A stretch of DNA of 64,000 bases from assembly GCA_963969395.1 (NCBI GenBank), contig OZ017801.1, forward strand, positions 13,211,611 through 13,275,610. Direction: 5' to 3'. Below are positions 1 through 64,000 of the stretch, piece after piece. Below the pieces are notes generated by a model. The model ran no database searches and was not told where the DNA came from. It was given only the letters and a program-made list of their open reading frames with translations. Positions within the stretch are counted from its first letter, which is position 1. Each line of letters begins with the position of its first letter. The DNA is from Pseudoscleropodium purum (Eukaryota; Streptophyta; Bryopsida; Hypnales; Brachytheciaceae). A program made the translations under genes and the position numbers.

Positions 1-1893
1 CCGGTTGAGCCAATATCCTCTTCGCTAATGGAGCTATAAACTTGCCACATGCACTTTCAAAATCCCACCAAGCATGTGCGGACAACATTTGATCTCCCGG
101 ATTCAACATATTGTGGAATGGAGGTTCCTTGTGTCGAAAAGCTACAAATTCCTTCACCACTGCTGCATATTCATCCGGTTTACATATTCTCTCCAAAACT
201 TTCTTACATCCTGACATTGCATCTGCGTCATCTGCTAGCTCTTTGTCATGAGGAAGGTATGGATTCAAAAGAGCTGCGGCTGATTGGAGATCGTTGTCCA
301 CCATTCTTCTTCGGGTATAAAAAGACTGTACCAATGGAATTGCAAGTTCTTCTAGCAAACAAAATGGTGGACTTTGTAATCCGTTCACGTGCTTCTCTAA
401 CTTCCTCATGATATGCAACACCTTCCCCATGCATGGTGATTTTGAATCCAAATCGCGGAGTGCACATATGATTGGTTCAACCATCTCCACATAATTGATG
501 GACCGATTTCAAAAATGGTCATCAAAAACAATTTTCTTCACCGCTAAGGCCAAGTCTTTTGGTTGGACTTTAGCTCCACGTTTCTTCTTGAGAGTATGTA
601 CATACTCAACCCATTGCGGATCTACCACCGTTTGTTCCAATGCTCCTCTCAATTTTGTCAAACGCTCCATCATGATAAATTTAGAGGCGAACTTTGTATC
701 CCCAGGCATCAAGAGACCAAGATTTGGCGAATACTTTCGCAATAGAGCTAACGGCATATGTCTCTTCCTGATAAATTTAGTTACAAGAACTCCTTTATCC
801 AATTTGGAAGCAATCCATTTCTGTGTAGCCCAATCCTTCAACAACAAATTCAATGCATGTACCACACACCCTTGGTAAAAAATATGAGGATATTTTGCAG
901 ATATTACATCCCATGCGGACGGATTCACGGAAGTATTATCCGTAGTTATTAACACGACGTTCTTGGACCCCACTTGTTCAATGAACTTTTCCAACACAGT
1001 TGCCAAGTACTCCGCTTTTTTTTCACAACCACTTGTATCCACAGATTCAAGAAATTCTTCACCTGCGGATGATACAAGCATGGCATTGATGAGAGGTCGA
1101 TTAGTCACCGAGCTCCATCCATCAATGGACAATGTTGCTCCAAATTTTCGAATGCTATCTTCAGTCCGTGCATTCAACTGTGTCTGAATGTTGGTCTTTG
1201 CCTCATTCAACAATTTGTACCGAAGGTCATGGTATGAGGGAGGAATGTATGGCCTACCAAACGCAACCGTTTTCTTCACTGCTTCTTTAAAAGCTGGATT
1301 TCGAGCCACGGAAAATGGTATGTTCGCCGAATAAAAAAATTTGCCCACACTGAATGTAATTTGCGTCTGTGACCTTCTTCAAACCCATTCACTAAGCTCC
1401 CTTGCCTCTGAGGCCTAGAACTTGATGTCCTCGGGGTTTCACATTCACCAGAAGCTTCCGTACTCAAAGTCATTTCAATTGTGGCACATACCATTGATAC
1501 CAATTCTTTGAACGCTGGACAAGAATCTTCGTAGTCAGAATGCGACACAGCCTTTCCGACCGAAAACTCTTGAACATCTGAAGGGCCAGGGTTGCCATCC
1601 ACATTGTCCATTACAACTCGTTTTGGAAAAACTCCTTCGCAATGCCGAAATAAATCTCAAAATGCCATTGGTAATCGCAGACAAAGGCTCACCCCTTTAT
1701 CACGTACACCTTCAGGCCCAGAATAGCCTAAGTGGCTGAACATACGGCTGAGCTTCCTTGACATGCTCGCTTTGCAAAGCCTACATTTTACTTTACCACC
1801 CTCTTGCACACTAAACCAAGGAGAAAAATCCCCCGTCGGTTTGGCCACCATACTGACAAGTGTCTGTTTTACCTCAATTTCAAAATAAACCAA
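1..1893 (-). pseudogene. Decayed hAT-family transposase gene (BED finger + DUF659-like core), 3' end beyond window
   Basis: Read on the minus strand, 1893-1657 encodes a BED-type zinc-finger-like start: a CRLC pair followed by a His (HLGYSG). 1611-1350 is a linker. 1348 down to base 1 encodes a DUF659/hAT core, with FFYSANIPFSVARNP, LSIDGWSSVTNRPLI and GCVVHALNLLLKD, then the C-terminal WWDFESACGKFIAPLAKR region running off the left edge. These segments are typical of plant hAT transposases, which cut and paste DNA in the nucleus. The gene is broken. There is an in-frame TGA at 1657-1659 and a frame change near 1350-1365. A TGA at 509-511 falls where relatives usually have Trp (DDHF-stop-NRSINYVEMVEPI), after which the same frame stays open to base 1. 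The GC-rich block at 2165-2390 may be its subterminal region. Motifs are seen directly; the family name is from general knowledge. Confidence 0.8.
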
Positions 1894-2164
1894 TAAAATG
1901 TTTTAAATTTGAAACCCACAACGTAACAATGTATCAGTTATCAATGAAATTAGTCACACAAAACTTTGAAAATCAAAGCCCCCCCGTCCACCGAACTATG
2001 CATTACCAAGCAAGAGACTCAATAAATTGAAGCTCATAGCCCTTGGAAATCTTAGCGTTCGGTTTTTCGAGAGTGAATACCAAAGCTTCTCTTCTAACAT
2101 TTATAGTCCCCTCCAGAAAATTAAAGGTTCATTTTTAGGGTTTCCATTCAAAAACAAGAAACGG

Positions 2165-2390
2165 CCCGGATGGGGCTGAAGCGGACGGGCGGACGGGGCG
2201 GACAGGGTGGTCGGACGGGGCGGTCGGGCGGACAGGCCAGACGGGTCGGACGGGGCGGTCGGACGCGGTGGATGGGGCGGTCGGACGGGACTGTCCACAC
2301 TGTCCGCCTTCCGACGCCGTCCGCGCTTTGGACACGCCGACCACCCCACTTAAACGCTGACCGCCGACGGCGTCCGCCCAGCTGTCCATT
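2165..2390. repeat. GC-rich block of GGACGGGGC / GTCCGCCC motifs
   Basis: Short motifs such as GGACGGGGCGG recur on the plus strand to about 2290; then the strand bias flips to GTCCGCC. The block sits between the hAT gene and an outward end reading (minus strand) CTTAGGATGCTCCAATGG near 2403-2386, which looks like a hAT-type terminus. Similar blocks occur at 5190-5415 and 7445-7612. The open frames inside it are proline/arginine-rich low complexity, not genes. Confidence 0.7.
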
Positions 2391-2515
2391 GGAGCATCCT
2401 AAGAGGTCGATATTACTCAAAAAGAGTGGTAACATTTAAAAAAAAAACAGCCTAATAATCACTGCTAAATGAGGATCAATGTAATTGATTTATCATTTTA
2501 TTTTAAAAAAAAATG

Positions 2516-2552
2516 TAAACCCTAAACCCTATACCCTAATTACCCTAAACCT
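2516..2552 (+). repeat. Short degenerate telomere-like tract (CCCTAAA)n
   Basis: About five copies of CCCTAAA-like units with variants (CCCTATA, CCCTAAT, CCCTAAA) lie in a row. This is the plant-type telomere repeat in interstitial position. It is too short and irregular to be a chromosome end. Confidence 0.6.
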
Positions 2553-5170
2553 TTTCTTTTCTCCCCTAAATTGTTTTACAAATGAGGGGAATGTGGTTAA
2601 GTTAAATATGTTTGGATTATTTACTCATATTATCCTTCTAAATAGGTTTTGAGAAGATCTGAAGATGGTGGGGATTTTTTTAAAGTTCATTAGGAAATCA
2701 AATGTTTTGCAGAAATAATCAATTCCTTTTTCATCATAAGCAAATGAAAATTTAAAAAAAGGCCCCAATACATAATTAGAATAACAGTTTAATGGATTTC
2801 AACCTCATGATATTTAATGAAAGGTTGTGTTTTCTAATTAGAAGTGCATCACGATCTTCAAATGAACATCAAGTCTTTCATATTTTTTAATGAAATTTTG
2901 ATTAGATTTGAAAACAAAGAAAAAAAATCAATGTTTTAACTTTCAAATCATATATGGCTATATTTTTCCTTAAAAACATAGAAAAATTCGTTACTTGAGT
3001 TGATTGAGTAGAATACATTATACACTTATACATGTGCTATATTTATTTTGAAGGGTAATTCCAATATTCTTATTTCAGATGTTTTTAAATATTAATTTAA
3101 AAAAAAAGAGGGTTCATTGTTTAAAGATCTAAAAAATTGACAAACATAATTTCTATTATAAATAGGAATTGAATTCGGAATTCGAATTTTGAAATGATTC
3201 AAATGAACAAGATATTGATTATAAAATATTTCTTTGTTTGAGTTTTCAAAATGAATTCACGAAACAATTGCAAACTTTTGAACTTAGGTATATGATATTG
3301 TTTTCGGTTTGTACTTTGTAGAGTATAATACTTCAATTTTAATCCTAAATAAATGAAAAAATTCCACATGAATGAAATGTTTCTATGTATTGCACAAAGA
3401 TTTCTACCAATTACTATGATAATTAAATACATTGTTATATTTCATAAAATATTCTACATAGAAAGAAAAAATCATTTTAGTTTTCAATCATGATAAATGA
3501 TGTCTTCTACTCTTTCTGTTATATGTTCGTTTTGTATAACGTGTACATTGTACAATCTTTGAGAGCAGGGGAGTTCATTTTTGACTCTCATTGAAATAGA
3601 AAATATATTTGTGTTTGGATTTTGAAATCATTATCTCATTATGTATTCTATGGTCTTGCAAGAATGCATCTTGCTCCTTCCTTTGAATCCTTTTGATATA
3701 TTTTTTTTTCCTTTGCTTTTTCGTAGGGCTCTTATTCTCTTGTTTTCTTCATTTGACCAGCCTATTTGGCTTGGCTCTTAGTTTTTTTTTTTTTTAATGC
3801 AATGGTTTATGCATATGTTATAAAAAATATATATTATTTATTTAAAATTAATATATTGATGAACAAACGCATAAAGGCATTGAATGCTTTCACATTTAAA
3901 GTTATAAATCTATCATAAATCACTCCTGCAAATTTGAATGATTGAATCGAAAATTTGAAAATGTAATTAGAAGAGCTTTCAATTCAATCAATTGCATAAA
4001 TCATAAATGTTGAAATGCAACTCGTATGAGTTTAGCATCTATGAAAATTAATTCATGCCATCCACATGCAATTTTCCAATTTAATAAAATGCAATTGAGT
4101 ACTTCAATTTCTTTCTCTTCAATTCTCCAAGTAACATTCACTTCATATCTTTCTCTATTTGTTTATTTAATTTTTGGGAACAAATGGAGAAACCATCTTT
4201 GTCTATATTTGCACATGCACTCTTATTTGATTGATGAAGAATAGATCTATGAAATATATAATCATTGATTTGTTCATGTTGATTTATCTAATATATTTTA
4301 TATATGTATATATATTTATATATATATATATATATCATTAAAGGAGTATGGAAGACAAGATTGACAGATTGTGTTCAAATGTTGTTGATTTTGAAATGAT
4401 TTAGTACTATATCATTTATAAGAATATTATAATAGTATTATGTTATAATATTCCTAAAACAATTGCAACAAATATTAAAATACATGCTAAGTTAGGTTTG
4501 TTAGCCTACCAATTGTTCATTAATAGACATAATTGAATAGCCCCCTTAAATGAAACACTCAATATCTAATATTTTACAATCCAAATGGTGGATTTGTCTA
4601 AAATTTGTTCCACATCTTTTCCAACTAATTTACTACAAGATCCTACGGTTACATATGCCCAAAAGTATTTTTCTTCCAAGACTTGGTATTTGCACTACTA
4701 CTGGCAGTTTTGAAGTGTTTTTAGTGAAAAGAACTTTAGGGGTTAAACATCTATACCATGAGATTTTGAAAAAAGAACAATTTGCTTCATTGGGGATAAC
4801 TGTAAGTCCATGCTCTTTTTCGATAGCCAAAACATACTTGCAAGGACTTGGACATTTAGCGGTTTACTAAGTGATTAGACGTCAACTAATTCAATTTCAT
4901 AGTAGAATTTTTATTCAACAACCTTCTTACAATTGCTTTATACACAATGCAACGTGAATATTTGGATACATATATTAAACGTCGCAATCCTTTCGTGAAT
5001 TTTTGCACATTTTAGCTCATATCTTTGTACAAAAATATCATTTACCAAGAATTCATAAATTTGGTCATAAAGGAAGGCTACCTTTTTTAATTTCAAATTT
5101 TACATTGAATGAATGAAAAGTTAGTTGAACTATACAGTGCCATGAAGACCTCTGTTTATTGTGCAAAATA
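2553..5170. other. AT-rich intergenic DNA without a supportable gene
   Basis: Only low-complexity AT-rich DNA is visible, with a (TA)n microsatellite at about 4303-4334. 4590-4756 resembles the right end of the repeat family with TTTAGGGGTTAA ends seen complete at 30400-31629 (shared phrases such as CCACATCTTTTC and CTACAAGA.CCTA). No open frame here has protein-like composition. Confidence 0.5.
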
Positions 5171-5189
5171 TGGGTTTAGGGTCGCTTTA

Positions 5190-5415
5190 GGGTCAAACCG
5201 CCCCGTCCGCCTTCGTACCCGTCCGTCCCATCCGTCCAGACCCCCGTCCGCCCCGATATCCGTCCGCCTTGTCCTCCGTCCGCCCTGTCTGTCGGATCCG
5301 GCGTCTGCCCTGTCCGCCCCGATATCCGTCCGCCCCGTTACGGCGATTCGTCCGCCCCCCTGGACCGTCCGATTGGGCGGACGGTTTAGGGCCGTCCGCC
5401 CTTATAAGAGGGGCG
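5190..5415. repeat. GC-rich GTCCGCCC block, left flank of the kinase-like gene
   Basis: C-rich on the plus strand, with many CGTCCGCC and CCGATATCCGTCCG repeats, ending in GGACGGTTTAGGGCCGTCC. It is preceded by two TTTAGGG words at 5174-5196. It is roughly opposite in orientation to the G-rich block at 7445-7612, so the pair brackets 5416-7444 like long, imperfect subterminal inverted repeats. Confidence 0.6.
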
Positions 5416-5624
5416 GATGGGCCATCTGCATTGTCACTTTTGCTTTGCCCCTTGTGAATGCAAGGTGGAGCGGAGAGCTTGGTGGTTCATCCTCCATTGG
5501 CTCCTTTCCGAGGCAAGGCAAGAGTGATTTATTGGGGCCTCCTTGTTGCCAATTTTTTGGACACTTGCGCGTGAATTCAATTTCAAATTAAAAAATTTGA
5601 TCTATATCAATTTCATTTGTCACG

Positions 5625-7061
5625 ATGACGAAGGGGAAGAAGAAGGTTGCGAAGCTAAAACATGGAGAGGGACCATCAAACTTGGAGGTAGCTCGCCAAA
5701 GTCCTTCGGAGGAATGCAAAAAATTCATGATTGAGCGTATCGTTCAATTTTATGAATCGGAAACAACATTGTCTTTAGACAATAAGTACATCAGATATCA
5801 AGAGGAGTGCGTGTCTAAATTCAAGGTAGACATGACACAGATGTTGTTGGATGCATTGAATGTGGCGAAGTGGCATGACGAAATGTATAAAACGTACTTC
5901 ACCAAATGTTTGGAGAACAAGGTTCATGACGTTTTGTGGAATTCCAAAGTCATTTTGGTTAAATATGGCAAGGAATATCAACCCAATGACGCCCAGTTTG
6001 AAGAAGTGATTCTGAAAGCGGACTTATTTAGGGGGCGATGTGCTCCATTCGCCAAAACGCACAATTGAGTTGGTTCAATTGGTTGGTGGAAAAACAATGA
6101 TGGAGTTGTTGAAGCGGAAAGGACCAGACGGCACCTCATAGCACTTCCAAATACAGCACGCGTGATTGCTGTTGATGATAGAACGATGAGAGGTGGATAT
6201 GCAACGATTCGAAAGGTTCGTATTGAAGGATGTCCAAGAATACTTCCTCATTGGGAGTTTGCGGCAAAGAAATCCATTCACCACCAAACTCGACTCGATC
6301 TTGCAAAGCTAGAACATCAAAACAAATCAATGGCTGTTCGAATTCCACACGTGGGTGTGATACGGTTTGCTGCGGTGCACGGAACGACGTGTGAAGGTTA
6401 TGCGTATTGGTGGAATGGTGGAACTCTTCGACAAATGTTGAATATGGATAAGGACTTTCCAAACAACATTCAAATCCGTTTGATGTATACAAATTCAACC
6501 GAAGAGGAGGTTGTAAAAGCTCACCATTTAGGACGATATCGGAAGAAGCGCACAGAGTTGACATGGGCGTTTATGCATATAATGTATGCAGTGCATCTTG
6601 CTGGACATTTGCACAATGATCTTTTTCCGGACAACATCTTGTTGCATTTTCCAGAGGATGAGTCACGTGTGTACATTGAAGTTTGCGATTGGGGCATGAC
6701 CACCTTAGCTTCTCAGCCAATGAAGTCTTTGTACACATTTACATCAACAAATGAGATGAAACAGACTTTGCAGAGGAGATGGTGGGTGGATCCACGTATT
6801 GCATATTTGCATAAAGCAGGTGCAGATGTGGAAGTCATTCCGATGTATTCACGTAAGTCGGAAGAGTATGCCATTCGAAAAATTGCTCGGCGGATGAATG
6901 GAAACAACATGTCAAAGGTGTATTTCAACGTGCTACGAAAAACACCTAGTGCAATACAATTTGCCTTTCATGACTTTGCAAAAGTGTTTTATGCTTACTT
7001 GAAGCGCATTTCTTCGAAGACTGACGATGAAAATATTAGTTTGGCCCATGTGATTACGTGA
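5625..7061 (+). pseudogene. Protein-kinase-like gene interrupted by an in-frame stop, carried between GC-rich repeats
   Basis: The ATG at 5625 opens a frame of 147 codons that ends at TGA 6066-6068; the same frame then stays open to 7061. The second part has no ATG at its beginning (GTG at 6162; first ATG at 6186), so it reads as a continuation, not a separate gene. The first part (about 140 residues) is charged, helix-rich and unrecognised. Numbered from the codon at 6162, the second part has kinase features: glycine-loop-like RGGYATIRKV (10-19), a candidate ATP-binding Lys in FAAKK (36-37), catalytic loop HNDLFPDN (151-158) and DWG (176-178) in place of DFG. All four key residues (K, D, N, D) are present. 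The other two frames around 6060-6140 are also partly open, so a pair of frameshifts or an intron is an alternative to one nonsense change. Substrate and role are unknown. Confidence 0.6.
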
Positions 7062-7444
7062 TTTTTTAATACATATCGTTGGCCGATGCCAGATGAACAT
7101 TTCCGCCATTTATATTAGATTGGTAGTGCAGAAATAGTAGTTGAATAGGTTATATAAGTATTAAAAATTAGTTTAGAAATATAGAGTTGGAATGAAAAAA
7201 ATTATATGTACAATTAGCCAAATGTGCACAATGTATGGTATTCTACATTAAATTGAATACATTTTGCCCATATTGATTATGTTTGTATTTGTGTTGATCT
7301 CGATTTTTTAAATAGTATATATATATATTTGAAGTCACAAACTTTTTTAGTTTGCCTTCTGAAAATGAATTGGAATTTTTTCATAGTTTCAAGACTATCA
7401 TGGACTCATGGTCAAACTTTATAATCTTTTAAATTGTTTAAAGA

Positions 7445-7612
7445 TTAAGGGAGTGACCGCGGGGCAGTTTGGGTAGGGCGGTCGGGGGAAATAGGGTCGT
7501 CAAAGCGGATGGGGCGGACGGGGTGACAAGCGGACGCTGCGTCTGCGGGGACCGCGAATGTCAGCGGACGCTGTAGACACAGCGTCTGCGTCCGGACGTC
7601 GTGTCAATCCTG
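7445..7612. repeat. GC-rich block, right flank of the kinase-like gene
   Basis: G-rich on the plus strand (GGGGCGGACGGGG, GCGGACGC). Its right edge at about 7610 coincides with the point where sequence shared with 29364 begins (ACCTTAGTG on this strand). The block is absent from the matching site at 29364, which suggests that 7610 is an element or rearrangement boundary. Confidence 0.6.
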
Positions 7613-8612
7613 ACCTTAGTGTTTTATTCCACAATATAAACCTATGGAGAAAATTTTTAAATCTTGTAAATGTATTTGGTATGAATATTTTTTGCTTTTT
7701 AATAAAAAAAATCTACAACAATTTCAAATTTCTACAATAAACTATGAATTTCTTACAACTTAGAGAATTTTGTGCAAAAAGGGAAGATTTTGGATAATAT
7801 TTTGACTTCCTATTTGATTAATTTCTAAAATAGATCATGATGTCATACTGTACCAAAAGGAATGACACACCTATAAACACTGGGCTAGTGACAATGGAAA
7901 TCATCCTTTTTGGTATTATATGACATCATCTACTTTTAAAAAAAATAAAAAAGTACTCATAGATGAACAATTTCATTTTTGTCCTACATAGAAATATTTT
8001 TTGTCATCCATTAGCTAAAAGAAAGCCTTAGCATTGTTTAACCACTAAACATCCAAATCCTTTTCTAAAATTGATGATATAAGAATTTTTTTATAAAATG
8101 CTATTTGGAAGAATATTTTGAAATTGATATATAGATAAAAGTTGTAGATTTTGAGTTTTAGATTCCATCCATAAGGTTAGATTCAGTAGTTACCTATCAC
8201 CAATATTTTATTATAAATTTTAAAAGGAAAATTTCAAAATTCCTTCTAAATTCAATTAGATGCAAAATATTATCATTTTTTGAGTAAAACTTCTTGGAAT
8301 GGATTTGAAATGAGGTTCTCTTGATATGGTGATTTTTTGAAATTTTGGTGTTCTTCAAATCTATGACCTCATTTTTGCAAATCCAATCTTGAATTAAAAT
8401 CAATGTATTTTTTGGCTTAGCACACTTCCACATTTGTAATTTTAGAAAAATATGAACTCTGGTAACACCAAATCCAATCATTGGATAGCACAACAACTTG
8501 ATAAAGTATCTCCACAAATGAGATGACTTTCATGCAAGCAGGATTGAGAAAGAAAACTGAATTTCAATCTCTTAGTCGTCCAAAAATTGGACGTCGGAGC
8601 GCTCCAGGGTTG
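7613..8612. repeat. Outer left part of the palindrome, more diverged
   Basis: This AT-rich stretch matches 28365-29364 in inverted orientation with scattered substitutions and small indels, clearly more diverged than the PAL-CHS arms. It contains a hairpin at 7840-7935 built from TGATGTCATA...ACCAAAAGGA and its reverse complement, and one copy (8085-8612) of a dispersed AT-rich repeat also present at 27362-27890, 28365-28900 and 49085-49620. There is no gene in it. Confidence 0.7.
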
Positions 8613-8759
8613 AGGGTTCAATCGAAGTGAGTATGGAGACCATATGGCTGCAGTTGGAGTAATTCTCACAACTCTGATTACTTCTGCAAAATAAAATAAG
8701 TTCTCTACAACTGCCGAGAAGGTGCACACGACATGCAGACCAGCTTCAACCAAATTTCA

Positions 8760-9416
8760 ACACATTGGACTGAAGGCCTGAAGCCGGAATGCCGGGGGAC
8801 CACGCGGACTTTGGGAGAAAAGTTCGACGAGAATCTCCGACCCACTTTGAACTTCCCTCCTTTCCATGCACTTTTTCAACAGTCTTCCCCAAATAATTGA
8901 AACTCCCGCGCGTTGTCAGAAAAACACAAAGGACAAGTCACTCTTCAGTTGCCCACATGCCCAATTGCGCAGTGAAGAGAGCCAATGCAACGACCACATT
9001 TCTTCACCACGAGTTGCCAATCCCGTCCACTTACAAATACACACCTTCGTGATCCCAATTCCTCATCTCAGGTCTATCGCACTTGGCAGCAGGGCATCAG
9101 CTTTCATAAACTTGGAGCGAGCCTGCAGCACATGTATCTGCAACCACATTTGCTAGACATTACGAAGAATACAGTTGCAAACACAATCGGCTAGCTGTTC
9201 GATAACATACCGATTCCATTCCTCCAAGTCGAAATTCTTAGTTACTTTGTTAGAAATTGCAGGGACGCTCGCTCACCGTGAACGCTTGAAGCTAAGGAGT
9301 CTAGCTGAATCAAGAACTTTGCTTGCAATTGAGTGAAGCGCTGATCTCGGGGGGCAGCTAGATCCTCGATTGATCATTGCTGAGACCACTCAGCAGGGAA
9401 CTCGAGGAAATATACC
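8760..9416 (+). promoter_or_regulatory. Upstream region and probable 5' leader of PAL copy 1
   Basis: This is mixed-composition DNA between the AT-rich repeat and the PAL start, kept nearly identical in the other arm (26518-27174). I see no convincing TATA box. A late-positioned leader with the start in a CC-ATGG context (9415-9420) is the simplest reading. Calling it a promoter rests on position only. Confidence 0.4.
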
Positions 9417-11600
9417 ATGGCAGCTGTGGAATTCGACGTCATGGCGTCGTCCCAGAGCTACATGAATGCGGGATCCGAACCCGCCTTGAAGAAACAGACC
9501 AGCTTCTGCAATAATAATGCTTCCAAAGCAGATGCTTCCCGAGCAGATCCGCTCAACTGGGCGAAGACGGCCGCGAAGTTGCAAGGAAATCATCTGGACG
9601 AGATCAAGCAGATGGTGGCGACGTACTTCGACTCGAACGAAGTGGCCATCGAGGGCGTCAATCTGACCGTGGGACAGGTCACGGCCATCGCACGCCGGCC
9701 TGATGTAGAGGTGGTGCTGGACGCGGCCAACGCCAAGGCCAGAGTGGACGAGTCCTCCAACTGGGTCTTGACGAAGATCATGAACGGCGGGGACATCTAC
9801 GGAGTGACCACGGGATTCGGCGCCACCTCCCATCGCCGCACGCAGCAAGGCGTGGAGCTGCAGCGCGAGCTCATTCGCTTTCTGAATGCGGGCGTGCTGG
9901 TGAAGGGGCACTCACTGCCCGCGGAGACCACACGCGCGGCCATGCTGGTGCGCACCAACACCTTGATGCAGGGCTACTCCGGGATCCGTTGGGAGATTCT
10001 GGAGGCCATGGAGAAGCTGCTGAACGCGCACGTCACGCCCAAGCTGCCGTTGCGTGGGACGGTCACCGCTTCCGGGGATTTGGTGCCCTTGTCTTACATT
10101 GCCGGACTGCTCACCGGCCGACCCAACTCGCGAGCTTGCACTCCAGATGGCCGGGAGGTTTCGGCGTTGGAGGGACTGCGGATGGCGGGCGTGGAGAAGC
10201 CGTTCGAGCTGCAGCCCAAGGAGGGGCTGGCGTTGGTGAACGGGACCGCCGTGGGGTCGGCATTGGCCTCCACGGTGTGCTTCGACGCCAACGTGCTGGC
10301 GCTGCTTGCGGAAGTGCTATCCGCCTTGTTTTGTGAAGTGATGCAAGGGAAGCCGGAATTCGCCGATCCCTTGACGCACAAGCTGAAGCATCACCCGGGG
10401 CAGATGGAAGCCGCAGCGGTGATGGAGTGGCTGCTGGACGGGAGCGACTTCATGAAAGCCGCGGCCAAGCTCAACGAAACCGATCCCTTGAAGAAGCCCA
10501 AGCAGGATCGATACGCGCTGCGCACTTCGCCCCAGTGGCTGGGTCCCCAAATCGAGGTGATCCGCACCGCCACGCACGCCATCGAGCGCGAGATCAACTC
10601 CGTGAACGACAACCCCATCATCGACGCCGCGCGGGGGATCGCGCTGCACGGGGGCAACTTCCAGGGCACCCCCATCGGCGTCTCCATGGACAACATGCGC
10701 CTGGCGGTGGCGGCCATCGGCAAGCTCATGTTTGCGCAGTTCTCCGAGCTCGTGAACGACTACTACAACAACGGCCTGCCTTCCAACTTGAGCGGGGGAC
10801 CCAACCCCAGCCTGGACTACGGCATGAAGGGCGCCGAGATCGCCATGGCGTCGTATCTGTCCGAGCTCAACTACCTGGCCAACCCCGTCACCACCCACGT
10901 CCAGAGCGCGGAGCAGCACAACCAGGACGTGAACTCGCTGGGCTTGGTGTCCGCGCGCAAGACGGAGGAGGCCGTGGAGATTCTGAAGCTCATGAGCTCG
11001 ACCTTCCTGGTGGGGCTGTGCCAAGCCATCGACCTGCGCCATGTGGAGGAGACCATGCAGTCCGCCGTGAAGCAGGTGGTGTTGCAGGCGGCGAAGAAGA
11101 CGCTGTTCATGGGCCAGGACGGCTCCCTCCTTCCGTCGCGCTTCTGCGAGAAGGACCTTTTGCTGGTGGTGGAGCGTCAGCCCGTGTTCTCTTACATCGA
11201 CGACGCGTCCTCCGACACGTACCCGTTGATGGAGAAGCTGCGAGGCGTGCTGGTGAGCCACGCCCTCAAAGACGGCTCCCGCTCCGTGTTTGAGCAGATC
11301 CCCGTGTTCGAGGCCCAAGTGCAAGAGCGTCTGCGCACTGTGGTGCCCTTGGTGCGGGAAGCTTACGACAAGAAGGGCCTTTCGGCGGTGCCCAACAGGA
11401 TTGAGTCTTGCAGGACGTACCCGCTGTACCAATTCGTGAGGTCGGAGCTCGGTACGCAATTGCTGTCCGGCTTGCGAACTGTGTCACCCGGTACTGAAAT
11501 TCAGAAGGTGTTCGAGGCGATGTCGGAGGGGAAGCTGATTCGCCCTCTTTTGCAGTGCGTGCAAGGATGGACTGGCGCTCCTGGCCCATTCCCCTTGTGA
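9417..11600 (+). CDS. PAL: Phenylalanine ammonia-lyase, copy 1 (intronless, 727 aa)
   Basis: The enzyme removes ammonia from L-phenylalanine to give trans-cinnamate, the entry step of phenylpropanoid and flavonoid synthesis, in the cytosol. The protein is full length for plant PAL (usually about 700-740 residues). It carries the Ala-Ser-Gly triad (218-220, [17 protein letters not shown]) that cyclises to the MIO electrophile, the catalytic Tyr128 loop ([12 protein letters not shown]), NDNPIID, and the Phe155-Leu156 pair (LIRFLNAG) that marks Phe rather than Tyr preference. The start at 9417 has a good CCATGG context and fits the length. The whole gene is one exon. It faces CHS copy 1 tail to tail 2.8 kb away and is mirrored by 24334-26517. 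It differs from that copy by Thr142, the residue usual in the SHRRT motif. Confidence 0.97.
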
Positions 11601-14411
11601 TTTCCTCTAACAATGATACGATCTCTCGTTCCGTTAGTCGCTTGGCCACTGGTACATTCACACATAAGTAGAGATTCTTTCACTCCTAGCTGGAGTAGTC
11701 ATCGACAAACAATTTTCGAGTCACAAGTTGTGACTCCTGTACATTTGATGAGCATCGGGTTCCACATTGGGCCGTGCTCCAAGAGCATTTTATAACATTC
11801 TTTGGACGTCACAATTGGCGTTTACGTTTTGAATTGAGAAATTTTTTCGAGCTAGTGTCTGAGCATGCTTGGAATTTTAGTTTTAATACTGTAGCGTCTG
11901 ATGACATGCAGTGACCGCATGAAGAAGTTCTCATGAGTTGGTATTTAGACCAGTTTCGTCGTAATACCATTCCCTTCCCAAGATGAACACGAGAATAGTT
12001 GCATCTTTGAATAGCCCGACAGCTGGGAAATGAACGCCAGGGAGAAATGAAAGCAGTATTCTGGTCTGATGGACGGGAAATTGAAATGAATCGACATCTG
12101 CTGTGCTGCTCACATGGTCACGTTTTCTTGAGTCACAATTCTGAATCTCAACGGTCAACGAGAAACACAAGGAATCCACATAGCCATTTTCTGCAGAATT
12201 CCGCAAATTGATCAGGTGTTAATGAGCCTAGGTCATAGACCAGGTTCAAGTTAATAATGTGTCTTGAGTCGAGCAGAGAAGGAATAATCCAGTACAACTC
12301 AACAATTGGCAAAGCCGATAAGTTCAAATTATTGAAAATGCTCTACACTGGAACATGCCTCCGAACATATCAGTTCAGGGTAAGTTCTAATTTTCTCATC
12401 TCTGATGTCACCTCCGTGTTCGGTGCTTATCTCCGCTATCCTCATATAGAACGGTTCAATATCGTCAAATCTTCCTAGCTTATCCAAAAGCATGACTGTC
12501 AGTTGTAAGTTGAGCTCAAGCTCCGGACAATCTGGGCCTAGAACCTGTTCAGAATTGTCTGCACTAAAATGTGAATCAAAATGCGCTGGGGATTAAGCTC
12601 TTGTGACTGCACCAAACAATCAACTGTTGGAATTACAATTGTTCAATCCTTCACACAACTGTTACGAAAACAACACCTTAATGAGAGTACTTCAAAATTC
12701 TACGCATGATAGATTTCAAGAGGGGGTAATCTAGGTATTACAGTTATGCGACTAAGGAAATCATTATCTGCATTGTAAACCAGTGCGCACGATGCGCGAA
12801 TTACAATGAAAGAGTCTCATTATGGCATAAAAACCCAACGGCCCAAGGGCACTGTTTGCTCAAGTATGCATGTGCTGATTTAGAGCTTACAAAGAATATA
12901 ATCCAGGAAATAATTTCGGTGCACAGGTTGATTCACAACACGTCTACATCCCTTCATAGAACGTTTACAAGTGCTCATGGCTTGAAAATGAAAGAGTCAT
13001 TCCTGAAGTATTGCTACATGCAAAAACTGGAAAAGTGGAAACTCGCCAATGTTCAATGGTCTCTCTTTGCTCTTGATTTCAACCTAGTGAATTATCAAGC
13101 TCCCATGAAGGAGAGCTTGACCAAATTATAACCAGTTCTGGAGGATTCATTATGGAGTCAATTATTCATTCCAATCTATCTTAATAAAATTAAAGATAAC
13201 GTGGGGTGAGCACTAAATTTACTACCTGATGTATGTTCACCGCAATGCCAAATTTGAATTCGAGAAATACCTCAAATTGCAGAAAACACTGTTGAATTTT
13301 CCAAATCAACTATCGGGGTACTCACTTCCACATTGCGTCATCAATATATCAGTACTTGAGTAGGGAAGGACTCACCCCATAAATTGGCTCAATTCCATGA
13401 AAATGGAGTGCTGCACGCTCCAGCAAGCAAGGAAATGCAACAATTTAGGGAGCCGGGAGAGGGATGGGGTGGAAATCCTAGTTGGGCGGTGTTATGCACG
13501 AAACGTAATTTGCACATCTGCTGACACAGCAAGCTTCCAGTGAATGTCATATTGAAGAGAGCCAGAACCGATTTCAAACGGATACGAGGATGTGAAGAAA
13601 CTGAATGAAATCGGCTAGACAAATACTGTAAAGCGAATTGAGGATATCGGACGAAACCGAATGAGATCGGTCCCGAAAAGAAAAAGGAGGAGGGAAAACG
13701 ATCATATTCAGCATCATGGACCTCGGTGGAAATCAGGTTGAACAGTTGCACCGAATTTAATTTCGACTTGGGAGCGACCAATTTCAATCATTTTAGTAAA
13801 TAGTTGTAACCCACATTGGCAATCCATACCTCGGCACGCACGTTCCTGGGATGCTGGACATCCACATGTTTCGATGTCTGCAACACGCACTTCACTCGTC
13901 CACAAGATCTGAAAATCTCAAATGGATTCTGAAGTTCAGGGAAAACGAGAGTAGAACCGTTCAGAGATCGATCTGAGTCTGCAACAAGATGTGAATCAAG
14001 TTGCTCGAGATCCAGCTCTTGTACTTGCACCCTACAACCGACTGGATCAAGGTCCTCCATTCCCGGATTCAACTGTGACGAACGCAAACAACGTACAGAC
14101 TGAAAATAATGCAACTGATGTGCGGCGGGAATGCAAATGGTGAGTGGCATTCCGGAAACTTGTGGAATAATTTGTTGGTAACAATTGCTCCTGCTGGCTG
14201 CGGATTCCAATTGGAAATCGCAATGCACAAAGCTGCGCATGAATTTATGGGGTTGCAACCAATGCAACACATGAATGGAACTAGGGCTAACTAAGAGCAG
14301 TGTCGATCCAATGTGGACCTCTGTACACTTGTCGTACACTGATCATGTGATCGGCACCAAAAATGATTTCACTTGAACAATGCACCAAAAATCGAAGCGT
14401 CGGGACCGCGC
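11601..14411. other. PAL-CHS convergent intergenic region, left arm
   Basis: This 2.8 kb holds the 3' ends of both genes and unexplained DNA of moderate GC, mirrored at 21523-24333 (described there, including two minus-strand protein-like frames, here at 13788-14339 and 11931-12206). No known gene family is recognised. Confidence 0.5.
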
Positions 14412-15873
14412 CTAGTGATTGGCTGCGGCCCGGAGCACCAACACCTCCAGCGTCAGTCCAGGTCCGAAGCCGATGAAGAAGCCGAAGTCGCTGCCCTCCC
14501 CGAGCGTCGAAGAACCCAACTTCAACGATCTCTGACGAATCTGGTCCAACACGAACAACACCGAAGAGCTCGACATGTTGCCGTACTCCAGCAGCACGTC
14601 GCGGCTGCCCTGCATCTTGTCCTTCGACAGCTGCAGCTTGGCCTCCACCTGGTCCAGAATGGCGGGGCCTCCGGGGTGCACGGCCCAGAACATCTCGTTC
14701 CACGCAGGGGACCCCACGCACTTGCGCGCCTCCGTCAGAAACTTCTCGATGTTCTTGGAGATCAGCCCGGGAACGTCCTTCATCAAGTGGAAGATGAGCC
14801 CCGCTTCCGTGAGATGGCCGTCGATGGCGCCGTCACTTTCAGGCAAGATGGTCTCCCCGGCCCAGTGGACCTCGAACAAAGCCTTCTCCACTTGCGGCTT
14901 GGGGTCCGCCCCGACCACGTACACGCCCGCGCCGTCCCCGAACAGCGCCGAGCCGACCAGCCCGTCCAAGTGATTCTCGCTCGGGGCGCGGTAGGTCACG
15001 GCCGTGACCTCGCTGCACACGGCCAGCACGCGCGCGTTCTTGTTGTTCTCGGCCAAGTCCTTGGCCACGCGCAACACCGAGGCGCCGCCGAAGCAGCCGG
15101 TTTGGTACATCATGACGCGCTTGACGGTGGGCTTGAGGCCCAGCAGCTTGGCCAGCGCGTGGTCGGCGCCGGGCATGTTCACGCCGCTGGTGGTGGCGAA
15201 GACGATGTGCGTGATGTCGGACTTGCGTCCGCCCCACTCCTTGATGGCCTTGAGCGCGGCCTCGGCGGCGAGCTTGGGCACCTGCACGACGACGATGTCG
15301 TGTCTTGCGTTGAGCGAGGGCTCCATGTAGGTGCAGATTCCCGGGTTGGCCTTGAGCACCTCCTCCGTCAAGAACAGGTGTCGCTTCCGGATGCCCGACT
15401 TGTCGCCTGTGGAATGGGATCACACGTACAAATCGCGTCAATTTCATTTGAGGGACCACCCCACAAGCACCTTTCTTGAACCAATTCATTCGACTCAAAT
15501 GAAATTCAGTAGACTATGAAATGCAGCTTGCGAATCCAATTTTCCTCCGCTCGATCACCCAATTGAGCTACTTCACGGGGAATCATCGGCAAGCAATTAA
15601 GCCAGGTGGGTCCGAATGAGCATTCAGGCAGGTGAAGTGAATTATTTAATTAGGTCTATTCGAGATGCATGGTCACTTACAGATGCGCTTGAACTTGGCC
15701 TTGAGCGCCTCCTTCTCGCTGCAGTTGGTGATGTTGAAGAAGAAATCCGGGTACTCCGATTGCAGGAACTCCGTGGGAGGCACGGCAGTGCCGATGCCCA
15801 ACACGCACGCCGGCCCGTCCGCACGTGGCTGTCCCCTGGGGAGTGCAGCGCTCACCGCCGTCTGGGAAGCCAT
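14412..15873 (-). CDS. CHS: Chalcone synthase, copy 1 (two exons, 395 aa)
   Basis: A type III polyketide synthase that condenses p-coumaroyl-CoA with three malonyl-CoA to naringenin chalcone, the committing flavonoid step. Exon 1 is 15873-15681, the intron 15680-15407 (GT...AG, 274 bp) and exon 2 15406-14412. The intron splits the Cys65 codon after its first base, the position conserved in plant CHS genes. The catalytic triad is present: Cys169 (YQTGCFGG), His308 (WAVHPGGPA) and Asn341 (YGNMSS). Pocket residues Thr199, Thr202, Phe220, Gly261, Leu268 and Phe270 match those of classical CHS (numbering five higher than alfalfa CHS2). The C-terminal [10 protein letters not shown] is intact. The protein is identical to copy 2. 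It shares a head-to-head arrangement with copy 2 across the palindrome centre and lies tail to tail with PAL copy 1. Another type III PKS specificity is possible but less likely. Confidence 0.96.
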
Positions 15874-16105
15874 TGCGACGAGTTCGCTCCTACGGACCGA
15901 AGTGGGAAGTGCGTGCTACTCGCGCTCCAAGTCTCCCGTTCGGAAGTCGAATGTTCTGTGATTCACTAGATCCAATTATCCGAATGAGAACTTTGTAACT
16001 TGGAATCGAATCGAAGGCCTTCAACTATACGAAACGTTTGATCGAGTGTGATCTCCAGTAAGTTGATGTTTGCTGTTGTGATGGTTGGATGTAGGATTTC
16101 AGGCT

Positions 16106-16112
16106 CTTTATA
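16106..16112 (-). promoter_or_regulatory. TATA box of CHS copy 1
   Basis: TATAAAG on the minus strand, in the context CACTATAAAGAGCCTGAAAT, 233 bases before the start codon. The same context is found before copies 2 and 3 although the rest of the copy 3 promoter has diverged, which supports function. Confidence 0.7.
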
Positions 16113-16559
16113 GTGCGTGTGGAGAGCGAGGCGGAGTGAGAGTCTGCGGCGTCACTGTTGCGGAAGAGCGTGGAATGGTGGGAAGTCGTGGGGACGAGTC
16201 CCGTGGAGAAAACCAGGAATGGCCCACGAGGGAGAATGCGGATAAAGCAGGTCAGCGTCGTGAACAGGTCGGGCCTTAAGCTGCCCATTCCTTATTAGAA
16301 TATTAGAATGGAGTCAACTCCTGCTTTCCTCGTGGTCCCTTGTTGTTGACATCTGTTTGAAATTTCTCGGTTCTCTGTTGTTCTCTTCCAAATGCGATGG
16401 CTTCTTTATTGGCTGTGATTTCAAGTAACTTTGTGAGACCCCCACTCACTGCTCCAAAGAAGATGCGGAGCACCACATTAACCCCTAAATGCCCCAAGTC
16501 GTTTTCAAGCCGCTTCTTGGAATTTGCTCTAAATGGAACAAACCACAAATTCAAACTAA

Positions 16560-16915
16560 GGTAGAAGTACCTATTTCAGACAAGCTTTCTGAAATTACTT
16601 TGTAGGCTAACGTATTATGGACAACAAGTGGATGCATTGGTCATTGAGAAAGATTCATGGTTTGTACCTTCTCATCTAGTCATCTTTCTTCCTTGTTGGC
16701 CTAGGGGAAAGTGCCAAATTTACCACAGTAGTTGAGTCTATGAAACTAGAATGGCTGTAGGTACAAAATCCACTTTTATTTTTAGAGAATTTTTTTTTTT
16801 TTTTTTGGCATTCTTCTACAACCTTCTTTTTGCACACATTGAACTTAGTTTGTCATGACTTTCCCACATCATCCAATTTGAAATGTTTAAGTTATCCAAA
16901 GTAGGTACTTCTACC
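16560..16915. mobile_element. 356-bp TIR element (MITE-like) with TAA target duplication, only in the left arm
   Basis: Begins GGTAGAAGTACCTA and ends with its exact reverse complement TAGGTACTTCTACC. It is flanked by TAA at 16557-16559 and 16916-16918. The mirror site near 19378 lacks the element and reads as a single uninterrupted target. The element encodes nothing. A 3-bp TWA-type duplication fits the PIF/Harbinger superfamily, but the terminal bases are not diagnostic. Confidence 0.85.
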
Positions 16916-16918
16916 TAA

Positions 16919-19377
16919 GATATGTTAGAGATTACATAGGAAAAGAAAACACAACAATATCACTTATAGATTGAAAGATTATAATGTTTCATGATGAAGG
17001 TGGTAAAGTTGTGAGGGTGATTTGAAGTCTTTCAATCTTCTTCACCTTTCAAATTTAAAAAACGCTACAAAAAATGCTATAGAAAATTCTAAAGAAACGC
17101 CCACTCAATGTTTCTCGCAAAGATCCTCTTTCAATCCTCTTTTCACATGCTAAATCTAAAAATCCATTCCCGAAGCAATACAAGGTTAAAGGGCATAACA
17201 TGCATAACCTCAATCAATTGATGGCTTCTCAAAATGAATAGAAACAAAGTGTAGTTTGTTTCATGTCTTTATTCCATCTCTTGTTCCATTGTCAATCTAT
17301 TAGGATGGTTTTGCTGTTTATTTTTGGTTTTTGAACAAGCATGGAGGCTAAAAAGTGGTTGTACATTGGATGATATTCAAGATTTTTGTAGAATTGAAAA
17401 CTACATGTCATTGGTCTCTAAATTGGATCATTTTTGGCAAAGTGTCTTGTTTAAAGGTCTCATCTTTTTAGATTTCAAAGACAAATCATAACTTCACTCT
17501 ATCAACTTCACTATTTGGTAAATTCAAACATACTCTTGATATTATTTACACCTTCCCTAGGAATGACCCTTCTTCAATAAGAAGATTCTAAAACATACGC
17601 ATTATTATAGAATATAATAACTGAATTTTTGAAAAAATTAAACTTTGATGTGTAGATAACAAACTAAATGAATTGCCATGACATTTTTTTATCATTTTTA
17701 CATGAATCAACTAATATGGATCCCTTCTATTTTTGATAATTTTGAAAAAACTTCAAATTTGTGGGGGGCTAGAAGGGCCATTTGAAGGCCATTCCCATTG
17801 TTGTTCCCTTGGCAATCAGAGAATGATTGTTGTTAGATTTTTTTTTTGAATTTTTTGAATTTTCTTTAAAAATGAAAAAATGAAAAAAATAAATAAAAAA
17901 GTATTTGAAATTTTTTTAATGAGGTGGCAATCATTGTGCCACATTAGGCAACTGGTGTGGTGAGTTTCTAGAGTCTAAAAACCTCAGAAAATTCATAGCC
18001 CTCCAAAGCAACTGAAATTACTAAATATATTCTAATGCTATGATATACAACTTCCATAACCTTTTTGAAGTTTGAAGTTTGAATATAAGAATAGAAATGT
18101 TGAACAAAAATTTTAGAGTTAATCTATATGGTTAAATTTGAATTTTTTATATAGAATTTTCATCTTATTCTAATTGTGATACAAATTAGATTTGATAAGC
18201 TTTGTTTCTTTAAATGTTCTCAAATTCAAGAAGATTATTGTTCATAGCTTAAATTCAACTTTAGATAAAGGAACACAAATTGCCAAAATACATTGTCTAC
18301 ACAAAAATCTATAAATTTGTCATTCTCATAAGTAGAAAAGTCATCGTTCAGGTTGTTCTCATGTGTTCCAAGGTCAATTAAAGTTTTGAAATAAGGTTTC
18401 TTAACTAAAAAAATTTGACAATTTTGACCCCCAAACAAGGATACTTGCAAGAAAGACTAGTCAATTTTGTAGTGTTTTGCCAAAAATTGGGGTTTTAGCA
18501 TTGAGTACTATGAGTACTAGAAGACAAAGCTCTAGCATCAATATAGAGCCATCGATCATATTATAGATTTTTTGTATTATCACCAAGTGTCCTTCATGTG
18601 TACTACATAGTCTTATTTGTATCCACTAGTATTGTTTCCTAGTTTTTCACAAAAAAGAAAAATGTTAAGGTTTTAATTTATAATAAATCTATCATATTGA
18701 AACACCCCCCCTTAAAATTGGCAATTTGTAAGGACTTGATGGTGATTAGATTTCACCAAAAGATAGAGCTCAAACCATCTTCAATGTTGGAAAATGCATG
18801 TGCAAATGAACCCTATTTCACTATTTGTACAACCGTAGAAGACATAAAAAAGTTTATTTCAAATTCTTGGGGACTTTCAAGACTTCTTCATTAGTTGATC
18901 CTAATGAAGATAGAGACAATTGTCAAGTAATTTCAAGTTTATGATACTCTAACTTCCAAAAAGAACTCATAGGAAAAAAAAACTTTATCCACATTTGTAT
19001 TCCCACCCTTTGAGAATCTAAATTTAAAAGTGAAAACTAGTCACTAAAGTTTAAGAAAAGATGAAAGATTCTAAAACTGTAGAATAGATATTAAGAAGCC
19101 ATCAATTGATTGGGGTTATGCATGTTATGCCCTTTAACCTTTTATTGTTTTGGTAATGGGTTTTTTAGATTTGTCATATGGAAAGAGGATTGAAAGAGGA
19201 TCATTGCAAGAAACAATGGGCATTTATTGTAGCATTCTTTGAAGAGTTCTGTAGATGTGACAAGTGAAAAGAAGATTGAAAGAATTCAAATCTACCTCAC
19301 AATCAAACATTATAATCTCTCAATCTATAAGTGATATTGTTGTATTTTCATTTCCCATATACTCTCTAATATGTGTA
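16919..19377. other. Palindrome centre (spacer between the two CHS promoters)
   Basis: AT-rich, without genes. 16919-17240 matches 19095-19377 in inverted orientation at much lower identity than the arms (shared words include CAATTGATGGCTTCT and GGGCATAACATGCATAACC). 17750-17995 resembles a decayed copy of the CATTAGAAGA repeat family (GGGGGGCTAGAAG, GGTGGCAATCATTGTGCCAC). The rest holds nothing I can name. Confidence 0.6.
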
Positions 19378-19821
19378 GTTTGAATTCGTGGTTTGTTCGA
19401 TTTAGAGCAAACTCCAAGAAGCGGCTTGAAAACGACTTGGGGCATTTAGGGGTTAATGTGGTGCTCCGCATCTTCTTTGGAGCAGTGAGTGGGGGTCTCA
19501 CAAAGTTACTTGAAATCACAGCCAATAAAGAAGCCATCGCATTTGGAAGAGAACAACAGAGAACCGAGAAATTTCAAACAGATGTCAACAACAAGGGACC
19601 ACGAGGAAAGCAGGAGTTGACTCCATTCTAATATTCTAATAAGGAATGGGCAGCTTAAGGCCCGACCTGTTCACGACGCTGACCTGCTTTATCCGCATTC
19701 TCCCTCGTGGGCCATTCCTGGTTTTCTCCACGGGACTCGTCCCCACGACTTCCCACCATTCCACGCTCTTCCGCAACAGTGACGCCGCAGACTCTCACTC
19801 CGCCTCGCTCTCCACACGCAC

Positions 19822-19828
19822 TATAAAG
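19822..19828 (+). promoter_or_regulatory. TATA box of CHS copy 2
   Basis: TATAAAG in the context CACTATAAAGAGCCTGAAAT, 233 bases before the ATG at 20061. Upstream, 19736-19800 contains a block (CCACGCTCTTCCG, AACAGTGACGCCGCAGAC) that is also kept before CHS copy 3 and is a candidate regulatory core. Confidence 0.7.
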
Positions 19829-20060
19829 AGCCTGAAATCCTACATCCAACCATCACAACAGCAAACATCAACTTACTGGAGATCACACTCGATCAAACGT
19901 TTCGTATAGTTGAAGGCCTTCGATTCGATTCCAAGTTACAAAGTTCTCATTCGGATAATTGGATCTAGTGAATCACAGAACATTCGACTTCCGAACGGGA
20001 GACTTGGAGCGCGAGTAGCACGCACTTCCCACTTCGGTCCGTAGGAGCGAACTCGTCGCA

Positions 20061-21522
20061 ATGGCTTCCCAGACGGCGGTGAGCGCTGCACTCCCCAGGG
20101 GACAGCCACGTGCGGACGGACCGGCGTGCGTGTTGGGCATCGGCACTGCCGTGCCTCCCACGGAGTTCCTGCAATCGGAGTACCCGGATTTCTTCTTCAA
20201 CATCACCAACTGCAGCGAGAAGGAGGCGCTCAAGGCCAAGTTCAAGCGCATCTGTAAGTGACCATGCATCTCGAATAGACCTAATTAAATAATTCACTTC
20301 ACCTGCCTGAATGCTCATTCGGACCCACCTGGCTTAATTGCTTGCCGATGATTCCCCGTGAAGTAGCTCAATTGGGTGATCGAGCGGAGGAAAATTGGAT
20401 TCGCAAGCTGCATTTCATAGTCTACTGAATTTCATTTGAGTCGAATGAATTGGTTCAAGAAAGGTGCTTGTGGGGTGGTCCCTCAAATGAAATTGACGCG
20501 ATTTGTACGTGTGATCCCATTCCACAGGCGACAAGTCGGGCATCCGGAAGCGACACCTGTTCTTGACGGAGGAGGTGCTCAAGGCCAACCCGGGAATCTG
20601 CACCTACATGGAGCCCTCGCTCAACGCAAGACACGACATCGTCGTCGTGCAGGTGCCCAAGCTCGCCGCCGAGGCCGCGCTCAAGGCCATCAAGGAGTGG
20701 GGCGGACGCAAGTCCGACATCACGCACATCGTCTTCGCCACCACCAGCGGCGTGAACATGCCCGGCGCCGACCACGCGCTGGCCAAGCTGCTGGGCCTCA
20801 AGCCCACCGTCAAGCGCGTCATGATGTACCAAACCGGCTGCTTCGGCGGCGCCTCGGTGTTGCGCGTGGCCAAGGACTTGGCCGAGAACAACAAGAACGC
20901 GCGCGTGCTGGCCGTGTGCAGCGAGGTCACGGCCGTGACCTACCGCGCCCCGAGCGAGAATCACTTGGACGGGCTGGTCGGCTCGGCGCTGTTCGGGGAC
21001 GGCGCGGGCGTGTACGTGGTCGGGGCGGACCCCAAGCCGCAAGTGGAGAAGGCTTTGTTCGAGGTCCACTGGGCCGGGGAGACCATCTTGCCTGAAAGTG
21101 ACGGCGCCATCGACGGCCATCTCACGGAAGCGGGGCTCATCTTCCACTTGATGAAGGACGTTCCCGGGCTGATCTCCAAGAACATCGAGAAGTTTCTGAC
21201 GGAGGCGCGCAAGTGCGTGGGGTCCCCTGCGTGGAACGAGATGTTCTGGGCCGTGCACCCCGGAGGCCCCGCCATTCTGGACCAGGTGGAGGCCAAGCTG
21301 CAGCTGTCGAAGGACAAGATGCAGGGCAGCCGCGACGTGCTGCTGGAGTACGGCAACATGTCGAGCTCTTCGGTGTTGTTCGTGTTGGACCAGATTCGTC
21401 AGAGATCGTTGAAGTTGGGTTCTTCGACGCTCGGGGAGGGCAGCGACTTCGGCTTCTTCATCGGCTTCGGACCTGGACTGACGCTGGAGGTGTTGGTGCT
21501 CCGGGCCGCAGCCAATCACTAG
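20061..21522 (+). CDS. CHS: Chalcone synthase, copy 2 (two exons, 395 aa)
   Basis: Exon 1 is 20061-20253, the intron 20254-20527 and exon 2 20528-21522. The reading frame, splice sites and protein are the same as CHS copy 1, with one silent G/A difference noticed in exon 1 (Gly20 codon). It has the catalytic Cys169, His308 and Asn341 and all pocket residues listed for copy 1. It carries Tyr203 and Ala205 in the TYRAP motif where flowering-plant CHS has Phe and Gly, a substitution I recall from moss CHS. The promoter is near-identical to that of copy 1 out to 19378, so the two genes should be expressed alike unless chromatin differs. It lies tail to tail with PAL copy 2. Confidence 0.96.
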
Positions 21523-24333
21523 GCGCGGTCCCGACGCTTCGATTTTTGGTGCATTGTTCAAGTGAAATCATTTTTGGTGCCGATCACATGATCAGTGTAC
21601 GACAAGTGTACAGAGGTCCACATTGGATCGACACTGCTCTTAGTTAGCCCTAGTTCCATTCATGTGTTGCATTGGTTGCAACCCCATAAATTCATGCGCA
21701 GCTTTGTGCATTGCGATTTCCAATTGGAATCCGCAGCCAGCAGGAGCAATTGTTACCAACAAATTATTCCACAAGTTTCCGGAATGCCACTCACCATTTG
21801 CATTCCCGCCGCACATCAGTTGCATTATTTTCAGTCTGTACGTTGTTTGCGTTCGTCACAGTTGAATCCGGGAATGGAGGACCTTGATCCAGTCGGTTGT
21901 AGGGTGCAAGTACAAGAGCTGGATCTCGAGCAACTTGATTCACATCTTGTTGCAGACTCAGATCGATCTCTGAACGGTTCTACTCTCGTTTTCCCTGAAC
22001 TTCAGAATCCATTTGAGATTTTCAGATCTTGTGGACGAGTGAAGTGCGTGTTGCAGACATCGAAACATGTGGATGTCCAGCATCCCAGGAACGTGCGTGC
22101 CGAGGTATGGATTGCCAATGTGGGTTACAACTATTTACTAAAATGATTGAAATTGGTCGCTCCCAAGTCGAAATTAAATTCGGTGCAACTGTTCAACCTG
22201 ATTTCCACCGAGGTCCATGATGCTGAATATGATCGTTTTCCCTCCTCCTTTTTCTTTTCGGGACCGATCTCATTCGGTTTCGTCCGATATCCTCAATTCG
22301 CTTTACAGTATTTGTCTAGCCGATTTCATTCAGTTTCTTCACATCCTCGTATCCGTTTGAAATCGGTTCTGGCTCTCTTCAATATGACATTCACTGGAAG
22401 CTTGCTGTGTCAGCAGATGTGCAAATTACGTTTCGTGCATAACACCGCCCAACTAGGATTTCCACCCCATCCCTCTCCCGGCTCCCTAAATTGTTGCATT
22501 TCCTTGCTTGCTGGAGCGTGCAGCACTCCATTTTCATGGAATTGAGCCAATTTATGGGGTGAGTCCTTCCCTACTCAAGTACTGATATATTGATGACGCA
22601 ATGTGGAAGTGAGTACCCCGATAGTTGATTTGGAAAATTCAACAGTGTTTTCTGCAATTTGAGGTATTTCTCGAATTCAAATTTGGCATTGCGGTGAACA
22701 TACATCAGGTAGTAAATTTAGTGCTCACCCCACGTTATCTTTAATTTTATTAAGATAGATTGGAATGAATAATTGACTCCATAATGAATCCTCCAGAACT
22801 GGTTATAATTTGGTCAAGCTCTCCTTCATGGGAGCTTGATAATTCACTAGGTTGAAATCAAGAGCAAAGAGAGACCATTGAACATTGGCGAGTTTCCACT
22901 TTTCCAGTTTTTGCATGTAGCAATACTTCAGGAATGACTCTTTCATTTTCAAGCCATGAGCACTTGTAAACGTTCTATGAAGGGATGTAGACGTGTTGTG
23001 AATCAACCTGTGCACCGAAATTATTTCCTGGATTATATTCTTTGTAAGCTCTAAATCAGCACATGCATACTTGAGCAAACAGTGCCCTTGGGCCGTTGGG
23101 TTTTTATGCCATAATGAGACTCTTTCATTGTAATTCGCGCATCGTGCGCACTGGTTTACAATGCAGATAATGATTTCCTTAGTCGCATAACTGTAATACC
23201 TAGATTACCCCCTCTTGAAATCTATCATGCGTAGAATTTTGAAGTACTCTCATTAAGGTGTTGTTTTCGTAACAGTTGTGTGAAGGATTGAACAATTGTA
23301 ATTCCAACAGTTGATTGTTTGGTGCAGTCACAAGAGCTTAATCCCCAGCGCATTTTGATTCACATTTTAGTGCAGACAATTCTGAACAGGTTCTAGGCCC
23401 AGATTGTCCGGAGCTTGAGCTCAACTTACAACTGACAGTCATGCTTTTGGATAAGCTAGGAAGATTTGACGATATTGAACCGTTCTATATGAGGATAGCG
23501 GAGATAAGCACCGAACACGGAGGTGACATCAGAGATGAGAAAATTAGAACTTACCCTGAACTGATATGTTCGGAGGCATGTTCCAGTGTAGAGCATTTTC
23601 AATAATTTGAACTTATCGGCTTTGCCAATTGTTGAGTTGTACTGGATTATTCCTTCTCTGCTCGACTCAAGACACATTATTAACTTGAACCTGGTCTATG
23701 ACCTAGGCTCATTAACACCTGATCAATTTGCGGAATTCTGCAGAAAATGGCTATGTGGATTCCTTGTGTTTCTCGTTGACCGTTGAGATTCAGAATTGTG
23801 ACTCAAGAAAACGTGACCATGTGAGCAGCACAGCAGATGTCGATTCATTTCAATTTCCCGTCCATCAGACCAGAATACTGCTTTCATTTCTCCCTGGCGT
23901 TCATTTCCCAGCTGTCGGGCTATTCAAAGATGCAACTATTCTCGTGTTCATCTTGGGAAGGGAATGGTATTACGACGAAACTGGTCTAAATACCAACTCA
24001 TGAGAACTTCTTCATGCGGTCACTGCATGTCATCAGACGCTACAGTATTAAAACTAAAATTCCAAGCATGCTCAGACACTAGCTCGAAAAAATTTCTCAA
24101 TTCAAAACGTAAACGCCAATTGTGACGTCCAAAGAATGTTATAAAATGCTCTTGGAGCACGGCCCAATGTGGAACCCGATGCTCATCAAATGTACAGGAG
24201 TCACAACTTGTGACTCGAAAATTGTTTGTCGATGACTACTCCAGCTAGGAGTGAAAGAATCTCTACTTATGTGTGAATGTACCAGTGGCCAAGCGACTAA
24301 CGGAACGAGAGATCGTATCATTGTTAGAGGAAA
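21523..24333. other. CHS-PAL convergent intergenic region, right arm, with protein-like frames of unknown origin
   Basis: This region contains plus-strand open stretches with protein-like composition: 21595-22146 (for example VGCRVQVQELDLEQLDSHLV and TLVFPELQNPFEIF), about 23441-23605 (LLDKLGRFDDIEPFYMRIAE) and 23728-24003 (RILLSFLPGVHFPAVGLF). A possible splice donor (GAG|GTATGG) lies at 22104. A word set near 21900-21970 (GTGCAAGTACAAGAGCT, TTGATTCACATCTTGTTGCAGAC) recurs in diverged form near 23320-23375, suggesting an old internal duplication. I do not recognise a family and cannot build a full gene; it could be a relic gene or long 3' ends. Confidence 0.3.
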
Positions 24334-26517
24334 TCACAAGGGGAATGGGCCAGGAGCGCCAGTCCATCCTTGCACGCACTGCAAAAGAGGGCGAATCAGC
24401 TTCCCCTCCGACATCGCCTCGAACACCTTCTGAATTTCAGTACCGGGTGACACAGTTCGCAAGCCGGACAGCAATTGCGTACCGAGCTCCGACCTCACGA
24501 ATTGGTACAGCGGGTACGTCCTGCAAGACTCAATCCTGTTGGGCACCGCCGAAAGGCCCTTCTTGTCGTAAGCTTCCCGCACCAAGGGCACCACAGTGCG
24601 CAGACGCTCTTGCACTTGGGCCTCGAACACGGGGATCTGCTCAAACACGGAGCGGGAGCCGTCTTTGAGGGCGTGGCTCACCAGCACGCCTCGCAGCTTC
24701 TCCATCAACGGGTACGTGTCGGAGGACGCGTCGTCGATGTAAGAGAACACGGGCTGACGCTCCACCACCAGCAAAAGGTCCTTCTCGCAGAAGCGCGACG
24801 GAAGGAGGGAGCCGTCCTGGCCCATGAACAGCGTCTTCTTCGCCGCCTGCAACACCACCTGCTTCACGGCGGACTGCATGGTCTCCTCCACATGGCGCAG
24901 GTCGATGGCTTGGCACAGCCCCACCAGGAAGGTCGAGCTCATGAGCTTCAGAATCTCCACGGCCTCCTCCGTCTTGCGCGCGGACACCAAGCCCAGCGAG
25001 TTCACGTCCTGGTTGTGCTGCTCCGCGCTCTGGACGTGGGTGGTGACGGGGTTGGCCAGGTAGTTGAGCTCGGACAGATACGACGCCATGGCGATCTCGG
25101 CGCCCTTCATGCCGTAGTCCAGGCTGGGGTTGGGTCCCCCGCTCAAGTTGGAAGGCAGGCCGTTGTTGTAGTAGTCGTTCACGAGCTCGGAGAACTGCGC
25201 AAACATGAGCTTGCCGATGGCCGCCACCGCCAGGCGCATGTTGTCCATGGAGACGCCGATGGGGGTGCCCTGGAAGTTGCCCCCGTGCAGCGCGATCCCC
25301 CGCGCGGCGTCGATGATGGGGTTGTCGTTCACGGAGTTGATCTCGCGCTCGATGGCGTGCGTGGCGGTGCGGATCACCTCGATTTGGGGACCCAGCCACT
25401 GGGGCGAAGTGCGCAGCGCGTATCGATCCTGCTTGGGCTTCTTCAAGGGATCGGTTTCGTTGAGCTTGGCCGCGGCTTTCATGAAGTCGCTCCCGTCCAG
25501 CAGCCACTCCATCACCGCTGCGGCTTCCATCTGCCCCGGGTGATGCTTCAGCTTGTGCGTCAAGGGATCGGCGAATTCCGGCTTCCCTTGCATCACTTCA
25601 CAAAACAAGGCGGATAGCACTTCCGCAAGCAGCGCCAGCACGTTGGCGTCGAAGCACACCGTGGAGGCCAATGCCGACCCCACGGCGGTCCCGTTCACCA
25701 ACGCCAGCCCCTCCTTGGGCTGCAGCTCGAACGGCTTCTCCACGCCCGCCATCCGCAGTCCCTCCAACGCCGAAACCTCCCGGCCATCTGGAGTGCAAGC
25801 TCGCGAGTTGGGTCGGCCGGTGAGCAGTCCGGCAATGTAAGACAAGGGCACCAAATCCCCGGAAGCGGTGACCGTCCCACGCAACGGCAGCTTGGGCGTG
25901 ACGTGCGCGTTCAGCAGCTTCTCCATGGCCTCCAGAATCTCCCAACGGATCCCGGAGTAGCCCTGCATCAAGGTGTTGGTGCGCACCAGCATGGCCGCGC
26001 GTGTGGTCTCCGCGGGCAGTGAGTGCCCCTTCACCAGCACGCCCGCATTCAGAAAGCGAATGAGCTCGCGCTGCAGCTCCACGCCTTGCTGCATGCGGCG
26101 ATGGGAGGTGGCGCCGAATCCCGTGGTCACTCCGTAGATGTCCCCGCCGTTCATGATCTTCGTCAAGACCCAGTTGGAGGACTCGTCCACTCTGGCCTTG
26201 GCGTTGGCCGCGTCCAGCACCACCTCTACATCAGGCCGGCGTGCGATGGCCGTGACCTGTCCCACGGTCAGATTGACGCCCTCGATGGCCACTTCGTTCG
26301 AGTCGAAGTACGTCGCCACCATCTGCTTGATCTCGTCCAGATGATTTCCTTGCAACTTCGCGGCCGTCTTCGCCCAGTTGAGCGGATCTGCTCGGGAAGC
26401 ATCTGCTTTGGAAGCATTATTATTGCAGAAGCTGGTCTGTTTCTTCAAGGCGGGCTCGGATCCCGCATTCATGTAGCTCTGGGACGACGCCATGACGTCG
26501 AATTCCACAGCTGCCAT
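24334..26517 (-). CDS. PAL: Phenylalanine ammonia-lyase, copy 2 (intronless, 727 aa)
   Basis: Mirror copy of the PAL at 9417-11600: same length, same MIO triad Ala218-Ser219-Gly220, catalytic Tyr128 and Phe155-Leu156 selectivity pair. The one amino-acid difference I find is Met142 in place of Thr142, in the SHRRT motif that is nearly constant in plant PAL; it comes from a single C-to-T change (ACG to ATG) at 26092-26094. Met here might alter activity slightly or be neutral; the rest of the active site is intact. The gene is a single exon and converges on CHS copy 2. Promoter and leader (26518-27174) are nearly identical to copy 1. Confidence 0.96.
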
Positions 26518-27321
26518 GGTATATTTCCTCGAGTTCCCTGCTGAGTGGTCTCAGCAATGATCAATCGAGGATCTAGCTGCCCCCCGAGATCAGCGCTTCA
26601 CTCAATTGCAAGCAAAGTTCTTGATTCAGCTAGACTCCTTAGCTTCAAGCGTTCACGGTGAGCGAGCGTCCCTGCAATTTCTAACAAAGTAACTAAGAAT
26701 TTCGACTTGGAGGAATGGAATCGGTATGTTATCGAACAGCTAACCGATTGTGTTTGCAACTGTATTCTTCGCAATGTCTAGCAAATGTGGTTGCAGATAC
26801 ATGTGCTGCAGGCTCGCTCCAAGTTTATGAAAGCTGATGCCCTGCTGCCAAGTGCGATAGACCTGAGATGAGGAATTGGGATCACGAAGGTGTGTATTTG
26901 TAAGTGGACGGGATTGGCAACTCGTGGTGAAGAAATGTGGTCGTTGCATTGGCTCTCTTCACTGCGCAATTGGGCATGTGGGCAACTGAAGAGTGACTTG
27001 TCCTTTGTGTTTTTCTGACAACGCGCGGGAGTTTCAATTATTTGGGGAAGACTGTTGAAAAAGTGCATGGAAAGGAGGGAAGTTCAAAGTGGGTCGGAGA
27101 TTCTCGTCGAACTTTTCTCCCAAAGTCCGCGTGGTCCCCCGGCATTCCGGCTTCAGGCCTTCAGTCCAATGTGTTGAAATTTGGTTGAAGCTGGTCTGCA
27201 TGTCGTGTGCACCTTCTCGGCAGTTGTAGAGACCTTATTTTATTTTGCAGACGTAATCAGAGTTGTGAGAATTACTTCCAACTGCAGCCATATGGTCTCC
27301 ATACTCACTTCGATTGAACCC
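26518..27321 (-). promoter_or_regulatory. Upstream region of PAL copy 2
   Basis: Near-identical mirror of 8613-9416. No TATA box is evident. Divergence from the left arm rises beyond about 27230 and the match is lost at 27321. Confidence 0.4.
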
Positions 27322-28364
27322 TTAACCCCTGAACGTCCAGATCCTTTACCAAAATTGAGGATTTGGGAAAAATCGTATAAAGTGCTATTTGGAAGAATAT
27401 TTTAGGATTGACATACAAATAAAAGTTGTAGATATTGAATTTTAGATTCCATCCGTACGGTTAGATTCACTACTGCAATCACATTTATTCTTTTATAAAT
27501 TTTGAAAGGGAAATTTCAAAATTACTTCTAAATTCAATTACAAGCAAAATATTATCATTTTTTGAGTAAAACTTGTTGGAATGGATTTGAAATGAGGGTT
27601 TTTTTATATGGTGATTTTTAGAAATTTTTGTGTTCTTTTAATCTAGCAGCTCACTTTTGCAAATCCAATTTTGAACTAAAATCACTGCAATTTTTGGCTT
27701 GACACATTTCTACATTTGTAATTTTAGAAAAATATAAACTCTTGTAACACCAAATCCAACCATTGGATAGGACAACAACTTGATAAAATATCTTCACAAA
27801 TTAGATGACTTTCATCCAAGCAATAATGAGAAAGAAAACCAAATTCCAATCTGTTCATTGTCCAGAAATTGGATGTCGAAGCGCTCCAGGGTTAATGGAC
27901 GAGCCTGTGACCAATTTTCTGTATTTTTTTTTTGAGATGTAATTACATGTCTTCTCCAAGTCGGAAGAAATTCTGAGTTCTTTGGTGAAAATTTGAAGTT
28001 TCTTTGAAATTTCGAGTAAAAAGTGAAAAATATTTATTCCAAATACAAAATATGTTTTAAAAAAATGAAATTTCCCTATAGCCTTATATTGTATATTAAG
28101 GGGAAAAAACCATGGTGCAATATTGTTTCTGTCGTGTCATTCTTAAATGAGGAAATCAGCTCTCTGTGGTAATAGGCCCAATGTTTGAATTTCATTTATA
28201 TACTCATGTCGAGGAATTTTTTTAAATTATCAAATTATGAGAGAAACTAAACCTGATGATTTGTGTTTCTTTAGTAGGTCTCAAATTTTTAAAGAACTTT
28301 TATTATGGCTTAAATTGAACTTTAGAGAAAGGAGTACAATTTGTCAAAACACACTACATGAAGA
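27322..28364 (+). repeat. 1.04-kb block present only in the right arm; dispersed AT-rich repeat copy
   Basis: The block separates 27321 from 28365, which are adjacent in the left arm (8613/8612). It begins TTAACCCCTGAACG. Bases 27362-27890 match 8085-8612 in direct orientation (shared GTGCTATTTGGAAGAATATT, GAAGCGCTCCAGGGTT), and 27955-28220 match 29190-29460. I see no clear terminal repeats or target duplication, so it may be a rearranged repeat rather than a simple insertion. Confidence 0.6.
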
Positions 28365-29364
28365 CCCTGGAGCGCTCCGACGTCCAATTTTTGGACTACT
28401 AAGAGATTGAAATTCAATTTTCTTTCTCAATCCTGCTTGCATGAAAGTCATCTAATTTGTGGAGATACTTTATCAAGTTGTTGTGCTATCCAATGATTGG
28501 ATTTGGTGTTACTAGAGTTCATATTTTTGTAAAATTATAAATGTGGAAGTGTGCCAAGCCAAAAAATACATTGATTTTAATTCAAAATTGGTTTTACAGA
28601 AATGAGGTCATAGATTTGAAGAACACCAAAATTTCAAAAAATCACCATATCAAGAGAACCTCATTTCAAATCCATTCCAAGAAGTTTTACTCAAAAAATC
28701 ATAATATTTTGCTTCTAATTGAATTTTGAAGGAATTTTGAAATTTCCCTTTTAAAATTTATAATAAAATATTGGTGATAGCTAACTATTGAATCTAACCA
28801 TATGGATGGAATCTAAAACTCAAAATCTACAACTTTTATCTATATATCAATTTCAAAATAGTCTTTCAAATAGCATTTTATAAAAAAATTCTTGAATTGT
28901 CAATTTCAGAAAAGGATTTGGATGTTTAGTGGTTAAACAATGCTAATGCTTTTTTATAGCTAATGGATAACAAAAAATATTTCTATGTAGGACAAAAATG
29001 CTATTGTTCATCTATAAGTATTTTTCAATTTTTTTTAAAAGTAGATGATGTCATATAATACCAAAAAGGATGATTTCCATTGTGACTAGCCCAATGTTTA
29101 TAGGTGGTCATCCCTTTTGGTACAGTATGACATCACGATCTACTTTAGAAATCAATCAAATAGGAAGTCAAAATATTATCCAAAATCTTCCCTTCTTGCA
29201 CAAAATTCTCTAAGTTGTAAGAAATTCATAGTTTATTGTAGAAATTTGAAATTGTTGTAGATTTTTTTATTAAAAAGCAAAAAATATTCATACCAAATAC
29301 ATTTACAAGATTTGAAAAATTTCTCCATAGGTTTATATTGTAGAATAAAACACTAAGGTGTATT
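28365..29364. repeat. Outer right part of the palindrome
   Basis: Inverted match to 7613-8612, with several percent divergence and an offset of about 1045 bases relative to the main arms. It contains the mirrored hairpin (29040-29140) with TGATGTCATA and ACCAAAAAGGATGA. The match stops at ACACTAAGGT (about 29364), where the left arm has the GC-rich block. Confidence 0.75.
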
Positions 29365-30399
29365 TTAGGTTTCTACTATGTCATTCTAAAATTAGGAAAT
29401 TGCCACTCCTCAAGTGTGGTAATAGGCACAAAGTTCAAATTGGAAATTGGAATTATGAGTTTCTCCACATGATGTAAAGTTTGATGTAAAGTTTCAAAAA
29501 TGAATATGAAGTAATCATTGTTAAATTGTTCTTCATATATTTGCAATTTACTTCTTCAACATGGGATTTATCTCCTCAAGTTGTAAAATCTACAATTTTG
29601 TTGATGAAAAGTTTGGGGTATGAAACTTCACATCTAAAATGGGTAGAAAGATTCTTGTTTTTTGAAATCAATTCTTTAGATCTTACAATTGGTAAGTTTT
29701 TTCACTTCAAAATTTATGGAGGATATATTTCAAGTTTTTAACAATTTAACTAGGAGATTCTAATATTGGATCTACTAACAAGTAAAAATTAGAAAAAAGA
29801 GAGCATTAACTAGTTTAGAATAGGTGTTTTAAAAAGAAGCTTTTGCTTGAAAACAACCCAAGAACTTAGTTGAAGAATGACATTGCCTAAGAGCACCCCA
29901 TATAGTGCTAATTGCAATTGTCATTTGTTTATTACTATCTAATTCTGGTCCCAACACTAAGAGAGGCGGATCATAGAGAAAGTGGAATTAGCTTTAGAAA
30001 CTTCATTGCATACCAAGAAGTTCAAAGTCATTTTCAAGGTCAAAAACAAGATTTCACACGCATTAATTCTTGATTTTGATGTTGGTAATCTCAATAACCT
30101 TCTATGTTTTTTATTGCATTTTTTTTCCCAAAATCATAAAAATTACAATTTTTGTAGCCATTGAAAATAACAACTTCGAAGTAATATATATATATATATA
30201 TTACTTTTGAATATATGAGTTTAAAACAGACATAAAAAATTCCAAGAATTTTACAGCTATCATCTCTATTTTTGAAAAACAATCATACTATTTCAAGTTC
30301 ACTTGCAAATACTACAATTTATATGAAGATATTAGATAACAATTGACATTATTTGTATTCTACTTTGGGTAAAACCATGAAATACTTTTATTATTTTGT
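29365..30399. other. AT-rich intergenic DNA
   Basis: Contains a (TA)n run at 30184-30201 and otherwise nothing recognisable. The short open frames have no protein-like composition. Confidence 0.5.
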
Positions 30400-31629
30400 T
30401 TAACCCCTAATGGTGAAAATCGCGTTTTTTGGCATTTTAGTGATTTGAGGCACTTCACTACAAATGGAATTTTTAGTTTTTTTGCTGAAATTTTTACACA
30501 ACATGTGCTTGAGGAGTAGCTTTAAGATTCAATAATTTTCATAACTTTTGACTGCATGATTCAAAAGTTATTGCATAATATGTAATTTTCAATGTTCGGC
30601 GGGCAGCCCCAAATTTTTTTAATAAAATCACCTTTTTCAAAAATAAAAATATGAAATTGATTTTTTAGATTTATATTTATGTGAAAAGCTTTTAATCATT
30701 CCATTTTGATTTAGGAGATGAAAGTTATGGGGTGTTCTAGTTTGCGGGTAGTTATGGATTCCCTACTTAAAAATAAACTTTGGAGTCCTTTATTTAACTT
30801 AATTTTTAGTATTTTTTGAAAAAAATAAAAACATAAGATGTCACTAGAAGAGTTTTGGGGGGTCCAGAAGCCTGTTTCGGGCTTGTTCCCCGGCAGCTGT
30901 TCCCTGCAACAAGGGGAACAGCCCACTATCAGAAAAAAAAATTTCATAAAAAAAAAAGAAAGAAATTTTTTAGTATCCAAATGCAAAAAAAAATTTAAAA
31001 ATTAAAAAAAATAAAAGAAATTTGATCAATGACGTGGCAGGGTCTCGGCCACGTCAAACTACTTCGCCAAACCTGTTTCTTGTGTTCACAGGCTGTGATG
31101 ACTCGCAGGCATCTAGAGGCCCCAAAAATCTTCTAATGAGATTGTTTGTTACTACATTACCATTGTTGAGATCGTAATTTTTCAATTCCATAAATAAATT
31201 CTTAACAATTTAGTGTTTTGAATCACTTTGTACTTCTTTCTACTTACTATTTTTTTCCTATATGTTGTGAAATTCCAAATGATCTAAAAATTTCAAGCAT
31301 GTAGCCAACTTGCTTTGAAAAATGAATCCAAAGAATAACCATCATTTTGGAGATTTTTTCATACCATTGTGACCTTAAAAAGTGCAACTTGCCCATATTT
31401 TCATAGCGTCAAAAAAATGGTTTTTGTCACTTCAAATTTTAGTATCTTGCAATCTACACGGTAGAAAATTCTGAAATTTTTTCCACATCTTTTCAAACTA
31501 ATTTGCTACAAGAGCCTATAGTTATATGTGTCCAAAAATGTTTTTCATCTATAATTTGATGCTTGTATCAAAAATGGAAGTTTTAAAGCATTTTTGGTGA
31601 AAACATAGTCTCCGACCTTTACGGGTTAA
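30400..31629. mobile_element. TIR element of the TTAACCCCTAAAGG family, 1.2 kb, carrying a nested element
   Basis: Left end TTAACCCCTAATGG (30400), right end CCTTTACGGGTTAA (to 31629). The left 360 bases match each arm of the foldback element at 54360-55101; the right 160 bases match 4590-4756 and, inverted, part of 51499-51660. No coding capacity is seen. Another element (30842-31138) lies inside, so it inserted later. The transposon superfamily is not clear. Confidence 0.65.
30842..31138. mobile_element. TIR element of the CATTAGAAGA family, nested
   Basis: Starts CACTAGAAGAGTTTTGGGG and ends CCCCAAAAATCTTCTAATG, an imperfect inverted repeat. It contains an inner hairpin around GGGGAACAGC/GCTGTTCCC and the phrase GACGTGGCAGGGTCTCGGCC. 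The same organisation is found, reversed, at 56950-57210. Confidence 0.75.
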
Positions 31630-34089
31630 TTTTTGTATGGCCAACTCAATCAAAAACATAATTTTGTAGACATGGAATCAATGTATTTAATATTAATATC
31701 AGAAATTTATTATAGAATCTAAAGTGCATTCTATACTTTTTGAAGTTAGAAAAAAAATTTGCATACTATTCAAAATGTGATTCTCTTATTTTGTAGAATG
31801 AATTGTTTTCATGATTTTTAATATTGTCAAATATTCAAAACAAGGAACCTCACTTGCAAAAGTTTAGAAGAAAGGTTCTTCTCCTAGAATTACATTTATT
31901 TATCGAGAGATTTATAAAATAAATAATTTCTAAGTTGTCCTATGCATAGGTGCAACGAAGGCTCCCTTGTGACTTGTGTGCATACTTCTAGACATTCGTG
32001 GACATGTTTCCATAATTTCATTACTTGAATCTAACCTCCATAAAGTTTTTAGAAATGGCCAGTTTTGTTTATTCTATCTTAAAATTAACTATTTTCTAAC
32101 AATTTAAACATCAAATCATCTTTAGAGGTGAAGTATTCTATTAACTTGTTTTGTGCATAATTTTTAGAGATTTTTTTTAAACCTAAAGTTTTGTGGATAC
32201 CATATTTTTATTGTGATTTGAATTATTTATATTTCATTTTATTTTCAAAACATTTTTCCAAAAGCTTATAGTACTACTAATATTACCTTTCAAATTGGAC
32301 AAATGCAATAAAATGAGTAGGTGTTTCATTCTTTCACTCTTTTATGCCCTCAATTATTAAAAAAATAAACACAAAATCACAAATAAAATATCAAAGTTAT
32401 TATGACAAAAGTGATCGTTGTTCATCATTGCAAAGATGAAATACTTGAAACCTTTCATGAATTTATTGAAGAATATATAAGAGCTTCAAACAAAGGTGAA
32501 ATATGCATTAATCCCTAAATGTAAGGTTCTACATATGAATAGCATTCATATTGCTCAAATTCATTCCCATCCAAGAGAAGGCTACTAGACAGGTAATGTT
32601 GGATGCACAAGTTGACCAAAATCAAGATGATAGTTACAATTACGTGAAAATGTGTTGCATACACTATTGAAATACAAAATATATAACCAAAGAAGGCAAG
32701 TCTTGTCTTTCTCTAAAGCATTTAATGTATATAGAAAATCGTAATGCTTGGACTAGAAATTGGATAAATACAATTAGATGTTTATATTTGTTATACTAAT
32801 AATCTTATAGATTTAACCAAAGAAATCAAAAGTCATAAGGTAAGATTAGAAATTTTATTTTTGGTGAATCTTTCAATTTGAAAACTTTTTGATTGATGAT
32901 TGAAAGATGTACATAAAATATTCAAATCGAACTATATAGATCATTTCTAAAATTTATGTTAGTATGTCTACTTTTACTCCAAACTTAAAAATGGTTATGA
33001 AAATCATACATCATAGCAAATTTGGTTTTTATTCAAAATTGATAGAGATTTTAGGGACAAATATTAGTTCTTTTATGTAAAAATGATAAATATGTCATTG
33101 CAAATCATTTAGCTTGTTGTCTAAAAGTTAAAATTGATTTTTTTCAAAATTTCATTTATAAATTATAAAACTCTAAGATTTTGCATATGTTTTTGAATCT
33201 TGTTATTGGCAAACAAGAGCTGTTTTTAGGATAAGTAAAAATAACATGGAATGCGTATTAGAATGTAGCAAACAATGATATTGACTAAAGGTTTTCCAAT
33301 TAGTTCTTTAGTTCTAAAACTAAAGGCTGAGAGCTTTAACCAAGATACTTTGCCAAAAATCATCTAATTTATTGTCCTTTAGGGGGTATTAAATGAAAGA
33401 AAAAAACTAACTGCTTGATAATTCTTACAAAAATTTGATAATTACCAATCCCAATAGTGAGTATATTTTGGTAAATAATAAATTTCCTTCTCCATTTTAA
33501 TTTTAATTTTAATTTTTAATTTTTTTTGCATTTGGGGACTAAAAAATTTCTTTTTTTTTATGAATTTTCATGAATTTTTTTTTTCTGACAGTGGGCTATT
33601 CCCCTCGCTACAGGGAATAGCTGTGGGGGAACAAGCCCAAAACAGGCTTTTGGACCCCCCAAAACTCTTCTAATGTTCTTGATGTTTGGCACTTTTTTTT
33701 CTAATTTTTTGACACTTCAAATTTGGGATAGATTTTTTCTATTCGTGCATAAATGTGTTCTTTTTTCTAAATTTTTGTACAAGAATAATTCTTGGATATT
33801 CAAAATTAGAAACAGTGAAATCTTTTCAAATTTTCCAAAATGGTTGTACAATTTTTTTTATTTCAATCCAAAATTTCCCTAATTATTTCCAAAATTGACC
33901 TATGCATACGCCATAATCTATAAAATAAAACAAAATAATTTATTTTTAGAATATATATTTAATTTCTTGCTTTACTATTAAATTAAAATACCAATAGCTT
34001 CTTGAAATATTTATAAGAATGGCGTGAAACAAAGCTTCACTTGTAAATTAAGATGATTAGCATTAACTTTAAAAATTTCAAAAAAAAAT
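31630..34089. other. AT-rich intergenic DNA with one half-copy of the CATTAGAAGA family
   Basis: 33535-33674 carries the GGGCTATTCCCC...GGGAACAAGCCC hairpin and ends CCCCCCAAAACTCTTCTAATG-like; the other terminus is missing. Nothing else is recognisable. Confidence 0.55.
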
Positions 34090-34505
34090 TTCATTATATA
34101 ATCCATAGAGCTTGCTTGAGTTTGAAGAAGCTTTAAAGTGTTCTAATTGTGCATATTGAAGCACCTTGAGGAAGATCCAAAGCCATTCACTAAAAGCATG
34201 TTACTAAAAGCGTCATTTGTAAAGTAGGAACCTTTCAAAGCCAATGGTTTTAGATTGTATTAATAACACTTCAATAGACACCTAATTCACAAAAAGAAAG
34301 GGCCGCAAGGATCATGTAGTTCTACTTTAGGAAGATATATAGAGTCCTACAAACTTGAAACCATTAGATAAATGTCTCTTTCCTTGTGGGATTGCCAATA
34401 AAGAAGCCATCATATTTTGAAGAGAACAAGAGAATCGAGAAATTTCAAGCATGGGATGTCAAAAATAGAAGGACATACAACAAGGAAAGCAAGAGTTGAC
34501 ATATA
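34090..34505. repeat. First copy of a duplicated CHS upstream segment
   Basis: Shares an ordered set of words with 34975-35420 and with 19530-19630 before CHS copy 2: AAAGAAGCCATC, GAAGAGAACAA, CGAGAAATTTCAA and CAAGAGTTGAC/CAGGAGTTGAC. It is the more decayed of the two copies upstream of CHS copy 3. Confidence 0.65.
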
Positions 34506-34512
34506 TTTTGAA

Positions 34513-34612
34513 TAAAATTTTGCTAAAAAACTCTTTAAAGGTCATTACTTCTAATCTTATCTCTAGGATTAAACTTAAAAATCCATTTAAAACCCCCTTT
34601 TCTCTTGTAGTG
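34513..34612. mobile_element. Truncated CACTA-type MITE
   Basis: Ends CTTGTAGTG and carries AAGGTCATTACTTCTAATCT, matching the right half of the complete element at 60085-60301. The left terminus is missing. Confidence 0.6.
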
Positions 34613-35863
34613 GTAATCAAGAATTGGTACAAAGTGAGCTCTTTAGAACTTTAGGAGTTAACAACTCTAAATGTCCTAGGGGGGTGCTTATTGGAACAAG
34701 AGATCTAATAAGGATACTAATATGGCAAGGCCCTGTTCCATTAGGAGTTACTCTATTGGGACAAAAGCAATGAGATGCTCCATCTTCTTGGAGAGCGAAT
34801 GGAATTATTTAATTGTAAGATAGAAACATCTATTATTGTTCATTTGTGTATAGACATTGTACAAATGGAGTCAAAATCACAATTAGGTATTTTTTTTGCC
34901 ATGTCAATACATGGAAACTAATAATATTACAAAATAAATGAAAATTTGGAGGTTTTTTGAGTTTTTTTAAGAATTTTCAAAGTCTCAGAAGATTGGAAGA
35001 AACTTCAAAGTGTTCAATAGGTGCATGTTTAATTAAGTGCTGTGAGAATGAAAGTCCTAGAACCAATTAGTGAAAATTTACTACTTTACAACCCTGAAAT
35101 GCCATTTGTGAAGTACTAGCCATTCGAAGCCAAAGATTTGATATCATATAGGTGACACTTCACTACTTTGAAACCTATTTCCACAAAATAGGGGGGCGCA
35201 GCAATCAGGCAGTTCTACCTTACCAAGTTGGAGTCTCACAGAGTAACTTGAAATCGTTGGGTAAACTGAACGTCCTCTTTGCCCCCGTGCGACTGAGCCA
35301 CTAAAGAAGTCGACACATTTGGAAGAGAGCAACCGAGAACCGAGAAATTTCAAACATGGGATGTCAACAACAAACGGACATTCAACGAGGAACTGAAGCA
35401 GGAGTTGACTCCATTCTAATAATTACTCTAAAAAGGAATTGGCCGAACGCTGACCTCCTTTATCCATTCTCTCCTGGTGGGCCATTCCTGGCCGTTTTCT
35501 CCACAGAACTCGTCACCAAGATTTCCCAGCATTCCACGCTCTTCCGGAACAGTGACGCCGCAGACGCGTTGCCCTCAACACGCGCGCACTATAAAGAGCC
35601 TGAAATCCTACATCCAATCCTCAAAACAGCAAGCATCAATCTCCAGCACTCCAGCAACTCGATCAAACGTTTTGTATAATTAATTTTCTAGTTCACCCTA
35701 GTGACGTACAGAGGTCTTCGATTTGATTCCAAGCTAGTTACAAAGCTCTCATTCGGATTAGACCTAGTGATTCACAGAACATTCGACTTCCAGACAGGAG
35801 ACTTGGAGCGCGAGTAGCACACACTTAAGTACCACTTCGGTCCGTAGGAGCGAACTCGACGCA
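34613..35863 (+). promoter_or_regulatory. Upstream region of CHS copy 3
   Basis: 34975-35420 is the second copy of the duplicated upstream segment. 35430-35860 is a diverged homologue of the CHS copy 2 promoter that keeps GGGCCATTCCTGG, CCACGCTCTTCCG, AACAGTGACGCCGCAGAC and the TATA context. Spacing differs by small indels, in contrast to the gene body that follows. Confidence 0.65.
35590..35596 (+). promoter_or_regulatory. TATA box of CHS copy 3
   Basis: TATAAAG in the context CACTATAAAGAGCCTGAAAT, 268 bases before the ATG at 35864. The spacing is longer than in copies 1 and 2 because of insertions in the leader (for example around 35680-35710). Confidence 0.7.
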
Positions 35864-37325
35864 ATGGCTTCCCAGACGGCGGTGAGTCCTGCGCTCCCCA
35901 GAGGACAGCCACGTGCGGACGGACCGGCGTGCGTGTTGGGCATCGGCACTGCCGTGCCTCCCACGGAGTTCCTGCAATCGGAGTACCCGGATTTCTTCTT
36001 CAACATCACCAACTGCAGCGAGAAGGAGGCGCTCAAGGCCAAGTTCAAGCGCATCTGTAAGTGACCATGCATCTCGAATAGACCTAATTAAATAATTCAC
36101 TTCACCTGCCTGAATGCTCATTCGGACCCACCTGGCTTAATTGCTTGCCGATGATTCCCCGTGAAGTAGCTCAATTGGGTGATCGAGCGGAGGAAAATTG
36201 GATTCGCAAGCTGCATTTCATAGTCTACTGAATTTCATTTGAGTCGAATGAATTGGTTCAAGAAAGGTGCTTGTGGGGTGGTCCCTCAAATGAAATTGAC
36301 GCGATTTGTACGTGTGATCCCATTCCACAGGCGACAAGTCGGGCATCCGGAAGCGACACCTGTTCTTGACGGAGGAGGTGCTCAAGGCCAACCCGGGAAT
36401 CTGCACCTACATGGAGCCCTCGCTCAACGCAAGACACGACATCGTCGTCGTGCAGGTGCCCAAGCTCGCCGCCGAGGCCGCGCTCAAGGCCATCAAGGAG
36501 TGGGGCGGACGCAAGTCCGACATCACGCACATCGTCTTCGCCACCACCAGCGGCGTGAACATGCCCGGCGCCGACCACGCGCTGGCCAAGCTGCTGGGCC
36601 TCAAGCCCACCGTCAAGCGCGTCATGATGTACCAAACCGGCTGCTTCGGCGGCGCCTCGGTGTTGCGCGTGGCCAAGGACTTGGCCGAGAACAACAAGAA
36701 CGCGCGCGTGCTGGCCGTGTGCAGCGAGGTCACGGCCGTGACCTACCGCGCCCCGAGCGAGAATCACTTGGACGGGCTGGTCGGCTCGGCGCTGTTCGGG
36801 GACGGCGCGGGCGTGTACGTGGTCGGGGCGGACCCCAAGCCGCAAGTGGAGAAGGCTTTGTTCGAGGTCCACTGGGCCGGGGAGACCATCTTGCCTGAAA
36901 GTGACGGCGCCATCGACGGCCATCTCACGGAAGCGGGGCTCATCTTCCACTTGATGAAGGACGTTCCCGGGCTGATCTCCAAGAACATCGAGAAGTTTCT
37001 GACGGAGGCGCGCAAGTGCGTGGGGTCCCCTGCGTGGAACGAGATGTTCTGGGCCGTGCACCCCGGAGGCCCCGCCATTCTGGACCAGGTGGAGGCCAAG
37101 CTGCAGCTGTCGAAGGACAAGATGCAGGGCAGCCGCGACGTGCTGCTGGAGTACGGCAACATGTCGAGCTCTTCGGTGTTGTTCGTGTTGGACCAGATTC
37201 GTCAGAGATCGTTGAAGTTGGGTTCTTCGACGCTCGGGGAGGGCAGCGACTTCGGCTTCTTCATCGGCTTCGGACCTGGACTGACGCTGGAGGTGTTGGT
37301 GCTCCGGGCCGCAGCCAATCACTAG
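35864..37325 (+). CDS. CHS: Chalcone synthase, copy 3 (two exons, 395 aa)
   Basis: Exon 1 is 35864-36056, the intron 36057-36330 and exon 2 36331-37325; offsets to copy 2 are a constant 15803 bases with no indel. The protein has the same catalytic Cys169, His308, Asn341 and pocket. The only amino-acid change I find is Pro9 for Ala9 in the variable N-terminus. Several substitutions cluster in the first 50 bases of exon 1 (GTGAGTCCTGCGCTCCCCAGA against GTGAGCGCTGCACTCCCCAGG); after that, exon, intron and 3' flank are identical as far as I can see. No PAL lies next to it. A different promoter suggests separate regulation of the same enzyme. Confidence 0.96.
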
Positions 37326-38364
37326 GCGCGGTCCCGACGCTTCGATTTTTGGTGCATTGTTCAAGTGAAATCATTTTTGGTGCCGATCACATGATCAGTG
37401 TACGACAAGTGTACAGAGGTCCACATTGGATCGACACTGCTCTTAGTTAGCCCTAGTTCCATTCATGTGTTGCATTGGTTGCAACCCCATAAATTCATGC
37501 GCAGCTTTGTGCATTGCGATTTCCAATTGGAATCCGCAGCCAGCAGGAGCAATTGTTACCAACAAATTATTCCACAAGTTTCCGGAATGCCACTCACCAT
37601 TTGCATTCCCGCCGCACATCAGTTGCATTATTTTCAGTCTGTACGTTGTTTGCGTTCGTCACAGTTGAATCCGGGAATGGAGGACCTTGATCCAGTCGGT
37701 TGTAGGGTGCAAGTACAAGAGCTGGATCTCGAGCAACTTGATTCACATCTTGTTGCAGACTCAGATCGATCTCTGAACGGTTCTACTCTCGTTTTCCCTG
37801 AACTTCAGAATCCATTTGAGATTTTCAGATCTTGTGGACGAGTGAAGTGCGTGTTGCAGACATCGAAACATGTGGATGTCCAGCATCCCAGGAACGTGCG
37901 TGCCGAGGTATGGATTGCCAATGTGGGTTACAACTATTTACTAAAATGATTGAAATTGGTCGCTCCCAAGTCGAAATTAAATTCGGTGCAACTGTTCAAC
38001 CTGATTTCCACCGAGGTCCATGATGCTGAATATGATCGTTTTCCCTCCTCCTTTTTCTTTTCGGGACCGATCTCATTCGGTTTCGTCCGATATCCTCAAT
38101 TCGCTTTACAGTATTTGTCTAGCCGATTTCATTCAGTTTCTTCACATCCTCGTATCCGTTTGAAATCGGTTCTGGCTCTCTTCAATATGACATTCACTGG
38201 AAGCTTGCTGTGTCAGCAGATGTGCAAATTACGTTTCGTGCATAACACCGCCCAACTAGGATTTCCACCCCATCCCTCTCCCGGCTCCCTAAATTGTTGC
38301 ATTTCCTTGCTTGTTGGAGCGTGCAGCACTCCATTTTCATGGAATTGAGCCAATTTATGGGGTG
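35900..38364 (+). repeat. Block shared almost perfectly with CHS copies 1 and 2
   Basis: Matches 20097-22561 with a constant offset of 15803, including the 274-bp intron and about 1.04 kb of 3' flank; one difference was noticed near 38312 (GTTGGAGCG against GCTGGAGCG). Both edges are flanked by diverged but still homologous sequence, which is what a gene-conversion tract looks like. Confidence 0.85.
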
Positions 38365-39329
38365 AATCCTACCTCATTAGTGATGCAATGTAGAATCCAG
38401 ATCCCCCGGAAGCTTGTCATATGAAGTGATGGATCGGAACATTAGATTTCATGGACCGTTGCACAAAATTAGAGAATCTGTTTTTGTTTAAATTCTGACA
38501 CTGAAGAAACGCTCTGTCCAAGTAGAATCATCGTTCAGATTCATGTTTGACTATGTTTTAGTTCACCTTCATATTGTAAATGTGTTTAGCACCAACTCTA
38601 TGAAATTGGCGATATTTCATTTGCATCTTGTGCTGATAGATACGCAAATGAATTTGCACATTATATTTCATGCACAGCACCATGCACTGCTAAGTTAGGA
38701 TATTCACCCCATGCCTTCCGGCTCCCCACATCTTTCATTTCTTCCTTGCTTGAGGGTGGACTGCACCACTTTGATGGAATTGAGCCAAATGAAGATATTG
38801 AAAATGATAAGGGCTCGCATGAGGTTTGCACTAACTAGAGTTACTGAGCTATTATCGTAGTATTGCAGAGGGCAATCGAGATCATGGCTACGAACATGGA
38901 AGCTAATTAAACTGTCGTGGGATTCCAAACTTGGCACAATTCCGAGAAAGCCCATACAATATTCTGTTATTTAAGCTAATGACATCTAATTGAGACTGGT
39001 TTGTAAAACCGACCCATATATCTTAGACTCTTGCCTAAATAGATTCTTGCCTAAAATGTATAGACCCCATGCATGAGAGCCTTGGGTTGATTTAGGCTAC
39101 ACCTATTAGAAAAATTCTCAGTTTATATGTGAAGAGTCAAAAAAATGCATTCAAAGGAAATCTAAAATCCCCTTGCAACCATCACCAAGCCTAAACAAAA
39201 GCTTCAACAAAAACTTCAACAATTCAATAAGATGAACTATACTCAACCTCTTAGTTGGAGCATTCGCTTAAGCATTTTTAGTATCAACTTTGTTTAATTT
39301 GGTTCTTTGTGTATTCAACCATTTTTGGT
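38365..39329. repeat. Diverged CHS 3' flank and a decayed internal duplicate
   Basis: 38365-38420 is a diverged homologue of the sequence after 22561 (GATGCAATGTAGAATCCAGATCCCC against GACGCAATGTGGAAGTGAGTACCCC, given here only as a comparison). 38600-38795 is a second, degenerate copy of 38215-38355 (TTGCACATTATATTTCATGC, CACCCCATGCCTTCCGGCTC, GATGGAATTGAGCC). No gene seen. Confidence 0.6.
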
Positions 39330-39632
39330 AAGAGCATTGCCACTAATTGCACTCCATTCCACCATGGCACCAAGAAGTGGCAAGGCACTTATTGCCTCAT
39401 GAGATGTAATGGTGCCCTAAAGATCCCATATTTTTCCACTAAGGCCATAGTCAAAGTAGACCAAGTTGGTGTGAATGTAAAATTGCCCACTACAAAGGCC
39501 TCTGTTGCCAAACAAACATAGTAGTGACTATAGAAGCGGCACAACTTCTATTCTGACGAGCTACTAGACTAGAGCAACAGGCTTAGAGTGACATTGCCAA
39601 GGCTTGGTGGTGCGGCTGGTGGTGATGCTCTA
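39330..39632. mobile_element. Possible TIR element with AGAGCAT ends
   Basis: Left end AGAGCATTGCCACTA, right end (reverse complement) AGAGCATCACCACCA. AGAGCAT-type ends are common in plant nonautonomous elements. I find no target duplication, so boundaries are tentative. Confidence 0.4.
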
Positions 39633-41789
39633 AGTGAGAATGGCATCAACTATGACAAGCTTTCCTTGTCCCTAAGTACAAGATAGAGTTGGGAATCCAC
39701 TTGCAGTCCTCCTCCCAACCAAATTTTTTTTAAATAATAGTTTTTTTTATCCAAAACAACTTTATTTTGTGTAGATTGGCTTAAATAAGGACAAGGATTG
39801 TCCTCTAAAAAACATCAACCAACCCTACTTAATAAAATATTAACTATCCTTGTGAATAAAACAAAAGCTCCCTCCTCCCAAAAAATATGTATATAAATAC
39901 AAATGCAAGTATAATTAACCTAAATATGGATATAGATACAAGCACAATTTGTAGTCCCATATTGTTTGTCAAAATGACATAACTATCCACTATCCACTAA
40001 AAAATACCAACTCCAAAAAAGTATTATTCTATCTTAGCCAATGAGAGGTTATTCTAAGAAAAATATATATTATATGGGTAGTGCAAGTCAACAAAAGATG
40101 ATTGGTTGGAGAAAATAATTGATGGGCATAAATAGGTAAAATTGTAGTTTTCTTTATATACTATAATTGATTATAAGACTTTAAAAAAATCCTCCTTTTT
40201 TCACATGTGAAAATTGGCATGCATGTTTTTTACTATTCATTCTTTTATTTTTTTCCCTTGAAACCAACCATTCTTTTGTGATTTTTTGGAAATTGTGGCC
40301 TTCAAAAGTCATTTTGACTGAGGAAAAAAAATGTCATATTTTACAAAATTTAAACTTTGATTGTAAATATCTCAAAATTCCTACAATCAAATTCATTGAA
40401 AATTAAAATGCTTACTAATTTGGTGGTAGTGAACAAGATCCAATGGTCAAATTTTTAAAAAATGAATTCCAAGAAACAATTACACATTTGTCTTTTAAAA
40501 AAACAATTTTAAGGTGATTTTAGAGAGGACCTCTTTGAATCTTTAAAGGTTTAATTTTTGAAAATATTACTTATTGCACCTTATTATACTAAAGTTGTAA
40601 GACTCATAGAATCTTTTAAAGTACTAAGCACTCTAAAGTCCATATTTGGATGGTAATCTACAAAAAATAGTGAAATTAGGTTGTTCCACACTAATTTCTT
40701 GACATTTGACACTACATAAGTATTTTCAATTATTGTACAAGAATGCACTACTTTTGAACTAGATATTGTTCCTAAAAGTTGAGAAAATTGAGTTCAAAAA
40801 CAAATCCAATACATTATTTTTTCACAACTTCCAAAATACAAGATGCACTGTTACTTTCATATCACTAATCAAAGTTTTTGACATTAACAAAAACATACAC
40901 TATGAAGAACAAAATTTTACAAATTTAATTCAAATTTTTTTAATTCTTTTTTATACTTGTAGCTTGAATTTTTTGAACTTAGGGTGATATAATTGTCTCC
41001 TAGAGGAATAATAGTCCTTTACAGAATAAGGTAGGCACAACTACAATTGCCACTAATTTTAATTCAAGTGAAATCGATATATATTTATATAAAAGAACAA
41101 AGTGGATTTTTCAACAATGTGAAGAAAATAGGGGTTGAAGTGAAAGTAGAGAATTTAAGAAAAAAAATAAAGAGTTTTTTACTTTTAAAATTCATCTTAA
41201 AAAGTTACCCATAATTAGAAATAGAATCACCCATAAATCAAATGCACTAACTTTTTTTTTACTTTCTAAGAAAGTGCCAAGATGGCAATCACTTCAAATT
41301 TGGCAAAGCATTGTATTTCTACATTCATCCATTTTTTGGATCAAAAAATACTTTTCAATCATATTCATGCACTTCATCCAAATTTGGCAACTTCAAGCAC
41401 ATTTTAAATAGAAATAGAAAATTCCTAACAAAAAATGATTACTTATATGTGGCAAAAAGTAGAAATTTCTTTTGAAATGGTGCAATTTGGACCCATGGTG
41501 CCAAAAAAAAAGGATTGAAGTGCACACATGTTGAAAGGAATACAATATGGCACCCAAATGGTGAGTTCACATAATGACACTTATTCAATGACTTCTACCA
41601 ATGGCTTCCTTTTATACACAATATAACATGCTTTCCTTCCCCATTCATGCTCATATTTTAGTTGTAATTTTAGGTGCTGATATTTAGGCCTGCAGCAAAT
41701 ATTAGAACAGAATCAACAAGTGAAACTAAAACAAGATGCCAACAAGACATAATAAACTGTAATAGAGAGAAAACAACTGGACCATGAAA
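39633..41789. other. AT-rich intergenic DNA
   Basis: Nothing gene-like is seen. Short open frames are AT-driven and lack protein-like composition. Confidence 0.5.
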
Positions 41790-44700
41790 TTACTTTCCAA
41801 TACAAAAACGATTAAAAATATTCGACAACACTTCTTCCAAAACATCATCGCCACTGATTTCACCCAGTGCAATGGCAGCCTCTTTAAGATCTATGGTCCA
41901 CACACCAAGCGGAATCTCCATCTGTACTGACTCCAGTACCCTTTAAAGTGCTTCGTTTGCCCTCGCGAGCTGCTCAGATTGTCTCTGAAGAAGGAAAGAT
42001 GAATTGTCAACACTACATTATTAAAAAACATTATCGAAAGCTCGCCGCATGGTATATTCCAGACGTACACGCGCAAGCATCACTTCTTATAAAATAACAA
42101 GCACAAGTATTTTGTATTTACAATCATAGCGTTGTCAAAAATTTCCGAGCTCACCTTGTTGTGCCCCAAATGCGTTTAAAAATGATCGCGTCAGCTGCAG
42201 TCCACCCATCACTGGCACTTATGACCATGACAACGACGTCAGCAGCTTTTGCTACTGCTTCCGATCATTCTACTCCTGTAAAACAAAATTTCCATGAATG
42301 AAGAGACACGACAGATCCAAACAATTTGAATGGAAAATAAGTGCTCTATTTAAAGATAATATTATTATATGAGAGTGCCTACAGTCAGAACATCCCAAAC
42401 AAACAAATGTCACTTAACAAACACCTTTCAAGACATGGTAAGGTGCAACAGTAGATCAATGATTCTTGGGAAATAAGTAAGAATAGAGTAGAATCCACTG
42501 GAGTTAATTAGGTCTTGCATTAAAAACTTCCCAAAGACGTAGGGCCCCCACAAGTAAATGAAGTAAAAGGCAATGAGATTAAAACATACCAATTTTTTCT
42601 ACAACGTCAATTGTATCACGGATGCCAGCTGTGTCCAGCAAGTTGACAGCAATCCCTCCCACACACATTCGAGCTTCTACAATATCTCTCGTCGTGCCAG
42701 GGACATTGGTAACTATTGCCCTTTCACTCTGCAAAAGGTCCCAACATTCAAGGTAAAATACAGAAATACAACCCCATACGAACTGTGAAAAAAGTTATAC
42801 AGAACAAATAACCAGAAAGCTTTTGAGCAATGGCAAGTCCTCACGATTAACACAAAAGTACACAATGAAATCAACAGTACAACAAAAAGATGATACAAAC
42901 TTTCTATTTCATCCAAAGATCATATGCAGTCAGAAAATCCAGCACAAACAGAATGGGCTCTCACCTACTTGGCTCCAAGCATTCAGAAGACTGGACTTGC
43001 CGACATTTGGCCTCCCAACGATAGAAACCTGAAGGAACGATCATATCGATCAACCATACGAGCAACCACTTTGCAATGTCCAAGTGCTTCTTTCATGTAG
43101 AAGTTAACGAACATGCCATCTAGCCAACTGCACTATCAAATGAGAACTTTACAGGAGGATAGACACGTAGATTGGACATCAAATGGGGAGTATCATGTAG
43201 AACTAGAAGTCACACCTGCAAGCCGGACTGCAAGAAGCGGCCCCGACCAGCTGTGGATAATGCTTGCTTTAAGTGCTGGCACACAGTCTCAATCCTTGTA
43301 ACTAAAGCGCTTGTGTCTAAATTGGGCATCTCATCATCAAAGTCCAAACGTGCCTCCATCTCCACCAACAGGTCTATGCACAAAAGTTGAGAGTCCTCCC
43401 TGAATGATGACTGACCAAGTTCGAGGTTCAAATACAAGTGAACCCAAAAGCACACATCTAGAACACCAAAGAACAGTGGCAGTTCACAAGCTTAAGAAAA
43501 TGACATTGTGGAACAAGATTAAAAAACAGTTATTTCTTTGGAATAAAGTTTTCAATTTGGCAAACCTAGCGCATTAAGAAAGGTCATAATAAACAAATAC
43601 TAGATCCGATTCAACATTAAGAAACCATAAAGATTCCTACCTGAATACCAGCGAGCAGATTGTGCTGCAAAAAAGGTTTTAGCGCACACGAGTTATGAGA
43701 CACTTTCTGCTTGAGCAAGATCCAGACGGCCATTCAAGAATGCCCGCAAGGTGAATTCCCCTGCAGGTTTACCATGGAAAAACAAGGTCATTCAAAACAC
43801 ATGATTTGCTCATTACTACAAATAAACGACAAGACGAGAGTACGTAGAGAAGATAGGATGTATGAAGGTAGAGGTGGAAATATAGTAGACAGACCAGGTT
43901 GCACCAGCCTTGCACCAGCTTCCAAGCAAAGTTGTAGAACACGGCGCACGCACACATCCCCTCCGTGACACTGCAACTCCACAACGTCCTCTCTTGTGTA
44001 AGATCTAGGTGCCAGCATCGGCACCACCAAAACCTGCATAAGAATATGGTAATTATAATTGAAGGTTCGTCATGAGCTCAATAACCGGTCCATTCCACAA
44101 ATAAATCCACTCATGGTTGCAACGTTGTAGTACATTCCAAACTTGACTACAAAATCCAAAATCTCATCCTAAAAAAGGTTCCGGAGAAATCGACGAGTCA
44201 GTCTACCTCATCCACTAAAGATCCAGAAGAGTCCACCAGGTTTCCATACTGCACTTGATGTCTCTCAGGCGTCCACCCACAGTTAGAATGAGATGTTCTC
44301 ACATGCCTAACTCTTCTTGCTGGTTGAAACAGGTGACCAACAATCTCAACGGCAGAAGTCCCAGATAAACGCACGATTGCGACAGCTCCATCCTGCCCGC
44401 CCATTGCAGTTACAATAGCTGCTATTGTCTCACCGTCTAGGACCTTTTGCCGCTCTTCTTTAGAACCAAGATACTCGTTATACTCGTTATTCAATCTCGC
44501 ATCATTCATGTAAACCGCTGCTCCAGCTGAAAAGTTTTAACGTTAGATGCAACTAAACTGTCACTTATCACTTAATAAGAACAGTCTTTATATAATTGTT
44601 GTGCACTGCCATTTTCGGAATAGGACGATTTCAACTACAATTGAAATTGATCACTGTTTTACGAAACTTTCAGGCATATCTGGATGAAGCACATCGTGCA

Positions 44701-45780
44701 AAAATCTACTCCCCTTCAAAAAATAAAGTATATGTTGAATTGACTCAAATGCCCTCGTGGGGTTTATAACGCCATCAAGAATATCCGAAGGAACTCGCAA
44801 AGAAGCTTCCCAAACCAGACAAGGGACTACCTGATGATTTACTGCTGAAAACTGGTGAGATTGTATGAAGAGGTCCAGCCTGCCGTTGGTTCACCTCTTG
44901 ATGCTTCTTACGATGCCGTACATTTAACCTGGAACAGACCACCAGACAATTGTCAATGACATGATGTATTTGACCTAAAACAGGATTACAGTAAGAGCCC
45001 ACTACTACACCAAATTACTTCTCAATTAGAAGCCTCTAGAATCTTTTTTGATTGACTCCTTTAATTATGGAAACAATCGCATACAATTGGATCCAAAAAC
45101 TCCGCCTGACCTCGACAAGTAGGTCCGACCTTCACGTGAGGCACCACACGAATAAGACATCCACCTCATTCTCAATTTATTCCATTTCTAATTGCGTTTT
45201 GATTGTCTTGGACTATGTTTTTTCCAATTCTATTCTTTGGGGACTCTGTTATTAAGTTGTAAGTACACAAGCAAAGATTGAAAACCGTTACGTAATCTTC
45301 ATACACATTTGTAAGGATACTCATGTCGATAGAACCAGATTCTTACCAGGTTCCACACAAAAATCCAGCTCTTTCTACATTGCCGACTAATGCTGTATGA
45401 TCACGAAATTGTCACATTCACCTTATCCAACAACTCTGGAGTCTAGTCCCGCTCAAAGAGAGAATTACAATCCTTCAACGAGGAACCCGCAAGAGATAGC
45501 TACACCTAACATAGTGCAGGTAGAACTGATAAATAGTAAGCAGAAAATAGGACGACAAGATATGGATGGCACATTGTTACCGTAAAAACATTAAATTGTA
45601 GCAGGATTAAAGGCCACCACTCTAGAACATCCTTTACAAACAGAAGAACACTTACCGAGAAGGATTCCGCGACAGGCCGCTTGACCTTCCAGAACCCGAG
45701 CTAAATTGCCATAACTTGAGTGCTGAAGGAACCGACGACAAATTCAGCGGAGATCGCCGCACAAGCACGAATGGAGCCAT
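41790..45780 (-). pseudogene. tRNA modification GTPase MnmE/TrmE pseudogene with intact N-terminal half
   Basis: MnmE, with MnmG, modifies the wobble uridine of organellar tRNAs. Minus-strand exons: 45780-45656 (Ser/Arg-rich presequence from MAPFVLVRRSP), 44928-44831, 44526-44207 (TIAAIVTAMGGQDGAVAIVR), 44033-43895 ([18 protein letters not shown]), 43760-43641 (GEFTLRAFLNGRLDLAQAE), 43410-43216, 43028-42969 (P-loop GRPNVGKSS), 42728-42590 ([14 protein letters not shown]), 42275-42155, and the last at 41984-41790 ending FCIGK with the family's C-terminal Cys. All junctions are GT-AG and in phase up to codon 249. The gene is dead: TAA at 43693-43695 (AESVS-stop-LV), TGA at 42265-42267 (GVE-stop-SEA), TAA at 41943-41945 (NEAL-stop-RV), a frame break in 43410-43216, and no exon for the NKxD (G4) region between 42155 and 41984. 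Retained introns show it is not a retrocopy. Confidence 0.88.
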
Positions 45781-48313
45781 CCCGTACCACACAAACCCCC
45801 AAGAAGACTCTCACATTGCGTCGACCAGCCAGCATCTCCACAATTCTTCTACACAGCTAACCGAGAGAAAACAAAGTAAGAAGAGGTAGGCAATGAGGAT
45901 TATGCTCTGCATTACGAAGTTGGGATCAAAAGGGTGCTCTCTCACAATTAGGGCTGAGTTGGCACTGAAAGATGGAAAAAAATGTTTTTTCATTCAATTT
46001 ATTTATTTGGAGGGTATTTGAGTACCGACATTTTCAGTGAATAGTCGGTATTGCAAAGTCCCTCATTGTAGTCTTGTTGATTTTTCTAAAGAAGAACATG
46101 CTCAATCCATCAGCAGATCATCTTTACAGTGTATTTTGGCCATTTTTTGGCCATTTTTTCTCTTAATGTGAATTTCAGCCCTTGAATTATGATTTTTTTG
46201 AATTTGAGTCCAAATAATTAACAAAATGAAGCTTATCAAGTGTAGTTTCTACTCTAAGTAGCAATTCTGAAAACTTTGTAGATTTCAATATTTGAGAGTA
46301 ATACTAGCAATTGGCACTTGCTATGCTTCGCATTCATCATTAGAATTTTATAAGAATTTTTATGTATTAGATAGAATGTATAACAAAAATTTCAATAAAT
46401 CTTCAAATAAAAATGACTAAAATCTTTGTATAATTTTTTTTATAAGTAAGCATATATTGAAATGTACAATAGAAATTTATTGAATGATAAATGAAACATA
46501 TGCAATGGTGAATACTATAAAAGATACTCTTACATTAGAATGCATTAGAAATTTGACCCCATTGATACCAAAGAAGGCAACCTAAATTGAAGAATTGAAA
46601 AGAAAAACTTATAAATCTTGAAAACTTTGTAAACAACTTAATTGTTGTGGAATCCAAAATCACTTCAATTGAATAAATTTCTAAAAATCATTTGGTTGTA
46701 GCAATTATAGAAAATTGAAATCATGAAACTCAAAGCTCACAAAGCACAAAACCATAAAAGTGCAGAGAAGTGTAAAGCCAAGAGAAGCAATGGATTTGCT
46801 ACCTCTATAATATCATCCTATGGATCCTCTTTAATATCACCTTAATTGCACCAATTACATAATTTCTATAATATCATCCTTTGTAAAAAGTGATATTACA
46901 GAAGTGATTGCAAATTGCTACTCTATTTCTATAATATCACATTAAGTGAAAATACAATTTCTATGTATGCATGATTGAAAATATTTTTACAAAATATTTA
47001 AAATTATTATTTTAAAGACTTATTAAAATTATTATCATGTATTCTATTCAAGTATATCAAAATTTTACTAATATGTGATACAATGAATGCGTAGTATAGC
47101 AAGCATGAGCCCCTAGTATTAATGGTAGCATCTGTGATATTATAGAGGGAATTATGATTTTAATAGTATGATGATGAATATTAGGCCTATAATCATGGTT
47201 TGTTGATTTTTTTAGTTTTAGAGTGACGTGGTAACTTTGGTTCATATCATCGTGTTCTATGCTATTATATACATCTATGGTGAAAATTTCATATTTTTTG
47301 AGTGTATTTGATATTTGATATAAACTTCTTCATATTTTCATTTGAAATATCAGAGTAATTTCAAAGTTCCTCCAAAAAATTTGAAAAATTTATAATTTGT
47401 AGTAAACATATGATTTCATCTCTAAAAAGTAATTGTAAATTTTTTTTTATTCATATCTAGTTGCAAAATGGCAGTAAAGAAAGTGATGACAATTGGGGCT
47501 TGAATTTAGTGGCCACGAATCCATCTTTACATAATTAAGGGCTAGTCCACCTTTTTTTATGGTTTTTAGTGGACGAGAAGATTTTTATCTTGTTTATAAG
47601 ATGAAGAAAAATAGGTGCAAAATGTAATACAAATGATTCAATATTTTTCAAAGCATTAATGAATTACTTATGAATTTTCAAAAATTTCTATTGTAACACC
47701 CAATTTTGATAATAGGTTTGAAAATATGCATGTACACACAACCTGTAAAGAAAGATGTTGAAACCAAGAAGAATCATAAATAAATAATAAGCAAGGATCC
47801 TTAATGTGACTATGCTTGTATGAGTTGTCTCAAATTAATTTTGCAAATTCTACACTTTCTATAACAAGGTAGTTAGTCAAGTTCCAATTTAAATATATAA
47901 ATGTTCACCAATTAACATATTTGAAAATGGACCAACCTCATATTTTTCCATCTACAGTTCAATCATAAACTAATACAAGTATCTAATAGACTTTAATATG
48001 ATCTTGCTTTATCCTTGTTTCATTCATTGGCTATCTTATACCAATTTCATAACCACCTCATGTCCATTTTCTAGCTAACTGCAGGGTAGCTATGAAGGAA
48101 ATGGTTGCTTTTAGAATACACTACCTTAATGAAAGTATTTGCAACATAAGAGAATCAAAGACATTGCAATAGTTGATATTGATTTTTCAAATTAGAAATT
48201 TGCATGATTAGGGTTTCTATGATTGGACAAATGCCTCGGCTATAGAATTAAAATGTATAAAAATTAAATGAAAGAATCTCGCCAAAATAGATAACCCTAT
48301 TACTATGCAAACT
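45781..48313. other. AT-rich intergenic DNA
   Basis: A hairpin-like pair (CCGACATTTTC / GAATAGTCGG) is present at 46026-46048. No gene or complete element is seen. Confidence 0.5.
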
Positions 48314-48423
48314 CGCTACAAAAAAACAAAGGTATAAATGACTTGTCCACAATGATTGTAATACAACAATGACTACTACAGTCATTGTGAACAAGTCATC
48401 TGTACCCTTGTTTTTTTGTAGTG
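48314..48423. mobile_element. 110-bp CACTA-type foldback MITE with ACT target duplication
   Basis: Left end CGCTACAAAAAAACAAAGG, right end the reverse complement of CACTACAAAAAAACAAGGG. The inverted repeat continues inward through ATGACTTGT.CACAATGA.TGTA. Flanked by ACT at 48311-48313 and 48424-48426. CACTACAA ends with a 3-bp duplication are the hallmark of the CACTA (En/Spm) superfamily. Confidence 0.85.
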
Positions 48424-51400
48424 ACTAGCTATGTGAATATCTTAAAGCCAACACTAAGAGGGACACATTTTCTAGAGGTATGTACTTGTTTCATGAGTGG
48501 AAACCAAGCAACCCTAAGAGGGACATATATTCCAAAGGTATGCACTTGTTTTACAAATCAAAACCAAGTGTAATTGTAACTTATCAATTAAAATTGTAAT
48601 TTTTGTGAATATTTGAAGTATTTTTCCTTGAAATTACAAAATCATTCATAGAGTAGAGTCATGAATATCCTATAAAAAATTCATAACCACTCTCCTATGT
48701 ATCTAATGGTACTTCAAAGTTCACCATTAAAGGATTGACACATTACCTCTTGTTGGCATTAATGAAGTGATTTTGTCAAAAAATGAATTGATTTGGATTA
48801 ATTTTTGGATGGAATTGGGGCCAAAAGTAGTGTGACGAAATTAGGCAATGAATGGAATGAACTAGTCTATTTTACAATAGCATGAAGTCATATGAGCATA
48901 GGGGCGTTTTTGTAGGTGCAACAACAAGAACAAGAAATGGTGTACAAGAAGAGGACGTTGAACTTGGCAAGTACCATGGTAATATCCAAATAATGGTGGA
49001 AGATGTAGACACATTGTCCTTGACTACCCTAGTATTACCAAATCTTAACACCTTAATGTACATAGTGTTCATTAACAATTTGAAAAACTTCATTACAAAG
49101 TACTATTTGGAAGAATATTTTGGAATTGTTATACAAATAAAAATTGTAGATTTTGAATTTTGAATTCCATTTGTGTGGTTAGATTCACCAATGCTATCAC
49201 CAATATTTTGTACAATTTTTAAAAAGAAATTTTCAAAATTTCTTCTCAATTTGATTACAAGCAAAATATTATTATTTTTGACTAAATTTTGTTGGAATAG
49301 ATTTGAAATGAGGTTCTTTAGATTTGGTGATTTTTTGAAATTTTTGTGTTCTTTAAATCTATGACTTCATTTTTGCAAGTCTAATTTTGAACTAAAGTCA
49401 ATGCAATTTTGGTGTGGTCAACTACTTGACATAATTTTACATTTTCAACTTTAGAAAAATGTATATTAGTAATACCAAATGCAACCATTAGATAGCACAA
49501 CAATTTGATAAAATATCTTCACAAATTAGGATGACTTTTCATCCATGCATTAATGAGAAAGAAACATGAGTTTCAAATTGTACATTGTTCAAAAATTCAA
49601 TGTCAAAGTGCCAAGGATTTAAAGTTTTGAAGTTGTTGGACAATTAAAATTATGGGCTAACCTCTAAAAGACATAGCCTATAATTGTTTAGTCAAACTTG
49701 AAAGTCCCTCACTCTATATCTTCTATCTATAAGTAAAAAACATTTATTTTATTTTCTAGAGATGAAATCATGTGTCTAATATCTACCCTAAGATTTCTAG
49801 ATTTTTGGGTGAAAATTTCAAATTACCATGAATTTTTCTTAAACAAAAGAAAATTTACATCAAATAAGTAGAAGAACATTAGAGTGTAGAACATTGTAGT
49901 ATAAAGGATTTTTGTTACTTCATATTTAGAAACATAGTTAAAGATCATCAATTTAAAACTTTACTAAAATGCATATTTTTAGGAATTTTCCAAAATTTCC
50001 AAGAGGAGTATAAACTACACTTTAGAAGCTTCATTTTATTAGTATTGGTCATAAACAAAAGAAATCGTTTTTATTGTCAGAATCAAGATTCAAGGAAAAA
50101 AAATTGAAATATTGAAATACACTCTATCTAGTGTACTATTCTTTTGGTAAACTACCCTATATAAAATCAAAAACCAATTGAAATTTATTGACTTTAATTC
50201 AATGATGTAGATATAGCATCAATAAAGTTGCACATAAAAATTGAATGAAAATCATTTATTTTTTAATATGCACAAAGTCTAGTTGACCATCCAAAGGACA
50301 CAAAACATCCTTAGTTAAAGAATTTTACTCTCTTAGAAGATTGCATGCACTTGTGTATTGCTTTGCCACTCGACTTCCTAACTTCGACGAAGATTAGGAT
50401 GATTACAACAAAAATAAGTTCCAAATAAGTGCGGTTTCAATTATGAAACTATCTAAACTTTTATTAGAACTTGTTGGTCATTGAAATACAATTCTAGATT
50501 TGTTTACCTTATATTATTTATATGATAATATTGTATGATTAAACTATGACTTTTCAAAGTTTTGATCATTGGTGAATTGCAAATCAATCCTAGGCTTTTA
50601 TATTCCAAGAGTGGCATTTTAGACAAAAAAATCTGAATGCAATAATTTTAGTGACATGTCAAAATTAGATGTATTATGCCATTTTAAATGAATTCTAAGT
50701 ACAAAATTTGTTTGAGTCAATCGAGCACCCAAATCAAAAGTTGTAATGCTTGACGTTTTTCAAGCAAGGTGAGGAAACTTTGGGGAGCTTAGGCTAAATC
50801 TGTTTTCTACCTTAGAAATTTAGGAAGTTTATAACTAACATATTGATGTACGCAATTGTAACAATAAACTTGGTGATAACAATAATATTTTATCATAAAC
50901 TAATTCCTAAATTTATTGCAAATTTTTATTATTAAAATAAAATTGAATAAATTATCATCATTTTAATAATTTACAAGTATCACTTTATTGTAATTATTGT
51001 TAAATATATCTCACACTTGCCAAATTAAAAATTATCAACTTTGCATATAATTACAAATAACTATTGGCTATTGAGAGTGGAATAGTGACAACATGGAATG
51101 AGTACATTTTCAATTGAGTACACCTGTGCTATTTTTGAAGTTTTATGCAATAAGAAAGGATTTGATATTTGAAATTGTGATTGCAAGGAGTTCAAAGTTT
51201 ATAATGGTGTATCAATAATCATATACTATACAATTAAATTTGCAAATGCAAGCTACAAACATACTAACCAATTTTTTATTTTCAAAGATAATTGGCTCAA
51301 AAAGTGATATCAATTAATTTTCATGGAATATTTAGTAAAAGATTCTTTATTTAATTTTTTTTGGACCCATTGAATCAATTATGTATGTCATGAATTTAAG

Positions 51401-51498
51401 TCTTTGTACAAAATATTTGAACCTAAAAATACATCATATGGCTTTACATTGACTACATTGTCCTATTTAACAAATATTTCAAATGCCGCAAAGTCATG
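48424..51498. repeat. AT-rich DNA with a copy of the dispersed repeat (49085-49960)
   Basis: 49085-49620 matches 8085-8612 and 27362-27890 in direct orientation (ACTATTTGGAAGAATATTTTGG, ATTTGAAATGAGG, TGATAAAATATCTTCACAAA), and 49730-49960 resembles 27930-28160, so the unit is about 0.9 kb. No coding potential is seen. The remainder, to 51498, holds nothing recognisable. Confidence 0.6.
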
Positions 51499-52300
51499 AA
51501 CCCCTAAAGGACCAAGGCCTTTTTTTTGCCAAAAAATGCTCAAAACTGCCATTTTTATGGCAAAAGGTGAAAACAAAATTAATTGTTTTTTTTTCACATC
51601 TAACCGTAGGATCTTACACCTAACTATAATGAAAATGTGTTGACTAGATTTTTTGACTTTGAACATTTTTAACTTTAATTTTTTGCATGACAACATTTTG
51701 AGATTTAAATATTTGTGGTATAATATTGAGTTGAGAGTCTAAGAAAAATTCAACATATTGAAAAAAAAAATAGGTACGAGATAGAAAGAAAATCTAAATT
51801 ATTAATATCTTTAAAATGAAATTAAAATGTAATAATCCCAATAGTGAGATTGTTCTAGCAAGTAAGATTGACCATGTGAAACTCTCTTTTTTGAAAAAAT
51901 TATAAAAATTGCATTTAGAAATGAAACCTACAAGTTATTTTTTCAAGAAGATGCTCTAATTGCCCCCCCAAAAAGATTGTTGATAACTTTCTCATAAAAA
52001 ATTCAAATGGAATGAATCAAAGATTTATATATACACAAAAATATAACAACAAAGACAAAAAATTAAAAATTTTGAAATTTTTTTTTGCTGCCCCACGTCC
52101 CTTGTTTTGAGCTTATTTGGGCATAACTTTTGTTTTTGGGCACTAATTGAAAAAAAAGTCATATTCCCATGAAGCTAACCCATGAATCAATTTTTCTATC
52201 TTCAAAAAAAGTTTCTAAAAATATAGAAAAAATTTCAACCCATAGGTAACTGACCAAAATTCCATTTGTCCTTCAAAGGGATTATGGTCCTTTAGGGGTT
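51499..52300. mobile_element. TIR element of the AACCCCTAAAGGACCA family, 0.8 kb
   Basis: Left end AACCCCTAAAGGACCA, right end TGGTCCTTTAGGGGTT, an exact 16-base inverted repeat. Inner sequence near the left end matches, inverted, the right ends at 4590-4756 and 31470-31629. Noncoding. Confidence 0.75.
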
Positions 52301-54359
52301 AAGATGTAACAATGATTTGTGTTGTAGCCTATACTCTACTTACAATGCTTGATGCAATTCAATGCTTTCAGTTCCAAAAGAATATTCAAATATTGTAAGA
52401 ACCAAAACCATTTGCATATTTGTCAAAGTGTAAATATTTTAAATTCTAAAAATGTCAACTTCCTTCAATTTTTTGTGTATATCAATATAAAATGATATAT
52501 ATCAACATAACAAGGTACAAAAAGTTTTTTGGAAGCTCTAAAAAAATTGAAAAAATATAAAGTAATTTCAAATGATAGCATACAAAATTGCCAAGTTTTA
52601 GATATGGCTAATTTTGAAATTAATTTTTTTTCAAATCACAACTAATTTTTTCTTCAAACTTCAACAATAATGTTTTATATGTCACATTATACAACTTTGT
52701 ATATCTACTTTTTGACTTTGTGCATTGATGCTTATAGTATGGTTGTTTGAATATAGAAATTTTAAATCTATATTCATTTTTGTTGCAGGACATTAAGCCC
52801 ATCCTATGAAGTAGGCCATGTAGAGTGAATTTCGAGCTTTGCAAGATAATTGTAAAATAAAACCTTCTATTTTGTGCTATGTTAATTCCATATTCTTCAC
52901 TTCTCCAAAAAAATTTGAAGCCCCTCAATGCAGATATGAATTCAAATTTTGAAAATTTTATCATGTGTAGTAAATAAAAAAATTCCCAAGTTTTTCCCCA
53001 ATAGTTGCTAAAGTATGGGTAATAAGTGATGAGCATTGAAAAATGACCATTTTAGAAAATCTTGTGAAAAATTCATTACTTTTTACCATAAGATGCCCAT
53101 ATCCGTGGTTTAGGATAAACATTTATGGCTATAAATGAGTTTAAAGAGGATAGATGGGAATGAATGAATTTAGATGATTTATTTGTAGTTGATTTTGTTG
53201 AATGAAATACATTTGTTATTCATTGCATTGGATGATGAATGTTTATTGAATGGGGTAAAAAAATTAATTGTTTAAAATAAGGATTGATATCCAAGTACCT
53301 TGAATTAAAGATAAAGAAGTTGTCAAAAGACCCTCCCCTTATTAATTTCTTATTAATTTGTGATTTTATTTAAATTGCAATTTCAAAATTTCAAAATATT
53401 TTCACAAATAAAGGATTCATATTTTCACAAATAGTAGTTCAAAAATAAATATTTTCTTAATTCATTAGATGGCTCCTCAAATTCAAAGAGCAATTTTTTG
53501 TTGCACTTTACCTATATTAATTTGGAGAAAATTATAAATTTTTATTTTTTTATTTATTCATATTTATTTCCAAATTTTTTGAATTAAAAATATATATATA
53601 TATTTTTAATTAGGATTCTTCAAATTTTGAGGAACCCTTGCCAATGCCAACTACCAAGAAAAGGATCCTTGATTTTGAAGAGCTCTTTTTTGGTGCCAAA
53701 AGGTCGTTTGGGATTATTTAAAGGTCTTCAATTTTTTGAAAAGTTCCCTTTGCAAAAAGGAAGGCTTTTCAAAGCCCAAGGAAGTTTGAGGAGTCTTGAG
53801 CTAAATAATTTTATTTTTCTTAAAATAAAATTTTTAAAACTAAAAAAAATTGAAAAGAAAATTAAAATAAATTTTAGTTCAATTATTCTTTAAATTAATA
53901 GAAGGAAGGTACCTTTGGTAACAAGAAATCACTCCTAGAATTCGAAGAGCCATTTGTTGATTAAAAGAAACTGAAAAAAAATTCAACCAAAAAAATTGAG
54001 TTTTTTTGAATTTTTAAATATCAAAAAGTAATTTCTTTTGAAAAAAAAATGCAATTATTTTACTTTAAATTACAATTCAAATAACCCTCCAAATTAATAG
54101 AAAGAGGGTCCTTTGGCAATAAAAAATGTCTAATCGAATCTCATGAGCCATCTGCTACATAAAAAAATATCCTTTTTCAATTCATTGATTTTCATAGTGT
54201 CTGGAATTATTTTTTAATTGTTTTAAAAAATGAATGGATGACATGGATGAAATTCATTTGTTCATCACCTCAATGGTAGTACCTTTTATGTTGTGGGAGA
54301 GGCCAAGCTATCATTCTTTGCCCTACATATAACATTTGGATGTTGAATAACTATCTTAT
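52301..54359. other. AT-rich intergenic DNA
   Basis: 52905-53000 resembles one arm of the foldback at 57233-57500 (GCAGATATGAATTCAAATTTTG, ATTTTATCATGTGTAG). The open stretch at 53627-53893 is low complexity (Lys/Phe/Leu) and is not called. Confidence 0.45.
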
Positions 54360-55101
54360 CCCCTAAAGGACCAAGTTGCATTTTGGGCAACATAGCAAAT
54401 TTGGGCAACTCACTACAAATGGAGTTTTAATTATTTTGTGCTGAAATTTTCACTCAACATGTGCCTGAGGAGTAGCTTCAAGGCTTGACAATTTTCATAA
54501 CTTTTGACTACATGGTCAAAAAGTTGTTGCATGATACGCAATTTTCTTTGTTTTGCAAGCAGCTTGGGCAGCTCAAAAAACTTCTTTAAAAATCACTTTA
54601 GAAATAAAAATAAAAGTTTGAAACGATTCTTTAGGTTTATATAAGAGTGGAAAGCTTTGAATCATTCCATTTTGATTAATGAGATGAAAGTTATGAGGAG
54701 TTTTAGTTTGTGGATAGGTATAGTTTTCAAAGACTCCATACCTACCCACATACTAAAACTCCCCATAACTTTCATTTCATTAATCAAAATGGAATGATTC
54801 AAAGCTTTCGATTCTTATATAAACCTAAAGAACCAATTTCAAATTTTTATTTTTTTTAAAAGTGATTTTTAAAGAAATTTTTTTGAGCTACCCAAACTAC
54901 CTACAAAACAAAGAAAATTGCATATCATGCAATAACTTTTTGACCATGTAGTCAAAAGTTACGCAAAATGTCAGGCCTTGAAGCTACTCCTCAAGCACAC
55001 GTTTAGTGAAAATTTCAAGCACAAAATAATTAAAACTCCATTCATAGTGAGCTACCCAAATTCACTATGTTGCCAAAGAACGCAGCTTGGTCCTTTAGGG
55101 G
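54360..55101. mobile_element. Foldback element, two 365-bp arms and a 16-bp spacer
   Basis: Starts CCCCTAAAGGACCAAGTTGC and ends with its near reverse complement (GCAGCTTGGTCCTTTAGGGG). Arms 54360-54720 and 54737-55101 are inverted copies of each other at roughly 90 percent identity. Each arm matches the left 360 bases of the element at 30400. The transcript would form a very long hairpin. Confidence 0.85.
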
Positions 55102-56018
55102 TTAAATTAAACATTTTTTTTTAACAATAAAGTGATTTTTTTGAAATTTTTATTTATTGTAATTTTTATTTTGATAATTTTGGCATTACGATATTTGGAT
55201 CTAACATCACTATTTATGACTTTGACATGTCTATTTTTGATAAAAATAAAAATAAAAAATATTTAGTAAGTGTTCACATCTTAATGCTTGTCACTCAACT
55301 CTCAATGCTTACACTCTAGCACCGTTGGTTTCTCCCCAAGGATAAATTCACCTATATGGCCCACTTCTTAGAATAAGTTTAGCATCCTACAATTTTGTTC
55401 ATCAATGTAGGTACGTTAGAGCATCCTTAGACCTAAATGGTACATGGCACTTCAATTGTATTTCTAACTTTTGAATGATATGTAATTATAACTCAAAATT
55501 TGTACCAATAGAAGCACATTCCAAACCACTTTGAGTAGGTACAAGAAAAAACATATTTAGATATCAGACAAAGACTTCAAAAGTAAGGTAAAAGTCACAA
55601 ATTATACGAGTTTTGGCAAATCAAGGTTACCAAAGCAAAATTTGTCCATTGACACTCTAAATGTTAACCCACTGTCAGGAGTGTCAATGGACAAAGTTTG
55701 CTTTGGCAACTGCAATTTGCCAAGACCTCTATTTTTCTATCTGGTACGTGACAAATGAATGTTTTAATTTCGGAACACCACTATAACATTTTGTATTGCT
55801 ACTTTGGCACTTCATAAAATTGGAAAAAAAAAACACCAAAAAACTGCCCTGCATAGTCTCAGTCTGTCTAAAGGATGTTTAAATCAGTCCTTGTTGATTC
55901 TGGCATTTACAAAGGGGGGGTGATTTGTTTGCTGAATTGTATACTAAAGGGCCAATTCTACCGAGCAGGGCCAATTCTACCATGGAAGGTCAATTTCACC
56001 ACAGGAATGTGTGAAGGG
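55102..56018. repeat. AT-rich DNA with a strong hairpin at 55612-55720
   Basis: AAAGCAAAATTTGTCCATTG and its reverse-complement partner (CAATGGACAAAGTTTGCTTT) are separated by about 30 bases. The pairing extends outward through TTGGCAAAT/GCAATTTGCC-like sequence. It may be a small MITE. Two copies of GGGCCAATTCTACC lie at 55950 and 55969. Confidence 0.6.
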
Positions 56019-56150
56019 AATGTTGTAAGAGAATTCACCAGTGCAAGCACATTTTGCACGCAATCTCGCCCAAGAGCTCGCCCGACCAGGCTCACTCCCC
56101 AGGCTTGCTCCTGTGCAAAATATGCCTGCACTGGTGCGTTCTCGTACATT
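56019..56150. mobile_element. Possible 132-bp TIR element, GC-richer than surroundings
   Basis: Left AATGTTGTAAGAGAATTCAC...CCAGTGCAAGCACATTTTGC and right reverse complement AATGTACGAGAACGCACCAG...TGCAGGCATATTTTGC: about 38 bases of imperfect inverted repeat. No target duplication found. Confidence 0.5.
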
Positions 56151-56332
56151 AAGAGCAGTTCCCATAAATGAAAGAAAACCAGCCTGACCTTCCCCCCTGA
56201 TCCAATCCATCCATCATGAATTCCTACCCAATTCCCTACAACTGGTTTGGTCTTTCAGTTTCTTCTCCTGAAATACCGCTGCCAGTTTGATCATAGTTTG
56301 GACCTGCCTGCTGCCCTATCTAATCCTCAGGT

Positions 56333-56367
56333 TTATGTTATGTTATGTTATGTTATGTTATGTTATT
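56333..56367 (+). repeat. (GTTAT)n microsatellite
   Basis: Six to seven uninterrupted GTTAT units. The surrounding 56151-56949 has ordinary composition with (GTCA)n and (CGCT)n short runs at about 56440 and 56515 but no supportable gene. Confidence 0.85.
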
Positions 56368-56949
56368 ACCCCCCTGGTGGGCATCACATGTCTGCCCTCC
56401 CTCCGGCTATAATTGCCCACCCAGAGGAGGCTGGAAGTCAGTCAGTCAGTCTCCAGAATGCAATCGAAAGCGTCCATCATGCCACACTGATTGCAGCGGG
56501 GAGCAAGAAGCTTGTTCGCTCGCTCGCTCGTACAGGAGTCTGAATCTGGGGGGCTTTATGCCTGTGTGTGTGGTCCTTCCTCATCAGCTGGGGTTTCCAT
56601 CACCCCTTTTCTGGGCGGGACAGTGGGGACACCATCAATAATCAGTTACAGACGGACGGGGCACTTTAACTGAAATTATTAGAAAAATAATAATAATACT
56701 GCAGCATCAATCTCCATTGCAGGCACAAAGGGATGTGCAGCTTTGCACATGAAACATGTTGGATGGTGTGTAAGTTAGGGGCCTACTACTTGGGGTCTCC
56801 CTGATGGACTGACTGGGAACTTTGAGCTGTAAGTTGCCTTACCATGGTTTGGGGGTAGCCCACTGATTAGGGCCGGGGAAGGTTGACCCCTCTATTGCCC
56901 TGTTAGAGGGTAAATGGCAAAGTGGTCCCCTATTTTGTGTCGTTTAAAT

Positions 56950-57210
56950 CATTAGAAGATTTTGGGGGCCTCTGGATGCCTGTGAGTTATCACAGCCTGT
57001 GAACGTAGGAAATAGGTTCGGCGCAACGGTCTAACGTGGCCGAGACCCTACCATGTCATTGATCTATTTATTTATTTATTTGCATTTGGAGACTAAAATT
57101 TATTTATTTTTCTTTTTATGAAAAAAAAAATTCTGACAACGGGCCATTCCCCTCGCTGCGGGGGAACAGGCCCAAAACAGGCTTCTGGACCCCCCAAAAT
57201 TCTTCTAATG
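56950..57210. mobile_element. TIR element of the CATTAGAAGA family
   Basis: Left end CATTAGAAGATTTTGGGGG, right end reverse complement CATTAGAAGAATTTTGGGG. The inverted repeat runs about 33 bases (inward to CCTG). It contains the ACGTGGCCGAGACCCT and GGGGGAACAGGCCC motifs of the copy at 30842-31138. Confidence 0.8.
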
Positions 57211-57232
57211 TTTGTATTCCATCATGTTCTAT

Positions 57233-57634
57233 CACTAATTTGGGGTCTTTGATTGCAAATATGAATTCAGAATTTGCAAATTTTATCATATGTGACAAAA
57301 AAAAATTCAAGATTTTCTACAAGGGTAAAGTATGGGGCAATAGAAGGGGCAATCTTCCCTAGCCATTGATTAGGGCTAGGGTGAACTGACCCCTCACTTG
57401 TACTTGAGGAAAAACACTGAAATTTTTCATTTGCTACATGTGACAAAATTTGCAAATTCTGAATTTATATGTGCAATCAGAGCCCCCAAATTAGTTTAGA
57501 GAGGTGTAGAGGATAAATTAATCAGGCACATAATAGGGGGGCTTCTTTTTTTACATGCACCATTGGAATGACACCTCAGGGACAAGTGAGAGGGTCAGTT
57601 CACCCTGACCTTAATGTGGACTTAGGGTTCTTTT
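57233..57634. repeat. Foldback repeat
   Basis: 57233-57300 and 57428-57500 are inverted partners (ATTCAGAATTTGCAAATTTT). A second pair, GGTGAACTGACCC at about 57371-57383 and GGGTCAGTTCACC at about 57591-57603, is also inverted, so two offset inverted repeats are present. Confidence 0.65.
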
Positions 57635-57895
57635 CATTAGAAGAAATTTGAAGCCTCCAATAGCCCATTTCGGACCTGTTCCCATCATTATTCCCCTACA
57701 ACGAAGGCTACTACCGGTTGTTCCCAAAAATAAATAAATAAAATAAAAATAAATAAATTTAGAATACAAAAAAAAGTTGAATTTCTTTTTTAAATTTTGG
57801 GGGGCAATGATGTGGCACTCTCTTGGCCACGTTAGCCTACACTGTTGGCTGCGTTCATGGTGTTTTCAAGGCCTAATAACTTGTAGTCTCTTAGA
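57635..57895. mobile_element. Degenerate CATTAGAAGA-family copy
   Basis: Begins CATTAGAAGAAATTTGAAGCC. It keeps the CCTGTTCCC hairpin region and TGATGTGGCACTCTCTTGGCC in the family order; the right terminus is eroded. Confidence 0.55.
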
Positions 57896-58339
57896 GATTC
57901 AAATTTTTTTCTAATGCATTTAGTTTAGGCAATACAAAAGCAATAATCTCTAGAAGGATGAAGCTATTTACATCAATGGAAATGGATGAAATCTACAATA
58001 TGTGGATGCCATTCCATATATTCATCTAAAATGATGTACATTCATCCAAAATTGAGCACGATAATGTTTCAAGATTTTATAGAAAATGAACGATTTCATC
58101 CATTGAAAGGTAAGAATATTTCACCAGTATTCCCTAAGAAAAAAAATTAATTCCTTTTGTTGAGCGAAATTTTGCTAAAAAAGAACCCCATAGATGTGGA
58201 CACCCCCACCCACTTGTTTCCTTGGCACACACAAAACCCATGGATTCAGTTAAAGTCTACCCACACTAAAAAATTTTGCCCCTATTTTGGAAATCAAGCT
58301 GAGAGGAGAGAGTGACCAACATCAAGGTTTTTTTTAAAG

Positions 58340-58670
58340 TAAAAATTGTTTTAACCCTTAGAGGATGCCTAGTTCTTGAAAGATGTACCCCCCATAACCA
58401 AGGTAGTTATGAAATTGCTTTAATTATTAGACCAATAGGTGTGCTCTTTATTTTTGTCTTGAATAATGAAGTCATCCATCAAACAATTTTGTTGGTCTTT
58501 AGTTTATTTCAAGGGTTAATCTTTGAATGACACTAAAGACATTTATTGTCCAATGGATGACTCCATTATTCACAATAGAAACAAAGAATGTACTTCTTGG
58601 TTTAATAATTGGAACATTTGGATGACCACCTTAGTCATGGGGGTTCCGCCCTTCAAGGATTAAAACTTTC
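58340..58670. repeat. Repeat copy with TTAACCCTTAGAGG / CTTCAAGGATTAAAA ends
   Basis: Shares TAATTATTAGACCAATAGGTG and AATGAAGTCATCCA-type words with 61040-61170 and 61225-61370. Ends resemble the TTAACCCC family. The intervening 57896-58339 and following 58671-60084 are AT-rich with no gene. Confidence 0.5.
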
Positions 58671-60084
58671 AATTTCAAAAGGGAATATTTGGCAATGTAT
58701 TCTCTTTCTTGATGGATGAAATCACTAAATTTGCACAAAATTATGGGATGATAGCACTTTTGGATGAATGTAAAATCTTTTGGATGAATAAATGAATTAT
58801 CATTTTAATTTTCATATTAAATCCATGTCCATGGATGTAAATAGCTTCATTACTCCAATGAAGATTTTTTGCATTCACCACAATTGTACATTCCCCAAAA
58901 TTGAGATAAAAATTCTTGAGGATGTTTATCTTCAAGTTTATAAATCCTAATTCTAGTATTTATTACCCTATCTTATGAAGAATAGATTATAGATACGACA
59001 AGGTATTCATTAGTAAGAAGATACTCCAAACACTTTTGTATAGGAGGTATAATTTAAAGGCTTGTTCATTTTGCATTCCATGGTGCATCTCAAGGATAGA
59101 ATCAAGTGATGAGGATTCGTTACATTTACCAAATTTCATTGTAAAAATATAAGGTGACATCAAACAATCCATATATAGATTGTGTAATTCAAAATTTGGA
59201 GTCATTGAATATAAGTTATTTTAACTCATTTAAATTCTAGTTTAAATTCTAGACAAGGAGGTGTCCACATTTCCAAAATTGCAAAGACATACTACAAAAT
59301 GCAATTTAAAATAATAAAATTAATGATGCCACTCAAATAATAGTTGTAAAATTTGATACACAAATCATATCCATCTGGTTAAATCAACCACTACAAGAAG
59401 TAAACCATATTTTTTTAAATTAAATTGGAAACTAACAATTAAAAATTCCTTCTAAAATTGATTGCAAATTAAATATTTGTGATTTTCACAAGAATATTTT
59501 CCTTTAAGTTCAAATTCTAGTGATTTTTGAAAAAAATTATCTTACTTTTTATTCAAGTTGTTTTTAAAGGATCATTTTTTAAACTAAAAAAATTATTTTT
59601 TCAGGGTATATCTATTAGTACCCTTTGAATTATATAATATTTGCAAAGCAAAGTATGTAGGATATATTCTTTACAAATGCTAAAGAACTAATACAAGAAT
59701 CTCCAAAAAAAATTGATGGATGGAAAAAATGCATTTTTCTAGTTTGGAGATGTATTTGTGTTCATCTATTGTTCAAAATTTGAATGCCTTATATATATTG
59801 AATAGTTTCTCCCATGTTGTTTGTCAACATACTCTAAAGTTTCTTCACCATATGGAAGAAGGTAAAATGATGTGGAAGGAGGTTTGTGGTGAGAAAATAT
59901 CATTAATGTTGAATAGAAGGTACAAAACCTTACATTCTTATCACATATTAATTAAAGACTTCTAATTAATTGAAGATTTTCCAAGTAATTTCAATATTTT
60001 GAGAGTATTTATATAATAAGGTAGGAGACTTTTAAAGTGAGTGGGCATTTGAGACCACCCATATAGACTTGCTTGAAATGGACA

Positions 60085-60301
60085 CACTACAAGAAAAAGG
60101 GGATTTTAAGTGAGTTTTTAAGTATAGTCTTAGATATTAGATTATTAATAATGACCTTTAAGGAGACTTTTGGCTAAATTTTACTAAAAATACATGTATT
60201 TTGAGTAAATTCTTACTAAAAATCTCCTTAAAGGTCATTACTTATAATCTTGTCTAGGACTATATTTAAAAACTCACTTAAATCATTTTTTTTTTGTAGT
60301 G
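60085..60301. mobile_element. 217-bp CACTA-type foldback MITE with ACA target duplication
   Basis: Starts CACTACAAGAAAAAGGGG, the canonical En/Spm-like terminus, and ends AAAAAAATGATT-complement...TTTTTGTAGTG. The arms pair for most of their length (AAGTGAGTTTTTAAGTATAG with CTATATTTAAAAACTCACTT). Flanked by ACA at 60082-60084 and 60302-60304. Noncoding. Confidence 0.92.
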
Positions 60302-61019
60302 ACATGAAGTGGTCTTAAAATGGACATTTTATAGTCATTGAATGGATTAATAGAAAAATATTATTTGTTGCAAGAGCCCATCATTTCTTTGCTTTTCCCA
60401 TTTCTCTTTAAAAGTTGCAAGTGAAGTGTTTATGGAAGACCTAGGGTCATAAATGGAGACCTATGATTCATCTTGTTTGAAAATTCATAAGTAATTAAAA
60501 AATGCTTCAAAAAATAAGAGATGACTTGTTTTACAATCAAAATCTATTTTTCTTTGTTTGAAAAATGAGCTAAAAATAATCCAATCCAAGAAACCACATG
60601 AAAAAAGTGGACCAACCCTTAAAATGCTTGCTTATAGAACCTCCTACCTTAGTTATAATAGGTAGATGAGAATGTTTGGTGCTATGCATTTTTAGGTATG
60701 TTTTATAAATAGATTTAGTCATCAACATGTGATTTTCAAGGTGTATTTTTATTTTTAAGTAGACTCAAACCTTGCCATAAGTATAATGATGAATTCTTTG
60801 ATAAAATTTAATAATTTCAAATAATTTTTTCTCAAAGTATAAAAATAAAAGATTAAATAACCTTCATTCTATAACACTTGAACTTGTTGTGATTTTATAA
60901 ATATTTACAATTTCATTTGTATTCCTAATTGGTGTCCAAAAATACCTACCAAGATACTTCATACATTGAAATTCCTTTGACCAGAACTAGGAACTACATC
61001 CAACAAAAGAATACTTGTT

Positions 61020-61620
61020 CAAAAGCTTTCAAGTAGTTTAACCTTGGAAGCACATGACTCTATAACCAAGGTAGTCACAAAATACTCTAATTATTGAATA
61101 GATCAATAGGTGCATTTTTTGTTTCTACAAGTAACAATAAAGTCATCCAATAGATTTTTTAGGTTTAAAACATCTTTACAAGGAAATCACACTCATCGTC
61201 TTAATCCTTAAAGATCATAGTCCCCATAATCAAGGTAGTCACCACTCACCACAACTTGCTTTGATTTCTTTTTAAACAACTTGCTCCAATTATTGAACCA
61301 ATAGGTGCATTCCTTGTTTCTACATTGAACAATCATGTCATCTATTGGCCACTTTTTGACATTAGAGTTGCTTAACCCTTAAGCATCAACACGGACACGA
61401 AACGTCCGATGGATGACAAAGAATCCTTCGAGTATAGTAGGACAAAATTTTAACTATTCATCCTCGAATTTTTGTTGTCGCTAGAAGGGAAGGTCTACTA
61501 CAGTAATTTGACTTCCAATGAGTATTTTGCAAATTTTTAAGCCAATGATTCACATGCTAATGAAAAGGGATGATTTTCAAGGTCATCCATTTGTACTTTA
61601 AAGGTTAAAGATTAATATTG
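61020..61620. repeat. Two tandem-like copies of the 58340-58670 repeat
   Basis: 61040-61170 and 61225-61370 each contain AGGTAGTCAC, an AATTATTGAA-CAATAGGTGCATT phrase and a GTCATC word in the same order as 58380-58470. 60302-61019 is AT-rich without features. Confidence 0.5.
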
Positions 61621-61929
61621 GGTTGCTTTCAAAATAGGAGTAGTTCTAACTTCTAACTTACCTGATGAAGCCTTTCTAAGGTAGCATTGCAGTAATTCCT
61701 TGATTGCCTGCTGACACGGCAACCCGGCAACCAGCTCAGATTTGAAGGGTCAGGACGAATGATTCGTTCGTTTCGTCTCTCCCTCGAGCTCTCTTTGAAA
61801 GGTGGTCAATCATGGTCGGAAAGGGTTTTTATAATGGAGAGTTGCAGTGAAAGCACTGCAGAGATGACATGGCAGCCAGCTCATATTTTTAAGGAGTTAA
61901 AGCGAATGGTCTATCGTCTCTCTCCCTGG

Positions 61930-63316
61930 TCAATCTCCCTTATAACCAACTTCTTCCTGTGCGTCGCCAGCGTACTACTGCCCCATTCTTCATTGCGCTC
62001 TGCTTGGCTCTCACCAGCAAGCAACCAGGTATGTGTGTACGGTTGATCTCTGTATCTTCTCTCTCCGTCATCCGAGATGGCGATCTACCGCGTAGGAAAT
62101 TGAGCATTTAGCACCTTCTTAGCGTGTAATGTGGCATAGAGAAGTCGATCGAGCATTTCTTGGATCGAAACGATCGACCTTTGTGAGTATTGGCTGCATT
62201 ATTACGAGGTTTCACCCGATCGTCTCCTTTAGCCAGTCACACAGCACGGATTTGTATTTGGAGTTTCCTCCTTTCTTGATAGCGTAGATGAGTTTGTGCT
62301 CCTTAATTTCTTGTTCCTTCTTTCGAGGGAGGAGGAAAGTGTTGTGTCAAACGATCGAGCGAGATCACATGCGCGTTTGGCTTGTAACGAGCGATGGAGA
62401 GTAATTTACGAGGCGTAAGGAACGTACCGATTTACGCGTTTTAATTACTTTTCTTGTTTGAAATCGGTCATTCTCAGACCGGTTGAGACGTCGAGGATTG
62501 GCATTGTGAAGTTTTTTTGGATTGCTAGGATCTTCGTATTCATTAAGAGATTTTCTTCTTTTGCCAGCCACACCAGATTTCCTCCATTATTCAGTCACAG
62601 TGAGCAGACTTGTGTTCGGAGTTTCTTTCTTTCTTTGTTGGGCTCGGTCATTCTCTGTTTGCTTGCGGTAAAGTTTCGAATCCTGACTCTTCATCATTGT
62701 TACGAAGAACGGTCGACTATTTCAGAATCGATTTTTTGGACTGCGTTTCTCCTTATTAGTATTGAGGTTTTATCTGTTCTTTCTCCTCATCTTGATTTCT
62801 TTATCTGTAAACTCTCAGATAGAAGCGTTCGATTCGAATTGACGCTGAGCAAGCAAAATGCCGTTGATTGTAATAATGCCTTGAGAGGTCAATCATCGCA
62901 CTGTTCCTCGCGTCCCCATTATCTTTAGATTCGTCTGCACAAATAGAGCGAAGTCCGATCATATGTTTTTACTTCTAAAAGTTTTTCCTGCTGAAGCTGG
63001 TTCTATGGCGAAGCTTTTCACTCTGACTGCAATCTAGAATGCACATCGGAATCCTCACTCCCTCACATATTCGAACTTACTCGTCTTTGATAGACTCTTG
63101 GTACACTATAGTAAATTTGAGCCTACAGGTATTGACTTTCTCCTTTCAAATACATGTGCATAGTTTTCTTGGAGTGTCATCATTTTGTGGTATATTAAGA
63201 TCTTGGTGTTCAGTGTTGATTGGCAGGATCTGTCACTTCTCTATGTTGGATCAGTGAAAACTGGACGTCTACACATTTCTTTTCAAGGGATACATTCGTG
63301 AAGATCTCTCGTAGCG
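61930..63316 (+). promoter_or_regulatory. Probable promoter edge, leader exon and leader intron of the small gene at 63317
   Basis: GC content rises at about 61700. A TATA-like CTTATAACC lies at 61940-61948. AACCAG|GTATGT at 62028/62029 is a strong splice donor, and TGATTGGCAG|GATC at 63225/63226 a good acceptor preceded by a pyrimidine-containing tract, giving a leader intron of about 1.2 kb. Inference from splice-site quality only. Confidence 0.45.
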
Positions 63317-63556
63317 ATGGCCGCATACGAAAGGCAGGAATCAAACGGTTGGGCCGATCAATGGGATAAGCATTTTGACGAGGATGTGGGAGGCCAGGGA
63401 GGGCGAAAGAGGAGCAGGATGTCCAAGGTTAAAGCTGCGGCCACCAACAGTGTGGAAATGACAATGAGCGCTGCTACCGTGAGCGCACAGAAAGTGAAGT
63501 CCGGTACTTCAACCAGCCTACGTTGGATCAAGGATAAGGTTCAGCGAAAGAAGTGA
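63317..63556 (+). CDS. Small conserved plant protein of unknown function (79 aa)
   Basis: Reads MAAYERQESNGWADQWDKHF at the start and SAQKVKSGTSTSLRWIKDKV near the C-terminus. Plant genomes contain short basic proteins with a Trp-containing N-terminus (W.DQW) and a GAQKVK.GTS..KW.K-type C-terminus, and this fits that pattern from memory; no biochemical role is known to me. The middle (30-60) is Ala/Ser/Lys-rich and probably helical. There is no signal peptide or membrane segment. The start is the first ATG of a GC-normal region after a probable leader intron, and the stop at 63554 is followed by unremarkable 3' UTR-like sequence to the window end. Confidence 0.6.
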   Translation: MAAYERQESNGWADQWDKHFDEDVGGQGGRKRSRMSKVKAAATNSVEMTMSAATVSAQKVKSGTSTSLRWIKDKVQRKK

Positions 63557-64000
63557 ACTATCTGGATGTCTTGTAAGAATCATGCCGTTTTAATTTCATC
63601 ATTTGGCTTCGGCAATGGTGGATGTATACGAATACTTGTAAAGCACTACAGTATATTGCCCATCCGTTTTGTGTGATCTCATCTCGGACATTGACGAAGA
63701 CTAAGCGTATTGCATATTGTCGTTGTAATTATTCCTATTCATGTCGCTCAAGTTATTATCGGAGGAAATAAGTTGGAGAGCTCTTTCGCCATCTTGCTGT
63801 AGATGAGGGAAATTGAAAACTTCTCGCAACAGACCGAGCGGACTATGTGAAGAGCTATACTTGTGTGTTTATCAGGTTCACAGGCATTCGAGACCAAAAT
63901 GTGCTATACGAAGCTAATCGTTCAGGGATACTTGAAGGAGATGTTGCATACAAATGATGAGATTCCTCTCATGATTCACAAGAGAGAACCTGCATTATTG
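63557..64000 (+). other. Probable 3' UTR and downstream sequence
   Basis: Composition continues that of the gene without a further open frame of note. No poly(A) signal can be assigned with confidence. Confidence 0.4.

Follow-up and report, generated by a model that had tools for sequence, protein, structure and literature searches.

Paired palindromes of PAL and CHS genes in a moss genome, with signs of homogenisation by gene conversion

We have analyzed a 64,000-nucleotide stretch of moss DNA (the window, C45:13211611-13275610) together with the genome from which it comes, 313 Mb in 52 contigs. The window forms part of a gene cluster on contig C45, near 13.1 Mb, in which six chalcone synthase (CHS) and four phenylalanine ammonia-lyase (PAL) genes lie within about 150 kb without gaps. 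This cluster is very probably a locally amplified PAL-CHS array that is made up of two consecutive palindromes, P1 and P2, and that homogenises itself by gene conversion. Positions given below without a contig name are window positions; negative values lie upstream of the window start on C45.

The window contains an 18.7-kb palindrome, the core of P2, which carries a PAL and CHS pair twice. The first-pass annotation had described this palindrome, and it is real: self-BLAST of the window gives one inverted match of 7,953 columns at 99.849% identity, between a left core arm (8607..16558) and a right core arm (19376..27328) that are separated by a spacer of 2,817 bp (16559..19375). A chance origin is excluded by the length and identity of the match. 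In a global alignment the arms are 11 substitutions and one 1-bp indel apart; the arms had been described as having a handful of substitutions and no net indel, and the latter statement is off by one base. The indel lies 51 bp inside the outer edge. The mirror relation x + y = 35934, proposed for all landmarks, is correct inward of this indel, but in the outermost 51 bp the sum is 35935. Of the 11 substitutions, seven are near the outer end, in its first 1.3 kb (8612-9841); another three sit in the last 40 bp before the inner end (16522-16547), and the remaining one is at 15814. An inner mirror layer at the spacer edges (16925-17235 and 19088-19369) is 78% identical. The 225 kb of joined C45 sequence around the window contains no N, and thus the core palindrome spans no marked gap. 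Rfam and tRNA scans of the window gave no matches.

The identities proposed for the genes in the arms are confirmed by Pfam domains and PDB relatives. The left-arm PAL (9417..11600, + strand) is a single exon of 727 aa with an aromatic lyase domain over its length (PF00221, E 9e-150) and is close to a solved plant PAL (PDB 1w27, E 4e-299). Its mirror in the right arm (24334..26517, - strand) also encodes 727 aa. What we take to be the Ala-Ser-Gly motif of PAL is visible in the translation. Two coding sites separate the two genes. One is silent; the other (9841/26093) is a Thr/Met replacement, for which the right-arm PAL has Met while the left-arm PAL and the 8 PAL proteins compared have Thr. 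All four PAL genes of the cluster are open frames of 727 aa with 99.9-100% identity, and the nearest named relatives of the window PAL, among the matches listed, are moss proteins (Ceratodon purpureus, 92%). The right-arm CHS (c5; 20061..21522, + strand) encodes 395 aa in two exons (20061-20253 and 20528-21522) around a GT-AG intron (20254-20527). It has both CHS domains (PF00195/PF02797) and is closely related to solved chalcone synthases, its closest PDB relatives being 9jl6, 9kah and 6dx7 ('Chalcone synthase'). Residues that we presume to be the Cys-His-Asn of CHS can be seen in the translation. The left-arm CHS (c4; 14412..15873, - strand; exon 1 15681-15873, exon 2 14412-15406) mirrors this model and encodes the same protein. 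The third CHS of the window (c6; 35864..37325, + strand; exon 1 35864-36056, exon 2 36331-37325) is head to head with the right-arm PAL at a start-to-start distance of 9,347 bp. The same 335-codon exon-2 frame is present in all six CHS genes of the cluster, and their spliced models are without internal stops.

The 18.7-kb palindrome is the centre of the larger palindrome P2, of about 48.6 kb. Immediately outside the core, an outer mirror layer at 7613..8610 has its inverted partner at 28364..29359 (95.3% identity). Further out on the right, aligned pieces of 29352..37863 pair with -1977 to -10748 at 91-97%. The left flank, 7613-8610, was considered as a mere repeat, and this was rejected. A part of about 570 bp is a dispersed repeat, with at least 38 further places in the genome, but the other 420 bp are probably not: only these two places match, among 40 scored of 1,955 candidates, and this part is likely to be rare in the genome. 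An insertion of about 1.04 kb (27329..28363) occurs in the right half of P2 only and has another copy of the 570-bp repeat inside it. In the left half only there is a hAT-type element of 9,589 bp on the - strand, which starts at -1976 and occupies 1..7612 of the window, with PF05699 and DUF659 domains. Its ends match (CAGGGTTGACA/TGTCAATCCTG), and it has an 8-bp target duplication, ACCTTAGT, of which the right half has a single unoccupied copy. The P2 palindrome therefore predates the hAT insertion, and its halves are two distinct places.

P1 lies directly upstream of P2 and extends over 98 kb (C45:13,099,166-13,197,539). Its arms (-112444..-70992 and -55542..-14071) are 41.4 kb each, with a spacer of 15.4 kb. 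Of the 81 substitutions between them, the outermost kilobase accounts for 73 and the remaining ~40 kb for only 8. Taken alone, this 40-kb near-identity could reflect one recent inverted duplication. Both P1 and P2 have the long inverted arms, spacer and very high identity of a Y/W-type palindrome. The gene order on C45 is CHS(-) PAL(+) | PAL(-) CHS(+) in P1 and CHS(-) PAL(+) CHS(-) | CHS(+) PAL(-) CHS(+) in P2. Four features had escaped the first-pass annotation: the third CHS, the outer mirror layer, the 9.6-kb hAT-type insertion and the 98-kb palindrome upstream.

Linkage of PAL and CHS is a feature of other parts of this genome as well. From a profile search we grouped 35 PF00221 matches into at least 22 PAL places, and the strong matches (E under 1e-30) among 51 PF00195 matches into at least 25 CHS-type places. 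Three clusters, at C45:13.1, C45:9.4 and C41:11.4-11.65 Mb, contain CHS together with ten of the 22 PAL. The 12 unlinked PAL include four at C46:18.7 Mb and one at C43:15.61 Mb; a weak CHS fragment (E 5e-15, two in-frame stops) occurs at a distance of about 26.5 kb from the latter, which is perhaps a case of decayed linkage. None of the other 11 unlinked PAL has a CHS nearby among the PF00195 matches listed. A head-to-head CHS(-)...PAL(+) arrangement is seen for eight of the ten linked PAL; for the other two, the upstream CHS has the same orientation as the PAL. Head-to-head start-to-start distances are 9,377, 9,379, 18,163 and 9,347 bp in the C45:13.1 cluster (the third is 8.6 kb without the hAT-type element) and 6,175 and 10,030 bp at C45:9.4 Mb. 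On C41, where PAL starts were derived from open frames and not from the ATG pattern, they are about 2,960 bp for the pair at 11.43 Mb and 1,011 bp for that at 11.65 Mb. Each PAL of P2 has its convergent CHS at a shorter distance than its head-to-head CHS, and this convergent pair was considered as the ancestral cassette; the reading was rejected on the orientation in the other clusters. The earlier proposal that PAL and CHS were kept as a unit through duplication is thus correct in part. The genes are linked, lie together in the copied segments and are linked again at two further clusters, but the convergent pair is not the recurring unit. At all three clusters non-homologous genes of the same pathway are found side by side, as in plant biosynthetic gene clusters. 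No further pathway enzyme was seen among 8 selected translations of the region.

Selection for co-inheritance or co-regulation had been proposed earlier as the cause of the linkage, but the linkage may go back to a single event and have been duplicated along with its segment. In a PAL protein tree (quick method, 24 rows) the ten linked PAL form one group, with the C43:13.6 PAL outside (support 94), so that one origin suffices for PAL. The CHS genes of both C45 clusters group together (95/97) in the exon-2 tree, in which the place of the C41 genes is an open fork. We give somewhat under an even chance to the serious possibility that PAL and CHS became neighbours by accident, were fixed once in this state and were then spread by copying of the segment, with no selection for their linkage. 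If the 22 PAL and the 25 CHS-type places of the 313-Mb genome are grouped into about 11 loci for each gene, some 0.04 coincidental co-locations within 50 kb are estimated, an event that is rare but possible once. However, PAL and CHS have stayed together in three clusters between which PAL divergence is 6-13%, and neighbouring PAL and/or CHS genes are reported for Marchantia too, in the text available from that study (PMC7010833). In a synteny check for whole-genome duplication, the HEAT-repeat gene that flanks the array had one other match, on C41, about 10.6 Mb from the PAL-CHS cluster of that contig; read by eye, this gene is presumably PP2A-A-like. Locus tags are only suggestive of linkage in two other bryophytes. 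In Riccia fluitans, PAL R1flu_015507 is on a contig of the same length as that of the CHS-type R1flu_015513, which is equally close (88%) to proteins named stilbenecarboxylate synthase and to Marchantia chalcone synthase. In Ceratodon, PAL M758_6G204400 and CHS KC19_6G202900 are likewise on contigs of equal length, but in the protein tree this PAL groups apart from those of the present clusters.

The head-to-head position of two CHS genes around the 2.8-kb spacer also resembles a natural RNA-silencing locus of the soybean I type, in which inverted CHS copies would yield double-stranded RNA that tunes CHS expression. According to the portion of the soybean report drawn on here, the I locus is a 27-kb inverted-repeat CHS cluster that acts through siRNA (PMC3804491). 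Both core CHS copies point away from the axis, so that a hairpin would need read-through. Because of this orientation, and since all six reading frames are intact, we regard silencing as improbable at this cluster.

Within the array, exons and introns of CHS contrast with one another. All six exon-2 frames are 100.0% identical pairwise, and each of the 6 pairs tabulated from within the clusters shows 0/995 differences. The introns, by contrast, are 211 bp in P1 and 274 bp in P2, with 43/203 mismatches and 79 gap positions between the two, a divergence of about 21%. The 9.4-Mb cluster was used as a stand-in for a sister species. At fourfold sites a P1 and a P2 copy show 0/174 differences, while either differs from a 9.4-Mb copy at 30/172. 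For intron versus fourfold sites, Fisher's test yields 3e-13. The P1 intron is 86.1% identical to a 9.4-Mb copy and 78.8% to P2; exon 2 shows the reverse. Purifying selection on the protein is not expected to give such identity at silent sites of exon 2. Identical second exons beside introns that are 21% diverged point to concerted evolution by gene conversion, and the PAL genes show a similar pattern. Conversion can overwrite a CHS exon and leave its intron untouched.

The ends of homogenised tracts can be located in several places. Between P1 and P2, the PAL genes show at most 2 differences per 100 bp over 8784-11783, and then 22/91 in the next 100 bp. Between CHS c5 and c6 there is no difference for 2.3 kb, after which 31/100 sites differ. 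An inverted PAL pair at C41:11.43 Mb is 97.9% identical over 3.4 kb and 100% identical in the coding sequences; two CHS of C41 differ at 47/226 sites in the intron and at 15/1004 in exon 2. Tracts that are more alike than the flanks or introns of the same copies are a further property shared with Y/W-type palindromes. Homogenisation is incomplete. In the tabulated pairs from within the clusters, exon 1 of CHS shows 0-7/193 differences, and the two P1 CHS copies differ from each other at 34/275 sites of their 3' flanks. An intron tree groups P1 with the 9.4-Mb cluster with a support of only 92/92, and a single clade of all six introns was not rejected by the AU test (p 0.065). The contrast between exon and intron in the aligned copies stands without this tree.

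A history of very recent inverted duplications only, in which near-identity reflects youth and conversion plays no part, would account for the 99.85% identity of the core arms of P2 and for the 8 substitutions in ~40 kb of P1. It cannot yield identical second exons with 21% diverged introns, and is already contradicted there between P1 and P2; nor can it explain why the 99.85% core is enclosed, on one and the same axis, by a mirror layer of 91-97%. We consider it highly improbable. The earlier suggestion that the palindrome is a very recent event is accordingly not upheld, since the mirror continues outward at 91-97% past one-sided insertions and the copies show gene conversion. For the same reasons the similarity of the arms cannot serve as a clock. 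Dating of the palindrome from its 0.15% arm divergence was rejected, as conversion resets divergence. To an assembly artefact, in which one arm was duplicated by fold-back reads or by a graph node used twice, we give hardly any credence: the ~40 kb over which the P1 arms have only 8 substitutions is longer than ordinary accurate long reads, but no N occurs in the 225 kb, the arms differ by substitutions and an indel, the surrounding layers differ by 3-9% and by insertions in one half only, of which one has a proper target duplication of 8 bp, and paralogous copies elsewhere have other orders and orientations.

Local amplification with gene conversion thus remains our preferred reading. A head-to-head CHS-PAL pair would have been copied by inverted duplications, as the observed order and orientation of the genes suggest, and transposons then entered single halves, where they are now seen. 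Conversion probably acts on whole arms within a palindrome, which would explain a near-identical core inside diverged mirror layers; between palindromes, the tract structure shows that it acts on gene-sized tracts. The outcome is a set of ten intact genes that hardly differ from copy to copy and that encode the first enzymes of phenylpropanoid and of flavonoid synthesis. Under UV-B, 14 PAL genes of the moss Pohlia nutans rise, as does CHS, according to part of the published account (PMC9247546). By inference from this rise, dosage of a UV/stress-screen pathway is the most likely benefit, together with a likely protection of the copies from decay. A broader proposal, tentative and in our estimate rather unlikely, is that head-to-head CHS-PAL is an old bryophyte metabolic unit and that palindromes and exon-sized conversion keep the high-dosage enzyme genes of mosses intact. 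If so, the repair role of Y/W palindromes would have been recruited for metabolism in plants that are mainly haploid and have no allelic partner.

The array is a natural record in which gene conversion can be read one copy at a time, in a plant whose haploid phase is long, and its genes have a known, measurable product. It is a concrete case for asking if palindromes protect genes outside sex chromosomes. It is also a warning that arm identity is unfit for dating such duplications, and moss assemblies that collapse such arms may show too few copies of PAL and CHS.

A literature search on PAL-CHS linkage and on palindromes in mosses and plants did not find this arrangement among the matches listed, as far as their excerpts go. 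What is new, within the same limits, is the combination of features, and also the exon-by-exon resolution of tracts. The features themselves are already known from the excerpts: paired palindromes in willow, inverted CHS genes in soybean, neighbouring genes in Marchantia and tandem genes in Physcomitrella. The W chromosome of Salix purpurea is described as having two consecutive palindromes of about 200 kb, with four arms, highly conserved stretches and evidence of gene conversion (PMC7023750, in part). P1 and P2 are like these in their consecutive arrangement, four arms and evidence of conversion; the Salix palindromes, however, are sex-linked and carry a cytokinin response regulator, whereas those described here carry metabolic enzyme genes and are from a moss. 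The soybean I locus resembles the C45 cluster in its natural inverted repeats of CHS genes, the copy number of which is altered by non-allelic recombination (PMC3804491, PMC6710647). It acts by siRNA silencing and, in the sections of these reports drawn on, PAL is not mentioned, while the C45 cluster has intact coding frames. The Marchantia report of neighbouring PAL and/or CHS genes (PMC7010833) gives, in its available passages, no number of PAL beside CHS and no mention of palindromes or conversion. For Physcomitrella, highly similar tandem genes have been described and concerted evolution proposed (PMC3045890, citing its reference 74, in the extract consulted). As in the present array, these are local arrays of very similar copies in a moss for which gene conversion has been proposed; in Physcomitrella, conversion is stated in general in that extract, whereas in the C45 array the tract ends are resolved copy by copy.

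Phenylalanine ammonia-lyase (PAL) and chalcone synthase (CHS) genes occur in several other arrangements in the P. purum genome. An inverted PAL pair is present on contig C41 (C41:11428104-11442068, stretches L044/L045); its arms are 97.9% identical and the coding sequence is 100% identical. On contig C43, a CHS-like fragment whose reading frame is interrupted by two stops (C43:15586941-15587207) lies ~26.5 kb from a PAL gene (C43:15613711), and the two possibly represent a fourth, decayed PAL-CHS linkage. There are also single-family arrays of mixed orientation, one of four PAL genes (C46:18.72-18.77 Mb) and one of five CHS genes (C41:25.72-25.78 Mb), which may be additional palindromes.

The left arm of P1, the larger palindrome directly upstream of the PAL-CHS palindrome P2, contains a NIF-type phosphatase-like ORF (L015:6283-7110), and thus both P1 arms are expected to carry this ORF. 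The left half of P2 contains a 9.6-kb hAT-type element (window 1-7612, starting at -1976) with hAT dimerisation and DUF659 domains. Within it are ORFs at window 5601-7058, possibly captured or nested sequence; the protein-kinase match of one is weak, under the Pfam cut-off.

The outer edge of the P2 core arms is occupied by a dispersed ~570-bp repeat, with copies at window 8033-8606, 27322-27893, 28364-28941 and 49094-49608 and in at least 38 further places, mostly at 85-88% identity to the query. Two self-complementary, hairpin-like elements are found at window 54356-55105 (88%) and 60085-60301 (84%), and pieces at 30.4-30.8 kb are related to them. Strand skew is strong at window 42001-46000, where the two 2-kb steps have AT skews of 0.21 and 0.11 and GC skews of -0.12 and -0.14.
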